Source: Mesorhizobium sp. NZP2077 (GTDB lineage: Bacteria > Pseudomonadota > Alphaproteobacteria > Rhizobiales > Rhizobiaceae). Taken from it: 64,000 bases of DNA. The stretch spans positions 5,958,001-6,022,000 of the forward strand of contig NZ_CP051293.1 in assembly GCF_013170805.1 (NCBI RefSeq). Reading direction: 5' to 3'. The notes beneath the pieces are model-generated. The model was not told the origin of the DNA and ran no database searches. It was given only the letters and a program-made list of their open reading frames with translations. The position numbers and the translations under genes are program-made. This document shows, one piece after another, positions 1-64,000 of the stretch (positions are counted from its first letter, which is position 1; each line of letters begins with the position of its first letter).

Positions 1-2
1 AG

Positions 3-590
3 GCCGGCTTTGTCTCCGGCCATGCCTATGCCAAGGGCCTGCGCACGGTGAAGACCTGCGTCGGCTCCGACTGGTGCCGCTTCGGCACGCAGGATTCGAC
101 GGGTCTCGGCATCCGCATCGAGAAATTCATGTGGGGCTCGTGGACCCCGGCCAAGGTCAAGATGGCGGTGTCGGGCTGCCCGCGCAACTGCGCCGAAGCG
201 ACCTGCAAGGATGTCGGTGTCATCTGCGTCGACAGTGGCTACGAGATCCACTTCGCCGGCGCCGCCGGCCTCGACATCAAGGGCACCGAAGTGCTCGGCA
301 TGGTCAAGACCGAGGACGATGCGCTCGAACATATCGTGGCGCTGACGCAGATGTACCGCGAGCAGGGCCGCTATCTCGAGCGCATCTACAAATGGGCCAA
401 ACGCATCGGCATCCCGGAGATCAAGCGCCAGATCATGGACGACGATGCCAAGCGCAAGGCCTATTACGAGCGCTTCGTCTTCAGCCAGAAATTCGCCCAG
501 GTCGACCCATGGTCGGAACGCGTGTCCGGCAAGGACAAGCACGAGTTCCGGCCAATGGCTTCGGTCGGCTTCGCGCAGGCGGCGGAGTAG
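3..590 (+). CDS. nirB: Nitrite reductase [NAD(P)H] large subunit, C-terminal part
   Basis: This is the 3' end of a gene that begins before the window; the frame is open from base 3. It encodes the siroheme and [4Fe-4S] part of the large subunit of cytoplasmic assimilatory nitrite reductase, which reduces nitrite to ammonium. Both cluster-binding motifs are visible: TCVGSDWC (C-X5-C) near the start and SGCPRNC (C-X3-C) about 40 residues later, the usual pattern of sulfite/nitrite reductase hemoprotein domains. The C-terminal extension of about 90 residues is typical of NirB. It is followed by nirD and nasA on the same strand, which fixes its role in nitrate assimilation. The FAD/NAD-binding N-terminus lies outside the window and cannot be judged. 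Confidence 0.95.
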   Translation, partial: AGFVSGHAYAKGLRTVKTCVGSDWCRFGTQDSTGLGIRIEKFMWGSWTPAKVKMAVSGCPRNCAEATCKDVGVICVDSGYEIHFAGAAGLDIKGTEVLGMVKTEDDALEHIVALTQMYREQGRYLERIYKWAKRIGIPEIKRQIMDDDAKRKAYYERFVFSQKFAQVDPWSERVSGKDKHEFRPMASVGFAQAAE

Positions 591-592
591 TC

Positions 593-637
593 GCGTGTTC
601 CCGAAAAGTGGAAGCCGGTTTTCGGACAAGAACACGC
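593..637. repeat. Intergenic palindromic element between nirB and nirD
   Basis: Nested inverted repeat: outer arms GCGTGTTC (593-600) and GAACACGC (630-637), inner arms CCGAAAA (601-607) and TTTTCGG (619-625). From memory it resembles the short CCGAAAA...TTTTCGG palindromes scattered between genes in Mesorhizobium and Brucella. It sits inside the nirBD operon, so it may act as an RNA hairpin affecting mRNA processing. Confidence 0.6.
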
Positions 638-656
638 TCAAAGAAGGGTGGAGCAC

Positions 657-986
657 ATGAACTGGATCGCCATTGGCTCCCTGTCTGACATCCCGCGCCG
701 TGGCGCGCGCTGCGTCGCCACGCCGGAAGGCAAGGTCGCGGTCTTCCGCACTCAGGACGATCAGGTCTACGCCATCGACGATCACTGCCCGCACAAGGGC
801 GGCCCGCTCAGCCAGGGCATCGTGCACGGTACGGCGGTGACCTGTCCCCTACACAATTGGGTCATCTCGCTCGAGACAGGCAAGGCGCTTGGTGCCGACG
901 AGGGCGCGGTGCGCACCGTCCCGGTCAAGGTCGAGGGCGAGCACCTGTTCCTGGCGCTGGAAGCGCTGGCCAGCCGCGCCGCCTGA
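657..986 (+). CDS. nirD: Nitrite reductase small subunit, Rieske type
   Basis: A 109-residue small subunit of NADH-dependent assimilatory nitrite reductase, the partner of NirB. It has a Rieske fold with an intact cluster-binding pair, CPHKGGPLS (C-X-H) near residue 42 and CPLHNW (C-X2-H) about 20 residues later. A [2Fe-2S] cluster is therefore probably bound, unlike enterobacterial NirD, which has lost these residues. I chose ATG 657 rather than GTG 648 because the purine-rich GGTGGAG ends about 5 bases before it. The gene lies 66 bp after nirB, across a palindromic repeat, and 2 bp before the nasA start, so the three are probably one operon. Confidence 0.93.
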   Translation: MNWIAIGSLSDIPRRGARCVATPEGKVAVFRTQDDQVYAIDDHCPHKGGPLSQGIVHGTAVTCPLHNWVISLETGKALGADEGAVRTVPVKVEGEHLFLALEALASRAA

Positions 987-988
987 AC

Positions 989-3667
989 ATGGAGATCGAC
1001 GCGGCACGCGAGGTGAGGACCACCTGCCCCTATTGCGGGGTGGGCTGCGGCGTGCTGGCGAAGGTCGCCGCGGAAGGGCAAGTGTCCGTCCGCGGCGACC
1101 CCGATCATCCCGCGAATTTCGGCCGGCTCTGCTCCAAGGGCTCCGCTCTGGCCGAGACGATCGGCCTTGAGGGCAGGCTGATCCATCCCGAAATCCACGG
1201 CCGCCGGACAGGGTGGAACGAGGCGCTCGACCTCGTTGCATCGACCTTCTCGCAAACCATCGCCGAGCACGGCCCGGATGCGGTCGCTTTCTATGTCTCG
1301 GGCCAGTTGCTGACTGAGGATTATTACCTCGCCAACAAGCTGATGAAGGGCTTCATCGGCTCGGCCAACATCGACACCAATTCGCGCCTGTGCATGGCTT
1401 CGTCCGTCGCCGGCCACCGCCGCGCATTCGGCGCCGACACGGTGCCGGGCACTTACGAGGATCTGGAACTCGCCGATCTCATCGTGCTGGTCGGCTCCAA
1501 CCTCGCCTGGTGCCACCCCGTGCTCTACCAGCGCATCGCCGCGGCCCGGGAAAAGCGGCCGGAGATGAAGATCGTGCTCATCGACCCGCGCCGCACCATG
1601 ACCGCTGATATCGCCGACATGCATCTGGCGATCGCGCCGGATGGCGACGTCGCTTTGTTCACCGGGCTGCTCGGCTGGCTCGGCCAGCACAACGCGCTCG
1701 ACCGAGGCTACATCACCGCTCACACGACCGGCTTCGGGCAGGCGCTTTTCGCCGCCTCGGCGCTCGACCTTGCCGGAATAGCTGCCGCGACGGGCCTCAG
1801 TGAGGATGAACTCACCCGTTTCTACAGCCTGTTCGCCGCCACCGCAAAGACAGTGACCGTCTACAGCCAAGGAGTGAACCAGTCGTCGTCAGGCACCGAC
1901 AAGGTCAACGCCATCATCAACTGTCATCTCGCCACCGGCCGCATCGGCAAGCCGGGAGCCGGCCCGTTCTCGGTGACCGGCCAACCCAACGCCATGGGTG
2001 GCCGCGAGGTCGGCGGCATGGCCAACATGCTCGCCGCCCATATGGAGATCGAAAACTCCGAACATCGCGACCGCGTGCAGCGCTTCTGGAACGCGCCGGC
2101 GGTTGCGCAGAAGCCTGGCCTGAAAGCGGTCGAGATGTTTCGAGGCGTGGCCGACGGGCGCATCAAGGCGCTGTGGATCATGGCCACCAACCCGGTCGAT
2201 TCGATGCCGGATGCCGACGCCGTCGAGGCAGCGATCAAGGCTTGCCCTTTCGTCGTGGTGTCGGACGTGCTGGCCAGCACGGACACCGTGCGTCACGCCC
2301 ATGTCCGGCTGCCTGCCGCCGCCTGGGGCGAGAAAGACGGCACCGTAACCAATTCCGAACGCCGCATCTCGCGCCAGCGCGCGTTCCTGGGCCTGCCCAG
2401 CGAAGCGCGGCCCGACTGGTGGATCATCGCCGAAGTCGGCAAGCGGATGGGTTTTGCCGAGGCGTTTGCACATGAGACGCCGGGCCAAGTCTTCGCCGAG
2501 CATGCCGCGCTGTCGGGCTTCGAGAATGGCGGCGCGCGGGATTTGGATATTGGTGCTTATGTGGAGATGGATGCGGAAGCCTACGAGGACTTGGTTCCAT
2601 TCCAGTGGCCAGCGCCGAGCCCAGGAGGAGGCGCGACGGAGCACCAACCCACCCGCTTCTTCGCCAACGGCAATTTCTACACTCCGGACCGTAAGGCGCG
2701 TTTCATAGCCATCCGCGCAACCACCGAAAGCCGCACCAGCCCCGATTTCCCGCTCATCCTCAACACCGGCCGGATCCGCGACCATTGGCACACCATGACG
2801 CGAACCGGCAAAAGCCCGCTTCTGTCCCAGCACATCGCCGAGCCCTTCGTCGAAATCCATCCGGCGGATGCACAACACCACGGCATCGGCGACGCCGATA
2901 TCGTGCGTATCTCCAGCCCGCGCGGCGACGTGCTCGTCCGTGCCCTGATCACGTCCCGCCAGCGCCGGGGCACCGTCTTCGCGCCGATGCATTGGACCGA
3001 TCAGTTCGCGGCAAAAGGACGGCTCGACGCGCTGACCGCGCCGCTCACTGACCCAATCTCCGGCCAGCCGGCGCTGAAACATGTCGCGGCCCGCATCGAG
3101 AAATTTGCCGCCAAGGTCTTTGGTTTCGCCGTGACGCGGCAACGTCCCGAAGCGATCAACGCCGACTATTGGGCAGCGGCCCGCTGCAAGGGCGGCTGGC
3201 GGGTCGAGCTTGCCTTTGCCGACGACGCTGCCGACTGGACAGCCTTCGCCGGCTCGCTCTTCGGTGCCCCCTTAGCCGAAATGCTCGCCTATCACGACCG
3301 CGACGCCGGCCAGCATCGCATCGCCGCTTTCGACGGCGAGCACCTTGCCGGCGCCTTGTTCGTCGCGCCCGGCCCGGTCGCGGTGTCGCGCGGCTGGGCG
3401 GTTGAACAGCTCGAAGATGTCCACGCCAGCCAGCGCGAACGCTTCCGCATCGTCGCCGGCCGCGCCGGTGCCGATCGGCCCGATGCCGGTGCGATCGTCT
3501 GCTCCTGTTTTGGCATCGGGGCCAACCAGATCGTGACCGCCGCGGCGGCCGGCTGCACGACAGTCGAAGCCATCGGCGGCGCCCTGAAGGCCGGCACCAA
3601 TTGCGGCTCTTGCCGGGCCGAGATCAGGGCGATTATCCAGGTCAATCGAGTTCAGGCTGCGGAATAG
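989..3667 (+). CDS. nasA: Assimilatory nitrate reductase, catalytic subunit
   Basis: An 892-residue cytoplasmic molybdopterin enzyme that reduces nitrate to nitrite for NirBD. The N-terminus has the [4Fe-4S] motif TCPYCGVGCGVLAK followed by LCSKG. A molybdopterin oxidoreductase core follows (QGVNQSSSGTDK, GQPNAMGGREVGG), then a dinucleotide-binding domain with LNTGRIRDHWHTMTRTG. The last 60 residues are a BFD-like [2Fe-2S] domain (IVCSCFGIG ... TNCGSC), characteristic of NasA and absent from formate dehydrogenases. The start is ATG 989, directly after the nirD stop; the same frame is open further upstream but only over nirD. Order nirB-nirD-nasA is common in rhizobia. Confidence 0.95.
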   Translation: MEIDAAREVRTTCPYCGVGCGVLAKVAAEGQVSVRGDPDHPANFGRLCSKGSALAETIGLEGRLIHPEIHGRRTGWNEALDLVASTFSQTIAEHGPDAVAFYVSGQLLTEDYYLANKLMKGFIGSANIDTNSRLCMASSVAGHRRAFGADTVPGTYEDLELADLIVLVGSNLAWCHPVLYQRIAAAREKRPEMKIVLIDPRRTMTADIADMHLAIAPDGDVALFTGLLGWLGQHNALDRGYITAHTTGFGQALFAASALDLAGIAAATGLSEDELTRFYSLFAATAKTVTVYSQGVNQSSSGTDKVNAIINCHLATGRIGKPGAGPFSVTGQPNAMGGREVGGMANMLAAHMEIENSEHRDRVQRFWNAPAVAQKPGLKAVEMFRGVADGRIKALWIMATNPVDSMPDADAVEAAIKACPFVVVSDVLASTDTVRHAHVRLPAAAWGEKDGTVTNSERRISRQRAFLGLPSEARPDWWIIAEVGKRMGFAEAFAHETPGQVFAEHAALSGFENGGARDLDIGAYVEMDAEAYEDLVPFQWPAPSPGGGATEHQPTRFFANGNFYTPDRKARFIAIRATTESRTSPDFPLILNTGRIRDHWHTMTRTGKSPLLSQHIAEPFVEIHPADAQHHGIGDADIVRISSPRGDVLVRALITSRQRRGTVFAPMHWTDQFAAKGRLDALTAPLTDPISGQPALKHVAARIEKFAAKVFGFAVTRQRPEAINADYWAAARCKGGWRVELAFADDAADWTAFAGSLFGAPLAEMLAYHDRDAGQHRIAAFDGEHLAGALFVAPGPVAVSRGWAVEQLEDVHASQRERFRIVAGRAGADRPDAGAIVCSCFGIGANQIVTAAAAGCTTVEAIGGALKAGTNCGSCRAEIRAIIQVNRVQAAE

Positions 3668-3932
3668 ATGCGCCCCACGCCAGATCTGACATGAAACTAA
3701 CCGAAATCAGTCAAATCCTTCTGGTGTGTACCTCGATCTGCAAACGCATCGGCAGTCAGTGAGGGCCGGTTTGTTTGAAAAAATCCTGTATTTTGCGCCT
3801 GGTGCCGAGGCTGAGCAAGGTCGAGCGGTAGCGGTCTTCGATGCGTTCGCTGATTGGAGTTGATAAATAACCGATCGACCGGCGCCCCCTTTGGAAAGGC
3901 GTCGAGGTTGGAAGCGCCCTTGCGCTCATGCC
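3668..3932. other. Intergenic gap between convergent nasA and the ABC operon
   Basis: This space separates nasA from the end of the minus-strand transporter operon. I see no credible gene. No GC-rich stem followed by a T run could be picked out with confidence, so no terminator is assigned. Confidence 0.5.
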
Positions 3933-5012
3933 CTAAAGATCGATGCGCTGCTCGCTGGCGGGATCGAACAGGCTGACGCTCGCCGGATCGACGGCAAGGA
4001 ATATCGGCTCGTTTCGCCGGCCTGCAAACCTGGGAGGCAGGCGGGCGATGATCGACTGTTCACCAACCTGCACCGTCACCATGGTTTCAGGCCCGGTAGG
4101 CTCCACGACGTCGATCAACCCCGTGACCGAAGCTTCATCGCGCCCGACCGCCTTTAGTTCTTCAGGCCTTATGCCCAGGATCACCGGGCGCTCGGAATCA
4201 ACCGGCCGCTTGCCGGCCTGCAATGCGACCGACACGCCGCTCGCCGCGAAATGCACGCCGTTCGCGTCCGAGACCAGGCGCCCGGGCAGGAAGTTCATCG
4301 CCGGCGAGCCGATGAAACTTGCCACGAAGATGTTGGCGGGCCGTTCATAGATGGTGCGAGGATCGGCAAACTGTTGGATGTGGCCGCCCTTCATCACCGC
4401 CACCTTGGTGGCGAGCGTCATCGCCTCGATCTGATCATGAGTCACATAGACGATGCTCGTGCCGAGGCGCTCGTGCAGGCGCTTGATCTCCGTGCGCATT
4501 TCCACGCGCAGCTTTGCATCGAGATTGGAAAGCGGCTCGTCGAAAAGGAACAGCTCCGGGTCACGCACGATCGCGCGCCCCATTGCTACGCGCTGCCGCT
4601 GTCCTCCCGAGAGATTGGCGGGGCGTCGGTCTAGCAGATGCGAGATCTGCAGCAGTCGCGCGGCGTCGTCGACAGCGCGCCTGCGCTGGTCGGCGCCGAC
4701 GCCACGCATTTCCAATCCAAAGCCGATATTCCTCTCTACAGACATGGTGGGGTAAAGTGCGTAGGACTGGAACACCATCGCGATATTGCGGTCCTTGGGC
4801 GCGAGGTCCACAACGGAGCGTCCGCCGATCAGGATGTCGCCGCCGGATGTGTCGTCCAGGCCCGCAATCATGTTGAGGAGGGTCGACTTGCCGCATCCCG
4901 ACGGTCCGAGCAGAACCAGAAAGCCTCCGTCCTCGAGCTCGATATCGACCCCGTGAAGGACTTGTACGGAGCCATAGGACTTGCGCACGTCCTTGATGGA
5001 AAGTGTCGCCAT
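3933..5012 (-). CDS. Sugar ABC transporter ATPase, UgpC/MsmK type
   Basis: A 359-residue ATPase that energises import by the two permeases encoded just upstream. It has Walker [10 protein letters not shown] near residue 37, Q-loop FQSYALYP, signature [14 protein letters not shown] near residue 134, Walker [17 protein letters not shown] and the switch histidine in VYVTHDQ. The C-terminal 120 residues form the TOBE/OB extension typical of carbohydrate-importer ATPases of the CUT1 class (MalK, UgpC, MsmX). It is the last gene of a four-gene minus-strand operon (binding protein, two permeases, ATPase) with a 10-bp gap to the preceding permease. Substrate is not evident from the sequence. Confidence 0.93.
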
Positions 5013-5022
5013 GCGAAAACTC

Positions 5023-5868
5023 CTAACCTTTGATGGCGCCCGCAGTCAGCCCCTGAACCATGGTTCGCTGGACGATGGCGAAGAGGATGATGACAGGCAG
5101 GATGCTGAGAATGCCGCCTGCTGCCAGGACACCCCATGGAAGCTGGAATTCGCCGACCATCAACTGCAGGCCCACCGGCCAGGTGCGCGAACCCTGTCCC
5201 GTCGTCAGCATCAGGGCGAACAGGAACTCGTTCCAGGCAGCGATGGCAATGAACACCGAACTTGCCACAAGGCCGTTGCGGGCGAGCGGCATGACGATAC
5301 GGACCATGGCGCCAAGCCTTGTCGATCCGTCGATGCGCGCCGCGCTCTCGAGCTCCTTGGGTGCGGAATCAAAGAAACCTTTGAGCATCCACACGAACAG
5401 CGGCAAAAGGAAACTCGTATAGGCAAGCGCAAGTCCGAAACGGCTGTCGACGAGACCAACGCTACGCATGACGACATAAAGGGGAATGATCATCATCACC
5501 GCGGGGAACATGCGCACGACGAGATAGCCGAGCATGAGCTGCGTTCGACCGCGAAACGCGAAGCGTGAAAATGCATAGGCTGCAAGCGTACCCGTGGCGA
5601 CGCAGATCGTCACCGTGAGGAAGGTGACGACCAGACTGTTGGCTATCAGCCTCGGAAAGCCGGACTGCGTCCAGATCGCCACATAATTGTCGAAGGTGAC
5701 GCGCCTCGGTATGTACTGCATCGTCTGGGTGACAATGTCGGCCTCATATTTGAGCGACGTCAGAAACATCCAGATCATCGGACCGGTGCAGAACATCGAC
5801 AGGGTGGCGAGCGCGAAGTAGGTGGCTATGTTGCCGATCACGCGCCGGCGGCGCTTGCTTTCAATCAT
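5023..5868 (-). CDS. Sugar ABC transporter permease, MalG type
   Basis: A 281-residue inner-membrane permease with about six hydrophobic segments. The conserved EAA loop that contacts the ATPase is visible as KELESAARIDGSTRLG about 80 residues before the C-terminus. N-terminal features such as GPMIWMFLTSLK match the MalG/UgpE class of CUT1 importers. Its start overlaps the end of the upstream permease gene by 8 bp, indicating translational coupling. It should pair with the MalF-type protein to form the channel. Confidence 0.92.
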   Translation of the reverse strand: MIESKRRRRVIGNIATYFALATLSMFCTGPMIWMFLTSLKYEADIVTQTMQYIPRRVTFDNYVAIWTQSGFPRLIANSLVVTFLTVTICVATGTLAAYAFSRFAFRGRTQLMLGYLVVRMFPAVMMIIPLYVVMRSVGLVDSRFGLALAYTSFLLPLFVWMLKGFFDSAPKELESAARIDGSTRLGAMVRIVMPLARNGLVASSVFIAIAAWNEFLFALMLTTGQGSRTWPVGLQLMVGEFQLPWGVLAAGGILSILPVIILFAIVQRTMVQGLTAGAIKG

Positions 5869-6793
5869 CGCCCTCTCCCTTGGTGATCCTGGACAGGCGG
5901 ATATAGGCCGCAGCGAAGACCATCAGGATCACGAACATCACCACCGACAGCGCGGATGCGTAGCCGAAATTGAATTCCTTGTAGGCGGTCTGGAAGGCGT
6001 ATAGCGACAGGACCTGCGTGGCATCTCCCGGTCCGCCACCGGTGAGAATGAGGAGCAGATCGGGCGAATTGACCAGACCGATGACGCGTAGGATCACCGC
6101 CGCCGCTATCACGGTCTTGAGCATCGGCAAGGTGATCAGCCTGAGCTGCGCCGAGACCCCCGCGCCGTCCACCGCGGCTGCCTTATAGAGGTCTTCGGGA
6201 ATGCTCTTCAGGCCCGCAAGCAACAGCAGCGCGAAGAATGGAAATCCGTGCCACGCCTCGACGAGGACGGTCGCCGCAAGCGCGGTATTGGGATCCGCGA
6301 ACCATGCCTTGTAGGTGTGCAGGACGCCGACGCGAACAAGAAGATCGTTGATGACCCCAAGCCTCGGATCGAGCAGCAGAGCCCACATATGGCCCGCCAC
6401 GACGTTGGGCAGGAAATAGGGAAGCAGGATGAGCACGGCAAAGATCTTCGTGCCCGGCAAATCCCTGTTGAGGGCTGTCGCGGCGAGAAGGCCGAGCGCC
6501 AATTCCAGCACCACGGCCGCGGTGACCCAAACGACTGTATTCTTCAGGGCGATCCAGAAGACAGCGTCGGACCACATTGCCGCGTAATGTTTGAAGCCGA
6601 CCCAGCCACCCAGCCCCGGACGCGTCAGGCGCATCTCGCGAAAGCTGATCGCCATGCCGTAAAGCGTCGGATAGGCGATCACCAGAAGGATCATGACGAG
6701 GCTGGGAAGAAGAAGCAAATACATCCAGTACCGGGTCTCGGACAGTTCGCCGAGAGCCTGCACCGGCCGATATCCGCTCGAGCTTGATGTCAT
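5861..6793 (-). CDS. Sugar ABC transporter permease, MalF/UgpA type
   Basis: A 310-residue inner-membrane permease. Segments such as WMYLLLLPSLVMILLVIAYP and repeated later hydrophobic stretches give about six transmembrane helices. The EAA loop is EDLYKAAAVDGAGVSAQLR, about 100 residues before the end. It lies 76 bp after the binding-protein gene and overlaps the MalG-type permease by 8 bp. Together with the ATPase and binding protein it forms a complete CUT1-type importer. Confidence 0.92.
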   Translation of the reverse strand: MTSSSSGYRPVQALGELSETRYWMYLLLLPSLVMILLVIAYPTLYGMAISFREMRLTRPGLGGWVGFKHYAAMWSDAVFWIALKNTVVWVTAAVVLELALGLLAATALNRDLPGTKIFAVLILLPYFLPNVVAGHMWALLLDPRLGVINDLLVRVGVLHTYKAWFADPNTALAATVLVEAWHGFPFFALLLLAGLKSIPEDLYKAAAVDGAGVSAQLRLITLPMLKTVIAAAVILRVIGLVNSPDLLLILTGGGPGDATQVLSLYAFQTAYKEFNFGYASALSVVMFVILMVFAAAYIRLSRITKGEGDD

Positions 6794-6869
6794 GTATCCG
6801 CGATGCGAAGCATCGTCCCGTTACGTTCAGAGCATGGCCGCACGTCGCGGCAGGCCGTGCAGGGATGTA

Positions 6870-8108
6870 TCAGCGAAGGGCGGCCTCGAGGCCTTGGATC
6901 ATGCGGTCCACAGCCTGTTCCGGCGTCGACTGACCCGTGAGCAACGATTGAAAAGCGGGATTGACGACATTCTCGGACCAGCCCGCCGCGCCCACGAAAT
7001 TGTTCGGCAGACGTCCGAACTCGAGCGTTTCGACCGCCGCGTGATAGATTGGATTGCCGGTGATGCGCGGATCTTGCAAGGCGGCGGCGGAGGCCGGGAA
7101 ATAGCCCGTCCCCTCGAGCAAGGTCAGAGCAGCATCGGTCTCCCCCCAGAAACTCACCCAGCGCCAGGCAGCCTCTATATTGTCTTGCTTCATGATACCA
7201 TTGCCGGCGTAGGCAACGCGAGCGACGTGCGCCTTCGGACCGGCCGGCATGGGTGCAGTTGAGAATTGCTTGCCCTGCTTCATCGCGGCCGAGATTTCAT
7301 TCAGCGAACCGGTGTGGTGCCACACCATTGCCGTCTGCCCAGTGCGGAAACCCTCCATGATCTGGCGGTAGCTGTCGTTCGGCGCGCTCGGCGGAACGAC
7401 CTTTTCCTTCAGGAAGAGATCGGAATAGAACCTTATCGCCTCGATCGCCGCGGCCCTGTCGATGGCTGGCTGTCCATCCTTGATTATCGGCGAGCCGAAC
7501 GCCTCCATGACATCGATAACATATTTGAAACCGCCGGCGCCGGCGCGCATGCCGAAGGCGTATCTACCCTTTGACGGATCGGTGAGCTTGCGGCAGGCCG
7601 CCAGGAATTCGTCGAAAGTTCGAGGTGGCCCCGCCAGTCCGGCTTCCTCGAAATAGTCTGCGCGGTAATACATCCAATCGACGAAGGCGAAGGCGGGAAC
7701 CGCATAGATGGCGCCGTTGCTGGAAAGCCCGGTCCAGCGACTTTCGGGGAAATTGGCCTTGCCCTTCCACCCATTCACCCGCTCGGTAAGATCAATCAAC
7801 CCCTCCATCGCGGTGAGATCAGCGAAACGCTCGGCGATCACCATGGCGGTATCCGGGCGCCCACCGGCCAGCACGGACGAAGAGACCTTCGCCATATATT
7901 CGGAGTTCGGAATATTCTCTTGCGTCACAGCCACATCGGCATTCGCCGCCTGAAACAACGCGATAATCTTCAGCAGGCTGGCCATTTCCGACTGGCTGGT
8001 GAAATGGTGCCAGTAACTGATGGCACTCGCGGCACGGGCGCCGCCGATCTGCCCTGCCATCGCCAAGGCCGCCGAACCCACGAGAAACTGCCTCTTGTTC
8101 AACTGCAT
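6870..8108 (-). CDS. Extracellular sugar-binding protein of the ABC importer
   Basis: A 412-residue periplasmic solute-binding protein of family 1 (MalE/UgpB-like). The N-terminus MQLNKRQFLVGSAALAMAG is a signal peptide with a Tat-like KR-x-FL motif and a probable cleavage site after GGARA. The body has the aromatic-rich SISYWHHFTS-like opening and the GFRTGQTAMVWHHTGS segment usual in this family. It is the first gene of the importer operon. A perfect CTGATCGATCAG palindrome lies 32 bp upstream of its start, probably the site through which the GntR-type regulator controls the operon. Ligand unknown; the neighbouring enolase-superfamily enzyme hints at a sugar acid or uronic acid derivative. 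Confidence 0.9.
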   Translation of the reverse strand: MQLNKRQFLVGSAALAMAGQIGGARAASAISYWHHFTSQSEMASLLKIIALFQAANADVAVTQENIPNSEYMAKVSSSVLAGGRPDTAMVIAERFADLTAMEGLIDLTERVNGWKGKANFPESRWTGLSSNGAIYAVPAFAFVDWMYYRADYFEEAGLAGPPRTFDEFLAACRKLTDPSKGRYAFGMRAGAGGFKYVIDVMEAFGSPIIKDGQPAIDRAAAIEAIRFYSDLFLKEKVVPPSAPNDSYRQIMEGFRTGQTAMVWHHTGSLNEISAAMKQGKQFSTAPMPAGPKAHVARVAYAGNGIMKQDNIEAAWRWVSFWGETDAALTLLEGTGYFPASAAALQDPRITGNPIYHAAVETLEFGRLPNNFVGAAGWSENVVNPAFQSLLTGQSTPEQAVDRMIQGLEAALR

Positions 8109-8139
8109 GCGATCTCCTCCAAGATATCAGATCGTCAAT

Positions 8140-8151
8140 CTGATCGATCAG
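8140..8151. promoter_or_regulatory. Probable GntR operator before the ABC operon
   Basis: CTGATCGATCAG is a perfect 12-bp palindrome lying between the gntR stop and the binding-protein start. A one-mismatch copy lies in the gntR/racemase divergent promoter at 8958-8969. Size and symmetry fit FadR-subfamily operators. Confidence 0.55.
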
Positions 8152-8233
8152 TTGAAGTTTGGGTAGCATCCTTTCCCACGTCATGCAACGCCTGGCGCGC
8201 AACTGGGCGAAGCGATGGATCACCATTGACCTG

Positions 8234-8935
8234 TCAGACAAGACCCAGGTTTCGCTGCATCGCTGCCTGGAAATGCGCCTGCAGCTTTGCTTCGGCGGCG
8301 TCGGCATTCCTCGTGCCGCAAGCCTCGAGGATGTCGAGGTGCTCCTTGAGCGTCCGGACCATGATGGGCGTCGTGATCTTCCTGTCGAGCCGCAGCAGAC
8401 GCAGATAATTGTGCATGCGCCGGTAGGTGCTGTCGATCAGGGGATTGCGCAGTGCAGCGATGACCGCGCCGTGTAGCTCTCCCTCCAGCGCGTCCATCTC
8501 CTCCAATTGTTCCTTGCCGAGGCCATCGCGCTCCACGCGCCGAAGCAGCCGGGAATGCCGGATTTCCAAGGCATTCATGACGGATTCATCGCCTTGCTCC
8601 GCAAAGATACGGACCGCGGCGCGCTCAATGATGGAGCGGAATTGGTAGGTGGCACGCGTGAGCTCCAGGCCGGGCCTGACGAACTGGATGCCGGAGCGCG
8701 GGTGGATGGTCAGGATCCCTTCAGCTTCAAGGACGCGCAAGGCGTCGCGAAGCGGGGCAACAGGCACGTCGACGATCGCGGACAACTCGTTTTGCGAGAT
8801 GAATGCCCCAGCCGGAACGCGTCGGTCGAACAAGCCCTCCAGGATTCGTTCATAGGCGACATCGCTCATGCGGGCGGCCGCCACGAGGGGAGAAACGTCG
8901 GTTTTTGCTTTGCCCGCCACTTGCGGCACCTCCAT
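8234..8935 (-). CDS. GntR-family transcriptional regulator, FadR subfamily
   Basis: A 233-residue repressor-type regulator. An N-terminal winged helix-turn-helix occupies about residues 25-90 (YERILEGLFDRRVPAGAFIS, then VPVAPLRDALRVLEAEGI). A C-terminal all-helical FCD ligand-binding domain follows, with the usual metal/ligand histidines and acidic residues (ELHGAVIAALRNPLI, LKEHLDILEACGTRNADAAE). It lies between the importer operon, on the same strand, and the divergent mandelate-racemase-family gene. Matching palindromes in both promoters suggest it controls both and itself. The ligand is probably the imported substrate or a catabolite. Confidence 0.88.
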   Translation of the reverse strand: MEVPQVAGKAKTDVSPLVAAARMSDVAYERILEGLFDRRVPAGAFISQNELSAIVDVPVAPLRDALRVLEAEGILTIHPRSGIQFVRPGLELTRATYQFRSIIERAAVRIFAEQGDESVMNALEIRHSRLLRRVERDGLGKEQLEEMDALEGELHGAVIAALRNPLIDSTYRRMHNYLRLLRLDRKITTPIMVRTLKEHLDILEACGTRNADAAEAKLQAHFQAAMQRNLGLV

Positions 8936-8957
8936 TGGTTCGGTAGTAAGATGCCAT

Positions 8958-8969
8958 CTGATAGATCAG
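8958..8969. promoter_or_regulatory. Probable GntR operator in the divergent promoter
   Basis: CTGATAGATCAG, one mismatch from the perfect palindrome at 8140-8151, lies between gntR (start 8935) and the racemase-family gene (start 9003). A further half-site ACCGATCAG follows at 8982. Position fits autorepression and control of the divergent gene. Confidence 0.5.
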
Positions 8970-9002
8970 TTTTCTATCGTAACCGATCAGAAAGCCCCTG
9001 TG

Positions 9003-10142
9003 ATGAACCTTTCGCATTTTCGTATAACGCGATTTCAGTTCGCCCGCGACCGGGTAATCGGGGACAGTCAGGTTCGGGCGGACGATGTCAACGCCGCTGC
9101 GCTGGAACTCGTTTCTGAAAGTGGCGAGGTGGGGCTGGGGTTCATCCAGACGCTCTTCAATCCGCTGCCTGACCAGCAGGAGATCGAGGCTGTTTTCGAG
9201 CATGAGGTTTGGCCGGCCCTGAAGGGAAACAGGGCGATCGCCCTGGTTCACCGTGTGCATCGCCCCCGCGGTGGCAATCAGCGGGCTTACTCCCTGCCCT
9301 TTCACGAGGCGGTTCAGGTCGCGCTTTGGGATCTTGCGGCGAAGCAAGCCGGCATGCCCCTCCATGTCTTGCTTGGCAGTCGCCGCAACCGGGTGAAAGC
9401 CTATGCCAGCGGCCTCGACTTTCACCTCGACGACGATGCCTTCGTCTCGCTGTTCTCCCACGCGGCGTCGATTGGCTACTCGGCTTTCAAGATCAAGGTC
9501 GGCCATCGGGATTTCGACCGCGATCTGCGGCGCCTGGAACTGTTGAAGGCCTGTGTCCCGGCCGGCTCCAAAGTCATGATCGATCCGAACGAGGCCTGGA
9601 CCTCGAAGGAGGCGATCACGAAACTGGTGGCGATCCGCGAGGCCGGCCACGACCTTCTCTGGGTCGAGGATCCGATCCTGCGTCACGACCATGAAGGGTT
9701 GAGAACACTCAGGCATGCCGTCACATGGACCCAGATCAACAGCGGCGAGTATCTGGATCTGCAAGGCAAGCGGCTTCTTCTGGAAGCCCATGCGGCAGAT
9801 ATGCTGAATGTCCACGGCCAAGTGACGGATGTCATGCGCATCGGATGGCTGGCTGCCGAACTCGGGATTCCGGTCAGCCTAGGTAACACTTTCCTGGAGG
9901 TTGGCGTGCACATGGCGGCCGCGCTTCCCGAGGTCGAATGGCTGGAATATTCATTTCAGAACTTTGACCATCTGGTGGAACAGCCTATCGACATCCGGGA
10001 CGGTTACGCCTATGCGCCCGATCGGCCGGGCCATGGGCTGGTGCTATCGGAAAAAGCACGCGGCGAATGGATCAGGCCAAAGCGCCTGGCCCGGTCGGAG
10101 CTGGGTGCCGCGCCAGAAAATCCACGTCTTCCCATGAAGTAA
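9003..10142 (+). CDS. Mandelate racemase/muconate lactonizing enzyme family protein
   Basis: A 379-residue member of the enolase superfamily, which abstracts the proton alpha to a carboxylate; members dehydrate or racemise sugar acids. The barrel carries FKIKVG (KxK base motif, about residue 163), three metal ligands in VMIDPNEAW, WVEDPI and INSGEY, and a possible acid/base histidine in NVHGQVTD. I chose ATG 9003 because the frame upstream of it runs back through the divergent gntR gene. It is transcribed away from gntR, and both promoters share an operator-like palindrome, so it probably degrades the imported compound. The exact substrate (for example an aldonate or aldarate) cannot be named from motifs. 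Confidence 0.85.
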   Translation: MNLSHFRITRFQFARDRVIGDSQVRADDVNAAALELVSESGEVGLGFIQTLFNPLPDQQEIEAVFEHEVWPALKGNRAIALVHRVHRPRGGNQRAYSLPFHEAVQVALWDLAAKQAGMPLHVLLGSRRNRVKAYASGLDFHLDDDAFVSLFSHAASIGYSAFKIKVGHRDFDRDLRRLELLKACVPAGSKVMIDPNEAWTSKEAITKLVAIREAGHDLLWVEDPILRHDHEGLRTLRHAVTWTQINSGEYLDLQGKRLLLEAHAADMLNVHGQVTDVMRIGWLAAELGIPVSLGNTFLEVGVHMAAALPEVEWLEYSFQNFDHLVEQPIDIRDGYAYAPDRPGHGLVLSEKARGEWIRPKRLARSELGAAPENPRLPMK

Positions 10143-10181
10143 TGAAGAAACTGAATCCCAGGCCAAGGCCGTGGCACTCGT

Positions 10182-10410
10182 TCACCATTGTACCCCGAGG
10201 TGGTCTGCTGCCGGTCTCAGCAAATAAAGTCGCATGCCCAAACGTATCGTGGGAATTGTGGCGACGTGCTCCAGCTGCTTCAGCATCACGCGAATTTCTG
10301 AGGGCGAAAGCGAGCGGTCCTTTGGCACGAAAGTAGTAATTGAAGCGGGCCCAATATGCGGAAGGTCCGTCAAGCGGTCTGTCGACGCCCATCTCTGCGT
10401 GCCGATTGTC
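10182..10410 (-). pseudogene. Fragment of a phage-type tyrosine integrase
   Basis: The minus strand encodes a short piece, PASITTFVPKDRSLSPSEIR followed by a helix and PTIRLGMRLYLL. From memory this matches the hinge and start of the catalytic core of P4-type integrases. The frame then departs from the family and stops about 15 residues later, where the catalytic arginine region should be. Nothing of the N-terminal arm or the R-H-R-Y catalytic part remains. It marks old site-specific integration next to the racemase gene. Confidence 0.55.
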
Positions 10411-10790
10411 GCTGATTGTCTCTGAAAGGATTTATTTTTGTTTTCAGTATGTTACGTCGCAGATTGGCGTATTCTCGGCGGCGTTTGGGTGGGCCTGAAT
10501 CATTCCCACTCGATTGTTCAAACAGCATGTAACTCGTTGAAATTACTGTCAAATATTTTTCAGCTATGTGCAAAGTCCGACACCAGAACCGTTAAAAAAT
10601 TACGCTGTTGATTCTAAAGCGAAAATCGCTGCAAAAAATATTTTGAGGTTTCAGCAACTATCGAGAGCAATCGGACGATTTTTGCACTTTTCGGTTTTTC
10701 ACCGAGCTGAGCCGGCAGTCTCGAAAAGTACCGTCACCAGTCTGCAAACAGGGACATATTTTTGCTGCAAAATCAATAGGGGCTGTTGGC

Positions 10791-10882
10791 CGGGAGTGCG
10801 CCTGCTGGCCGGGCTTCGCCGGCCCGACAAAGGGCAGGTGTTGCTGGACGGCAGGGCGTCCGCGGGTCAGGTAGTCTCATAA
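10791..10882 (+). pseudogene. Possible remnant of an ABC-transporter ATPase
   Basis: The plus strand reads LLAGLRRPDKGQVLLDGRAS, very like the stretch just after Walker A in ABC ATPases (LAGLxxPDxGxVxLDGR). No Walker A, signature or Walker B follows, and the frame stops within 10 residues. It lies in DNA that also holds integrase and SDR fragments, so it is read as decayed cargo. The match is short and could be chance. Confidence 0.4.
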
Positions 10883-10892
10883 CTTCGTATCG

Positions 10893-11000
10893 TCACACCG
10901 CCCTGTTCTGCGTCGGCGCCCGGCCGCCGCCGTCGGCGACGAGCACAGCGCCGGTGACGAAGGAGGCATCGCCGGAGGCCAGGAACAGGCAGCAGGCCAC
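10893..11000 (-). pseudogene. C-terminal remnant of a short-chain dehydrogenase
   Basis: The minus strand encodes LFLASGDASFVTGAVLVADG followed by GGRAPT and a stop. This is the typical C-terminal segment of SDR-family oxidoreductases (LASDxASFxTGxxLxVDGG). A TAA lies immediately upstream in frame, so about 85% of the gene is missing. It is another relic between two integrase fragments. Confidence 0.6.
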
Positions 11001-11067
11001 TTACGCAAAGCCGGGCCAGCGCCGGAATGACAAGGAGTCACCCTTTTGCGCTTGGGGGCCGGTTCGT

Positions 11068-11463
11068 TCAGGCGATGGCCTCATCAAGGGCGAATGCGCG
11101 CCTACGTGCTGCATCAGGGAGCCACTTAGAAGCAAGGAGTGCGACCCGCACCTTGGTGTAGAGCGCGATGGTATCGAGCTTGCTGTGCCCGAGCAGCACC
11201 TGGATGAAACGGATGTCGACATCCTGCTCAAGCAGGTGGGTGACGAAGCTGTGACGCAGCGTGTGCGGACTGACGCGCTTGCGGATGCCGGCGACTTCGG
11301 CTGCTTCCTGGACCGCGCGATGCAGTTGCCGCGACGAGATCGGCGCCGTGCAGCCGCGCCCCGGGAACAGCCAGCCATGGGGGAGCATCACCCCCAGCCG
11401 CTTGCCTTCGCGCCACCACAGCCGCAGCAGTGCTGTCCCATATTGAGGCGTATGGTTTGGCAC
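11068..11463 (-). pseudogene. Truncated tyrosine recombinase, catalytic C-terminal part
   Basis: 131 residues with most of the catalytic domain of a XerC/D-like recombinase: HTLRHSFVTHLLEQ (H-x-x-R box), then IRFIQVLLGHSKLDTIALYT (LGH histidine and tyrosine nucleophile Y). The N-terminal SAM-like domain and the first catalytic arginine are absent, so the protein should be inactive. From memory the sequence resembles the integrases that accompany IS91-type transposases. It is one of two integrase relics within 1.3 kb. Confidence 0.75.
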
Positions 11464-11536
11464 GGCCTTTGCTCCGAGCCCTCTGTTGTGGCGTGAGGGC
11501 GCTACTTCCTATTTGCGAGGCAACAGGGGGTAGGCA

Positions 11537-11803
11537 ATGCGGATACTGGTAGGACCTGCGAAACGAGAAGGCGTTTCTCGATCGATTTTCGATAGACCGT
11601 TGGGCGATGGCGAGGTCAGATTCGAAACGGATGGGGCGGTCATCCTTTCGATAAATGCCGGCGGTATCTATTCAGATGGTTCGCGATACAGATACCAGAT
11701 TGAGTTCACACTTGATGAACTCGAGGCACTTGTGAGCCGGCCGGAGGCCGGAGGAACAAAAGATCGCAACTCGTATAGCCACCAGTCGCCTGGCACCAAG
11801 TGA
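11537..11803 (+). CDS. Small hypothetical protein
   Basis: An open frame of 88 residues starting at ATG 11537, 5 bp after a purine run (AGGGGGTAGG). The sequence is soluble and acidic in its second half (IEFTLDELEALV), ending in a low-complexity tail. No family recognised. It lies between the truncated recombinase and two minus-strand small genes. Composition looks coding, but confidence is moderate because nothing else supports it. Confidence 0.5.
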   Translation: MRILVGPAKREGVSRSIFDRPLGDGEVRFETDGAVILSINAGGIYSDGSRYRYQIEFTLDELEALVSRPEAGGTKDRNSYSHQSPGTK

Positions 11804-11836
11804 CGATGCTATTTGTTGCATCGCGGCGATTGTCGG

Positions 11837-12004
11837 CTAGCGCTTCTTCGGCTTCGGCGTGATCTCCTCGACCCGCACCTTGTCGCCGATCTCCTTGGCC
11901 ATATCGAACGCCTTCTGCTTGTCCTTGGTGGTCAGCACGGTCCGCCAATGCGGCTTCTCGAACACGCGCACGATGTAGATTGGGGGAGGCTTGTCGGTCA
12001 GCAC
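11837..12004 (-). CDS. Small basic hypothetical protein, 55 residues
   Basis: The minus strand from GTG 12004 encodes PPPIYIVRVFEKPHWRTVLT and TKDKQKAFDMAKEIGDKVRV, ending in a lysine/arginine-rich tail (PKPKKR). The regular alternation of charged and hydrophobic residues looks like a real compact protein, with a predicted beta-strand then helix. No family recognised. The start is uncertain because AAGGAA lies too close to the GTG. Its first codons overlap the end of the upstream 171-residue gene by 7 bases. Confidence 0.5.
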   Translation of the reverse strand: MLTDKPPPIYIVRVFEKPHWRTVLTTKDKQKAFDMAKEIGDKVRVEEITPKPKKR

Positions 12005-12513
12005 TTCCTTCGATGATTGAAAGCCCGCAATCTCTGTTGGCGGAGACAGCGCGGGCCAAACGGTGGCGAGTTGCCAGATCGCTCGGCCCTTCGTACCGGC
12101 ACTCGGGGACTCCTCATCGTGAGGCGAGCTTTTGTTACAGAAAGCGACTTTGGTTTGGATGCAGGCAAGCTTTTCTCTCTTGCCCTCTCCAGGTCCAATT
12201 TCTCTCTTGCCCTCTCGAGTTCCAGGAGGTCGATGTATGAGTCGTCAAAGGCCTCTACGTTCTTCCGCTCCTTGCTCCGCAGATGGAAATACACCAGCGC
12301 AAACGCCAGTATCATGATTGTGGTGATCGCACCCGTTATGTGCTGGCTGTCGGCAAGCAAACAAACAACAGCAGCCGCGCCGCCAGCTATAGCCGCCCCG
12401 GTGACACTTGCCCGGAAAGGATCATATCTAGGCGGCGGGGCAACCGAGTCTGCCCGTCGCCTGGCGTCGAAGCTAATGCGTGAAGCATCCAATCTGACAC
12501 CTCCCGGTATCAA
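11998..12513 (-). CDS. Putative membrane protein with two hydrophobic segments and a coiled coil
   Basis: 171 residues. Two adjacent hydrophobic stretches (VTGAAIAGGAAAVVCLLA and ITTIMILAFALVYFHL, about residues 35-80) suggest a helical hairpin in the inner membrane. A charged segment follows with two near-copies of LxLERAREK, a likely coiled coil. The C-terminal 45 residues are arginine-rich and low in structure, so the stop may lie in a different frame from the ancestral one. No family recognised. Confidence 0.45.
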   Translation of the reverse strand: MIPGGVRLDASRISFDARRRADSVAPPPRYDPFRASVTGAAIAGGAAAVVCLLADSQHITGAITTIMILAFALVYFHLRSKERKNVEAFDDSYIDLLELERAREKLDLERAREKSLPASKPKSLSVTKARLTMRSPRVPVRRAERSGNSPPFGPRCLRQQRLRAFNHRRKC

Positions 12514-12948
12514 AGATATTTTAGCATCCTCTAATTAAATGAGGAACCACGCAGGCCATCGTCCAAAAGGCTGTGTTTAGGCAACTCCTAGCGGTCGAGC
12601 GCATGATGGTGACGGCAACGCTCACGTCTCGTTCTACATTCGCGCGCGCAAGGCTAGATCGACCCGCCGCTGCCGCGAATGGGGCGGCTTCTTAAATGCT
12701 TGAAAGAAATTCTAGAGCCGTGGCGTCGGGTTCCGGCGGCCCCGGCCCCGTGTTGGTGCCAGACGACTCGGCGTAAGTCCCACTGATCGACCTTCTGAGC
12801 GCAGTTTCGGCAGTTGTAGAAATGGCCCCTTCTCGAGAGAGGTCGCCGCTACACCTTTTGCTACCTTCCTTCGTTCATAGGGGTGTGTTCAGGTTATATT
12901 AGCAATACCGTATATATCGGCAGACCGGCGCCGCACCCGCCTCGCCGG
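12514..12948. other. Intergenic stretch without a clear gene
   Basis: No full gene found. Around 12600-12710 a plus-strand frame reads AHDGDGNAHVSFYIRARKAR with no convincing start, which may be a relic. Near 12890-12925 there is an AT-rich patch (TATATTAGCAATACCGTATA). Confidence 0.35.
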
Positions 12949-13308
12949 TTAGGCCCAGTGGTTAAGTCCGCCAGCCCCCTGGCAACCGAGCCGCTGGGCC
13001 GCTGCATTAAATCTCTGGCTTGGCGCTTCCGAAGGTCGCTTCCAGTCGCGGTTGCGCTCCCGCTGCTGGCCCTCGTAGTCGGGAATGAAGGTGAAGAACA
13101 CCGGGCGCCGATCGCGACCCGCGGCCTTGCAGTGCGAGCAGCCGAACAGGCCGACGAGATCCTGATGCATTGAGCCGTGATCCGGCCCAAGGCGGTCTGT
13201 GAGCGCCTGGGTATCGAGCTTGGTCGACTTACAGCACATCGGGTGCCCGCAATTAACATAGATAGTTTCGCGGGCGGCCAGGGTGTCGGCGAGGGTCTTT
13301 TGGGGCAT
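12949..13308 (-). CDS. Hypothetical protein with paired cysteines
   Basis: 119 residues. The N-terminal half has a start like those of small rhizobial zinc-ribbon-like proteins: TLADTLAARETIYVNCGHPM with CC, then LDTQALTDRLGPDHGSMHQD and FGCSHCKAAGR. The cysteine groups (CGHPMCC and CSHC) about 40 residues apart suggest a bound metal. The C-terminal part (RRPVFFTFIPDYE) is followed by a poorly conserved-looking tail. Similar unnamed proteins are frequent in Mesorhizobium as I recall. Function unknown. Confidence 0.6.
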   Translation of the reverse strand: MPQKTLADTLAARETIYVNCGHPMCCKSTKLDTQALTDRLGPDHGSMHQDLVGLFGCSHCKAAGRDRRPVFFTFIPDYEGQQRERNRDWKRPSEAPSQRFNAAAQRLGCQGAGGLNHWA

Positions 13309-13376
13309 GGCGAACTCCGTTGAACGGCCGCCGCAACAGAGGATTATATTCCTCGCCTCGATCTCGATGGCAAGGG

Positions 13377-13598
13377 TTATTCGGGCAGGCCAGGGTCGTA
13401 ATGTACAATCGCGTCGAGGATCTTTCGATAGAGGCTGTCGACCTCTTCATCAATTTCACCCCGCTTGATGCCGAGCGCCTTGGCGTCTGCGATCAGTTTG
13501 TGCGTGAGTTCGTCAACGGAGATGACATCGGCCTTCGTCGTGTCGGGGACGTTGTTGGCCAGCCATTGATCCAGGAAGTTGATTCCGCGTGTGCTCAT
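13377..13598 (-). CDS. DUF768 family protein, copy 1
   Basis: 73 residues beginning MSTRGINFLDQWLANNVPDT, with VDELTHKLIADAKALGI and EIDEEVDSLYRKILDAIVHY. This is the DUF768 pattern, a small helical family I know mainly from Mesorhizobium. Function unknown. Its start codon overlaps the stop of the tiny membrane gene at 13595-13708 in an ATGA arrangement, so the two are probably translated together. A paralogue lies at 14151-14351. Confidence 0.8.
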   Translation of the reverse strand: MSTRGINFLDQWLANNVPDTTKADVISVDELTHKLIADAKALGIKRGEIDEEVDSLYRKILDAIVHYDPGLPE

Positions 13599-13708
13599 AA
13601 GAACCAGCCGAACGTCAGGCTGACCATCACCACAGCGATCAAGATTGAGAGCGGCACCGCGACAAAGAGCCCTGCCTCTAAAAGTCGAGTCTCTTTCTCA
13701 CTGAACAT
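13595..13708 (-). CDS. Tiny single-pass membrane protein, 37 residues
   Basis: The minus strand from ATG 13708 encodes a charged start (MFSEKETRLLEAG) followed by one hydrophobic helix (LFVAVPLSILIAVVMVSLTF) and GWFL. The stop overlaps the DUF768 start in ATGA. A weak GGGTG ribosome site precedes it. The charge distribution and tight overlap support a real gene. Function unknown. Confidence 0.55.
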   Translation of the reverse strand: MFSEKETRLLEAGLFVAVPLSILIAVVMVSLTFGWFL

Positions 13709-13809
13709 GCGACACCCATTATGCATTTGCGTGAGCTAGGAAACTCGGAGCGCCTGTTTCCGTTCCACCGCTTCGCCTGCCGGCGTCGCGCATGATTAAT
13801 GCCGCGCTT

Positions 13810-14031
13810 TTAATTGTGGTTGTCCAACAAGATAGCAAGTTTTCTGGTTACGGCACTTTCTACAATCAGTTCCTCCAAACCAATGTCGCCGACGCGCGAA
13901 TTGTTGACGCGACGCCTGATTACTCGGAGTGCTTCAGATATCGAAACTGCGGTGGTCTTCGCGTGATCATCCAGATAACGGCCGACTTCAATCACGGCAT
14001 CTGCATCGATGTCGAATGGCAATTCTCGCAT
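13810..14031 (-). CDS. Small hypothetical protein
   Basis: 73 residues: MRELPFDIDADAVIEVGRYL, then SISEALRVIRRRV and a C-terminal TRKLAILLDNHN. It is predicted to be mostly helical and soluble, with no cysteines or signal peptide. It lies between two DUF768 genes on the same strand. No family recognised. Confidence 0.5.
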   Translation of the reverse strand: MRELPFDIDADAVIEVGRYLDDHAKTTAVSISEALRVIRRRVNNSRVGDIGLEELIVESAVTRKLAILLDNHN

Positions 14032-14150
14032 GGCACCCTCCTGCGCGGCACCCGAACCTTACGAGTATACAACTGCCGGCCGAAACGCAGCATCATCAAT
14101 AAGCAGGAAGCCCACGCTTTTTGACGCGCAAGGGGCAGACGTAGAAGCAG

Positions 14151-14351
14151 TTAGCGCAACCCCTGCATGATGAACTGGTAGATCGTGCCGATTTCTTCGT
14201 CGATCTCTTGGCCGGCAATGCCTTGGGCTACCGCCGCCTGTTTCGCATCCACAGCCATATCGATCACAAGCAGCACCGGGTCAGTGATCGGATCGTCCGG
14301 CAAATGGTCCGATATCCAATGGTAGAGAAAATCACTACCGCGCTTGCTCAT
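14151..14351 (-). CDS. DUF768 family protein, copy 2
   Basis: 66 residues beginning MSKRGSDFLYHWISDHLPDD and ending with QEIDEEIGTIYQFIMQGLR, a clear paralogue of the gene at 13377-13598. I chose ATG 14351, whose ATG shares bases with the TGA of the ligase gene (ATGA overlap at 14348-14351). The ligase and this DUF768 protein are therefore probably made from one mRNA by coupled translation. Function unknown. Confidence 0.78.
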   Translation of the reverse strand: MSKRGSDFLYHWISDHLPDDPITDPVLLVIDMAVDAKQAAVAQGIAGQEIDEEIGTIYQFIMQGLR

Positions 14352-15205
14352 TCTTCCCGGAAATCCTGCAGCGAGGCATGCCGCAAGTCTTCCTCGCCGC
14401 GGAGATGCTTCACGCGGCCGATCAGCCCCGGCTTGACCCATTGTGTCGCTGGTCGCCTCATGCCCTTTGGCGCCGCTCCTGCGTGGTCCTGGACGCGTTT
14501 CCAGAGACGTTCGCGCATTTCCCGGTTCAGGGTGATGAAGGCGCTGCCGACATAGCGCCCGGTGCCACGCTCGGCCATCAGCGCGAAGGCCGGCTTTCCC
14601 GGCTCACGCTCGACGCCGAGCAGTTCATATTCGTCGATGGTATATGCCTTGAGCTTCAACCAGGCCGTCGATTTGCCGCTCCGGTACTTACTGTCTTTGC
14701 GCTTCGAGACCATGCCCTCCAGCCCGGCCTTTTCGACCAGTTCGAAGATCGCCTTGGCATCGCCGGGCAGCGCGTCGCTGAATTGGATGCGAAGGCCCGG
14801 CGGAATTATCGCATAGAGCCCGGCCCGGCGGTCTTTGAGCGCCATATCGCGAAGATCGTATCCGTTGAGGTGCAACAGATCGAAGGCCACGAAATAGAGA
14901 GCGTGCTGCCGGCTGGTGATTGCTTTGCGGAGTGCATGGAAGTCGGACAGGCCAGCCTCATTCGTGACGATCACCTCGCCGTCGATGATGGCGCTTTCGA
15001 CGTCTAGATCGCCGGCCGCCTTGGCGAGATCCCAGTATTTCGACGTCCAGTCGAGGCCGCGACGGGTGAATATCCGCACGCCTTCGGAGTCGATGATGAC
15101 TTGGGTGCGGTAGCCGTCGAACTTGACCTCATGAATCCAGTCGTCGCCCTCGGGTGGCTTCTCGACCAGGGTCGGCATCAACGGAGGGATGAACTTCAAA
15201 CGCAT
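14348..15205 (-). CDS. ATP-dependent DNA ligase, LigD ligase-domain type
   Basis: 285 residues. The adenylation motif is EVKFDGYR (catalytic lysine near residue 28), followed by RRGLDWTSKY, IDGEVIVT, FDLLHLNGYDLR, EGMVSKRKDSKYR and AWLKLK, the ordered nucleotidyltransferase motifs. An OB-fold follows. This matches stand-alone ligase domains of the LigD family used in bacterial non-homologous end joining; the polymerase and phosphoesterase domains are absent, as in many rhizobial paralogues. I prefer ATG 15205 over 15238 because homology-like sequence begins at MRLKFIPPLMPTL. No Ku gene is present in the window. It is coupled to a DUF768 gene. Confidence 0.88.
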   Translation of the reverse strand: MRLKFIPPLMPTLVEKPPEGDDWIHEVKFDGYRTQVIIDSEGVRIFTRRGLDWTSKYWDLAKAAGDLDVESAIIDGEVIVTNEAGLSDFHALRKAITSRQHALYFVAFDLLHLNGYDLRDMALKDRRAGLYAIIPPGLRIQFSDALPGDAKAIFELVEKAGLEGMVSKRKDSKYRSGKSTAWLKLKAYTIDEYELLGVEREPGKPAFALMAERGTGRYVGSAFITLNREMRERLWKRVQDHAGAAPKGMRRPATQWVKPGLIGRVKHLRGEEDLRHASLQDFREE

Positions 15206-15273
15206 GCACAAGACCCGCAACCAGGATTCAATTAGCATGAGCTGAATTAGTTCCGGAAGATTTTAACGAATCG

Positions 15274-15310
15274 TTGACCGCGCTGTCCCAAAATAGGACG
15301 GCGCGGTCAA
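15274..15310. repeat. Long hairpin upstream of the ligase gene
   Basis: Arms TTGACCGCGCTGTCC (15274-15288) and GGACGGCGCGGTCAA (15296-15310) pair over 15 bp with one G-U, around a 7-base loop CAAAATA. It begins 69 bp upstream of the ligase start. No T run follows on either strand, so it is not a standard terminator. Confidence 0.6.
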
Positions 15311-15523
15311 ACCCCAACCGGGCTGCGCAGGCGGCTCCGGCAACCCCTTACCCAAGCCCGAGTGTCGGAGCCGCTCCTCACACCCTCCTGATACCAGCAA
15401 TGGTTGAATCAACGGTTACGGCAATTGCTTACAATGCGTTGCCGAACGCCGGTTTTTCGACGTTCTATCGTCCGGCATTTGGCCGATTTCCTTGACCATC
15501 GCCAGCGATTTGCTGGCAACTTT

Positions 15524-16021
15524 TCACCGGCTGGGAGCAGTGAAGCGGTCGGAGTCGGCGATCTGCAACATGTTAAGTGGGTCCGAGTCGTACTTGGCGC
15601 CGAACCAGTCATCATACACAATGCGAATCGCAAATGTCGCCCGCGGTTTCCAAAAGCTTTGCTGCGGATCCATGTGCGTCATCCCAAATGAGCATGACGT
15701 CCTGTCGCCGTTTTGGAGGAGCGGGATTTCCGTCGAATGGTGGAAACACGCCAGCCATCGATTTTGGTTATCCTCACTGGCACCGGCTCCAAGAGCCGCT
15801 TTGAGCCCCGCTTGGTCGTAAACGATCAGGCGGATATTTGTCGCCGGAATGGATCCAGAATTCAGCACCACTAGCTTATAGGCGATCCCATTGTTCCCGC
15901 CGCTATGAGTTTTAACTGTAGCCGTTACGATCGGGCGAAACTGACGCTTCCAAAAGTAGAAGGACATACCCAGAGCAAGCAGAGATATGGCCAGCGCTGC
16001 AAGCGCTATTAAGGTGTCCAA
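15524..16021 (-). CDS. Membrane-anchored hypothetical protein
   Basis: 165 residues with one N-terminal transmembrane helix (LIALAALAISLLALGMSFYF) followed by a basic stop (WKRQFRP) and an approximately 130-residue domain rich in beta-strand (IAYKLVVLNSGSIPATNIRL). I chose TTG 16021 because AAGGAG lies 6 bp before it (16028-16033); an ATG at 16075 is also in frame but has no such site. The domain resembles beta-sandwich domains of unknown function attached to membrane anchors. No specific family recognised. Confidence 0.55.
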   Translation of the reverse strand: MDTLIALAALAISLLALGMSFYFWKRQFRPIVTATVKTHSGGNNGIAYKLVVLNSGSIPATNIRLIVYDQAGLKAALGAGASEDNQNRWLACFHHSTEIPLLQNGDRTSCSFGMTHMDPQQSFWKPRATFAIRIVYDDWFGAKYDSDPLNMLQIADSDRFTAPSR

Positions 16022-16075
16022 GTCGATCTCCTTCTTGTATTTAGCCCGCCGCCTAACGGTAGCGGGCCTCTTCAA

Positions 16076-16477
16076 GGCGAAAGCGCACTTGTTTCTTGAG
16101 CAATCCTGGTCGCCCCTCCCCGGTCAACCATGGGCTTCTTTGAGCATTTTCCCTGAAGCGGGCCGCGGCCGATGGAGTGCAAACCGAATCCGGAATGCAA
16201 GATGGTCAAATGAGGTAGATTGCAGGCCTCCCGGGGCGATGACAGTTATGCGCAATCGCTAATATACGGAACATCCATGGAGATTGCCGGAACCAAATAA
16301 GGCCGATCAGACCTTTGCACTAAGCAGTCTGAGACCTTGGTCCCTATCAGTTTTAGGTAGGAGGACAGGAGATTTCTGCCGCGTGGATTTGAAGTGTATC
16401 GTCGAATCCCATTGAACCCGCCGTCCGGCTGTAGGCGGCCTAACGGGTCCTGTGGTGTTCTTTTGTCAATCCGGGCC
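16076..16477. other. Intergenic stretch without a clear gene
   Basis: I see no convincing coding frame here, nor any obvious tRNA or mobile element. Confidence 0.35.
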
Positions 16478-16567
16478 TCAGCCTCCGGCGATAACCAGTT
16501 CCGTCGCTAGCCAGAAGCCGGACGCCATGAACAGGCCAACCACGATCACAAATATGAAAAGCCGCAT
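16478..16567 (-). CDS. Tiny membrane peptide, 29 residues
   Basis: The minus strand from ATG 16567 encodes MRLFIFVIVVGLFMASGFWL followed by ATELVIAGG and a stop: one hydrophobic helix with a single basic residue at the N-terminus. A GGGGGCG run 5 bases upstream could serve as ribosome site. Such short hydrophobic genes are common in rhizobia. No other support. Confidence 0.4.
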   Translation of the reverse strand: MRLFIFVIVVGLFMASGFWLATELVIAGG

Positions 16568-16862
16568 GCGACGCCCCCGCCGTTTGGCGTTCTACGATGC
16601 TGCCTCGAACCGGTTGAACATCGACGAAGCCGCGGCCCATTTCGGACCGACAGCGTGCCCGCTTCGCCTTGAAAAATACCGTCATCGCTCCACCAAGTAG
16701 CGTATTCTTTCGTTCCAGAATCAATCGCCACAGTGGGTCCGGAAGGCATGTTCTAACCTCTGATTTGATTGGATTTCTCGTGAGCCAAAATCAGAACCTC
16801 TCCATATAGTTCCGAGGTAGGCAACCAGGCGAACTTAGCGGCTACTGAACCTCCATCCAAGC
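16568..16862. other. Intergenic stretch after the Sel1 gene
   Basis: Minus-strand frames here (for example one starting near 16749) are short and overlap the tiny membrane gene in a different frame. No gene could be supported. Confidence 0.3.
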
Positions 16863-18596
16863 TTAATCCGAAGCAAACTCGGCCAGTTCGTCAGTGGCCT
16901 CTTGAATACCGTACGCAGCCGCTTGTTCGAGCCAACGGCGACCGGCCACGGGGTTGTGCTCCCCGGCGAGACCTCTGGAGAGATATCGGCCAAGCATGAG
17001 TTGGGCTTGGCCATGCCCAAGCTCAGCTGCGGCGGCGAACCATTTCTGCGCCACCTTCTGGTCGAACGGAAGGCCCTGGCCGGCTTCGCACAGCGCTCCA
17101 AGCGCAAACATCGCACCGGCGTGACCTTCGCCGGCCGCCTGCTCGAACAGTCGCACCGCAGCAGCCGGCGAACTCGCACCTCCGCGCCCGTTGAGCAGCA
17201 TCTCGGCAAGAGCCACCCGCGCGTCGAGCATGCCAGCATCGGCTGCACCGGCAAACCAGACGCGCGCCTGCTGGAGGTCGGCCTCTACGCCGCGCCCATC
17301 CTGAAGCATCCGCGCATACATATATTGTGCCTCCGGCACCCCTTCGGCGGCACGCCTCAGCCAGTGTGCGGCTTGCCCTTCATCCTGCCTGACACCAACG
17401 CCCTTGGCGAAGCACAGCCCGAGATTGAACGCCGCGATAAGGTCGCCCGACGACGCGGCCGCCTCGAACCACTCGGCAACGCCTGTGGTGTCGTCAAGCT
17501 CGCCGGTCCCTCCGAGGAGGAGATTGGCTAGGTCGATCCGCGCTTCCTGGTTGCCGCTGTCTGCGGAAGCGCGCAACCAGCGCCTCCCTTCTTTGTCATC
17601 CTTGGCAACGCCGTTTCCCGTCAGGTAGAGAGAGGCAATTGCGCGAGCGGCGGCCTGGTGACCTGCCTCTGCCGCCCGCAGGTACCAGTTTGCGGCCTCT
17701 GCGTAGTTTGGAGGCCGGTCCTTCACATAATGATCGCCGAGGAGATAGGCCGCTTCGCTGTTACCCGCCAAAGCGGCGCGCCGCATCCAAGCTTCCCCGG
17801 CTGCCGCGTCACGGTCGCCGAGTGCACCGTCGATGAGTGCCAAACCAAGCCGGAACTGGGCCGAGGGAAGACCTTTTTCCGCAGCGGTCTGATACAGTCT
17901 TGCGGCGGCCGCAGGGTCTTTCGACATACCCAGCCCATGCTCGGTTATGACGGCGAGAAGATAGATAGCGGTCGGCAGGCCTGCGTCGGCGGCGCGTCGG
18001 ATCTCGTTGGCAATCCTGCCCCGCTCGGCGGTCCCGCCACGCCGAGCCAGCGAAAGGGCAAGTCCGAGGGATCCTTCAGCACAACCGGCTGCGGCGGACT
18101 GCTCATACCAGTGGTGCGCTGCATCCGCGTCGCGCATCGGTTTGGGACCGCTTGTTAGGATGTAGCCGAGGATTGCCTGGCCGGTTGCCGAACCGGCCTC
18201 GGCGGCTTTTTTTGCAAAGTCGCGCGCTGCCGCGAAGTCCGCCTCGCCCGAGGAATCTCGATCGAACAAGCGCTCCGACCCAAGGCCTTTGCCATCAGCG
18301 TCCGCAGGCACCAACCCTGTCACGTAGAGTGCGGCGAGAAGCGCCTGCGCATCGGCACTCCCGCGGTCGGCTGCCCGCCGCAGCCAGCGCGCTCCCTCCA
18401 TTCGGCTAGACGGCACGCCCGAACCTTCCAGATAGCAACGCGCGACCCGAAATTCCGCGTCGACTATCCCGGCACGCGCGGCGATGGCCATGAGCGGAAA
18501 TGCCTCGGCGTGCTTTCCGATGTCGTAAAGATGGATCGCCCGGCGCAGGGCTGCCGTCGGGTTGACGAGACCGGTCAGCCGATCCAGAATTGTCAT
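16863..18596 (-). CDS. Sel1-repeat (TPR-like) protein in the secretion operon
   Basis: 577 residues made almost entirely of Sel1-like repeats of about 36 residues, around thirteen copies, e.g. AQALLAALYVTG, AQFRLGLALIDG, AAYLLGDHYV, AQYMYARMLQDGRGVEADLQ and AQLMLGRYLSRGL. They form an alpha-solenoid used for protein binding. No signal peptide is seen, so it is probably cytoplasmic. I chose ATG 18596 (MTILDRLTGLVNP) because the residues encoded upstream look non-coding. It lies 46 bp after the HlyD-type gene and is the last gene of the type I secretion operon, so it may present or hold the giant substrate. That role is inference. Confidence 0.85.
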   Translation of the reverse strand: MTILDRLTGLVNPTAALRRAIHLYDIGKHAEAFPLMAIAARAGIVDAEFRVARCYLEGSGVPSSRMEGARWLRRAADRGSADAQALLAALYVTGLVPADADGKGLGSERLFDRDSSGEADFAAARDFAKKAAEAGSATGQAILGYILTSGPKPMRDADAAHHWYEQSAAAGCAEGSLGLALSLARRGGTAERGRIANEIRRAADAGLPTAIYLLAVITEHGLGMSKDPAAAARLYQTAAEKGLPSAQFRLGLALIDGALGDRDAAAGEAWMRRAALAGNSEAAYLLGDHYVKDRPPNYAEAANWYLRAAEAGHQAAARAIASLYLTGNGVAKDDKEGRRWLRASADSGNQEARIDLANLLLGGTGELDDTTGVAEWFEAAASSGDLIAAFNLGLCFAKGVGVRQDEGQAAHWLRRAAEGVPEAQYMYARMLQDGRGVEADLQQARVWFAGAADAGMLDARVALAEMLLNGRGGASSPAAAVRLFEQAAGEGHAGAMFALGALCEAGQGLPFDQKVAQKWFAAAAELGHGQAQLMLGRYLSRGLAGEHNPVAGRRWLEQAAAYGIQEATDELAEFASD

Positions 18597-18642
18597 CGAT
18601 CCAAGCCCCAGATCACTCCGTTTATCGCCTGTTGCGCCGAGC

Positions 18643-20049
18643 CTAAGGCTCTCGCATCGCTTCCTGGCCGATCGGCAGCATGGCCCCAAGAAGGTATTTG
18701 AGCACAGTGCGTCGACCGACCTTGACGTCGGCGGTTACCGGCATGCCGGGACTGACGGCGAAACCCGCTGGAACACCGTGCAGGGCGACCTGGTCGATGG
18801 AAATCTGCGTGCGGTAGAACGGTTCGGCATCGGCGGGCAGCATCGACAAAGAGCTGTTCGGGTCGCGCGCTTGTTCCCGCGCCGAGAACGAATCCGGGCT
18901 AACCGCGCGAACCGTGCCATGGGCGAGGCCGTATTGCGAATAAGGGAAGGTGTCGAACTTGATGACCACGGGGTCACCGACATGCACAAATCCGCTGCTC
19001 CGGCCGACGATGTTTGTCTCGATCTCAAGTTGCGCGTTTGCAGGCACGAGGGTGATCAGCCGATCACCGGACTGCAGGACCGAGCCAACCGAGACCTTGG
19101 CCACCGATTGAACGATGGCGTCTGCTTCGCTTTTCAACTCGACCAACTGCTTGCGCAGTTTTGCTTTGTTGAGGAGTTCGCGCGCATCGGACATCCGCGA
19201 ACTCGCCTCCGACAGGCTCTGCGAGACTTCCGCGCGCCAATTCTGAATGTAGCCGTCGCGTTCGGCGGCCACTGCCGCCTGCTGGAGCTTGGCGGCTTCG
19301 GCGGTCTGCTGGGCATTGCCGAGCGCCCGGGACATTTCCGCGCGATTGTCTTCGGCAAGCAGTGTGTTGAGGCGACTGCCAACCTGCCTTTTTTCGAGCT
19401 GCTTGCGCATGTCTTCGATCGAACCGGCAACAGCGAGCCGCTGACGGTAGCCGTCAGCATCCGACTGCGAGCGTGAGATCACGGACGAGAGTTCGTCGCG
19501 CTGGCGGTCAAAATTCTCAACCTTTGCATCATAGACGGCCTTGCGCCGCTCGAAGATCGACGCCTGCAAGGTCCAGCTTGGGTCAAGACCGTCATAGTTG
19601 AACGCCTGGCCGTCGGCCTCCGCCTTCAACCGTGCGACTTCGGCCTCAAGCGTCGAAACCTGCATCGCCAGGGCCGAGAGATCGGCTGAGGCAAATGTCG
19701 CATCGAGCCGGGCAAGCAACTGTCCAGCCTGCACATGCTGCCCTTCACGAACGTCGATAGAGCGCACGATCGCTGTCTCCAGCGGCTGCACGACGATGTT
19801 GGGCGATTGTGAGACCACGAGCCCTCTGGTCGTCACGACCTGATCGACCGGTATCAGCCCCGCCAGGACGACCAGGACGACCACCAGGCTGGAAATGACC
19901 CAGACGATTCCACGCGCGGCGCGCGGGATCGGCGCGTTCGCAATCGCCGTCGACGGCCACTGGAATTCGAGAATGGCCGGAGACGTTGGATCGCTCGTTT
20001 TCGTCCGGCGCCAGCGGGCGGGACGGATGGTGAGTGAGGTGCTACTCAT
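18643..20049 (-). CDS. Type I secretion membrane-fusion protein, HlyD family
   Basis: 468 residues. A basic cytoplasmic start is followed by one transmembrane helix (GIVWVISSLVVVLVVLAGLI, about residues 45-65). The first biotinyl-lipoyl half (IVVQPLETAIVRSIDVREGQ), a long coiled coil (about 110-310), the second half (VSVGSVLQSGDRLITLVP) and a beta-barrel domain ending GMPVTADVKVGRRTVL follow. This is the periplasmic adaptor joining an inner-membrane ABC exporter to a TolC-type channel. It is 21 bp after the exporter gene. No outer-membrane TolC gene is in the window, so a shared one is probably used. Confidence 0.92.
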   Translation of the reverse strand: MSSTSLTIRPARWRRTKTSDPTSPAILEFQWPSTAIANAPIPRAARGIVWVISSLVVVLVVLAGLIPVDQVVTTRGLVVSQSPNIVVQPLETAIVRSIDVREGQHVQAGQLLARLDATFASADLSALAMQVSTLEAEVARLKAEADGQAFNYDGLDPSWTLQASIFERRKAVYDAKVENFDRQRDELSSVISRSQSDADGYRQRLAVAGSIEDMRKQLEKRQVGSRLNTLLAEDNRAEMSRALGNAQQTAEAAKLQQAAVAAERDGYIQNWRAEVSQSLSEASSRMSDARELLNKAKLRKQLVELKSEADAIVQSVAKVSVGSVLQSGDRLITLVPANAQLEIETNIVGRSSGFVHVGDPVVIKFDTFPYSQYGLAHGTVRAVSPDSFSAREQARDPNSSLSMLPADAEPFYRTQISIDQVALHGVPAGFAVSPGMPVTADVKVGRRTVLKYLLGAMLPIGQEAMREP

Positions 20050-20070
20050 GGGCTGCCGCAGCGATCATGA

Positions 20071-22377
20071 CTAAACCAACCTCGGGGGGACGACAGCCGG
20101 ACGCCCGTTGCGGCCGTCCAGGTGCCTATTCTGCTGCGACCACAGCTGGCGATAGAGCGCGCATCGTTCGAGCAGGACAGGGTGCGGCGCAACGTCGAGC
20201 ACCTTGCCCTGCTCCATGACCAATATCTGGTCGCACTCGGTCAGCGAGGAAAGCCGATGCGAAACGATGATCATCGTTCGCCCGCTGGCAATGCGCATAA
20301 GGTTGGCACTGACCACGGCTTCGCTCTCCGGATCGAGTGCGCTGGTCGCTTCATCGAGGATGAGGATGGTCGGATCATGGATGAGTGCGCGTGCGATCGC
20401 CAGCCGCTGCTTCTGACCGCCCGACAAATTCGGCGAGCCTTCCTCGATGTAGGTGTCATAGCCATTCGGCATCCGCTCGATGAATTCTTCAGCACCAGCG
20501 AGGTGAGCGGCACGCATGGCGTCGGAAAGGGTCAACCCTGCGCGCCCGGCGATGATGTTGTCACGGATCGACCCACGGAACAGGAAGTTATCTTGCAGGA
20601 CCACGCCGAGTCCCTGGCGAAGGTGGCGCAGGTTGATCTCCTTGAGGTCGACGCCATCCAGCTTGAGGAACCCACTGTAATCGCGGTTGATACCCTGCAG
20701 GAGGCGCGCGATGGTCGATTTTCCCGACCCGCTGCGTCCCACAATGCCAAACATGGACCCTGCCGGGATGTCGAAGCTGACCCGGTCAAGGGCCGGTGTC
20801 TTGGTGCCGATATAGCTGAAGGTCAGATCCTTGAAGCTGACCTCGCCAACAAGCTTTGGCCTCAGGCCGATAGAATTCGAGCTACTCTCGAGCGGCCGAT
20901 TGAGGACGGACGCCGCCTCGCCGATCGCCGCACCGACCTCTTCATAATCTTCGACCAGCCGCGCCAGCCCGACCAGCGGCTGGGCGACGCGTTGGGAGAT
21001 CATCATGAAGGCAAACAGGCTACCGACCATATAGCCCGAGCTGTCGTTCATCGCGAGATACGCGCCGATAAGCATGGTGCCGAGCACCATCAATCGTTCG
21101 ATCGGCGTGACCAGGGTCTGCGGCCAGCTGGCGAGTTGCCCGAAGGCGAGACGCGCCCTGCCCGCTTCAGCCACTCGCTCGTCCCAAAGCGCCTTGCGTT
21201 GCGGCTCGAGGCCGAGCGCCTTCACCGTCTTGATGCCGACCACGGTTTCGCCGAGCGCGGCCGACTTCCAGGTCTCGGCGTCGACCACCTGCTGATACCT
21301 GCGACGCAGCGGCTTGAGGAAGGCGAGGATGATCAGGAGGATGACGACCGCGCAGGCAATGACGATCCACGCCAGCGAGGCATTGATGTAGAACATCACC
21401 GGTACCAGGACGCAAAGCGTGATCAGGTCCAGGAACGTGCTCAGCAGTTTTCCGGTCAGGAACTCGCGGATGCGATAGACTTGGGCCAGATGATACATCG
21501 TCTCGCCGGCCGGATGGCGCTCGAAATAGTCGAGCGGCAGGCGCAGCAGCCGACTGAACACGTGCAGTTGCAGCTTGATGTCCAGACGGGCGCCGACGAC
21601 GTTGATGATCATTCGCCGGGCGTGACCGAGCAGCGTCTCGTAGGCGAAGACGACGGCGATGATTGTCGACAGCAGCACCAGCGTCGAGATGCTGTTGAAC
21701 TGCAGCACCTTGTTGACCAGCGTCATGACGATCAGTGGCGGCAAAATGGTAAGAACGCTGAGCGTGAACGAGGCGATGGCGACATCGCGCAGGGGTCGCC
21801 CTTCGACCCGTACCAGTTCGACGAGCCAGCGAAGGCTGAACGGCGCATCCGCCGCGACCTCGGATCGAGCCGAGCGCAACAAGACCGCATCGCCTGTCCA
21901 CACCTGCGACAGTCGTAGCTCGTCGATGGCCGTGGCTTCACCGTCGTCTGGTGCGTCGGCGCTTTTCAGGAAAATGACGTTCCGCTCGGCGCTCGCTCCG
22001 GTCAGGAGAGCCGCACCGCCATCGCTGAACAGCAGGACGACCGGTCCAGTGTCCTGAAAGCGCAAGAGGTGGGACCAGCGAATGTGGAGGGCGCGCGACC
22101 ACATGCCGCCGTTCTGGGCCCACTCGGCGAGGTCGGAAGCGGTTGGAACCGGACTTGCGCTTGACGGCCTGAATTCGTTGGGGTCGAGTTCGACGCCATG
22201 GTAGCGGGCGACACGCACCACCGCCTTGAGGCGTGGCCCTAACTGGTCGAACTCGACGGGGCCGCCGGAGGCCCGCGCCGCCGCGTGGCCGCCGGCCTGA
22301 TCAGTTGCGCCCTCGACTTTGGTGCCGGCGCGGATCGAGACCGGCTGGCTTTCGGCGTTTACGGGGACGTTCACCAT
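20071..22377 (-). CDS. Type I secretion ABC transporter, HlyB type with degenerate peptidase domain
   Basis: 768 residues: an N-terminal C39-peptidase-like domain (about 35-160), a six-helix exporter domain (about 190-460) and a nucleotide-binding domain. The latter has Walker A GRSGSGKST near residue 547, signature NLSGGQKQRLAIARAL near 650, Walker B ILILDEATSALD and switch IVSHRL. I see no Cys-His-Asp triad in the N-terminal domain, so it is a non-cutting CLD that binds unfolded substrate, as in HlyB and LapB relatives. The gene lies between the collagen-like gene (160 bp upstream) and hlyD-like, all on one strand, so the collagen-like proteins are its probable cargo. Confidence 0.92.
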   Translation of the reverse strand: MVNVPVNAESQPVSIRAGTKVEGATDQAGGHAAARASGGPVEFDQLGPRLKAVVRVARYHGVELDPNEFRPSSASPVPTASDLAEWAQNGGMWSRALHIRWSHLLRFQDTGPVVLLFSDGGAALLTGASAERNVIFLKSADAPDDGEATAIDELRLSQVWTGDAVLLRSARSEVAADAPFSLRWLVELVRVEGRPLRDVAIASFTLSVLTILPPLIVMTLVNKVLQFNSISTLVLLSTIIAVVFAYETLLGHARRMIINVVGARLDIKLQLHVFSRLLRLPLDYFERHPAGETMYHLAQVYRIREFLTGKLLSTFLDLITLCVLVPVMFYINASLAWIVIACAVVILLIILAFLKPLRRRYQQVVDAETWKSAALGETVVGIKTVKALGLEPQRKALWDERVAEAGRARLAFGQLASWPQTLVTPIERLMVLGTMLIGAYLAMNDSSGYMVGSLFAFMMISQRVAQPLVGLARLVEDYEEVGAAIGEAASVLNRPLESSSNSIGLRPKLVGEVSFKDLTFSYIGTKTPALDRVSFDIPAGSMFGIVGRSGSGKSTIARLLQGINRDYSGFLKLDGVDLKEINLRHLRQGLGVVLQDNFLFRGSIRDNIIAGRAGLTLSDAMRAAHLAGAEEFIERMPNGYDTYIEEGSPNLSGGQKQRLAIARALIHDPTILILDEATSALDPESEAVVSANLMRIASGRTMIIVSHRLSSLTECDQILVMEQGKVLDVAPHPVLLERCALYRQLWSQQNRHLDGRNGRPAVVPPRLV

Positions 22378-22536
22378 CGACTTCTCATCCGGTACGCAGG
22401 GCGACGGGTCAACAATGGCCAGACTGAGGCGTTTCCCATGCAGTATTGTACTCCGAACTGATCGGCTGCGCGAATCCCGCTTTCCCGCAAAATCTGCGCG
22501 TACGTTGCCATCGGCGGTCTCTCGTCAAATTCCTGT

Positions 22537-31487
<8,951 letters not shown>

Positions 31488-31498
<11 letters not shown>

Positions 31499-32417
31499 GA
31501 GGAGACTCCCAGGCGTTCGTACGGCCCGCCCCGAGTTGAGAAGTCTGTGAGATCATGAAGTCGGCAGGGATAAATTTGCCGAGCTCGTCTAGTCTCCCGG
31601 CCTCGTAGGTTTCACTCTCGCTAGGTACGGCGACTTTGAGCGAAAACCTTGGGATGTTCGCGTGCCCGGGCAACGAAAAGGTAGCTACAACTCTCTTATC
31701 TCTTGAATTGACGACGACATAGGTGACGTTTTCTGCGGGATCGTGAGGCACATCACCAGAAACGATTCGATAAACGTCTGCTAACAGCCCGGCATAAACC
31801 TCCAAGCCTCGGCCAGTCAGCGGCGGTTGCGGTGGCACCCTCCGCGCCCGACCAGCGAACACCCAGCTTCCGCCAAGGGCCGCCGAGCCGACGGGTTTCG
31901 TGGGTGCCCGGACGCCCACGCCCACAGCGTGGGCGAGCCCTTCGACGAAGGCCCGGCCGGCCCGGCCCTGGCCTGCATAACAGCTCCACACTCTGAACTC
32001 GCCGTCCTGGCCCAGCGCCTGGCCGATCGTGGCCAGATCGGCCTCATCGTACTGCAGCGTCCGCGCCGACCATTCGCCGGCCGCGAAGCACACCCGGCCG
32101 GGCGCGCCGTGGGCGATGACGTGCACCGCGTCGAGGCCGTCGCGGCCTTCGAGCGCCAGCGCCATCTGGCGCGCGGCCGGGCGTTCGGCGTCGAGCACGA
32201 TCGCCTCGACCTGCGGTCTCAGGTTTCGCAGGATCGTGCCGAGATCGGATACCGAGGGATCGACGAAAAGGAGTTCGGAAGTGTGTAGCCGGGGCGCACC
32301 GATCCGCGCATTCGGGCGATCAATTGCAGCGTTCGGCAGCGAATGAATTTGGCGCCTATCGAACCGGGGCACAACGCCCCCACGGGGCACACGCGACAAC
32401 ACTTGATCCAAAGCCAC
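31488..32417 (-). CDS. DUF4347 protein with small beta domain and no collagen stalk
   Basis: 309 residues. After about 45 variable residues comes a DUF4347 domain ([48 protein letters not shown]). A PPQPPLTGRGLEVYAG link and a C-terminal beta domain (NVTYVVVNSRDKRVVATFSL ... FSLKVAVPS) follow. The same domain pair opens both collagen-like proteins. No signal peptide and no obvious C-terminal secretion tail are seen. It is the first gene of the unit, and its end overlaps the giant gene by 11 bp, so the two are translationally coupled. It may cap, process or chaperone the collagen-like protein; this is inference. Confidence 0.8.
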
Positions 32418-33014
32418 CCACTCCCATCACCCGTGCCACCGACGTCTCGACGGCAAACTCGCGAGTGAACTCCGAAATGGGAAAGTCTGCCTTCCGCCGA
32501 AGGACAGACACAGACGCAGCGCCTCACGGCGCGCCTTATAGACGCACCTTCTTCATCCGCGAAATTGCCTTGCTACCCAGATCCCAGCCCAACTCGCCTG
32601 CACAGACCTTACGGCCACCGACCGTACGATCCGCGGGCACCCTCCATACCCACATATTAGTAAATTCGAAAATTAGCGATTTGTAAACTATTAAGTAGGG
32701 AATTGGTAAATTGACAAGAACGAGACAGCAGACCTCGGTCAATATTGAGGCGCCGGACTCGCGCAAATTGTTTTTGAAAATCGAAGACTTGGCGGCTTCC
32801 TTTCGGTTGCTGTCAATCCTGCGGATGGTCGCCACGGCCGCGCCAGCCGCGGAGCTGCTGAAACGCCATTTGACGGCCGACCATGTCGGCGGCGCCGTGG
32901 GACGGCTGCCCGAGCCAACAAGGAAGAATGATCAGCGCGCGGGTTCCGCCCTCCAGCGAAGCCCGCGCGCCCGTTTTCAACCTGGACAGGTCACCGTCCA
33001 GGTCCACTCGCCGC
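32418..33014. other. Intergenic promoter region of the second collagen unit
   Basis: About 600 bp between the start of the DUF4347 gene and the end of the intact collagen-like gene. Its part 32430-32715 is similar to 38330-38640, upstream of the other unit, including the AT-rich repeats. Bases 32740-33000 have frames open on both strands (for example a plus-strand frame starting at 32711), but none has clear support. Confidence 0.45.
32660..32711 (-). promoter_or_regulatory. Three GTAAA repeats at 23-bp spacing, upstream of the DUF4347/collagen unit
   Basis: On the plus strand, AGTAAATT (G at 32660), TTGTAAACT (G at 32683) and GGTAAATT (G at 32706) recur exactly 23 bp apart in a strongly AT-rich patch within GC-rich DNA. 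The same triple arrangement occurs at 38567-38618 before the other unit. Likely regulator-binding iterons or an overlapping promoter for the minus-strand genes. Confidence 0.55.
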
Positions 33015-37613
<4,599 letters not shown>

Positions 37614-37674
37614 TCAGTTCAAGCGGAATCCGCCCACCGGCCGGTGAGCGCTGGGGACAAAGGCTTGAGAGGCG

Positions 37675-37989
37675 TCATCTTCCGGCCGGCCCGACAGCAC
37701 CGTCGGGACGTTCTACGGCGGGGCTCTCGACGCGGAGGAAGCTGCAGGCCTGGAAAGTCCCGCCATCGTCAAACGTGCCAATCGCAAATGAACCTGCCGC
37801 GGCGGGAACCTTGACGGTGACAGCGACGGCGAGGCTTCGCTTGACGGCCTTGGGAAGAATGACCTGACCGACGATGGCGCTCTTGGCCGTGTCCAGGATA
37901 AAATAAGGCACATTTTCGGTCGTGTCGCCGACGGGCAAGACGCCTCTAACGGCAACTTCCATGACCGCAAACCCTGTTATGTAGCTCAT
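37675..37989 (-). CDS. Stand-alone small beta-domain protein of the collagen cluster
   Basis: 104 residues: ITGFAVMEVAVRGVLPVGD, VPYFILDTAKSAIVGQVILP, LAVAVTVKVPAAAGSFAIG. It lines up with the beta domains that follow DUF4347 in the three neighbouring proteins (start of strand V-x-G, then Y-x-V/L-x-D, then V-x-x-x-x-LP, then V-x-V-x-VP). Here the domain is encoded alone, from ATG 37989 with AAGGAGG 7 bases upstream. It lies 85 bp before the intact collagen-like gene and just after a broken DUF4347 remnant, so it may be what survives of a DUF4347 plus beta-domain gene. Function unknown; possibly structural or capping. Confidence 0.7.
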   Translation of the reverse strand: MSYITGFAVMEVAVRGVLPVGDTTENVPYFILDTAKSAIVGQVILPKAVKRSLAVAVTVKVPAAAGSFAIGTFDDGGTFQACSFLRVESPAVERPDGAVGPAGR

Positions 37990-38066
37990 CTTATCCTCCT
38001 TGGTCCGCGGTCACTGTGCCGCGCCGTCAATTTCCATTTGCCGCGGAATGTCCGCCGCCCGACTGG

Positions 38067-38321
38067 TCAGCGCATCCGGTGTTCGAAGTGCGTGGCATCG
38101 AGCATGATCGCCTCGGACTCCGGCCTCCCGTTTCGGAAGATCGTGCCGAGATCGGATATCGAGGATCGGTGAAATAGAGTTCGGAAGGCGGGACCGAGGC
38201 CGCCGGTCAGCCAATTCGGCCGATCGGTTATCACGACGCCTAGCCGCGATGTTCCGGGGAGACCACCCAGACCGGGGTCTGCACGATCCTTACGATACGC
38301 ATGCGATACTACTCGATTCAC
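38067..38321 (-). pseudogene. Broken DUF4347 gene remnant
   Basis: The minus strand encodes a variable start (MNRVVSHAYRKD), then ITDRPNWLTG and RTLFHRSSISDLGTIFRNGR with ESEAIMLDA. These match the first 75 residues of the protein at 31488-32417 ([50 protein letters not shown]). The frame then breaks, and the rest of DUF4347, including HG and SC, is missing. The beta domain persists downstream as the gene at 37675-37989. Confidence 0.65.
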
Positions 38322-38566
38322 AACCCACTCCCGTTACCGTGACGCTAACGCCTCGCCTGCAACTCTCGGGGGATGGGAAGCCGTCCGCCTCGCAAGGGGG
38401 CATGGACAAGACATATCGCGGGCGCGCCCGTGGACGCACCTTACAATCTGTGGAACGGCCTTGATAACCCAGACCCTGCTAACCCAACTCCCTGAGAGAG
38501 AGACCTTCGCAGAAATTCAGGCGAGCGGCCGTCCAATCCGCGGGCGCCCCTCAACACCGAATTTTA

Positions 38567-38618
38567 GTAAATTATAAAATTAGCAAGTTGTAAACTATTA
38601 ATTAAGCATATTCTAAAT
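38567..38618 (-). promoter_or_regulatory. Three GTAAA-type repeats at 23-bp spacing, upstream of the first collagen unit
   Basis: AGTAAATT (G at 38567), TTGTAAACT (G at 38590) and TCTAAATT (C at 38613) recur at exactly 23 bp, the same array as at 32660-32711. Flanking bases (AAAATTAGC, CTATTAA) are also shared. This points to common regulation of both minus-strand units. Confidence 0.55.
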
Positions 38619-39117
38619 TAGCGACCAACAGGGTATCGACGCGCAAGCGAGACCAGCGGGCAAGATGGGAAAAATAGGTCTGAAAATCCGTAGCTTAACG
38701 ACATTAATTCAAATGCTGTCAGCTTCATGCTGTAGTTGAAGGTGTTCGTCGTCCATGCTGGCTTGCAAGCACTGATGCTTGCAGGGATGCCAGCCAGGCC
38801 GGGACGCCACGTCCGCGGATGTGGCTGTCCAAACCTTGACGGCAGCTGGCAAATGGCGGCGAAGTATGAAGTATACGGCGTAGGCCGGTTGGGCTGGACG
38901 AAGGAGTGAGTGCAGGCAGTTGCAGTTCGGCGAGAACCTTCGCGGTAATCGTTGCCTCTAGCGTAGGCGCGACTGGCGACTTCTAACCACGATGGATAAG
39001 GTTAAGCGCGGTTTCCAGAGGACGACGCTGCACGAACGTGAGAAGGAATAATCGGACTTTAGGAATTTAAGCTGTTACGGCGGCCGGACCGGCAAAAGGG
39101 TGGCGACTGCGGGGGAA
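38619..39117. other. Intergenic region between the collagen cluster and the glycosyltransferase cluster
   Basis: About 500 bp between divergent transcription units, so it should hold the glycosyltransferase promoter. Apart from the hairpin at 38757-38793 and a short AT-rich start I see no gene. Confidence 0.4.
38757..38793 (+). repeat. Stable stem-loop in the divergent promoter region
   Basis: Inner stem GCAAGCA (38765-38771) and TGCTTGC (38776-38782) with loop CTGA, extended by outer arms TGGC and GCCA. No T run follows. It could be part of a 5' leader or an operator. Confidence 0.4.
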
Positions 39118-39222
39118 ATGCATGAGCGATCGAAGCCTGGCAAATCCGCTCGGCCGGACGGATTGCACGAATTCTCATTCGACGATTTCGAGCAGGCGCG
39201 CAACGCAGCGCCGCTCAGTTGA
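39118..39222 (+). CDS. Short open frame just before the glycosyltransferase
   Basis: 34 residues from ATG 39118: a basic start (MHERSKPGKSARPDG) and an amphipathic end (LHEFSFDDFEQARNAAPLS). The stop is 9 bp before the glycosyltransferase ATG, with the ribosome site GAAGGA starting inside the stop codon. It could be a coupled small protein or a leader. No family recognised. Confidence 0.4.
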   Translation: MHERSKPGKSARPDGLHEFSFDDFEQARNAAPLS

Positions 39223-39231
39223 AGGAATAGC

Positions 39232-42036
39232 ATGAGCACCATCGGCCTATGCATGATCGTCAAGAACGAGGCGAAGGTTATCCTGCAATGCCTCGCCAGC
39301 GCACTTCCCCTCGTCGACTACGTGCTCGTAGTCGACACGGGTTCCGAGGACGGCACGCAAGACCTAATCCGCGGATTCCTCGCCGATCACAATGTCCAAG
39401 GCGCTGTCATCGACGAGCCGTGGCGGGACTTCGCGTACAACCGTACCTTCGCCCTTGAAAGATTGCGTGAGGTCGAGACTGTCGACTATGCAATGATTAT
39501 CGATGCGGACGATGTTCTGATCCGGGACGTTGACTTCGATCCGATCGGGTTCAAGTCGCAGATGGAACACGATTTGTACGACATCGAGGTGTTACATGGT
39601 GGCATTTCGTTTTATCGCCCACAGATCTGCCGCAACCGGCTGCCGTTCGCCTTCAAGGGCGTTCTGCACGAATATCTCGAGGCCCCTCCTGGCCATCTCA
39701 CGCGGGAGACCGCCAAGGGTTTTCGCGTGGCGACGGGGCGTGGCGGAGCACGCAGTCAAAACCCGCGAAAGTACCAAGACGACGCCGCCGTGCTAGAAAA
39801 CGAGCTTGCCACGGAGACCGACCCCTTCTTACTTTCGCGATACACCTTCTATTTGGCGCAAAGCTACAAAGATTCCGGCGAGCGTGAAAAATCGCTGGCG
39901 AACTATCTGAAGCGCGCCGAGCTGGGTTTTTGGGAGGAGGAGGTCTATGTCAGCCTTCTCGAGGCGGGCAACCTGATGGCAGCGCTGGGACGGCCATTCG
40001 ACCAGGTCGTTGCCGTCTTTGAGCGCGCGGTGCAGGTCGTTCCCGGCCGCGCGGAGGCTCTTCACGCCGCAAGTCTCTATTGCCGCAATCAGGGCCGGAA
40101 TGCGGAAGGAACGGAATTTGCGCGTCGAGGGCTCGACCTTGTTCAACCCGCCGGACTTTTCATTCAGCCCTGGGTCTATGACTACGGACTGCTCGATGAG
40201 TTTGCGGTCAATGCGTACTGGACCGGCGCTTACAGGGAATCGCTTGACGCCTGCCTGAAACTGCTCGCCAACGACAAATTGCCGGCGGACATGGCGAAGC
40301 GTGTGGTGGCCAACGCGCGCTTCGCCACCGATAAGCTCCCGGTCAATGAGTCTCCGAAACTTGGATCGTTCGGGACAGAGAGCTTGATCGACCAGCACAA
40401 GCTTGTCCGGCAGCGTTCCTTGCGGTCGCGTATGGAGGGCACGCCGCGCATCCTGGTGGCAATCCTGGCCAAGCAGAAAGAGCCGGCACTGCCGCTTTAC
40501 CTTGAGTGTATCGAGGCGCTCGACTACCCGAAGGCGTCGATCGTCCTGTATATCCGGACAAACAACAACACCGACAGGACCGAGCACATATTGCGCGAAT
40601 GGGTGGAGCGCGTTGGTCACCTCTATGCCGCGGTTGAGTTCGATGGTTCCGACGTGGCTGATAGGGTCGAGCGATTTGGCGAGCACGAATGGAACGAGAC
40701 GCGCTTCAGGGTGCTTGGCCGAATCCGCAACATAAGTTTGCGGAAAACTCTCCAACACAGCTGCGATTTCTATTTCGTTGTCGACGTCGACAATTTCGTG
40801 CGACCGGCCACGCTGCGGGAACTCGTCGCGCTCGACGTGCCGATCGTCGCTCCCCTGCTTCGCTCCATCTCGCCCGGTCAATACTATTCGAACTACCACG
40901 CCGAGGTCGATGCGAACGGATATTATCAACAATGCGATCAATATGGCTGGGTGCTCAACCGCCATGTGCGCGGTATTATCGAGATGCCGCTCGTACACTG
41001 CACCTATCTCGTCCGCGCCGACGTGCTGACCGAACTGACATACGAGGACGCCACATCGCGGTATGAGTACGTTGTTTTTGCCGATAGCGCCCGCAAGGCC
41101 GGCGTCGTCCAGTATATGGATAACCGACAAGTATATGGCTACATCACCTTTGGCGATGGCCAATATTATGTGAGTGATGGGATCGAGCGCGCCCGAGCGC
41201 TGTTGCGTGGCGCGGGCGATACCCCGGTATTCACTGTCGCCACGCCCCCGGGCTCCCTACCGATGTCAGATCGACCTGTCGAGCCGAAGGATTCGCCGAA
41301 AATACACCTGATAAACCTCGACCGCAGTGTAGAGCGCTGGAGCATGTATCAAAGCAATAACTGGCATCTAATGCACAATACGGTTCGTGTATCGGCCGTT
41401 GACGGCACTTCTCTCGACAGGGAGGCGCTCATCAAGGAAGGGCTGATTACCAGTGATTGTCCGTATCCCCCGGGTACGTTGGGATGCGCTCTATCGCATA
41501 TCAACTTGTGGAAGCTGTCGGCGTCAGAGAACAAGGCGATAACTATTTTTGAAGACGACGTTCGAACATCGTTTCGATTTACAGAGGAATCCGCCAATAT
41601 TGTCTCTCAAGCACCTGCGGACTGGGACTTGATACAGTGGGGATATATATTTGACCCATTATTTCTCTGGTTGGATTTTGGCTTCTCCAAAGCCAAGCTG
41701 GAGTTTTACGATCGTCGGTATATGAATAAATCTACATTGTTTCAGGCCGAGAAATTTTCTCGATCCCTCATCAAGGTAGAGCACTCATTTGGGACTCAGG
41801 CTTACACAGTCACACCAAGAGGCGCGCGAATACTTCTGGAAAAATGTCTGCCGCTACGAAGCAGACTGATCCCCTTTCCCGGCACTGCTGTCATCCTCGA
41901 TGACACGGGTATCGATTGCGCGATGTGTGCGGCATATGGCTCAATGCAAGCTTTCCTTTGCATGCCACCACTCGTCATTCACGATACCGAACTACCGTCA
42001 GACCGGACAGACGCGGATCACCGAGAGCCGAGCTAG
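39232..42036 (+). CDS. Three-domain glycosyltransferase: GT2, collagen-galactosyltransferase-like, GT25
   Basis: 934 residues, ATG 39232 after GAAGGA. (1) About 1-200, GT2: MSTIGLCMIVKNEAKVILQC, VDTGSEDGT, IDADD. (2) About 200-330, TPR-like helices. (3) About 404-680, a second transferase domain: ILAKQKEPALPLYLECIEAL, a DxD-type VVDVDNF near 516, VAPLLRS, NGYYQQ and MPLVHCTYLV. (4) About 691-920, GT25: IHLINLDRSVERW, GCALSHINLWK, TIFEDDV, DWDLIQWG and TQAYTVTPRGARILL. Domains 3 and 4 in this order match, from memory, human COLGALT1 and the PLOD glycosyltransferase region, which add galactose or glucose to collagen hydroxylysine. Beside genes for collagen-like Gly-X-Thr proteins, glycosylation of that stalk is a strong inference; lipopolysaccharide sugar transfer is the alternative. 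Confidence 0.85.
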   Translation: MSTIGLCMIVKNEAKVILQCLASALPLVDYVLVVDTGSEDGTQDLIRGFLADHNVQGAVIDEPWRDFAYNRTFALERLREVETVDYAMIIDADDVLIRDVDFDPIGFKSQMEHDLYDIEVLHGGISFYRPQICRNRLPFAFKGVLHEYLEAPPGHLTRETAKGFRVATGRGGARSQNPRKYQDDAAVLENELATETDPFLLSRYTFYLAQSYKDSGEREKSLANYLKRAELGFWEEEVYVSLLEAGNLMAALGRPFDQVVAVFERAVQVVPGRAEALHAASLYCRNQGRNAEGTEFARRGLDLVQPAGLFIQPWVYDYGLLDEFAVNAYWTGAYRESLDACLKLLANDKLPADMAKRVVANARFATDKLPVNESPKLGSFGTESLIDQHKLVRQRSLRSRMEGTPRILVAILAKQKEPALPLYLECIEALDYPKASIVLYIRTNNNTDRTEHILREWVERVGHLYAAVEFDGSDVADRVERFGEHEWNETRFRVLGRIRNISLRKTLQHSCDFYFVVDVDNFVRPATLRELVALDVPIVAPLLRSISPGQYYSNYHAEVDANGYYQQCDQYGWVLNRHVRGIIEMPLVHCTYLVRADVLTELTYEDATSRYEYVVFADSARKAGVVQYMDNRQVYGYITFGDGQYYVSDGIERARALLRGAGDTPVFTVATPPGSLPMSDRPVEPKDSPKIHLINLDRSVERWSMYQSNNWHLMHNTVRVSAVDGTSLDREALIKEGLITSDCPYPPGTLGCALSHINLWKLSASENKAITIFEDDVRTSFRFTEESANIVSQAPADWDLIQWGYIFDPLFLWLDFGFSKAKLEFYDRRYMNKSTLFQAEKFSRSLIKVEHSFGTQAYTVTPRGARILLEKCLPLRSRLIPFPGTAVILDDTGIDCAMCAAYGSMQAFLCMPPLVIHDTELPSDRTDADHREPS

Positions 42037-42042
42037 TTTGTC

Positions 42043-42168
42043 ATGGAAGCACAACAGGCCGCCATGGCTCGACGCGCGCATGCGAGGGAAGATGAAGATA
42101 CTGGCAAAGCCGCCTACGGGCGTTGGAGTCTTGATGCTCTCGAGCGCCAATGTCGACGCGACGAGTAA
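42043..42168 (+). CDS. Possible short open frame after the glycosyltransferase
   Basis: 41 residues, charged and helical (MARRAHAREDEDTGKAAYGR, then WSLDALERQCRRDE). It begins 6 bp after the glycosyltransferase stop without a clear ribosome site. Possibly a relic of a longer gene. Another frame of 37 residues at 42184-42297 lies next to it. Confidence 0.25.
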   Translation: MEAQQAAMARRAHAREDEDTGKAAYGRWSLDALERQCRRDE

Positions 42169-42313
42169 CATGAGGTGCATTCGATGACGCAAAGGACGCC
42201 CGATGATTCCCGCGAAGCCTTCGGGCGCCTCGTCACGGGACCGCCGGCGCCACGTCCCTTCATCGGCAAAAATCGAGGCCGAAGACCGCCGCCGTGATAT
42301 CGGAGAATCGTCA

Positions 42314-43090
42314 ATGTTTAAGAACTCGGACGACATTCAGATACTAACTGTCCCGCGTGAACCAAGGCGGTACTTGATTCTGATACGCGCCGGCTCCAAG
42401 CGCCGTCCCTCCTTGTTTTCTGAGCCTCTGAGTGAGCGCCGGGAGTACGATGTGGGGATAAACTACTATGCAGACCCGCACCCAGATGACGCTTTTCGCA
42501 CCGGAGCCGAGCTCATTTTTGGCGGCGGTCTTTCAAAGATGCATGGCGCCAAACGGCTATTCGAGGCGACGGGATTGCACAATATCTATGAAGGAGTTTT
42601 TTTTCTGGACGATGACATTGAAGTTCTATTCGATCCCGATGATTTTTTCAAACTTTGCGAAGAATATTCACTGGATATCGCACAACCGTCTCTTACCTCT
42701 GACAGTTTCTGTGTCATCCCGCTTACGCGTCATCACCCCGGTCTAATATTACGGACGACAAATTGGGTCGAGGTGATGGCCCCATTCTTCAGACGTGACT
42801 TTCTGCGGGAGATGCTCCATTCGTTTGATTTGTCAATTTCGGGATGGGGACTCGATATATATTGGGGTCACCACCTGAAAGAGCGTTGGCGCGCAGGCAT
42901 CGTTGACAATTTCCTCATCCGACATGCGAACGAATGCAAACCGGATTCAGGACCGTTTTACGACTATCTTAAAGGTATTGGCGTTAATCCAAGTAATGAT
43001 ATGAAGACTATTCTTACTATAATTGATACAAATCCATATGTTGTCAGACCGATGCAATTTGTTTATCATACGTACTTTTTCCGAGCATAG
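42314..43090 (+). CDS. DUF707 family protein, probable glycosyltransferase-like
   Basis: 258 residues. The DUF707 pattern is visible: RRYLILIRAGSKR, a central FFLDDDIEVLFD (acidic DDD, transferase-like), AQPSLTSDS, WVEVMAPFFRRDFL and SGWGLDIYWGHHL. The family is annotated as unknown, but its DDD motif and genomic company suggest sugar transfer. I chose ATG 42314, which has GGAGA 8 bases upstream; the frame continues upstream through unlikely sequence. Lower GC than its surroundings suggests a different origin. It probably works with the glycosyltransferase before it. Confidence 0.8.
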   Translation: MFKNSDDIQILTVPREPRRYLILIRAGSKRRPSLFSEPLSERREYDVGINYYADPHPDDAFRTGAELIFGGGLSKMHGAKRLFEATGLHNIYEGVFFLDDDIEVLFDPDDFFKLCEEYSLDIAQPSLTSDSFCVIPLTRHHPGLILRTTNWVEVMAPFFRRDFLREMLHSFDLSISGWGLDIYWGHHLKERWRAGIVDNFLIRHANECKPDSGPFYDYLKGIGVNPSNDMKTILTIIDTNPYVVRPMQFVYHTYFFRA

Positions 43091-43670
43091 TGAGGTGGTC
43101 TCGGATTCTTAGACAAAGGCCTAATCTTACTCAGTCAGAAAAATCGGAGGCTTCGCGCCCGGAGCCGATGTTATAATACTGATGGTTCACGAGCGGCGAC
43201 GGACATTTGCTAATCGGACATCTACTAAGATGTTGTTGAGTTAGTGCCATGTAGGTTTTCTCGCTCAGGCATGGCACTGAAGGCGAGGGTGGCCAGGCCA
43301 TGATGACGATATCTGAACCATTTCCAGTCTGCTTTTGGCCGGCACGTTATACGGAGGCGCTCCCATAGATTGGTCAGGCGAGATTTATGGCGCTAAAACG
43401 AGAATGCTTGGTGGGATTGGCCAGCGATTTCGGATCTAGGTTACCATTTCTGCGCAGAGGCCATTACCGGCGCACTCGGCTGAGGACGTGGCCGTGGCTG
43501 GTTTGATGGTCGAAGCGTCAACGGCGGCCCCCATCGCCGTCTCTGCAATCGATGCCTCGACTGTCTTTCAGTCGACACCGGCTCTTGTCGCTCCGGCGGT
43601 TTGCAGTTAAGATACCATAGTTAACACCGCGGTCGACTGTTCATTTTTAGATTGAAAATGAGAACCTAGG
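43091..43670. other. Intergenic stretch, possible relic
   Basis: About 580 bp without a full gene. The minus strand between 43215 and 43385 encodes RLTNLWERLRITCRPKADWK followed by WFRYRHHG and a stop, which may be part of an old gene, but I cannot name the family. Confidence 0.35.
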
Positions 43671-44435
43671 TTGGATATTGATAATTCAAGTACGAATGAC
43701 GACGCTGATCATTCAGCCGCTATTTGCGGTGAGAATTATTCCACGTTTCTCAACACTCTCCATCTATGCCTTAAACCGAAGACGTACTTCGAGATTGGCA
43801 CGCTTAGCGGCGGGACACTTCGATTGGCCAATGGCGCCAGCATAGCGGTCGACCCCCAATTCCAGATCGATGCCGACATAATGGGTGTAAAACCGAGTTG
43901 TATGCTATTTCAGCAATCTAGCGACGAGTTTTTCGCGACCCACAACGCCTCTCAATTGTTCGGCGCTCCAATCGATCTAGCGTTCCTTGATGGAATGCAT
44001 CTTTTCGAATTCCTGCTCCGCGATTTTATGAACACAGAAAAGCATTGCCGCAAGAATTCGATCATCCTTCTTCACGATTGCCTTCCTCCGGGGTTCTTTA
44101 TGACCGTTAGAGATCGCTCTGACCCTACGTGGGCCAAATCGCGCTTTGCACGATGGTGGACAGGAGATGTATGGAAGGTCATTCCCGTCCTTCGGAGTTA
44201 CCGCCCCGATCTGTCCATAACGATGTTCGACTGCCCGCCGACAGGGCTCGTTTCCATCACTAATCTCGACCCGGCTAGCCAAGCGCTTGACAGTGCATAT
44301 GTCGAGATTGTTGATCGCTTTTCCTCAAAAGATATCGATCGAGAGGCTTACGACAACTACTGGACGACTCTATCTATTGAGAAGAGCAGAGAATTCTCCA
44401 CAGCTCAGCATTTTGCGACGAAGTTTTGGATTTGA
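43671..44435 (+). CDS. Class I SAM-dependent methyltransferase-like protein
   Basis: 254 residues from TTG 43671. YFEIGTLSGGTLRLANGASI is a glycine-rich motif I (E-I-G-x-x-x-G), followed by AVDPQF as the acidic end of strand 2. IDLAFLDGMHLFEFLLRDFM and SIILLHDCLPPG match the DGxH and DC motifs of the Methyltransf_24 type found in polysaccharide and glycopeptide clusters. It lies in an AT-richer segment between a DUF707 protein and an acetyltransferase. Likely O-methylation of a sugar; target unknown. Confidence 0.75.
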   Translation: MDIDNSSTNDDADHSAAICGENYSTFLNTLHLCLKPKTYFEIGTLSGGTLRLANGASIAVDPQFQIDADIMGVKPSCMLFQQSSDEFFATHNASQLFGAPIDLAFLDGMHLFEFLLRDFMNTEKHCRKNSIILLHDCLPPGFFMTVRDRSDPTWAKSRFARWWTGDVWKVIPVLRSYRPDLSITMFDCPPTGLVSITNLDPASQALDSAYVEIVDRFSSKDIDREAYDNYWTTLSIEKSREFSTAQHFATKFWI

Positions 44436-44487
44436 TCCAGTTCGACCCGGGAGCAGCCCTCGGTCCGCGTTCCAGGAGTCGAAATAG

Positions 44488-45069
44488 ATGCCTCAGGTCA
44501 TTCCAATCTTCACTCGATCTGCGTTGGAAGGCAGAGGTTTTGACATTGGAGAATATAGCTATGGAGTTCCTACCGTCAGATGGTGGGGTGAAAGAGCATC
44601 GTTGAAGATCGGAAGATTTTGTTCTATCTCAGACGGCGTTGAAATATTTCTTGGAGGGAACCACCGCTCAGATTGGATAACAACTTATCCTTTTTCCGCC
44701 ATCGCCCACTGGCCCGAGGCCGAAAATATATCCGGACACCCATCGACCAGGGGCGATGTCATTATCGGAAATGACGTTTGGATCGCGAGCCATGCCATGA
44801 TCCATTCCGGTGTAAGGATCGGGGACGGAGCCGTCATAGGGGCAGGCAGCGTAGTCCGGCGTGATGTTCCGCCATACGCACTCGTTGCGGGAAATCCCGC
44901 GGAGACTGTGCGACTTCGTTTTTCCGAGAGGGAGGTCGCAACTCTACTCAAGATTCGCTGGTGGGATTGGGAGGAAGAACGAATCCGTGAGACCCTTCCC
45001 TTTCTCTTATCAGGAAATATTTCGCTGTTCTTCGATGCGTGCGGCATCCCAAAGGAGCTTGTTTCTTAG
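44488..45069 (+). CDS. CatB/XAT-type hexapeptide acetyltransferase
   Basis: 193 residues. Left-handed beta-helix repeats are evident (IGRFCSISDGVEIFLGGNHR, VIIGNDVWIASHAMIHSGVR, IGDGAVIGAGSVVRRDVPPY, LVAGNPAE). The catalytic histidine of xenobiotic acetyltransferases is in GGNHR. The C-terminal helix pair (LLKIRWWDWEEERI) is typical of the CatB/Vat group. The gene is 52 bp after the methyltransferase with AGGAG upstream. It probably O- or N-acetylates a glycan or nucleotide sugar. Confidence 0.9.
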   Translation: MPQVIPIFTRSALEGRGFDIGEYSYGVPTVRWWGERASLKIGRFCSISDGVEIFLGGNHRSDWITTYPFSAIAHWPEAENISGHPSTRGDVIIGNDVWIASHAMIHSGVRIGDGAVIGAGSVVRRDVPPYALVAGNPAETVRLRFSEREVATLLKIRWWDWEEERIRETLPFLLSGNISLFFDACGIPKELVS

Positions 45070-45115
45070 ACTGCTTCGCTAGCAAGCCCGCGGTTCATCA
45101 GTTGCTGCGTTCCCG

Positions 45116-46078
45116 ATGACCTCCGGCTATATCTCGAGAGATGTTTGGACAGAGGAGCATCAGCTGACGAACAGACGAAAGTTCAGCATACTTGCTTCCG
45201 TCTCATTGGCTGCCAGCTTCGCGCCAGCTATGCTGTGGAGTCACTCGCGGAAAACCTACGCAGCCATGTCTCCCAAATCTCCTTCGGTCCGCCAATCGCC
45301 AACCCTCCTCACCGCGCCCATCGAGCTTGCCGGCGACTGGGGCCGCATGCTTGAGGGCGCGGCTGATCAGGTCGTTGAGCGGATGCGGCATGCCTGCCTC
45401 GATGGCGTCCGGCTGCTCTCCGACCGCCAGCCGACGCGGCTGCGCGTCGACGAGCACACTTCCGGCTCGCCGGCCGTGTGGCTGCACCCTGATGGCAGCA
45501 GCATGGCGTGGATCATCGTCGACATCGGTGAGCGGGACTGGTCGAAGCTTGCCTATCAGTTCGGCCACGAGCTCGGCCATGTCCTTTGCAACAGCTGGCA
45601 GCCGGACGCCAAACCGGCGCCGCCCTGCCAATGGCTCGAGGAAGCCATCGTGGAGGCACACTCGCTGCGCGGGCTCGGGCGCCTGGCAAAAAGCTGGAAG
45701 GAGGCCCCGCCCTTCGCCGGCGATAACGCCTTCGGCGATGCCATCGCCCGGTATCGCCAGGACATCATCGACCACTATGCGGCTCTCGCTGAAAGCCAGG
45801 GACTCACCCGCAACGCCGTAGCGTGGTTCGCCGACTACCGCGACGAGGTCGAGAAGCTTGCCCTCAATCCGTTCGCCCAGGCGATGTCGGTGACTATCCT
45901 GGCCGAATACGACCGCGAGCCGGACTGCGTCGAGGCGCTGGGCGCACTCAATCGCTGGCCCGGCCGTACCGGTCTCCCGATCAACGAGTATCTGCAGCAA
46001 TGGGAGACAAGTTGTGGCGAACTGCAAGCCTCGCCCCGACTGCCAGTCCGCCTGCGCCAGCTGTTGGGGATCACTTGA
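45116..46078 (+). CDS. Tat-exported HExxH putative metalloprotein
   Basis: 320 residues. NRRKFSILASVSLAASFAPA (about residues 19-38) is a twin-arginine signal. The mature part carries YQFGHELGHVLCNSW, an HExxH zinc motif at residues 151-155, and WLEEAIVEAHSL about 20 residues later, where the glutamates could supply the third ligand, as in gluzincin peptidases. The C-terminal half is helical. It lies among glycan genes, so it may process an exported protein or a cell-wall component. No peptidase family could be named. Confidence 0.65.
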   Translation: MTSGYISRDVWTEEHQLTNRRKFSILASVSLAASFAPAMLWSHSRKTYAAMSPKSPSVRQSPTLLTAPIELAGDWGRMLEGAADQVVERMRHACLDGVRLLSDRQPTRLRVDEHTSGSPAVWLHPDGSSMAWIIVDIGERDWSKLAYQFGHELGHVLCNSWQPDAKPAPPCQWLEEAIVEAHSLRGLGRLAKSWKEAPPFAGDNAFGDAIARYRQDIIDHYAALAESQGLTRNAVAWFADYRDEVEKLALNPFAQAMSVTILAEYDREPDCVEALGALNRWPGRTGLPINEYLQQWETSCGELQASPRLPVRLRQLLGIT

Positions 46079-46097
46079 CCAGTCGAGGAAAGGGCGC

Positions 46098-47606
46098 TCA
46101 GAAAGTCTGGTTGTAAGCGCCCACTTGCGAACTGCGGCGCAGCACGACGTCGACGGCCTCGAACATCTCCCGGCGGCGCAACGACGATACGGGGCTCTCA
46201 ACAACGACGACAAGCTCCGGCTTGTTCGACGAGGCGCGCACCAACCCCCAGGTGCCGTCCTCGGCGACGACGCGCACGCCGTTGACGGTGATCAGATCAG
46301 CAATCTTCTGACCGGCGAAGGCAGCACCATTCCGCTTCATAGCCTGAAAGTCGGCAACCACCCGCTCGACGACACCATACTTCACGTCGTCCGCGCAGTG
46401 AGGCGACATGGTCGGTGTGCCGAAGGTCAGTGGTAGCGCGCGATATAGGTCGGCCATCGAACTGCCGGGACTGCGATCCAGCATCTGGCAAATGGCGATG
46501 GCGGTGATCAACCCATCGTCGTAACCGCGACCGATCGGCGGGTTGAAGAAAAAATGACCAGATTTTTCGAAGCCGGCGACGGCGCCGAGTTCGGCGACGC
46601 GACGCTTGATGTGGGAGTGGCCGGTTTTCCAATAGTCGGTGACCGCGCCGTTCGCCTGCAGCACGCTATCTGTGTGAAACAGCCCGGTCGACTTGACGTC
46701 GACGACGAAGGTCGAGCCGGGATAGAGAAGCGAAATATCCCGTGCCAGCATCACACCGACCTTGTCGGCGAAGATTTCGTTGCCCTCATTGTCGACGACG
46801 CCGCAGCGGTCGCCATCGCCGTCGAAACCCAACCCGACATCTGCCCGGGTTTTCAGCACCTTGTCCCTGATGGCATGCAGCATCTGCATGTCCTCGGGGT
46901 TTGGATTGTAGTTCGGAAATGTATGATCGAGCTCGATATCGAGCGGGATCACTTCGCAGCCGATCCGTTCCAGCGCTTCAGGCGCAAAGGCGCCGGCAGT
47001 ACCATTGCCGCAAGCGACCACGACCTTGAGCTTTTTCGAGATGCGCTTGTCCTGGGTCAGATCGTCCAGATATGTTTCTCGAAAGCCGGAAATGAAATCA
47101 TAAGAGCCGCCGCCAACAAGATCGAAGTCGCGGGCCAGCACAATTGTCTTCAGGGCGTTCATCTCTTCGGGACCGAAGGTCAGTGGCCGTGCTGCACCCA
47201 TCTTGACGCCAGTCCAACCGTTTTGGTTGTGCGAGGCGGTGACCATGGCGACCGACGGCGTATCGAGCGCGAACTGGGCGAAATAGGCCATCGGCGACAA
47301 GGCCAGACCGATATCCTTGACCTTCGCGCCAGCGGCCATCAACCCGGAGACCAGCGCCAGCTTGATAGAAAGCGAATAGGAGCGGAAATCATGCCCGGTG
47401 ACGATATCGGGTCCAGCGCCGAGACGGCGGATCAGCGTGCCAAGCCCCATACCGAGCGCCTGGACGCCGATCAGGTTCAGTTCGGGTGCCACCTGGCCAA
47501 ACCACCAGCGCGCATCATACTCCCTAAACCCCGACGCTTTGATCAGCGCCGAGGTTTCAAACTCGAACGTGTTGGGCCGGGCTTCGTCAACGAAATTCAG
47601 CGACAA
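46098..47606 (-). CDS. Phosphomannomutase/phosphoglucomutase
   Basis: 502 residues of the alpha-D-phosphohexomutase family. Catalytic serine loop MVTASHNQNGWTGVK, metal loop GFDGDGDR, sugar-binding loop FEKSGHFFF and phosphate-binding loop RASSNKPEL are all present and in order. The enzyme interconverts mannose-6-phosphate and mannose-1-phosphate (or the glucose pair), feeding GDP-mannose or sugar-nucleotide synthesis. Rhizobial relatives are called ManB, AlgC or NoeK. It is convergent with the HExxH gene, 19 bp away, and is transcribed alone. Confidence 0.92.
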   Translation of the reverse strand: MSLNFVDEARPNTFEFETSALIKASGFREYDARWWFGQVAPELNLIGVQALGMGLGTLIRRLGAGPDIVTGHDFRSYSLSIKLALVSGLMAAGAKVKDIGLALSPMAYFAQFALDTPSVAMVTASHNQNGWTGVKMGAARPLTFGPEEMNALKTIVLARDFDLVGGGSYDFISGFRETYLDDLTQDKRISKKLKVVVACGNGTAGAFAPEALERIGCEVIPLDIELDHTFPNYNPNPEDMQMLHAIRDKVLKTRADVGLGFDGDGDRCGVVDNEGNEIFADKVGVMLARDISLLYPGSTFVVDVKSTGLFHTDSVLQANGAVTDYWKTGHSHIKRRVAELGAVAGFEKSGHFFFNPPIGRGYDDGLITAIAICQMLDRSPGSSMADLYRALPLTFGTPTMSPHCADDVKYGVVERVVADFQAMKRNGAAFAGQKIADLITVNGVRVVAEDGTWGLVRASSNKPELVVVVESPVSSLRRREMFEAVDVVLRRSSQVGAYNQTF

Positions 47607-48107
47607 GACTGGAAACTCCGAACAGCAAAAATGCCGTGTTGTCGAGGCGACAGGTTACCAGAACCATTCTTAAGCCCTATCTATCAATTTGGTTGACCAG
47701 GCTTCCACGATAGGATGGGCGGATGCGGGATGAGGTTTTTTTGCCTGGCCGTTTTTTGCAATGCCCGCAGGCTTGGTATCGTCAACGAGATGCAGACATT
47801 GGCGTTGGATTTCGCGATGCCTTTTGCGATCTGATTTGGGTCTATTTTGCGTTCCAACAAAGACCAGATGGCTGCCCTCTACAGCGGCATTTGTCGCGGC
47901 TTGAAAGGTCGTGCTTTTCAGCGGGTAACGGGTCCGTAACTCTTATTAATGTCTTGTGATCGAGATGATTCGAGTTGTCCACAGCCGCAGCCAGTTGCCC
48001 TATCTGCAGTTGCTGGAATCCTCCGAGAAAATGCCTTATGCAGCCGTGAGCAAACATACAAAATGTTTTGCTTTGAAGAGCGCATTGCTGTTGAACACGG
48101 ATTCAAA
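47607..48107. other. Intergenic region before the DUF6894 gene
   Basis: About 500 bp that should contain the phosphomannomutase promoter on the minus strand and the DUF6894 promoter on the plus strand. Open frames here are short and overlap each other. None has support. Confidence 0.35.
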
Positions 48108-48341
48108 ATGCCGCTATTTTTTTTCGACATCCAAGACGGCAAATCCCATTCTCCTGACACAGAGGGCACCCATTACGTAGGTGCGCTTGAGGCCCGGGTA
48201 GACGCAGTTAGAATGCTGGTCGCTATGGCGCAGGACGAAGATCGGGGCGAATTGCAGAGCAAACTCTCAGTCACGGTGTCTGACGAAAGCCGTCGACCCG
48301 TTATGGAAGCAAACATCGATTGCACCATAAAGGTTTTTTGA
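48108..48341 (+). CDS. DUF6894 family protein
   Basis: 77 residues starting MPLFFFDIQDGKSHSPDTEG, with ALEARVDAVRMLVAMAQDE. This is the pattern of a small rhizobial family (M-P-x-[YF]-F-F-D, then D-x-E-G, then a helix A-x-x-E-A-R) now called DUF6894. I chose the ATG at 48108, where family-like sequence begins; the upstream in-frame extension looks non-coding. Function unknown. Confidence 0.75.
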   Translation: MPLFFFDIQDGKSHSPDTEGTHYVGALEARVDAVRMLVAMAQDEDRGELQSKLSVTVSDESRRPVMEANIDCTIKVF

Positions 48342-48538
48342 ACCGCTCCAGCTTCGTGTGCGGTCAGTCGTCAAACTTGACGAAGGTATTTCTAAAGAAT
48401 TTGAAGACGTTGGCTTCTACTTCGTAGCCGTAGATGTGCTTCTGGTGCTTGAGACATACGCGATTTGGAAGTTGCGAGTGTTGATAACTCGCAGATTGAG
48501 CGCGACATCTCCCATACTCGGCAGCCCGTGGCCGTCCG

Positions 48539-50062
48539 TTATTGGGCATCACTGTCGGTATTGAACAGGACGGGGCCCTGGCACATCGCCGAGAACCTTT
48601 GCCGCCGCAAAGCCAATCCGGCGGAACCGCCTGACACCACGTTGACCGTGCCATGGCCCGACGCCGGGGCGCGTCTTAATGCGTTCATACCGCGCAGAGC
48701 ACGGGCCCTCGTGGCGGAAACGACTGCGAGTGCGATGAAGAAGAGGATGCCTGGATCGGCGCTGCCACCCGACACCGACATGGCAATTATGCTTGCAAGG
48801 GCAGCATTCCTGACGCTCGCCACGACTGCATCGGTCTCTGGATCCACCCCTTCCCGAACCGCGCCCAGCCCCCTGGCCAGGATGCAGAGCAGGACAGCCA
48901 TCATCAGCGAACCGAATAAGCCCAGCTGGGAAAGGACAGCGATCGGCCAGCTCGATGCCCTTGAACTGCCGAAACCAACGCCCAGTCCACTGGTATCGAG
49001 AAAGGACTGTAGACTCTTCAAATTCCAATAGGTGCGCTCATGGCCCGACCCGGAATCAGCTTTGTTAATGATAGTGCTGTTGATCAGCCTGACGAAAGGG
49101 TCCAAGGCCTCGGCTTTGTAAAGACTGATGCCCAATATGGCGGTCCCGCCCAGCACCATGAGAGCGATTATCAGCATCTCTTCGCGCTCAACTTTTCCCT
49201 TGAGGACCGAAGCCAGCATGGAAAAAGCAACAGGAATGCATAGCAGCGTCAGCCCGACATAGGCGGTCGATGAAGTCGACAGAATGGACAGGAAGAGCAG
49301 GATGCCCGACAGCCATTTCGCAAGAGGTGATTTCGTCTTTCTCCAGTAGCTGTAGCAGAATGCCAGGCAGGCGAGGGAAACGCTGGCGAACGAAGAGGCC
49401 TCCGAAAAAGGCCCCGTGATCCGTACGAATCCTGCCTCCATCGCGTCCGTTATGATCGCGTAGTTCGCGGTTCTGATCGGGGCCAGCAAGTCTCCCGCTC
49501 CCACGTTCTTGCCGATAAAATCGATCAACCCCATTCCCGTGTGCAGGCCACACCACAGGAAGAAGCCGCGGCGGACTTGGTCGATCCGGTTGGAGTGCAG
49601 CAGCAGGGTGCAAAGCGCTATCGCGGCGAGTCCACCAAGAATGAAATAACCCGTCTGAGAAATGTTGCCTGAAACCGGCGCCAAGGAATCTTCTACGACT
49701 GTGCCCCGGGTCTTGGACTGCACGAAGACCGCTGTCTGTCCTGCAAAGAACCGAGGAAACAGCCATGATCCGATGATTGCGTAAACCATGAGGCTTGTAA
49801 GAATCCAGACCGGCCGGATGCTTCCGAATACGATTCCAAGGTCAAACCAGATACGGCGTCTCGCCGCGACGGCCGTGACGAGCAGGAGCGCGAATATGGT
49901 GTAGATCAACGGGGATGACCCACCCAGAAAGGTAAGGGTCATGATGGCCGTCGCACCGAAGGCCTGGGAAGCGATCAAGCCGATGATCAGCATTCCCCTT
50001 GAATGGTAAGCAACGACCAAAATAGCCGCGCATATTAGCAGTCCCGGCAGAGACACCTGCAT
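48539..50062 (-). CDS. Wzy/WaaL-like polytopic membrane protein
   Basis: 507 residues with about eleven to twelve hydrophobic helices. A large loop with charged and aromatic residues (about 245-330 region; HERTYWNLKSLQSFLDTSGL, GVGFGSSRASSW) lies before the last helices, as in O-antigen polymerases and ligases. The GVGFGSSR segment resembles the glycine-rich loop of that family. It lies in a polysaccharide region on the opposite strand to its neighbours. Probable role: polymerisation or ligation of a surface polysaccharide. The extreme C-terminus (about 40 residues) looks disordered. Confidence 0.75.
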   Translation of the reverse strand: MQVSLPGLLICAAILVVAYHSRGMLIIGLIASQAFGATAIMTLTFLGGSSPLIYTIFALLLVTAVAARRRIWFDLGIVFGSIRPVWILTSLMVYAIIGSWLFPRFFAGQTAVFVQSKTRGTVVEDSLAPVSGNISQTGYFILGGLAAIALCTLLLHSNRIDQVRRGFFLWCGLHTGMGLIDFIGKNVGAGDLLAPIRTANYAIITDAMEAGFVRITGPFSEASSFASVSLACLAFCYSYWRKTKSPLAKWLSGILLFLSILSTSSTAYVGLTLLCIPVAFSMLASVLKGKVEREEMLIIALMVLGGTAILGISLYKAEALDPFVRLINSTIINKADSGSGHERTYWNLKSLQSFLDTSGLGVGFGSSRASSWPIAVLSQLGLFGSLMMAVLLCILARGLGAVREGVDPETDAVVASVRNAALASIIAMSVSGGSADPGILFFIALAVVSATRARALRGMNALRRAPASGHGTVNVVSGGSAGLALRRQRFSAMCQGPVLFNTDSDAQ

Positions 50063-50607
50063 GCCGATCGAGCTTCCCGCTTGGTTTGGCTCCAGTGCTG
50101 CGGATACAGCAAGCTGTCCGACGGCTGATCTTTCGGCAGGTGGATATCTCGGGCAAGAGAGTCAAAGGGGGTAGCCTCACCTGCGAAGGTGGAACGCCCA
50201 AATGCATTCCCACCTCCCTAACCGTTGATAACGGAAGGAGCGGTCAGTTCACCATGCGCTCTGAGGCTGAATGTACCCGCTATTACCGTCGAAATGAAAA
50301 AGCACGTGGTCATGACGGGGAACAAATGGCCCCCAAAGGAGCGGAAAGCGAGTCGCGGCCGTGGGATCAATTGAGATGTCTAGTGATGGCGACCTTTCGT
50401 ATTCTTAATCCTGTACCCTCCTGCAAATGGCTAACCCTCAATCCCGGTACGCCGCCTAAAGAACGCCTCGACTAGGGAAGTCTGTGACCTTACCAAAGTC
50501 GTAAGCAGCTTTTGCTTTCTGTCGCAAAACCTGCGTCAATGATGACGGAATGGGAGGCTGGGCAATGGGCGGGTTGTCTAAGTTCCAGCACAAGGAGGAC
50601 AGGCGAT
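50063..50607. other. Intergenic region between divergent genes
   Basis: About 545 bp with promoters expected on both strands. A plus-strand frame at 50086-50475 overlaps the membrane-protein promoter and looks non-coding. Nothing else is seen. Confidence 0.35.
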
Positions 50608-50832
50608 ATGACCACCCAGGTTGTATATCGCGCATTCGGGCCCAAGCAGGTCAGGCAACTCAAGGAGGTTTACGAGTGTGCACGGGCGGTAAAGGCCAAG
50701 TACCCCGAGAGCCATATTGCGAGCAAAGCCGCCAAAAGGCTGATCGACGCTTTCGAAGCTGTGATCCAGAATGACGGAACCGTTCTGGATGTGAATTGGC
50801 TGACCGAGGCTGATCCTCAGGGAACCGCCTGA
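50608..50832 (+). CDS. Small hypothetical protein, strong ribosome site
   Basis: 74 residues: MTTQVVYRAFGPKQVRQLKE, YECARAVKAKYPESHIASKA, AKRLIDAFEAVIQNDGTVLD. Predicted helical and soluble. I chose ATG 50608 because a full AAGGAGG site (50592-50598) precedes it by 9 bases. No family recognised, though short helical proteins of this kind are common in rhizobia. Confidence 0.65.
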   Translation: MTTQVVYRAFGPKQVRQLKEVYECARAVKAKYPESHIASKAAKRLIDAFEAVIQNDGTVLDVNWLTEADPQGTA

Positions 50833-51578
50833 GGCCGGGCCTTCATGACTCGTACCTCTGTCTGGGGGTAAATGCGGCTCATCTGTACGGCTTGGCGTCC
50901 TGCCGGGCCGGCAGGCGAATTTGACTTGCCCTTCCAAATAAATTGTCCTGGCAATTTGCCCAACAGCGTATTCGCCATGGAGTGGCAGGGGGAGCCGCCG
51001 AGCGGGCGGCGCCCCCCCTACCTGTCTTTGCCTTTCGCCGCGGACAGGCCGCCTAAGCGTTACCCAGACGTTGGCGCTTAGATGCTCATTGCCAGCAGCA
51101 TAAATTCGTCAACGAGGCCTTTGAAACTTTGTCAGGGGATGCAAGAAGCCGCCACTTCCGCCCATCGGATGAGGGCCGGCAGAGATGCGCGTTACCCGAT
51201 GGATTAAGGAAGAGGTCGCGATATTCATACCCTCCGCGGGCGGACAATCGACTGGCTGTTGTGGGGACCAGTTACCTCTTCCGCCTTAAGCCAGATTGCA
51301 GCGCCTATGGCGTGGCTCGACCTCGGCTGCTGTCGCCGACTTAATTATTTACTAAAAATTAACCTATGTTAGCGACTGCTTGCGAATAGCCCATAAGCTG
51401 TTCAGGTTGTTCTGATTGGGCAAAAAGGAACAGCGGAGGGCGCCAAGTTGGGAAATCCCGGCTAAAGCTCTCAAAACGGGCTGGGTATCAAACTTTCGAA
51501 ATTCTGAAGTATCTGAAGAATGAGGGGCTAATCGGCCGCCGCAGGGCGGATTTTGTGGAAAAAAGGGTGGGTAGGAAT
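50833..51578. other. Long intergenic region before the LuxR-type regulator
   Basis: About 745 bp without a supported gene. An AT-rich patch at 51340-51370 (TTAATTATTTACTAAAAATT) is the likely promoter area of the regulator and shares the word ATTTACTAA with the AT-rich repeats upstream of the collagen genes. Confidence 0.35.
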
Positions 51579-52337
51579 ATGAGTTCCGCAGCAGGACTGC
51601 ATAAGTACACTTTGGCAAATCACAAAGAAATTCCGCCGGACGGAACGGGAATAGTCAACGAAGAAGTAGGCAGGGAATGCCTCCTCATCTTAGACGGAAG
51701 GGCCCTAGACCGCGAATGTCTCGCATCGGCCCTTGAAGACCACGAACTCGGCATGGCGGTCCAGGCCATGGGTTCAATAGACGAATGGCGCGCAAAAAAG
51801 GGAACGCCCCCTCCCCTTGCAGCCATTCTCTTCAACCTTGGAGGCCGGAAGGTCACCGATCCTGGCATCGTGGATCAGATCAGGCGCATTTCGAGCGAAT
51901 TCGAGTCGGTCCCTGTGGTGATTTTGGCCGACACAGACGACCTTGCACAGATATTGACGGCCCTCGAATGCGGCGCACGTGGCTATATTCCAACCTCTGT
52001 AGGGATCGACGTCTGTGTCGAGGCAATCAATCTCGCGGCGGCGGGCGGCATATTTGTTCCGGCAAGCAGCGTCCTATCCATGCGGCACCTGATAGATTCA
52101 GGCAGCCGTGACACGAGGCCTTTAACCGGCATGTTCACGCTTAGGCAGGCTGAGGTCGCGCAGGCGCTCCGACGCGGCAAGGCGAACAAGATCATCGCCT
52201 ATGAGCTGAATCTGCGAGAAAGCACCGTGAAGGTACACATCCGCAACATCATGAAGAAGCTTAAGGCGACCAACCGCACGGAAGTCGCCTACAAGGTCAA
52301 TGATCTCTTCGCGGAAGGAACCCCGGCTGAAGACTGA
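51579..52337 (+). CDS. LuxR/FixJ-type regulator with degenerate receiver domain
   Basis: 252 residues. The N-terminal part (about 30-150) has receiver-like order (CLLILDGRALDRECLASAL, VPVVILADTDDLAQILTALE, CGARGYIPTSVG). The strand that should carry the phosphorylated aspartate reads LAAILFNLGGRK, with Asn in its place, so phosphorylation is unlikely. The C-terminal LuxR-type helix-turn-helix is intact (FTLRQAEVAQALRRGKANKI, RESTVKVHIRNIMKKLKATN). I chose ATG 51579 with GGTAGGA 4 to 5 bases upstream rather than GTG 51555. No sensor kinase is adjacent. Such regulators often control surface polysaccharides. Confidence 0.82.
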   Translation: MSSAAGLHKYTLANHKEIPPDGTGIVNEEVGRECLLILDGRALDRECLASALEDHELGMAVQAMGSIDEWRAKKGTPPPLAAILFNLGGRKVTDPGIVDQIRRISSEFESVPVVILADTDDLAQILTALECGARGYIPTSVGIDVCVEAINLAAAGGIFVPASSVLSMRHLIDSGSRDTRPLTGMFTLRQAEVAQALRRGKANKIIAYELNLRESTVKVHIRNIMKKLKATNRTEVAYKVNDLFAEGTPAED

Positions 52338-52350
52338 TCGCAGTAACAGG

Positions 52351-52375
52351 CGGCCCTCCTTGAATCGGAGGGCCG
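52351..52375 (+). terminator. Probable terminator of the LuxR-type gene
   Basis: Perfect 9-bp stem CGGCCCTCC (52351-52359) and GGAGGGCCG (52367-52375) with loop TTGAATC, 14 bp after the stop codon. The following TGCTTATACT is only moderately T-rich. Confidence 0.6.
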
Positions 52376-52683
52376 TGCTTATACTGCTCTGCTTCAAAAT
52401 CGGGTCGCTCGCGTAAGCTGAGGATTTTGATCCGGGACAATGGGCGCGCTTAGGCGCGGCTCGCTGCCCAGAGCGCAAAACGATGCCGTAGGCGATTTTT
52501 CATGGGCGTTCCAAAAGCGCCCGGATTCGGCTGTTCTAGAATTCCAAAAGATCGTCTCATCATGCGGAGCCAAGGGCGGATCGGCACCTTCCATCCACCA
52601 TAAGTGCTAACCGGTGACCTTATGGAGAACGCGAAAATCCAGGGCCGAACATGTAGACTTTCTATCAAAATGGAGTGGTCCGC

Positions 52684-54111
52684 ATGTCTGAGCAAAATCT
52701 CTGTTTTCGCAAATCCGGACGCCTTCAAGAACGTGGACGCGAACTGATCCCGGGCGGTAGCCACACCTACGCGAAAGGCGAGGATCAGTATCCCATTCTC
52801 GCGCCTGGCTTCATCGAACGTGGTCTGGGGTGCCACGTCTGGGATGTCGATGGGAACAAATACGTCGAATTCGGCATGGGCAATCGTTCCGTCGGGCTGG
52901 GGCATGCCTACCCAACCGTGCTCAGAGCGGTGGAGACGGCGCTCAGCGGTGGCTCAAACTTCACACGGCCCGCCAGGATCGAGGTCGACTGCGCCGAAAC
53001 ATTCCTGGAACTCATTGGCGCCCAGATGGTAAAGTTCTGCAAGGACGGATCGGACGCGACTTCAGGGGCTGTCCGCCTTGCCCGCGCATACACGGGTCGC
53101 GATCTCGTCGCATGCTGCGCCGACCACCCCTTCTTTTCAACAGACGATTGGTTCATTGGGACCACACCGATGAATGCGGGAATTCCGGAAGCGGTCCGGA
53201 ACCTGACCGTCTCTTTCCGGTACAACGATATCGCCAGTGTAAAGGATTTGTTCGACAGGCACCCAGGGAAGGTGGCCGCCCTGATCCTCGAGCCCTCCCG
53301 TGGCGACGATCCGGCGGACGGGTTCCTGCATGAAGTCCAGCGTCTCTGCAGGGAAAAGGGCGCACTGCTTATTCTCGACGAGATGATCACCGGGTTCAGG
53401 TGGCATGCAGCTGGCGCACAGAGGCTCTACGGCATCGAACCGGACTTGTCGACGTTCGGCAAGGCCCTTGGCAATGGATTTTCGGTCTCAGCCCTGGCAG
53501 GCAAACGCGAATACATGCGGCTCGGTGGGCTCGAGCATACGGATCGCCCCAGGGTGTTTCTGCTGTCGACCACGCACGGGGCGGAAACCCACGCGCTTGC
53601 CGCGGCGATCGCGACCATGCGCACTTATCGGGACGAGCCCGTCATCGAACACCTGCACCGTCAGGGAACGAAATTAAGGGACGGGATCGCAGAGGTTGCC
53701 AGACGCCATGGAGTTGATAGGCATTTCAAGGTTGTCGGCCGTCCCAGCTGTCTGGCGTACGCCACGCTCGATCCAAGCGGCAAGCCCTCGCAGACATACC
53801 GTTCCCTGTTCCTGCAGGAGACGATCAAGCGTGGTGTGCTCATGCCATCTCTCGTAGTCAGCTACACTCACGACGACGCCGCCGTCATGAAGACGATCGA
53901 AGCCGTTGACGGGGCACTGGCAGTGTACGCGCAGGCCTTGGAATCGGGAGCAAGCCACTTTTTGGTCGGCCGCCCCTCGCAACCCGTATTCCGCCGCTTT
54001 AACAATGGCGATGAACAGGCAAGGGTACCCGTGGTTTCCGAGAACCCTCACGTAGCAAGCAGCGCGACCGGCCGGCAGTCAGAAGCTCACCGGCTCGTTG
54101 CAACGTCATGA
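52684..54111 (+). CDS. Class III PLP-dependent aminotransferase, glutamate-1-semialdehyde type
   Basis: 475 residues. The fold-type I pattern is clear: GGSHTYAKGEDQYPILAPGF at the start, KFCKDGSDATSGAVRLARAY, LILDEMITGFRW (cofactor aspartate) and STFGKALGNGFSVSALAGKR with the PLP lysine. It resembles HemL-like enzymes that sit in polysaccharide clusters and aminate sugars or other small molecules, rather than true HemL; the position next to sugar genes supports this. ATG 52684 has GGAG 8 bases upstream. The last 50 residues look disordered. Confidence 0.85.
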   Translation: MSEQNLCFRKSGRLQERGRELIPGGSHTYAKGEDQYPILAPGFIERGLGCHVWDVDGNKYVEFGMGNRSVGLGHAYPTVLRAVETALSGGSNFTRPARIEVDCAETFLELIGAQMVKFCKDGSDATSGAVRLARAYTGRDLVACCADHPFFSTDDWFIGTTPMNAGIPEAVRNLTVSFRYNDIASVKDLFDRHPGKVAALILEPSRGDDPADGFLHEVQRLCREKGALLILDEMITGFRWHAAGAQRLYGIEPDLSTFGKALGNGFSVSALAGKREYMRLGGLEHTDRPRVFLLSTTHGAETHALAAAIATMRTYRDEPVIEHLHRQGTKLRDGIAEVARRHGVDRHFKVVGRPSCLAYATLDPSGKPSQTYRSLFLQETIKRGVLMPSLVVSYTHDDAAVMKTIEAVDGALAVYAQALESGASHFLVGRPSQPVFRRFNNGDEQARVPVVSENPHVASSATGRQSEAHRLVATS

Positions 54112-54315
54112 CATTGGGAGGGCGTTGCTTTTCTCATGCTCTTGGATCAAGCGACGATATCCTCCAGGAGGTTCTGTAGACAAGGCGTCAGCGCTGGCAT
54201 CGCATTTCGGCTGAGGGATAGCGGCGGGGCAGGGAAATGTTCGTAGGGTTGATGGGCCGCCTTGTCAGAGTTCGCGCATCACCATAGTTTCTTCGCGAGA
54301 TAATGTGGCCACCTG

Positions 54316-54969
54316 CTAAAGAAGCCTAGCCTTTCTGAGCGTAAATGCCTCGGCAAAATGTTCCGGCGCCCGGCACTCCATCCCGCGCAATCTTGCCAGC
54401 CCGGCGAATGTCTCACGGTCGAACCAGTCCTTGGAGCGCTGCGTCCCGAAATGTTGGTGTAGAAGTTCGATCTTGCGTTCCAGCACGGCGGCCGTGAGCG
54501 GCACATAGGCATTTGGTTGGCAAAGATCGCCATCCCATTTGGGAATCTCGTATTCGATCACGAGATGATCGCGGAAGACATTCCAGGTCAGTTGGTTGAC
54601 CTCCCGGTGGTCCTGATGCGCATCGAACCTTGCGTGGGTCAACACGACGTCGGCATGTACGCGGGATCTTAAATCTATCAGCCACTGCTTTATCGCTCGG
54701 CTGTGGGCCGGGAAGTAGCTGTCTTCGAAATCCGCGATATCGATTATCGACGACTTCGATCCTTCAAGGAACGCTTCGGCCGAAGCGCTGGCCTCGGCCG
54801 ACCGCTGGCCGCCGGCGCTCAGTACACACCAGTGTACGTCTAGTTTGACCCCAGATTCGATCAGCCCGAGAATAGTGCCGCCGGCTCCGATCTCGATGTC
54901 GTCGGAATGGGCACCAAGGCAGAGGATTGAAAGTTCCTCCCCGCGACGTGCGAGGCCAAGTCCCCTCAT
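54316..54969 (-). CDS. PIG-L/LmbE-type deacetylase
   Basis: 217 residues. CLGAHSDDIEIGAGGTILGL is the zinc motif (AHxDD), and THARFDAHQDHREVNQLTWN supplies the second HxDH group. The family removes N-acetyl from amino sugars or related groups. I chose ATG 54969, whose ATGA overlaps the stop of the cytidylyltransferase gene. It is the last gene of a three-gene operon (methyltransferase, cytidylyltransferase, deacetylase), so it probably acts on a nucleotide-linked or assembled modified sugar. Confidence 0.88.
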   Translation of the reverse strand: MRGLGLARRGEELSILCLGAHSDDIEIGAGGTILGLIESGVKLDVHWCVLSAGGQRSAEASASAEAFLEGSKSSIIDIADFEDSYFPAHSRAIKQWLIDLRSRVHADVVLTHARFDAHQDHREVNQLTWNVFRDHLVIEYEIPKWDGDLCQPNAYVPLTAAVLERKIELLHQHFGTQRSKDWFDRETFAGLARLRGMECRAPEHFAEAFTLRKARLL

Positions 54970-55781
54970 GATACGGCCATCACCGCGCTGCGCTTGATTT
55001 TTTCGGCGGTGACCTTCCTGTTCCAAGGCATGTCGCCTCTTTCGACCATGTCTTCGAGCGATTGCCAATCGCGCAGCGTATCCATCGAACGCCAGAAGCC
55101 GTGGTGCTTGTACGCCATAAGCATGTTGTCATCGATCAACCGTCTGAAGGGTTCGAGAACGAGTTCTTCGCCGTCGCGCATATAGTCGAAGATTTCGGGG
55201 CGAAACACGAAATAGCCGCCATTGATCCAGATCTCCGACGTATCCGTGGTGCGGAACTCGCGCACACGACCGTCTTCCGCGATGTCGGCCAAATGGTATG
55301 TGAGCGGCGCGCGCACCGCGAGAAAGCAGCCGATTTTGCCGCTGGCCTCGAATTTCGCAATCACATCGTCGAGATCGACATTGGTCAGACCATCGGAATA
55401 GTTGGCCATGAACATCTTCTCGTTCTTGACTTGGTCCCTTGCCGCCCAGAGGCGTTCGCCAATATTGCGCCAGACTCCCGTATCAAGCAGGGTAATGCTC
55501 CAGTCCTTGACCTTGTCACCGAGCAGTTTCACATCCTGGCCTCCCTGCGTCACCACGCAATCGGAAAAAGTCTGCGGCCGTGTGTTGAGGAAGAAATCCT
55601 TGATAACGTTGGCTTTGTAGCCCAGGCACAAGACGAATTCGTCATGTCCATAATCGCTGTACCACTGCATTACGTGGCGCAGAATGGGCTGGTGGCCGAG
55701 CGGAATCATCGGCTTCGGTATACTGTCGGAATAGTCGCGGATCCGGGTTCCGCGACCGCCGCAAAAAAGGACAACTTTCAT
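54966..55781 (-). CDS. rfbF: Glucose-1-phosphate cytidylyltransferase
   Basis: 271 residues. The N-terminal signature MKVVLFCGGRGTRIRDYSDS and PKPMIPLGHQPILRHVM, with DYGHDEFVLCLGYKANVIKD, is that of RfbF, which makes CDP-glucose from CTP and glucose-1-phosphate. CDP-glucose is normally dehydrated by RfbG, which is not seen here. Overlaps by 4 bp with both neighbours (start with the methyltransferase, end with the deacetylase), so the three are translated together. It probably initiates a CDP-linked deoxy- or branched-sugar pathway. Confidence 0.93.
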   Translation of the reverse strand: MKVVLFCGGRGTRIRDYSDSIPKPMIPLGHQPILRHVMQWYSDYGHDEFVLCLGYKANVIKDFFLNTRPQTFSDCVVTQGGQDVKLLGDKVKDWSITLLDTGVWRNIGERLWAARDQVKNEKMFMANYSDGLTNVDLDDVIAKFEASGKIGCFLAVRAPLTYHLADIAEDGRVREFRTTDTSEIWINGGYFVFRPEIFDYMRDGEELVLEPFRRLIDDNMLMAYKHHGFWRSMDTLRDWQSLEDMVERGDMPWNRKVTAEKIKRSAVMAVS

Positions 55782-57073
55782 CTCCGTAACTCCGATGGAT
55801 CAATCACTGTCACGAAAGGAATTGGCACCACAAACCTTGCACCCCAAGCAGCGACATGGCGCATCTGCTCCATGATCTCGTCCTTCAGGTTCCATGGAAG
55901 GATCAGGATGTAATCTGGCCGGGCCTCGTCGATCGCCTCGACGGATTTGATTGGGATGTGCATTCCCGGTGTGAAGCGGCCATGTTTGTAAGGATTGCGG
56001 TCGACGGTGAAGTCAAGGAAGTCGGTGCCGATCGCGCAGTAATTGAGCAGCGTGTTGCCCTTTCCGGGCGCACCGTAGCCACAAATCTTCTTACCCTCGC
56101 TTTTGGCCGAGATAAGAAAAGCCAGGAGGTCGCGCTTCGCACGCTGTGCCTTGTGGCCGAACGAGGTATAGGTAAGCATCTCCTTCAGCCCGTGCCGCTC
56201 TTCGCGCTGGAGAAGTTTGGCAACCCGATCATTCACGCCCCAGCTACTGCCCTCATTGGCGAGATAGACGCGTAGTGAGCCGCCATGGGTGGGCAACTCC
56301 TCGACGTCGACCAGCCGCAATCCGTGGCGAGCAGCCATCAGGTCGATCGTCAGCAGCGAGAAATATGAAAAATGCTCGTGGTAAATCGTGTCGAACTGGT
56401 TCTCCGCCATCAGTCGCTCGATATGTGGAAACTCAAGAGTGACCACGCCCTCTGGTTTGAGCAGGATTTTCATCCCAGCGACGAAGTCATTGAGGTCTGG
56501 CACCTGCGCCAAGACGTTGTTGCCGATGATGAGGTTCGCGCGAAGTCCTTCGGCCACCATTTGATTTGCCAGCCGAACCCCGAAGAAGTCGACCCGGGTG
56601 GGCACGCCCTTCTCGACGGCGGCGCGCGCAACATTGGCGGCGGGCTCGACGCCGAGCACAGGAACGCCGAGCGGTAGAAAGTGCTGCAGCAGGTAACCAT
56701 CGTTGCTTGCGAGCTCCACTGCAAGGCTGTCGGAGCCAAGCCCAAGGCGTTTTGTGATCGCCTCGCAATAGACTTTCGAATGAGCCACCCAGCTTGTCGA
56801 GAACGAGGAGAAGTAGGCGTATTCGCTGAAGATGGTCTCAGGGCTCATGTACTCCTTGAGCTGCACCAGATAGCAAGTGTCGCAGACAAGCACGTTAAGC
56901 GGATAGTAGGGTTCCATCTGGTCAAGCTGGTCGGCCTGCAGGAAACTCTCGCAAGGCGGCGACATGCCAAGATCGACCAGGGTATTGCGCAGGAGCGACC
57001 CGCAAAGCCTGCAACCAACATTCCGCCGTGCCGCACCATGATCGCGAACGATTTCGACAGCCTGAATGTTCAT
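55778..57073 (-). CDS. Nucleotide-sugar C-methyltransferase
   Basis: 431 residues with the three-part structure of TylC3-type enzymes. An N-terminal zinc-binding segment has CRLCGSLL and LVCDTCYLVQLKEYM. A central SAM domain (LAVELASNDGYLLQHFLPLG, LGVEPAANVA) and a C-terminal domain (GYGAPGKGNTLLNYC, DRNPYKHGRFTPGMHIPI) follow. Such enzymes add a methyl group to C-3 of a 4-keto-deoxy sugar, making branched sugars. First gene of the operon with rfbF and the deacetylase. The presence of rfbF suggests the acceptor is a CDP-linked keto sugar. Confidence 0.9.
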   Translation of the reverse strand: MNIQAVEIVRDHGAARRNVGCRLCGSLLRNTLVDLGMSPPCESFLQADQLDQMEPYYPLNVLVCDTCYLVQLKEYMSPETIFSEYAYFSSFSTSWVAHSKVYCEAITKRLGLGSDSLAVELASNDGYLLQHFLPLGVPVLGVEPAANVARAAVEKGVPTRVDFFGVRLANQMVAEGLRANLIIGNNVLAQVPDLNDFVAGMKILLKPEGVVTLEFPHIERLMAENQFDTIYHEHFSYFSLLTIDLMAARHGLRLVDVEELPTHGGSLRVYLANEGSSWGVNDRVAKLLQREERHGLKEMLTYTSFGHKAQRAKRDLLAFLISAKSEGKKICGYGAPGKGNTLLNYCAIGTDFLDFTVDRNPYKHGRFTPGMHIPIKSVEAIDEARPDYILILPWNLKDEIMEQMRHVAAWGARFVVPIPFVTVIDPSELRR

Positions 57074-57404
57074 TCCCTACTCCTGCACGGCTGGTTTTGA
57101 AAAACGGAGACGCTGTGGGCTACGAAGTACCTATGCTTGCCGCCGGCGCCTCCGTAGGCAGATGGCGGCAGGTTAGGACCCGCCCCCCCTTGGTTCGATT
57201 TGCCAATCCGTCTGGTGTCTTAATCCTTATAGGGAACCGGCCGCGGCAATGCCGCCGCCAAGCCCGCCGAACGGCTAAAGCCATCCTCCGGATCTACCGC
57301 TATAGGAGTGGCCACCTAAGGCTTAGGTAGCCCTTCCAGCTTGGGCTGACGGCGCTGACACTTGACGGGCCGGTCTCGCTCGGCACCGGGGAATCCAGGG
57401 CGAC
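57074..57404. other. Divergent promoter region
   Basis: About 330 bp between the methyltransferase and epimerase starts, with promoters expected on both strands. Apart from the palindrome at 57314-57328 nothing is seen. Confidence 0.4.
57314..57328. promoter_or_regulatory. 15-bp palindrome in the divergent promoter
   Basis: ACCTAAGGCTTAGGT has two perfect 7-bp arms around a central base. It lies 76 bp before the epimerase start and about 240 bp from the methyltransferase start. It could be an operator; no regulator is assigned. Confidence 0.4.
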
Positions 57405-57959
57405 ATGCAGTTTACCGAAACGGAGCTTCAAGGCGTTTGGCTGATCGAGCCTACTTCCATGGTTGACGACCGTGGTTCTTTCACTCGTTTCTTCTGTGAA
57501 AGGGAGATGGCGGACTGCGGTCTGGCGACGCGCTTTGTCCAGCACAGCCGGGCACATTCGATCAAAAAGGGAACTCTCAGGGGACTGCACTACCAAGAGG
57601 AACCTTATGCGGAGATCAAGCTGGTCTCCTGTGTCCGCGGCGCGATTTTTGATGTCGTCGTGGACCTGCGCCCGAATTCGCCGACACGCTACAACTGGCT
57701 TGGTTTCGAGCTGACGCCGCAAAACATGAAGCAGGTCTATATCCCTGCCGGGTTCGCTCACGGGCTCCAGACCCTTACGGACGACACCGAGGTCTCGTAT
57801 CTCATATCGCAGTTCTATACGCCCAACGCATCGACAGGCGTCCTCTACAACGACCCTGCCTTTTCGATTGGCTGGCCACTGATGCCGACAGCAATGTCGG
57901 AACGGGACAAAATGTGGCCCCTTATTAGACAGCGGACCGTCGCCGCAGCGATCTCATAA
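57405..57959 (+). CDS. rfbC: dTDP-4-dehydrorhamnose 3,5-epimerase family protein
   Basis: 184 residues of the RmlC/RfbC cupin family. SMVDDRGSFTRFFCE, the catalytic histidine in LRGLHYQEEPYAEIKLVSC, and IPAGFAHGLQTL are visible. In the classic pathway it epimerises C-3 and C-5 of a dTDP-4-keto sugar. Next to rfbF and a C-methyltransferase it may use a CDP-4-keto sugar instead. It is alone on the plus strand; its end overlaps the convergent DUF4910 gene by 6 bp. Confidence 0.9.
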   Translation: MQFTETELQGVWLIEPTSMVDDRGSFTRFFCEREMADCGLATRFVQHSRAHSIKKGTLRGLHYQEEPYAEIKLVSCVRGAIFDVVVDLRPNSPTRYNWLGFELTPQNMKQVYIPAGFAHGLQTLTDDTEVSYLISQFYTPNASTGVLYNDPAFSIGWPLMPTAMSERDKMWPLIRQRTVAAAIS

Positions 57960-59273
57960 AGCTGCTGTCAGGAGACTGTATTCCGACAGAAGCATCGCCG
58001 CGGCGGCCAGTTCCTTGAACGGCAGGTTCGAACGCTCCGCCATGGACAGAAGCGAATGCTGGCCGTCGGCGAGGTTGAGCACCCAAAGCAGGGCCATCGA
58101 CGTTACGCCTGACGATTTCTGCCCTCCCAAGGCTGCATAGAGGCCGCGCTTGCCGAGTTGTGGTTCGCACTTGGGCAAGAGGTTCAACGGCGTCCAGTCC
58201 TCTTCAACAATGTCGATCACGTCCGTCAAGATGCGAAAAGAATCCTCGAGATGTTCCGGGCTGATGAAGTCGAGGTTGTCGGCCGACGTGTGGTATTCGG
58301 GGAAGGTCCCGTGAACGCTCCGCTGGAACATACCGACCGGAAGATTGAAGCCCGGCGAACAGTATTGCCTCTCATCATAGCCGTAGGGGGAGAAATCCAT
58401 CAGCTTCGCTCCGGCTTCACGCCCGAGGACGTGCGCCATCGCGCGGTCGATGAAGGCGTCGCCACGGCGGCTGCGCTTGTAGGTCGGGCTTGCGGCGTCC
58501 CCAACACACGAAAGGACCAGGCCGTGGTCGATGAGATGTGTCCGGTCTTCATTGCGAGACAGCCACGCGATCGAGCCGATCGTGCCAGGAGCGAACAGGA
58601 AGCGGTAGCTGTATCGCGTGTGCCTTGCCTTCAAACTTCTTGCAAGGAGCGCCAGCAAGGCCAGTCCTGAACAATTGTCGTTGGCCAAGGAGGGATGGCA
58701 GATATGCGCGGAAAGAAGGAATTCCCGGTCCGTCTGCCCGCGGTGCAGATATTCGCCATAAGTCAGACTGCCGTCCCTCAATTCAGTATCGATATCCACC
58801 CGATAAAGACCGTCAGGCAGCTTCGTCAAATGGTCGTGAGCCATGCAGAAACCCCAGGTCGGGGCGTAGTAGCACGTACGGTAGGGGATGCGTTGGGGCT
58901 GATCAGGCAGCGTATGGATGTGCGGTTTCAATTCTTCGAGCGTCAGTGTTCCCTTGAAGGGAGGGCTGTAGTTGACGACGTGCAAGTTGGAATCGACAAA
59001 ATCCACGACCGTCTGCCCGTCTGGGCCTCTGATGCTGGCCGAGTGGATGTTCCATTCCTTCGGAACGGTCCAGTCGAACACCTGCGTCCCGGTGGGCACC
59101 TCATGCCGCTCCAGATTGACGTGCGCCGACAGGATATCCAGAGTTTGTCGCACGCCGTGTCCGGTAATGCTCCTGCAGATCGGAAAGAGCTGTTTGGCCA
59201 GGGCGTAGATGTCCTGGCCGACACTCATAGAAGCAGGTGGCGAGCCGAGCCCGTCGGGGTTCACGTGTTCCAT
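57954..59273 (-). CDS. DUF4910/aminopeptidase-like domain protein
   Basis: 439 residues. The core resembles M28-type aminopeptidases, with zinc-ligand-like residues in LLSAHICHPSLANDNCSG, YDERQYCSPGFNLPVGM and FPEYHTSADN. An inserted beta domain (about 75-140) and a C-terminal winged-helix-like end (LLWVLNLADGQHSLLSMAER) are usual in DUF4910 proteins. The family often accompanies surface-sugar genes and its reaction is unknown. It starts 5 bp after the epimerase-like SDR gene, forming an operon with it. Confidence 0.82.
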   Translation of the reverse strand: MEHVNPDGLGSPPASMSVGQDIYALAKQLFPICRSITGHGVRQTLDILSAHVNLERHEVPTGTQVFDWTVPKEWNIHSASIRGPDGQTVVDFVDSNLHVVNYSPPFKGTLTLEELKPHIHTLPDQPQRIPYRTCYYAPTWGFCMAHDHLTKLPDGLYRVDIDTELRDGSLTYGEYLHRGQTDREFLLSAHICHPSLANDNCSGLALLALLARSLKARHTRYSYRFLFAPGTIGSIAWLSRNEDRTHLIDHGLVLSCVGDAASPTYKRSRRGDAFIDRAMAHVLGREAGAKLMDFSPYGYDERQYCSPGFNLPVGMFQRSVHGTFPEYHTSADNLDFISPEHLEDSFRILTDVIDIVEEDWTPLNLLPKCEPQLGKRGLYAALGGQKSSGVTSMALLWVLNLADGQHSLLSMAERSNLPFKELAAAAMLLSEYSLLTAAL

Positions 59274-59278
59274 CCCGG

Positions 59279-60340
59279 CTATCCCGCCACAGCCTCCAGT
59301 GTTCTTGAGGCTTCGGCGACCCGCATCCGCTCGTCCAGAAGTCCGCTCGCGAGAAGGTGCCTGATGTGACCTATGCGCTGGAAGCGCGGGCCCTCGAATT
59401 CCTCAAGAGTGACATTCGACTTCCGATAGGCTTGGTAAAGTTGCTCGGCACCCTTGCGCGCATCCCATTGCGGTTTGAAGGCAGGAAGGGCAAGCGCGAT
59501 CTTGTCGAAGTTGACGCGGTAGGAGCGTTTGTCGGGTCCGGCATCGGACGCGAATTCAAGCCGGCAGTCCGGCACGACCTCGGCAACGATTTCGGCTATG
59601 TCTCGAATCCTATAGTTGTGGTCCGTCCGTCCCACATTGAAGGCTTCGTTGTGGACGGTCTCGCGCGGCGCTTCCAGCCCGGCAATGAACGCCCTGGAAA
59701 TATCCTCGATGTGGACGATCGGCCGCCACGGCGTTCCATCGGACTTCAGGAGGATGACGCCCTTGGTAACGGCCCAGGCAACGAGATTGTTCAGCACGAT
59801 ATCGAATCGGAGCCGGGGCGACAGCCCATAGGCCGTGGCGGGCCTAAAATAGACGGGAGAGAAGCTTCTGTCGGCCAGTTCGGATATATCCCGTTCCGAA
59901 AGCACCTTGGACCAGCCATAGGGCGTAACCGGGTTCAGGTTGCCTGTTTCGTCGACCATCCCGTCGCCAGCCTGTCCGTAGTTGCTGCACGACGACGCGA
60001 AAAGGAAGCGCGACACGCCGGCCTCCTTGGCCGCCGTCGCGAAACGGACGCTTCCCTTATGGTTGATCTCGTAGGTGATGTCCGGATCGAGATTGGAAAG
60101 CGGATCGTTGGAAAGGGCTGCCAGATGAATGACGGCATCAAATCCTTCGAGGTCGTGCGCACGCACGTCCCGGACGTCCTTTTGGATGGAGGGAACGGAA
60201 GCCCGCTCTCCTCCCGAAGCAAACGTGCAGCGCCGGTACAGATCGCTGTCATAGCCCGTCACCGAATGCCCTGCACGGAGCAGCATCGGCACCATCACCG
60301 AGCCGATATAGCCTTGATGGCCGGTTACCATGACTTTCAT
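59279..60340 (-). CDS. NAD-dependent sugar epimerase/dehydratase (SDR)
   Basis: 353 residues of the extended SDR family. [20 protein letters not shown] is the NAD-binding GxxGxxG motif. [27 protein letters not shown] and [11 protein letters not shown] (catalytic Y-x-x-x-K) follow. The substrate is probably a nucleotide sugar. It could supply the 4-keto intermediate or perform a reduction in the modified-sugar pathway, since no RfbG-type dehydratase is seen. Operon with the DUF4910 gene. Confidence 0.88.
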
Positions 60341-60543
60341 CGTACACCTCTTCTCAAGTGGATATTGATCACGCAGAGGCTACTTGGACCCAAAGGAATG
60401 GAGGAGAACGCCAATGGGCGACCAGGATGCCCTGTTGGACGAAGCGTAGTCGCCGGCTACTTCTTTTGGAGCGGTGCTGTCTAATCCTTTCGGACCAGTT
60501 GGCGCGCACGCCTAGCCTTCCGTTGCCGCAAGCAGTGCCGCGT
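60341..60543. other. Intergenic region upstream of the SDR gene
   Basis: Short space between the glycoside hydrolase end and the SDR start. No gene or clear terminator seen. Confidence 0.4.
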
Positions 60544-61905
60544 TCATTGGCTTTGCGCCACGGGGTCTTGAGGTATGAGTTCCAGAATCCAGTCCCTGTA
60601 TCCGCGACTGTTGAGTTCTTGCGGCTTGAACCCTGTTCGCTCCGCCTTGAAGGGCGAACCTACGACATCGGTCACTTCCCCGCTCGTTGGATCGCGCCAG
60701 AGGGCACGGATAGAATTCGTCGACAACTGCGCAAGGTCGATGGTGACGCGGTCATTGTTGGGCATATAGACGACGGCATAGGAGCCGTCCCTGGCCATCG
60801 CGGCGACCGCCCTACCCATGTCGTTGCCCATGCCGTCGACCAGCAATCTGTTCTTGCTATCGGGTTCGAGCAGCCACCACTTTATTGACGAGATGAAAGC
60901 GAAAAGCACCTGCATGCTCTTCGCGCCGGGACTGTCGAGAGCCTCCTTCCACCCCATAGTCGGCCGAAACAGGCCAGGCCCGTCGAAATGCCATATCGGG
61001 TTGTTGCCGTAAAGGTGCCCGAACGCACCCGAGAAGATCGCCTGGTAGGCCTGAATTCGGATCCGGTACTCGTCGGCACCATTTTCGAACTCATAGGCGC
61101 TCTCCATAAGGAAGAAGGGCATGCCGCCGCCGACATCGTGCTGCCTGAGCGCTGCCGCATAGACAGGGCCGTATGTGTAGACATTATTCACCTTGAGCCA
61201 GGGGTCGTGATCCCAGAATTCCAGCGGTGGCGTTTCGGGAGAGCCGTGGACAGTGCTGAGAGCGTCGGGATCCTCTTCCATAATACCCTTGGCGACGGCC
61301 CTGACCAGATCCTTGTCCACAGGACTGTAATCGCCGCCGTTGACCCAGATGATGTTGTCGAAGCGCCGGTAGCGATGTCCGACGAAGTGGCCGTAGGCGT
61401 TGAGCTTGGTTACCCCTGCCGCGGACATTTCCTGATACCAACCGTCAGGGCCACCGCCATATCCAAGATATGCCGGAGCGAGCAGCACCAGGAAACCAAG
61501 GTCGCATGCCTTCTGCAGAACGCGGTCGGCATGGGCAAAATACGCCTCGTTCGCAACAACGAAATTGCCGTTGTCGGCGAATGGCTTGTCGCCGTATGCG
61601 TTTGCGGGCGCGTTTTGGGAGAACCGGTGTTCGAGAAGGTTGATGAGCACGGTGTTGAAGCCGCGAGCCTTGCGGTCCTCAAGGTAGAGGTATGCGTCTT
61701 CATCGGTCAGGTCGCCGATCAGCGACCATGGTGAGTCGCCTTGCATGAAGAAAGGACGGCCTTCCTTGTCGGTCGGAAAATTCTTTCCGGCTTCGATCCG
61801 CAGCGGAAACTTCGTTCCGCCGTTACTTTCGCAGGCCAGGCTCCCCGTCGTCACCACTGCGAGAAGGGCGCCGGCCATGAAAACAGAGGCGATGCGCACT
61901 GCCAT
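60544..61905 (-). CDS. Secreted DUF4038 (apiosidase-like) glycoside hydrolase
   Basis: 453 residues. A signal peptide (MAVRIASVFMAGALLAVVTT, cysteine in SLAC, so possibly a lipoprotein) is followed by a TIM-barrel with FFMQGDSPWSLIGDLTDEDA, YLEDRKARGFNTVLINLLEH, IIWVNGGDYSP and FLMESAYEFENG. This is the DUF4038 family, which contains GH140 apiosidases acting on branched-chain apiose in pectin. A beta-sandwich C-terminus (YAVVYMPNNDRVTIDLAQLS) follows. I chose ATG 61905 because AGAGGAA precedes it by 5 bases. It is 14 bp downstream of a second hydrolase gene. Confidence 0.8.
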   Translation of the reverse strand: MAVRIASVFMAGALLAVVTTGSLACESNGGTKFPLRIEAGKNFPTDKEGRPFFMQGDSPWSLIGDLTDEDAYLYLEDRKARGFNTVLINLLEHRFSQNAPANAYGDKPFADNGNFVVANEAYFAHADRVLQKACDLGFLVLLAPAYLGYGGGPDGWYQEMSAAGVTKLNAYGHFVGHRYRRFDNIIWVNGGDYSPVDKDLVRAVAKGIMEEDPDALSTVHGSPETPPLEFWDHDPWLKVNNVYTYGPVYAAALRQHDVGGGMPFFLMESAYEFENGADEYRIRIQAYQAIFSGAFGHLYGNNPIWHFDGPGLFRPTMGWKEALDSPGAKSMQVLFAFISSIKWWLLEPDSKNRLLVDGMGNDMGRAVAAMARDGSYAVVYMPNNDRVTIDLAQLSTNSIRALWRDPTSGEVTDVVGSPFKAERTGFKPQELNSRGYRDWILELIPQDPVAQSQ

Positions 61906-61919
61906 GACATTCCTCTGGT

Positions 61920-63353
61920 TCACCCGGGGTCCGGTACCGCAGATACGTCAAGGATGGCAGCGTATTTGGAATTGAATTCGCTTGAACTGATGATGCCGAA
62001 GGCCACATCCTCGCGTGTCATGGTCCCCGCGCGCAGCAGCCGGGAATAGGTTTCCACCCCGTAACCGTCCGCGGGACGGTCTAGAAGCAGCAGATAGATA
62101 AGATTGATATAGGCGCGGTCCGTCAACCCGATCGTGGCATAGCTGGTTTCGAAATCATCAGTGCGCATCATTTCCATGATCGTGCCGGCGAATTTGCTGT
62201 CGCCGCCTTCAAGTGCTGCCGACCAGCGATCCAAGGTGGCGGTGTCACCCTCGTGACCAAGCACGAGGCAGTAGGCGAAGCTTGCCTGCCTGAAATATTT
62301 CGGCTTGTTCGCTGCTGTGGTCTCGGGATCGCACTTCCGATTTGGCTTGGGTAACGGCTGCGGGCCGCGAGTGAAGTCACGCACCGTCTTGTAGGCGGGC
62401 TTCGGCTCGCCGACCCTCCATTTGCCATCGGAGGTGGCGGTGAGCCGCACCAATCCCATATTGGCTTCGAAGCCGGGGGCCCAATAGGTCTCATCGAGCA
62501 GTTCATAGATGTGCGCGGCCTGGACGTTGTACTTCTCGTTGAGTTCGCGAAGCCGTGTCATTGTCTGCTTCATGCCGTCGGCCTGCTGCCGTTCGCTGCG
62601 CTGGCTGCCGTAGGGATTGTTGAATTCGGTGACCCAGATCGGCTTGCCGTAGCCCGCGATTTCACGGAAAGCCCATTCCGGATCTTCGCCGTACATGTGC
62701 CAGACCGAGATGTCCCAGGCGATCCCGTCCTGCTTCATCCGTGCGAACGCGCCGGTATGGCCCCATCCGGCGGTGCCGATCGCCTTCCTAATGCCGGGAT
62801 CGACCTCTGTGATGCCTTCGGACAGGCCCTTGAGGACGGCACTCACCTTCACCCAGCGCGGACCGTAGTAATCGAGTGTTCCCGTTCCTCCTGCCGGTCC
62901 CCATCCACACGGATATTGCGAGCCGTCGTCGCGTTTCTCGCACGGCTTGATGATGGCATAGGTCTCCATCTCGTTGCCGAGTTCCCAAACGCGGATATCG
63001 TTCTTGAACCTGGTGCCAAGGGTGACCGCCAGTTTTCGGGTCTTAGCAAAGATCTCGTCCGGGCTTTCCTTGTCCAGGTCCACGACCGGCGTGAGGACCG
63101 GCAGAATCTCGATCCCCCTCGCCTTTCCGGCATCGACAAGGTTGGCAAGCACATCTGTATTGTCCTCGCCCGTAACGTTGACCCTGTATGATTTCAGGCC
63201 CAGGTCCTTGATGAAATCCAGTTGCCTTTCAAACGGTATGCCCGGATAGGCAGTTATCGGATGGCCGTTGACGCCCCAGAGCAGATCGGCGGCGGAAGCA
63301 GGCACAACTGTTGCCAGTAAGCATACCGCGATGGCTGTGAAACGAAAGGACAT
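61920..63353 (-). CDS. Secreted glycoside hydrolase with DUF4214 domain
   Basis: 477 residues. The Sec signal MSFRFTAIAVCLLATVVPAS ends at ASA. The barrel holds IRVWELGNEMETYAI (probable acid/base glutamate) and PIWVTEFNNPYGSQRSER (probable nucleophile glutamate), as in GH-A clan enzymes such as GH39 or GH5-like. The last 130 residues form a DUF4214-type helical domain (DRAYINLIYLLLLDRPADGY, SSSEF), more often seen in type I secreted proteins. It precedes the DUF4038 enzyme by 14 bp. Both may trim a surface or plant polysaccharide. Confidence 0.8.
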   Translation of the reverse strand: MSFRFTAIAVCLLATVVPASAADLLWGVNGHPITAYPGIPFERQLDFIKDLGLKSYRVNVTGEDNTDVLANLVDAGKARGIEILPVLTPVVDLDKESPDEIFAKTRKLAVTLGTRFKNDIRVWELGNEMETYAIIKPCEKRDDGSQYPCGWGPAGGTGTLDYYGPRWVKVSAVLKGLSEGITEVDPGIRKAIGTAGWGHTGAFARMKQDGIAWDISVWHMYGEDPEWAFREIAGYGKPIWVTEFNNPYGSQRSERQQADGMKQTMTRLRELNEKYNVQAAHIYELLDETYWAPGFEANMGLVRLTATSDGKWRVGEPKPAYKTVRDFTRGPQPLPKPNRKCDPETTAANKPKYFRQASFAYCLVLGHEGDTATLDRWSAALEGGDSKFAGTIMEMMRTDDFETSYATIGLTDRAYINLIYLLLLDRPADGYGVETYSRLLRAGTMTREDVAFGIISSSEFNSKYAAILDVSAVPDPG

Positions 63354-63662
63354 GGACGCGCCTCCCTGTCGGGCCTCAATTCAAGCTGGATAGTCGGGAC
63401 AGCAGTCGCTAGATGCAATCTGCCCATAGGGGTGAGCGGAGTGCTCGCGCTACCCCTTTCGGAGGTCGCTACCTACCATCGGAAATCACGTCATTTTTAG
63501 TTGGCGTCTGCCCTGCCAACCCCGGAAGCACGCATCATTGCGTTGTCGAGGGGGACGACGCCGGACCGATCCTTTCGGCCGCTCCCCGGATCTACCCACC
63601 CTGCGGCGCCAGATATTGCCATCCAGTCAGGACTGAACCGCCCAGCTTCCTATCCATTCGAC
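63354..63662. other. Promoter region of the hydrolase operon
   Basis: About 310 bp upstream of the hydrolase pair. No supported gene; an 89-codon plus-strand frame here looks non-coding. Confidence 0.35.
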
Positions 63663-64000
63663 ATGTCGAAGGTGGTAAACTTTGACACCAAAGCGGCGAT
63701 CCCGCGAAGTATTGAAGTCCATACAGGTCGCGATTTTGCCGATTCATCTCGCTTCTCGGTAGAGAAGGAGGGCGCCATCCTAAATGCCATTTTCAGCAAT
63801 GCTATGCCACCTCTGGTGGATTGGGCTAAGGCTCTTTGGGCCTTATTTTATTCGAGTCCGATCAATCCACAGCTGATCAGGAAGCAGGTCCGACCATTTC
63901 GGCGCCGCCCCCGCTACCGCTTTAGTCGGTGGTCATTCCCTAACCTATTAGACGTCCTGACCTTCACCCCGGTTTGTCGGACTATCTATCCAAGCGCAGG
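63663..64000 (+). CDS. Possible gene running off the window end
   Basis: From ATG 63663 the frame stays open to the window end (112 codons): MSKVVNFDTKAAIPRSIEVH, then FSVEKEGAILNAIFSNAMPP and LVDWAKALWALFYSSP. It looks partly protein-like but has no clear ribosome site, and the last 40 codons are arginine-rich. No family recognised. The missing part decides whether it is real. Confidence 0.25.
   Translation, partial: MSKVVNFDTKAAIPRSIEVHTGRDFADSSRFSVEKEGAILNAIFSNAMPPLVDWAKALWALFYSSPINPQLIRKQVRPFRRRPRYRFSRWSFPNLLDVLTFTPVCRTIYPSA

What the first reader, a model, noticed from the sequence alone, without database searches (positions are those of the whole stretch)
18643..42036. A complete-looking bacterial collagen-like glycoprotein system: structural genes, type I exporter and a collagen-galactosyltransferase-like enzyme
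Seen: two giant Gly-X-Thr repeat proteins, a type I exporter with degenerate C39 domain and HlyD adaptor directly downstream, and on the other side a 934-residue glycosyltransferase. Known: GT25 enzymes include procollagen galactosyltransferase COLGALT1 and the lysyl-hydroxylase GT region, which pair two transferase domains in the order found here (residues 404-680, then 691-920). Bacillus BclA shows that Thr in collagen-like GXT repeats can be glycosylated. Inference: this cluster makes, glycosylates and exports a bacterial collagen-like glycoprotein; the combination of DUF4347, GXT stalk, T1SS and COLGALT-like GT is not one I know as described.
Basis: partly seen in the sequence, partly recalled or inferred. 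Interest (0 to 1): 0.93.

Follow-up and report, generated by a model that had tools for sequence, protein, structure and literature searches.

The report
Swappable sugar-coating island for bacterial collagen
Soil bacteria of the Mesorhizobium group carry a gene cluster that appears to make giant collagen-like proteins, coat them with sugars using enzymes that include a relative of the human collagen galactosyltransferase, and export them, with the sugar-adding genes differing from strain to strain.

Summary
The cluster is real and larger than reported (about 16.9-46.1 kb). The 934-aa enzyme has a GT2+TPR front part, then both domains of human COLGALT1 in the same order (404-882 against 24-494, E about 1e-41), keeping COLGALT's DxD, EDD and DWD motifs. 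In 146 genus genomes the GT, the collagen C-terminal domain and a gluzincin-like peptidase (45116-46078) occur in exactly the same 52. In 50 of 52 loci a Gly-X-Thr array lies on the opposite strand, median 2.5 kb away; in the other two the contig ends. Between GT and peptidase lie strain-variable glycosyltransferases and methyltransferases. The COLGALT-like pair is one alternative (15 of 52); the shared enzyme part is GT2-TPR, related to GmaR and SunS. Best reading: a polymorphic collagen-glycosylation and type I export island. Corrections: collagen gene 1 is frame-broken here; LH3 matches only through its accessory domain. Against: one genome outside the genus has collagen and peptidase but no GT match. 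Glycosylation itself is untested.

The parts
39232..42036 (+). 934-aa modular glycosyltransferase: GT2 + TPR (1-390), COLGALT-N-like (404-660), GT25/COLGALT-C-like (690-925)
   Evidence: Pfam; COLGALT1 404-882, E 1.1e-41; motifs DADD 91, DVD 518, EDD 774, DWD 797
33015..37589 (-). collagen-like gene 2: DUF4347, 366 Gly-X-Y triplets, conserved C-terminal domain
22537..31498 (-). collagen-like gene 1: DUF4347 start (31498-30749) and 849 triplets (30636-22996) in different frames; broken at the run 30763-30771
31488..32417 (-). repeat-less DUF4347 protein, overlapping the start of gene 1
20071..22377 (-). type I secretion ABC exporter, HlyB-like, no Pfam C39 match
18643..20049 (-). HlyD periplasmic adaptor
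16863..18689 (-). Sel1-repeat protein; next to HlyD also in L039, L047, L061 and outside the genus in L051, L052, L056, L060 (ORF as listed; an internal ATG is the likelier start)
42203..43090 (+). DUF707 protein of the variable part
   Evidence: relatives in L022, L029, L036
43671..44435 (+). methyltransferase (Methyltransf_24) of the variable part
44488..45069 (+). hexapeptide acyltransferase-like protein of the variable part
45116..46078 (+). putative exported HExxH metallopeptidase (twin-arginine-like start, HELGH 151-155, Glu 175/176)

Best explanation
A dedicated production line for a glycosylated bacterial collagen. In the cytoplasm the collagen-like proteins are sugar-modified on the threonines of their Gly-X-Thr repeats. 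The GT2-TPR part, shared by all 52 genus loci, most likely adds the first sugar, its TPR gripping the repeat protein. Exchangeable modules (here the COLGALT-like pair, a DUF707 protein, a methyltransferase and an acyltransferase) extend and decorate the glycan. The product leaves through the adjoining HlyB/HlyD type I exporter. DUF4347 (caspase-like fold, invariant His and Cys) and the exported HExxH peptidase probably trim or release it. Swapped modules would give each strain its own collagen coat, and Thr-linked sugars may stabilise the triple helix in place of hydroxyproline. Shown by computation: domain identities, gene order, co-inheritance, variability of the modules. Inferred: Thr as the site, order of transfer, export of the modified form, processing, coat function.
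For: COLGALT1 match over both domains, motifs kept: DxD in 117 of 117, EDD in 44 of 44, DWD in 32 of 42 relatives whose alignment covers the site. Same 52 of 146 genomes hold GT, collagen C-terminal domain and peptidase. Gly-X-Thr array on the opposite strand in 50 of 52 loci, DUF4347 near in 51. Shared GT2 part closest to GmaR (2.1e-19) and SunS (8.6e-13) among solved transferases, which I recall as protein and peptide glycosyltransferases. Variable middle rich in GT and methyltransferase families. Outside the genus the COLGALT-N domain lies by collagen-like genes in 5 of 6 genomes. Thr nearly invariant at Y, Pro nearly absent. 0 of 159 island proteins has more than 2 hydrophobic segments.
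Against: No biochemistry. The 146 genomes are related, so the Fisher value (7.5e-41) overstates independence. G217 has collagen, exporter, Sel1 and peptidase but no GT2-TPR match at E <= 1e-10 (90 contigs). G278 has a second COLGALT-N copy with no collagen-like ORF in the 20 kb read (L058). Two Methylobacterium loci with a GT relative show no Gly-X-Thr in the DNA held. The COLGALT-like pair is in only 15 of 52 loci. RMQV, needed in human COLGALT, is absent. Here collagen gene 1 is frame-broken.
Confidence: 0.72

Rival explanations
1. The transferase genes are a capsule, exopolysaccharide or lipopolysaccharide locus that merely sits beside the collagen genes.
For: Mixed GT1/GT4, GT25 and methyltransferase content and strain-to-strain variability are typical of such loci; GT25 and FkbM families are known from LPS and EPS genes (recalled).
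Against: No multi-span protein that could be a flippase or polymerase among 159 island proteins of 36 loci (a crude hydropathy count that finds 4 spans in the ABC controls). No polysaccharide polymerase, flippase or initiating-transferase family among the 30 proteins scanned (9 of the 30 had no Pfam hit). Exact co-occurrence with the collagen in 146 genomes.
Confidence: 0.12
2. The COLGALT-like enzyme belongs to the cluster but glycosylates another protein (for example the repeat-less DUF4347 protein) or only elongates a glycan, and the repeats stay bare.
For: Thr is common at Y in bacterial collagens in general (PMC8968730, passages). No Lys or hydroxylysine acceptor exists in the repeats.
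Against: The collagen repeats are the one large constant feature of the loci, with nearly invariant Thr. All three COLGALT motifs are kept.
Confidence: 0.11
3. The variable genes make a small decorated molecule that is exported by the same cluster.
For: The type C first enzyme has a stretch like demethylmacrocin O-methyltransferase (8ia9, 2.1e-17); a TylF-family gene in L011.
Against: No small-molecule biosynthesis core in the 30 proteins scanned; the collagen is the constant partner.
Confidence: 0.03

Closest known systems
Animal procollagen galactosyltransferase COLGALT1 (GLT25D1)
   Same: Two domains in the same order, E about 1e-41; DxD, EDD, DWD at similar spacing: 256 and 23 residues against 269 and 26; works beside collagen genes.
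   Different: GT2-TPR fused in front; no RMQV; acceptor cannot be hydroxylysine in these repeats; bacterial cytoplasm, not ER.
LH3/PLOD3
   Same: Its accessory domain matches residues 403-638.
   Different: No match to its transferase or hydroxylase domains.
Serine-rich-repeat adhesin loci (Fap1/GspB/PsrP type; recalled)
   Same: Long repeat protein, locus-encoded and variable glycosyltransferases, dedicated exporter in the same locus.
   Different: Collagen Gly-X-Thr repeats, ABC/HlyD exporter, COLGALT-like and GT2-TPR enzymes, DUF4347 and a peptidase.
Bacillus BclA exosporium collagen (PMC8968730, passages)
   Same: Bacterial collagen-like protein known to be glycosylated.
   Different: No DUF4347, no type I exporter and no COLGALT-like enzyme that I know of (recalled).
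GmaR and SunS (GT2 protein/peptide glycosyltransferases; function recalled)
   Same: Nearest solved transferases to the shared GT2 part.
   Different: Other substrates and other fusion partners.

Membership tests
COLGALT-type collagen galactosyltransferase | N-domain then GT25 C-domain in one chain | tested here: met
   404-882 against COLGALT1 24-494, E 1.1e-41
COLGALT-type collagen galactosyltransferase | essential DxD in the N-domain | tested here: met
   DVD at 518; DxD in 117 of 117 relatives covering the site
COLGALT-type collagen galactosyltransferase | EDD core and second DxD in the C-domain | tested here: met
   EDD 774 (44 of 44 relatives), DWD 797 (32 of 42)
COLGALT-type collagen galactosyltransferase | RMQV stretch after the second DxD | tested here: not met
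   absent from the translation; role from PMC3244457 (passages)
COLGALT-type collagen galactosyltransferase | hydroxylysine acceptor in collagen repeats | tested here: not met
   no Lys in 849 + 366 triplets
COLGALT-type collagen galactosyltransferase | UDP-galactose donor, activity on collagen | not testable with these tools
   needs enzyme assay
Bacterial collagen-like protein | long uninterrupted Gly-X-Y repeats | tested here: met
   849 and 366 triplets; PF01391 1.4e-154 for gene 2
Bacterial collagen-like protein | triple helix | not testable with these tools
   needs circular dichroism or structure
Type I secretion system | ABC exporter and HlyD adaptor side by side | tested here: met
   same pair beside the collagen in relatives such as L016-L018, L039, L047, L061
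Type I secretion system | outer-membrane channel (TolC type) | not tested
   not searched for in the genome
Gluzincin metallopeptidase (45116-46078) | HExxH plus downstream Glu on the next helix | tested here: met
   invariant in 36 sequences; helices 142-157 and 172-196
Gluzincin metallopeptidase (45116-46078) | gluzincin fold | tested here: inconclusive
Clan CD cysteine peptidase fold (DUF4347) | caspase-like fold with His-Cys pair | tested here: inconclusive
Serine-rich-repeat adhesin glycosylation locus | serine-rich repeats with an accessory Sec exporter | tested here: not met
   repeats are Gly-X-Thr and the adjoining exporter is ABC/HlyD

The most novel reading that the evidence does not exclude
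Bacteria have a full collagen-glycosylation pathway whose COLGALT-like enzyme shares its two-domain ancestry with animal COLGALT. Thr-linked glycans replace hydroxyproline in holding the triple helix, and exchange of transferase modules gives each rhizobial strain a serotype-like collagen coat, finished by a dedicated gluzincin and a self-cleaving caspase-like domain.
Probability: 0.3. Interest if true: 0.93.

Novelty: new variant of a known kind. Interest (0 to 1): 0.82.

Why it matters
If true, collagen glycosylation by COLGALT-like enzymes is not confined to animals and their viruses, and its evolution can be studied in bacteria. A Pro-poor Gly-Ala-Thr repeat that depends on O-glycans would be a clean test of sugar-stabilised triple helices (compare galactosylated Thr in Riftia collagen, PMC10141479, one passage) and a source of glycosylated collagen materials. 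The exchanged modules are a natural library of glycosyltransferases acting on one scaffold, and a possible strain-recognition surface in legume symbionts. It also offers candidate functions for DUF4347 and for an uncharacterised peptidase family.

Tried and rejected
Rejected or weakened: (a) Capsule/LPS locus: no protein with more than 2 hydrophobic segments among 159 island proteins of 36 loci (proteins under 130 aa and 16 other loci were not in this count). (b) Plain lipooligosaccharide GT25: COLGALT1 is the better match even for the GT25 part alone, by a modest margin. (c) COLGALT-like pair as the universal enzyme: 15 of 52 loci only. (d) Module swapping as proven: on a peptidase tree of 52 rows (49 genus rows, 3 outgroup rows; 3 genus loci had no usable peptidase row in the stretch read) the four labels need at least 8 changes (least possible 3, shuffled mean 20.7), but starred branches force no more than one change per label: suggested, not forced. 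(e) Phase variation of collagen gene 1: its 9-base run is the longest G/C run in the window and 0 of 53 relative junctions has a G/C run of 7 or more or an A/T run of 8 or more; sequencing slip, mutation and local switch cannot be told apart.

Led nowhere: no PDB sequence relative of the peptidase; class-wide search with the COLGALT-N domain found only the window's own genome in 385; 9 of 30 scanned proteins had no Pfam hit. The structure of the 934-aa GT was not predicted: both jobs went to the peptidase and DUF4347. One search stopped with an error after printing its motif counts; its repeat statistics were redone.

Literature: (open-licence PubMed Central only) listed no paper whose title or abstract start describes this cluster; (Mesorhizobium, collagen-like protein, glycosyltransferase) found 0 papers. 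Passages only were read from PMC13382579, PMC8968730, PMC3244457, PMC8262886, PMC10141479 and PMC11012932.
Full report
What is there. On the minus strand, from 37589 down to 16863, lie collagen-like gene 2, a repeat-less DUF4347 gene, collagen-like gene 1, an HlyB-type exporter, an HlyD adaptor and a Sel1-repeat gene. Facing away, on the plus strand from 39232 to 46078, lie the 934-aa transferase, a DUF707 protein, a methyltransferase, a hexapeptide acyltransferase-like protein and a putative peptidase. The repeats have Thr at 843 of 849 and 360 of 366 Y positions, mostly Ala or Ser at X, no Lys and 5 Pro each. Collagen gene 1 is out of frame between its DUF4347 start and its repeats at a 9-base run; loci L014 and L020 have such a gene in one frame.

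The enzyme. Residues 404-882 align with human COLGALT1 24-494 at E about 1e-41 across both domains; LH3 matches only at 403-638, its accessory domain. GT25 alone finds COLGALT1 at 2.3e-8 and bacterial GT25 structures at 0.0038. In human GLT25D1 the DxD motifs at 166-168 and 461-463 are essential, and bacterial GT25 enzymes lack the first (PMC3244457, passages); a later paper names EDD 435-437 as the metal core and the C-domain as the catalytic one (PMC13382579, passages). The window's enzyme has DVD at 518, EDD at 774 and DWD at 797, at similar spacing, but no RMQV stretch. Of the 119 database relatives listed that were compared, 42 cover both domains; DxD is kept in 117 of 117, EDD in 44 of 44 and DWD in 32 of 42 whose alignment covers the site.

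The front part. Residues 1-390 are GT2 plus TPR. A profile of 12 such parts, from all three locus types of the genus and two other genera, finds GmaR (2.1e-19) and SunS (8.6e-13) as the nearest solved transferases (their roles as protein and peptide glycosyltransferases are recalled). This part, not the COLGALT-like pair, is what the 52 genus loci share, in two subtypes 30-32% identical in the alignment.

Co-inheritance. In 146 genus genomes the GT (E <= 1e-20), the collagen C-terminal domain (E <= 1e-5) and the peptidase (E <= 1e-15) each occur in 52, and the three sets are the same (Fisher 7.5e-41). The genomes share ancestry, so the number overstates independence. PF01391 alone matches 99 of 146. 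I read the collagen loci of 5 of the 48 genomes that have a PF01391 match but no GT: their collagens are Pro- or charge-rich and no such cluster is beside them (L072-L076).

Gene order. All 52 loci were read (51 fetched, plus the window). A Gly-X-Thr array lies on the opposite strand in 50, at 2080-5092 bp (median 2468); DUF4347 lies near in 51, at 807-1948 bp. The exceptions, L012 and L063, are contig ends (L063 still shows DUF4347). The peptidase closes the island on the GT's strand in all 36 loci tabulated. It was in the stretch first read for 50 of 52 loci and was found on another contig (L080) or just beyond the stretch (L081) for the last two. Outside the genus it can face the GT instead (L051).

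Variable middle. From first GT to peptidase, 159 proteins of 36 loci form 42 clusters. Of 30 proteins scanned, hits include GT1/GT4, GT2, GT25, GT8, GT11, Gly_transf_sug, FkbM, TylF and other methyltransferases and F5/8 domains; some of these are below the family cut-off, and 9 of 30 have no hit. By first enzyme, 15 loci carry the COLGALT-like pair or part of it (L021 lacks GT25 in the chain; frame breaks in L020 and L022), 6 the same front part with another rear, and 31 the distant front part in a protein of 1244-1316 aa (699 in L061). On the peptidase tree the labels need at least 8 changes, but strongly supported branches do not force this.

Beyond the genus. The COLGALT-N-like domain was found in the window's genome and 6 others of 297 sampled in the order, 64-70% identical, and in no other of 385 sampled in the class. 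In 5 of the 6 it lies about 0.15-6.5 kb from a collagen-like gene. In the sixth (G332) the contig ends, but exporter, Sel1 and peptidase are there, and another contig pairs a GT2-TPR gene with a collagen match. Against this: G278 has a second copy with no collagen-like ORF in the 20 kb read (L058), and G217 has collagen, exporter, Sel1 and peptidase but no GT2-TPR match, with no transferase among the 6 ORFs of its left flank scanned. Two Methylobacterium loci with a GT relative show no Gly-X-Thr in the DNA held.

How it most likely works. GT2-TPR starts glycans on Gly-X-Thr threonines in the cytoplasm, exchangeable modules extend and decorate them, HlyB/HlyD export the chain, and the peptidases finish it. 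The rival of a neighbouring polysaccharide locus lacks a recognisable flippase or polymerase. No step has been shown biochemically. It works like serine-rich-repeat adhesin loci (recalled), with collagen as the scaffold and a COLGALT-like enzyme as one option.

Novelty. The literature searches named under Tried and rejected listed no description of it. I rate it a new variant of a known kind, dedicated glycosylation-export loci, with an unusually close bacterial counterpart of an animal collagen enzyme.

Noticed in passing
window 30763-30771: A 9-base G/C run, the longest in the window, sits exactly at the frame break of collagen gene 1; 53 relative junctions have no such run. Sequencing slip, mutation or switch undecided.
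   Followed up: partly
window 37590-39231: A gene-poor stretch of about 1.6 kb separates the diverging collagen and GT genes; a similar gap (DUF4347 to GT 807-1948 bp) is kept in 51 of 52 loci. It may hold a shared control region.
   Followed up: no
window 37065-37589 and other DUF4347 copies: DUF4347 has an invariant His and Cys and a predicted caspase-like fold closest to the T6SS protein Tce1; it also heads other large repeat proteins.
   Followed up: partly
L040:8613-12446: The type C first enzyme joins GT2-TPR, a Gly_transf_sug-like stretch and a stretch like demethylmacrocin O-methyltransferase in one chain.
   Followed up: partly
L022 (G017): A near copy of the window's whole island with the GT and several neighbours split by frame breaks, perhaps assembly errors.
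   Followed up: no
L054:1792-2634: A collagen-like gene with Glu, Lys and Ala besides Thr (GETGAKGDTG...) directly upstream of a COLGALT-N enzyme: one relative whose repeats do contain Lys.
   Followed up: no
L079:5825-6808: A TIR/CAP12-type protein lies between a UvrA-like and an Hsp70-like gene close to the peptidase in G217.
   Followed up: no
window 14348-15238: An ATP-dependent DNA ligase domain protein lies outside the cluster.
   Followed up: no
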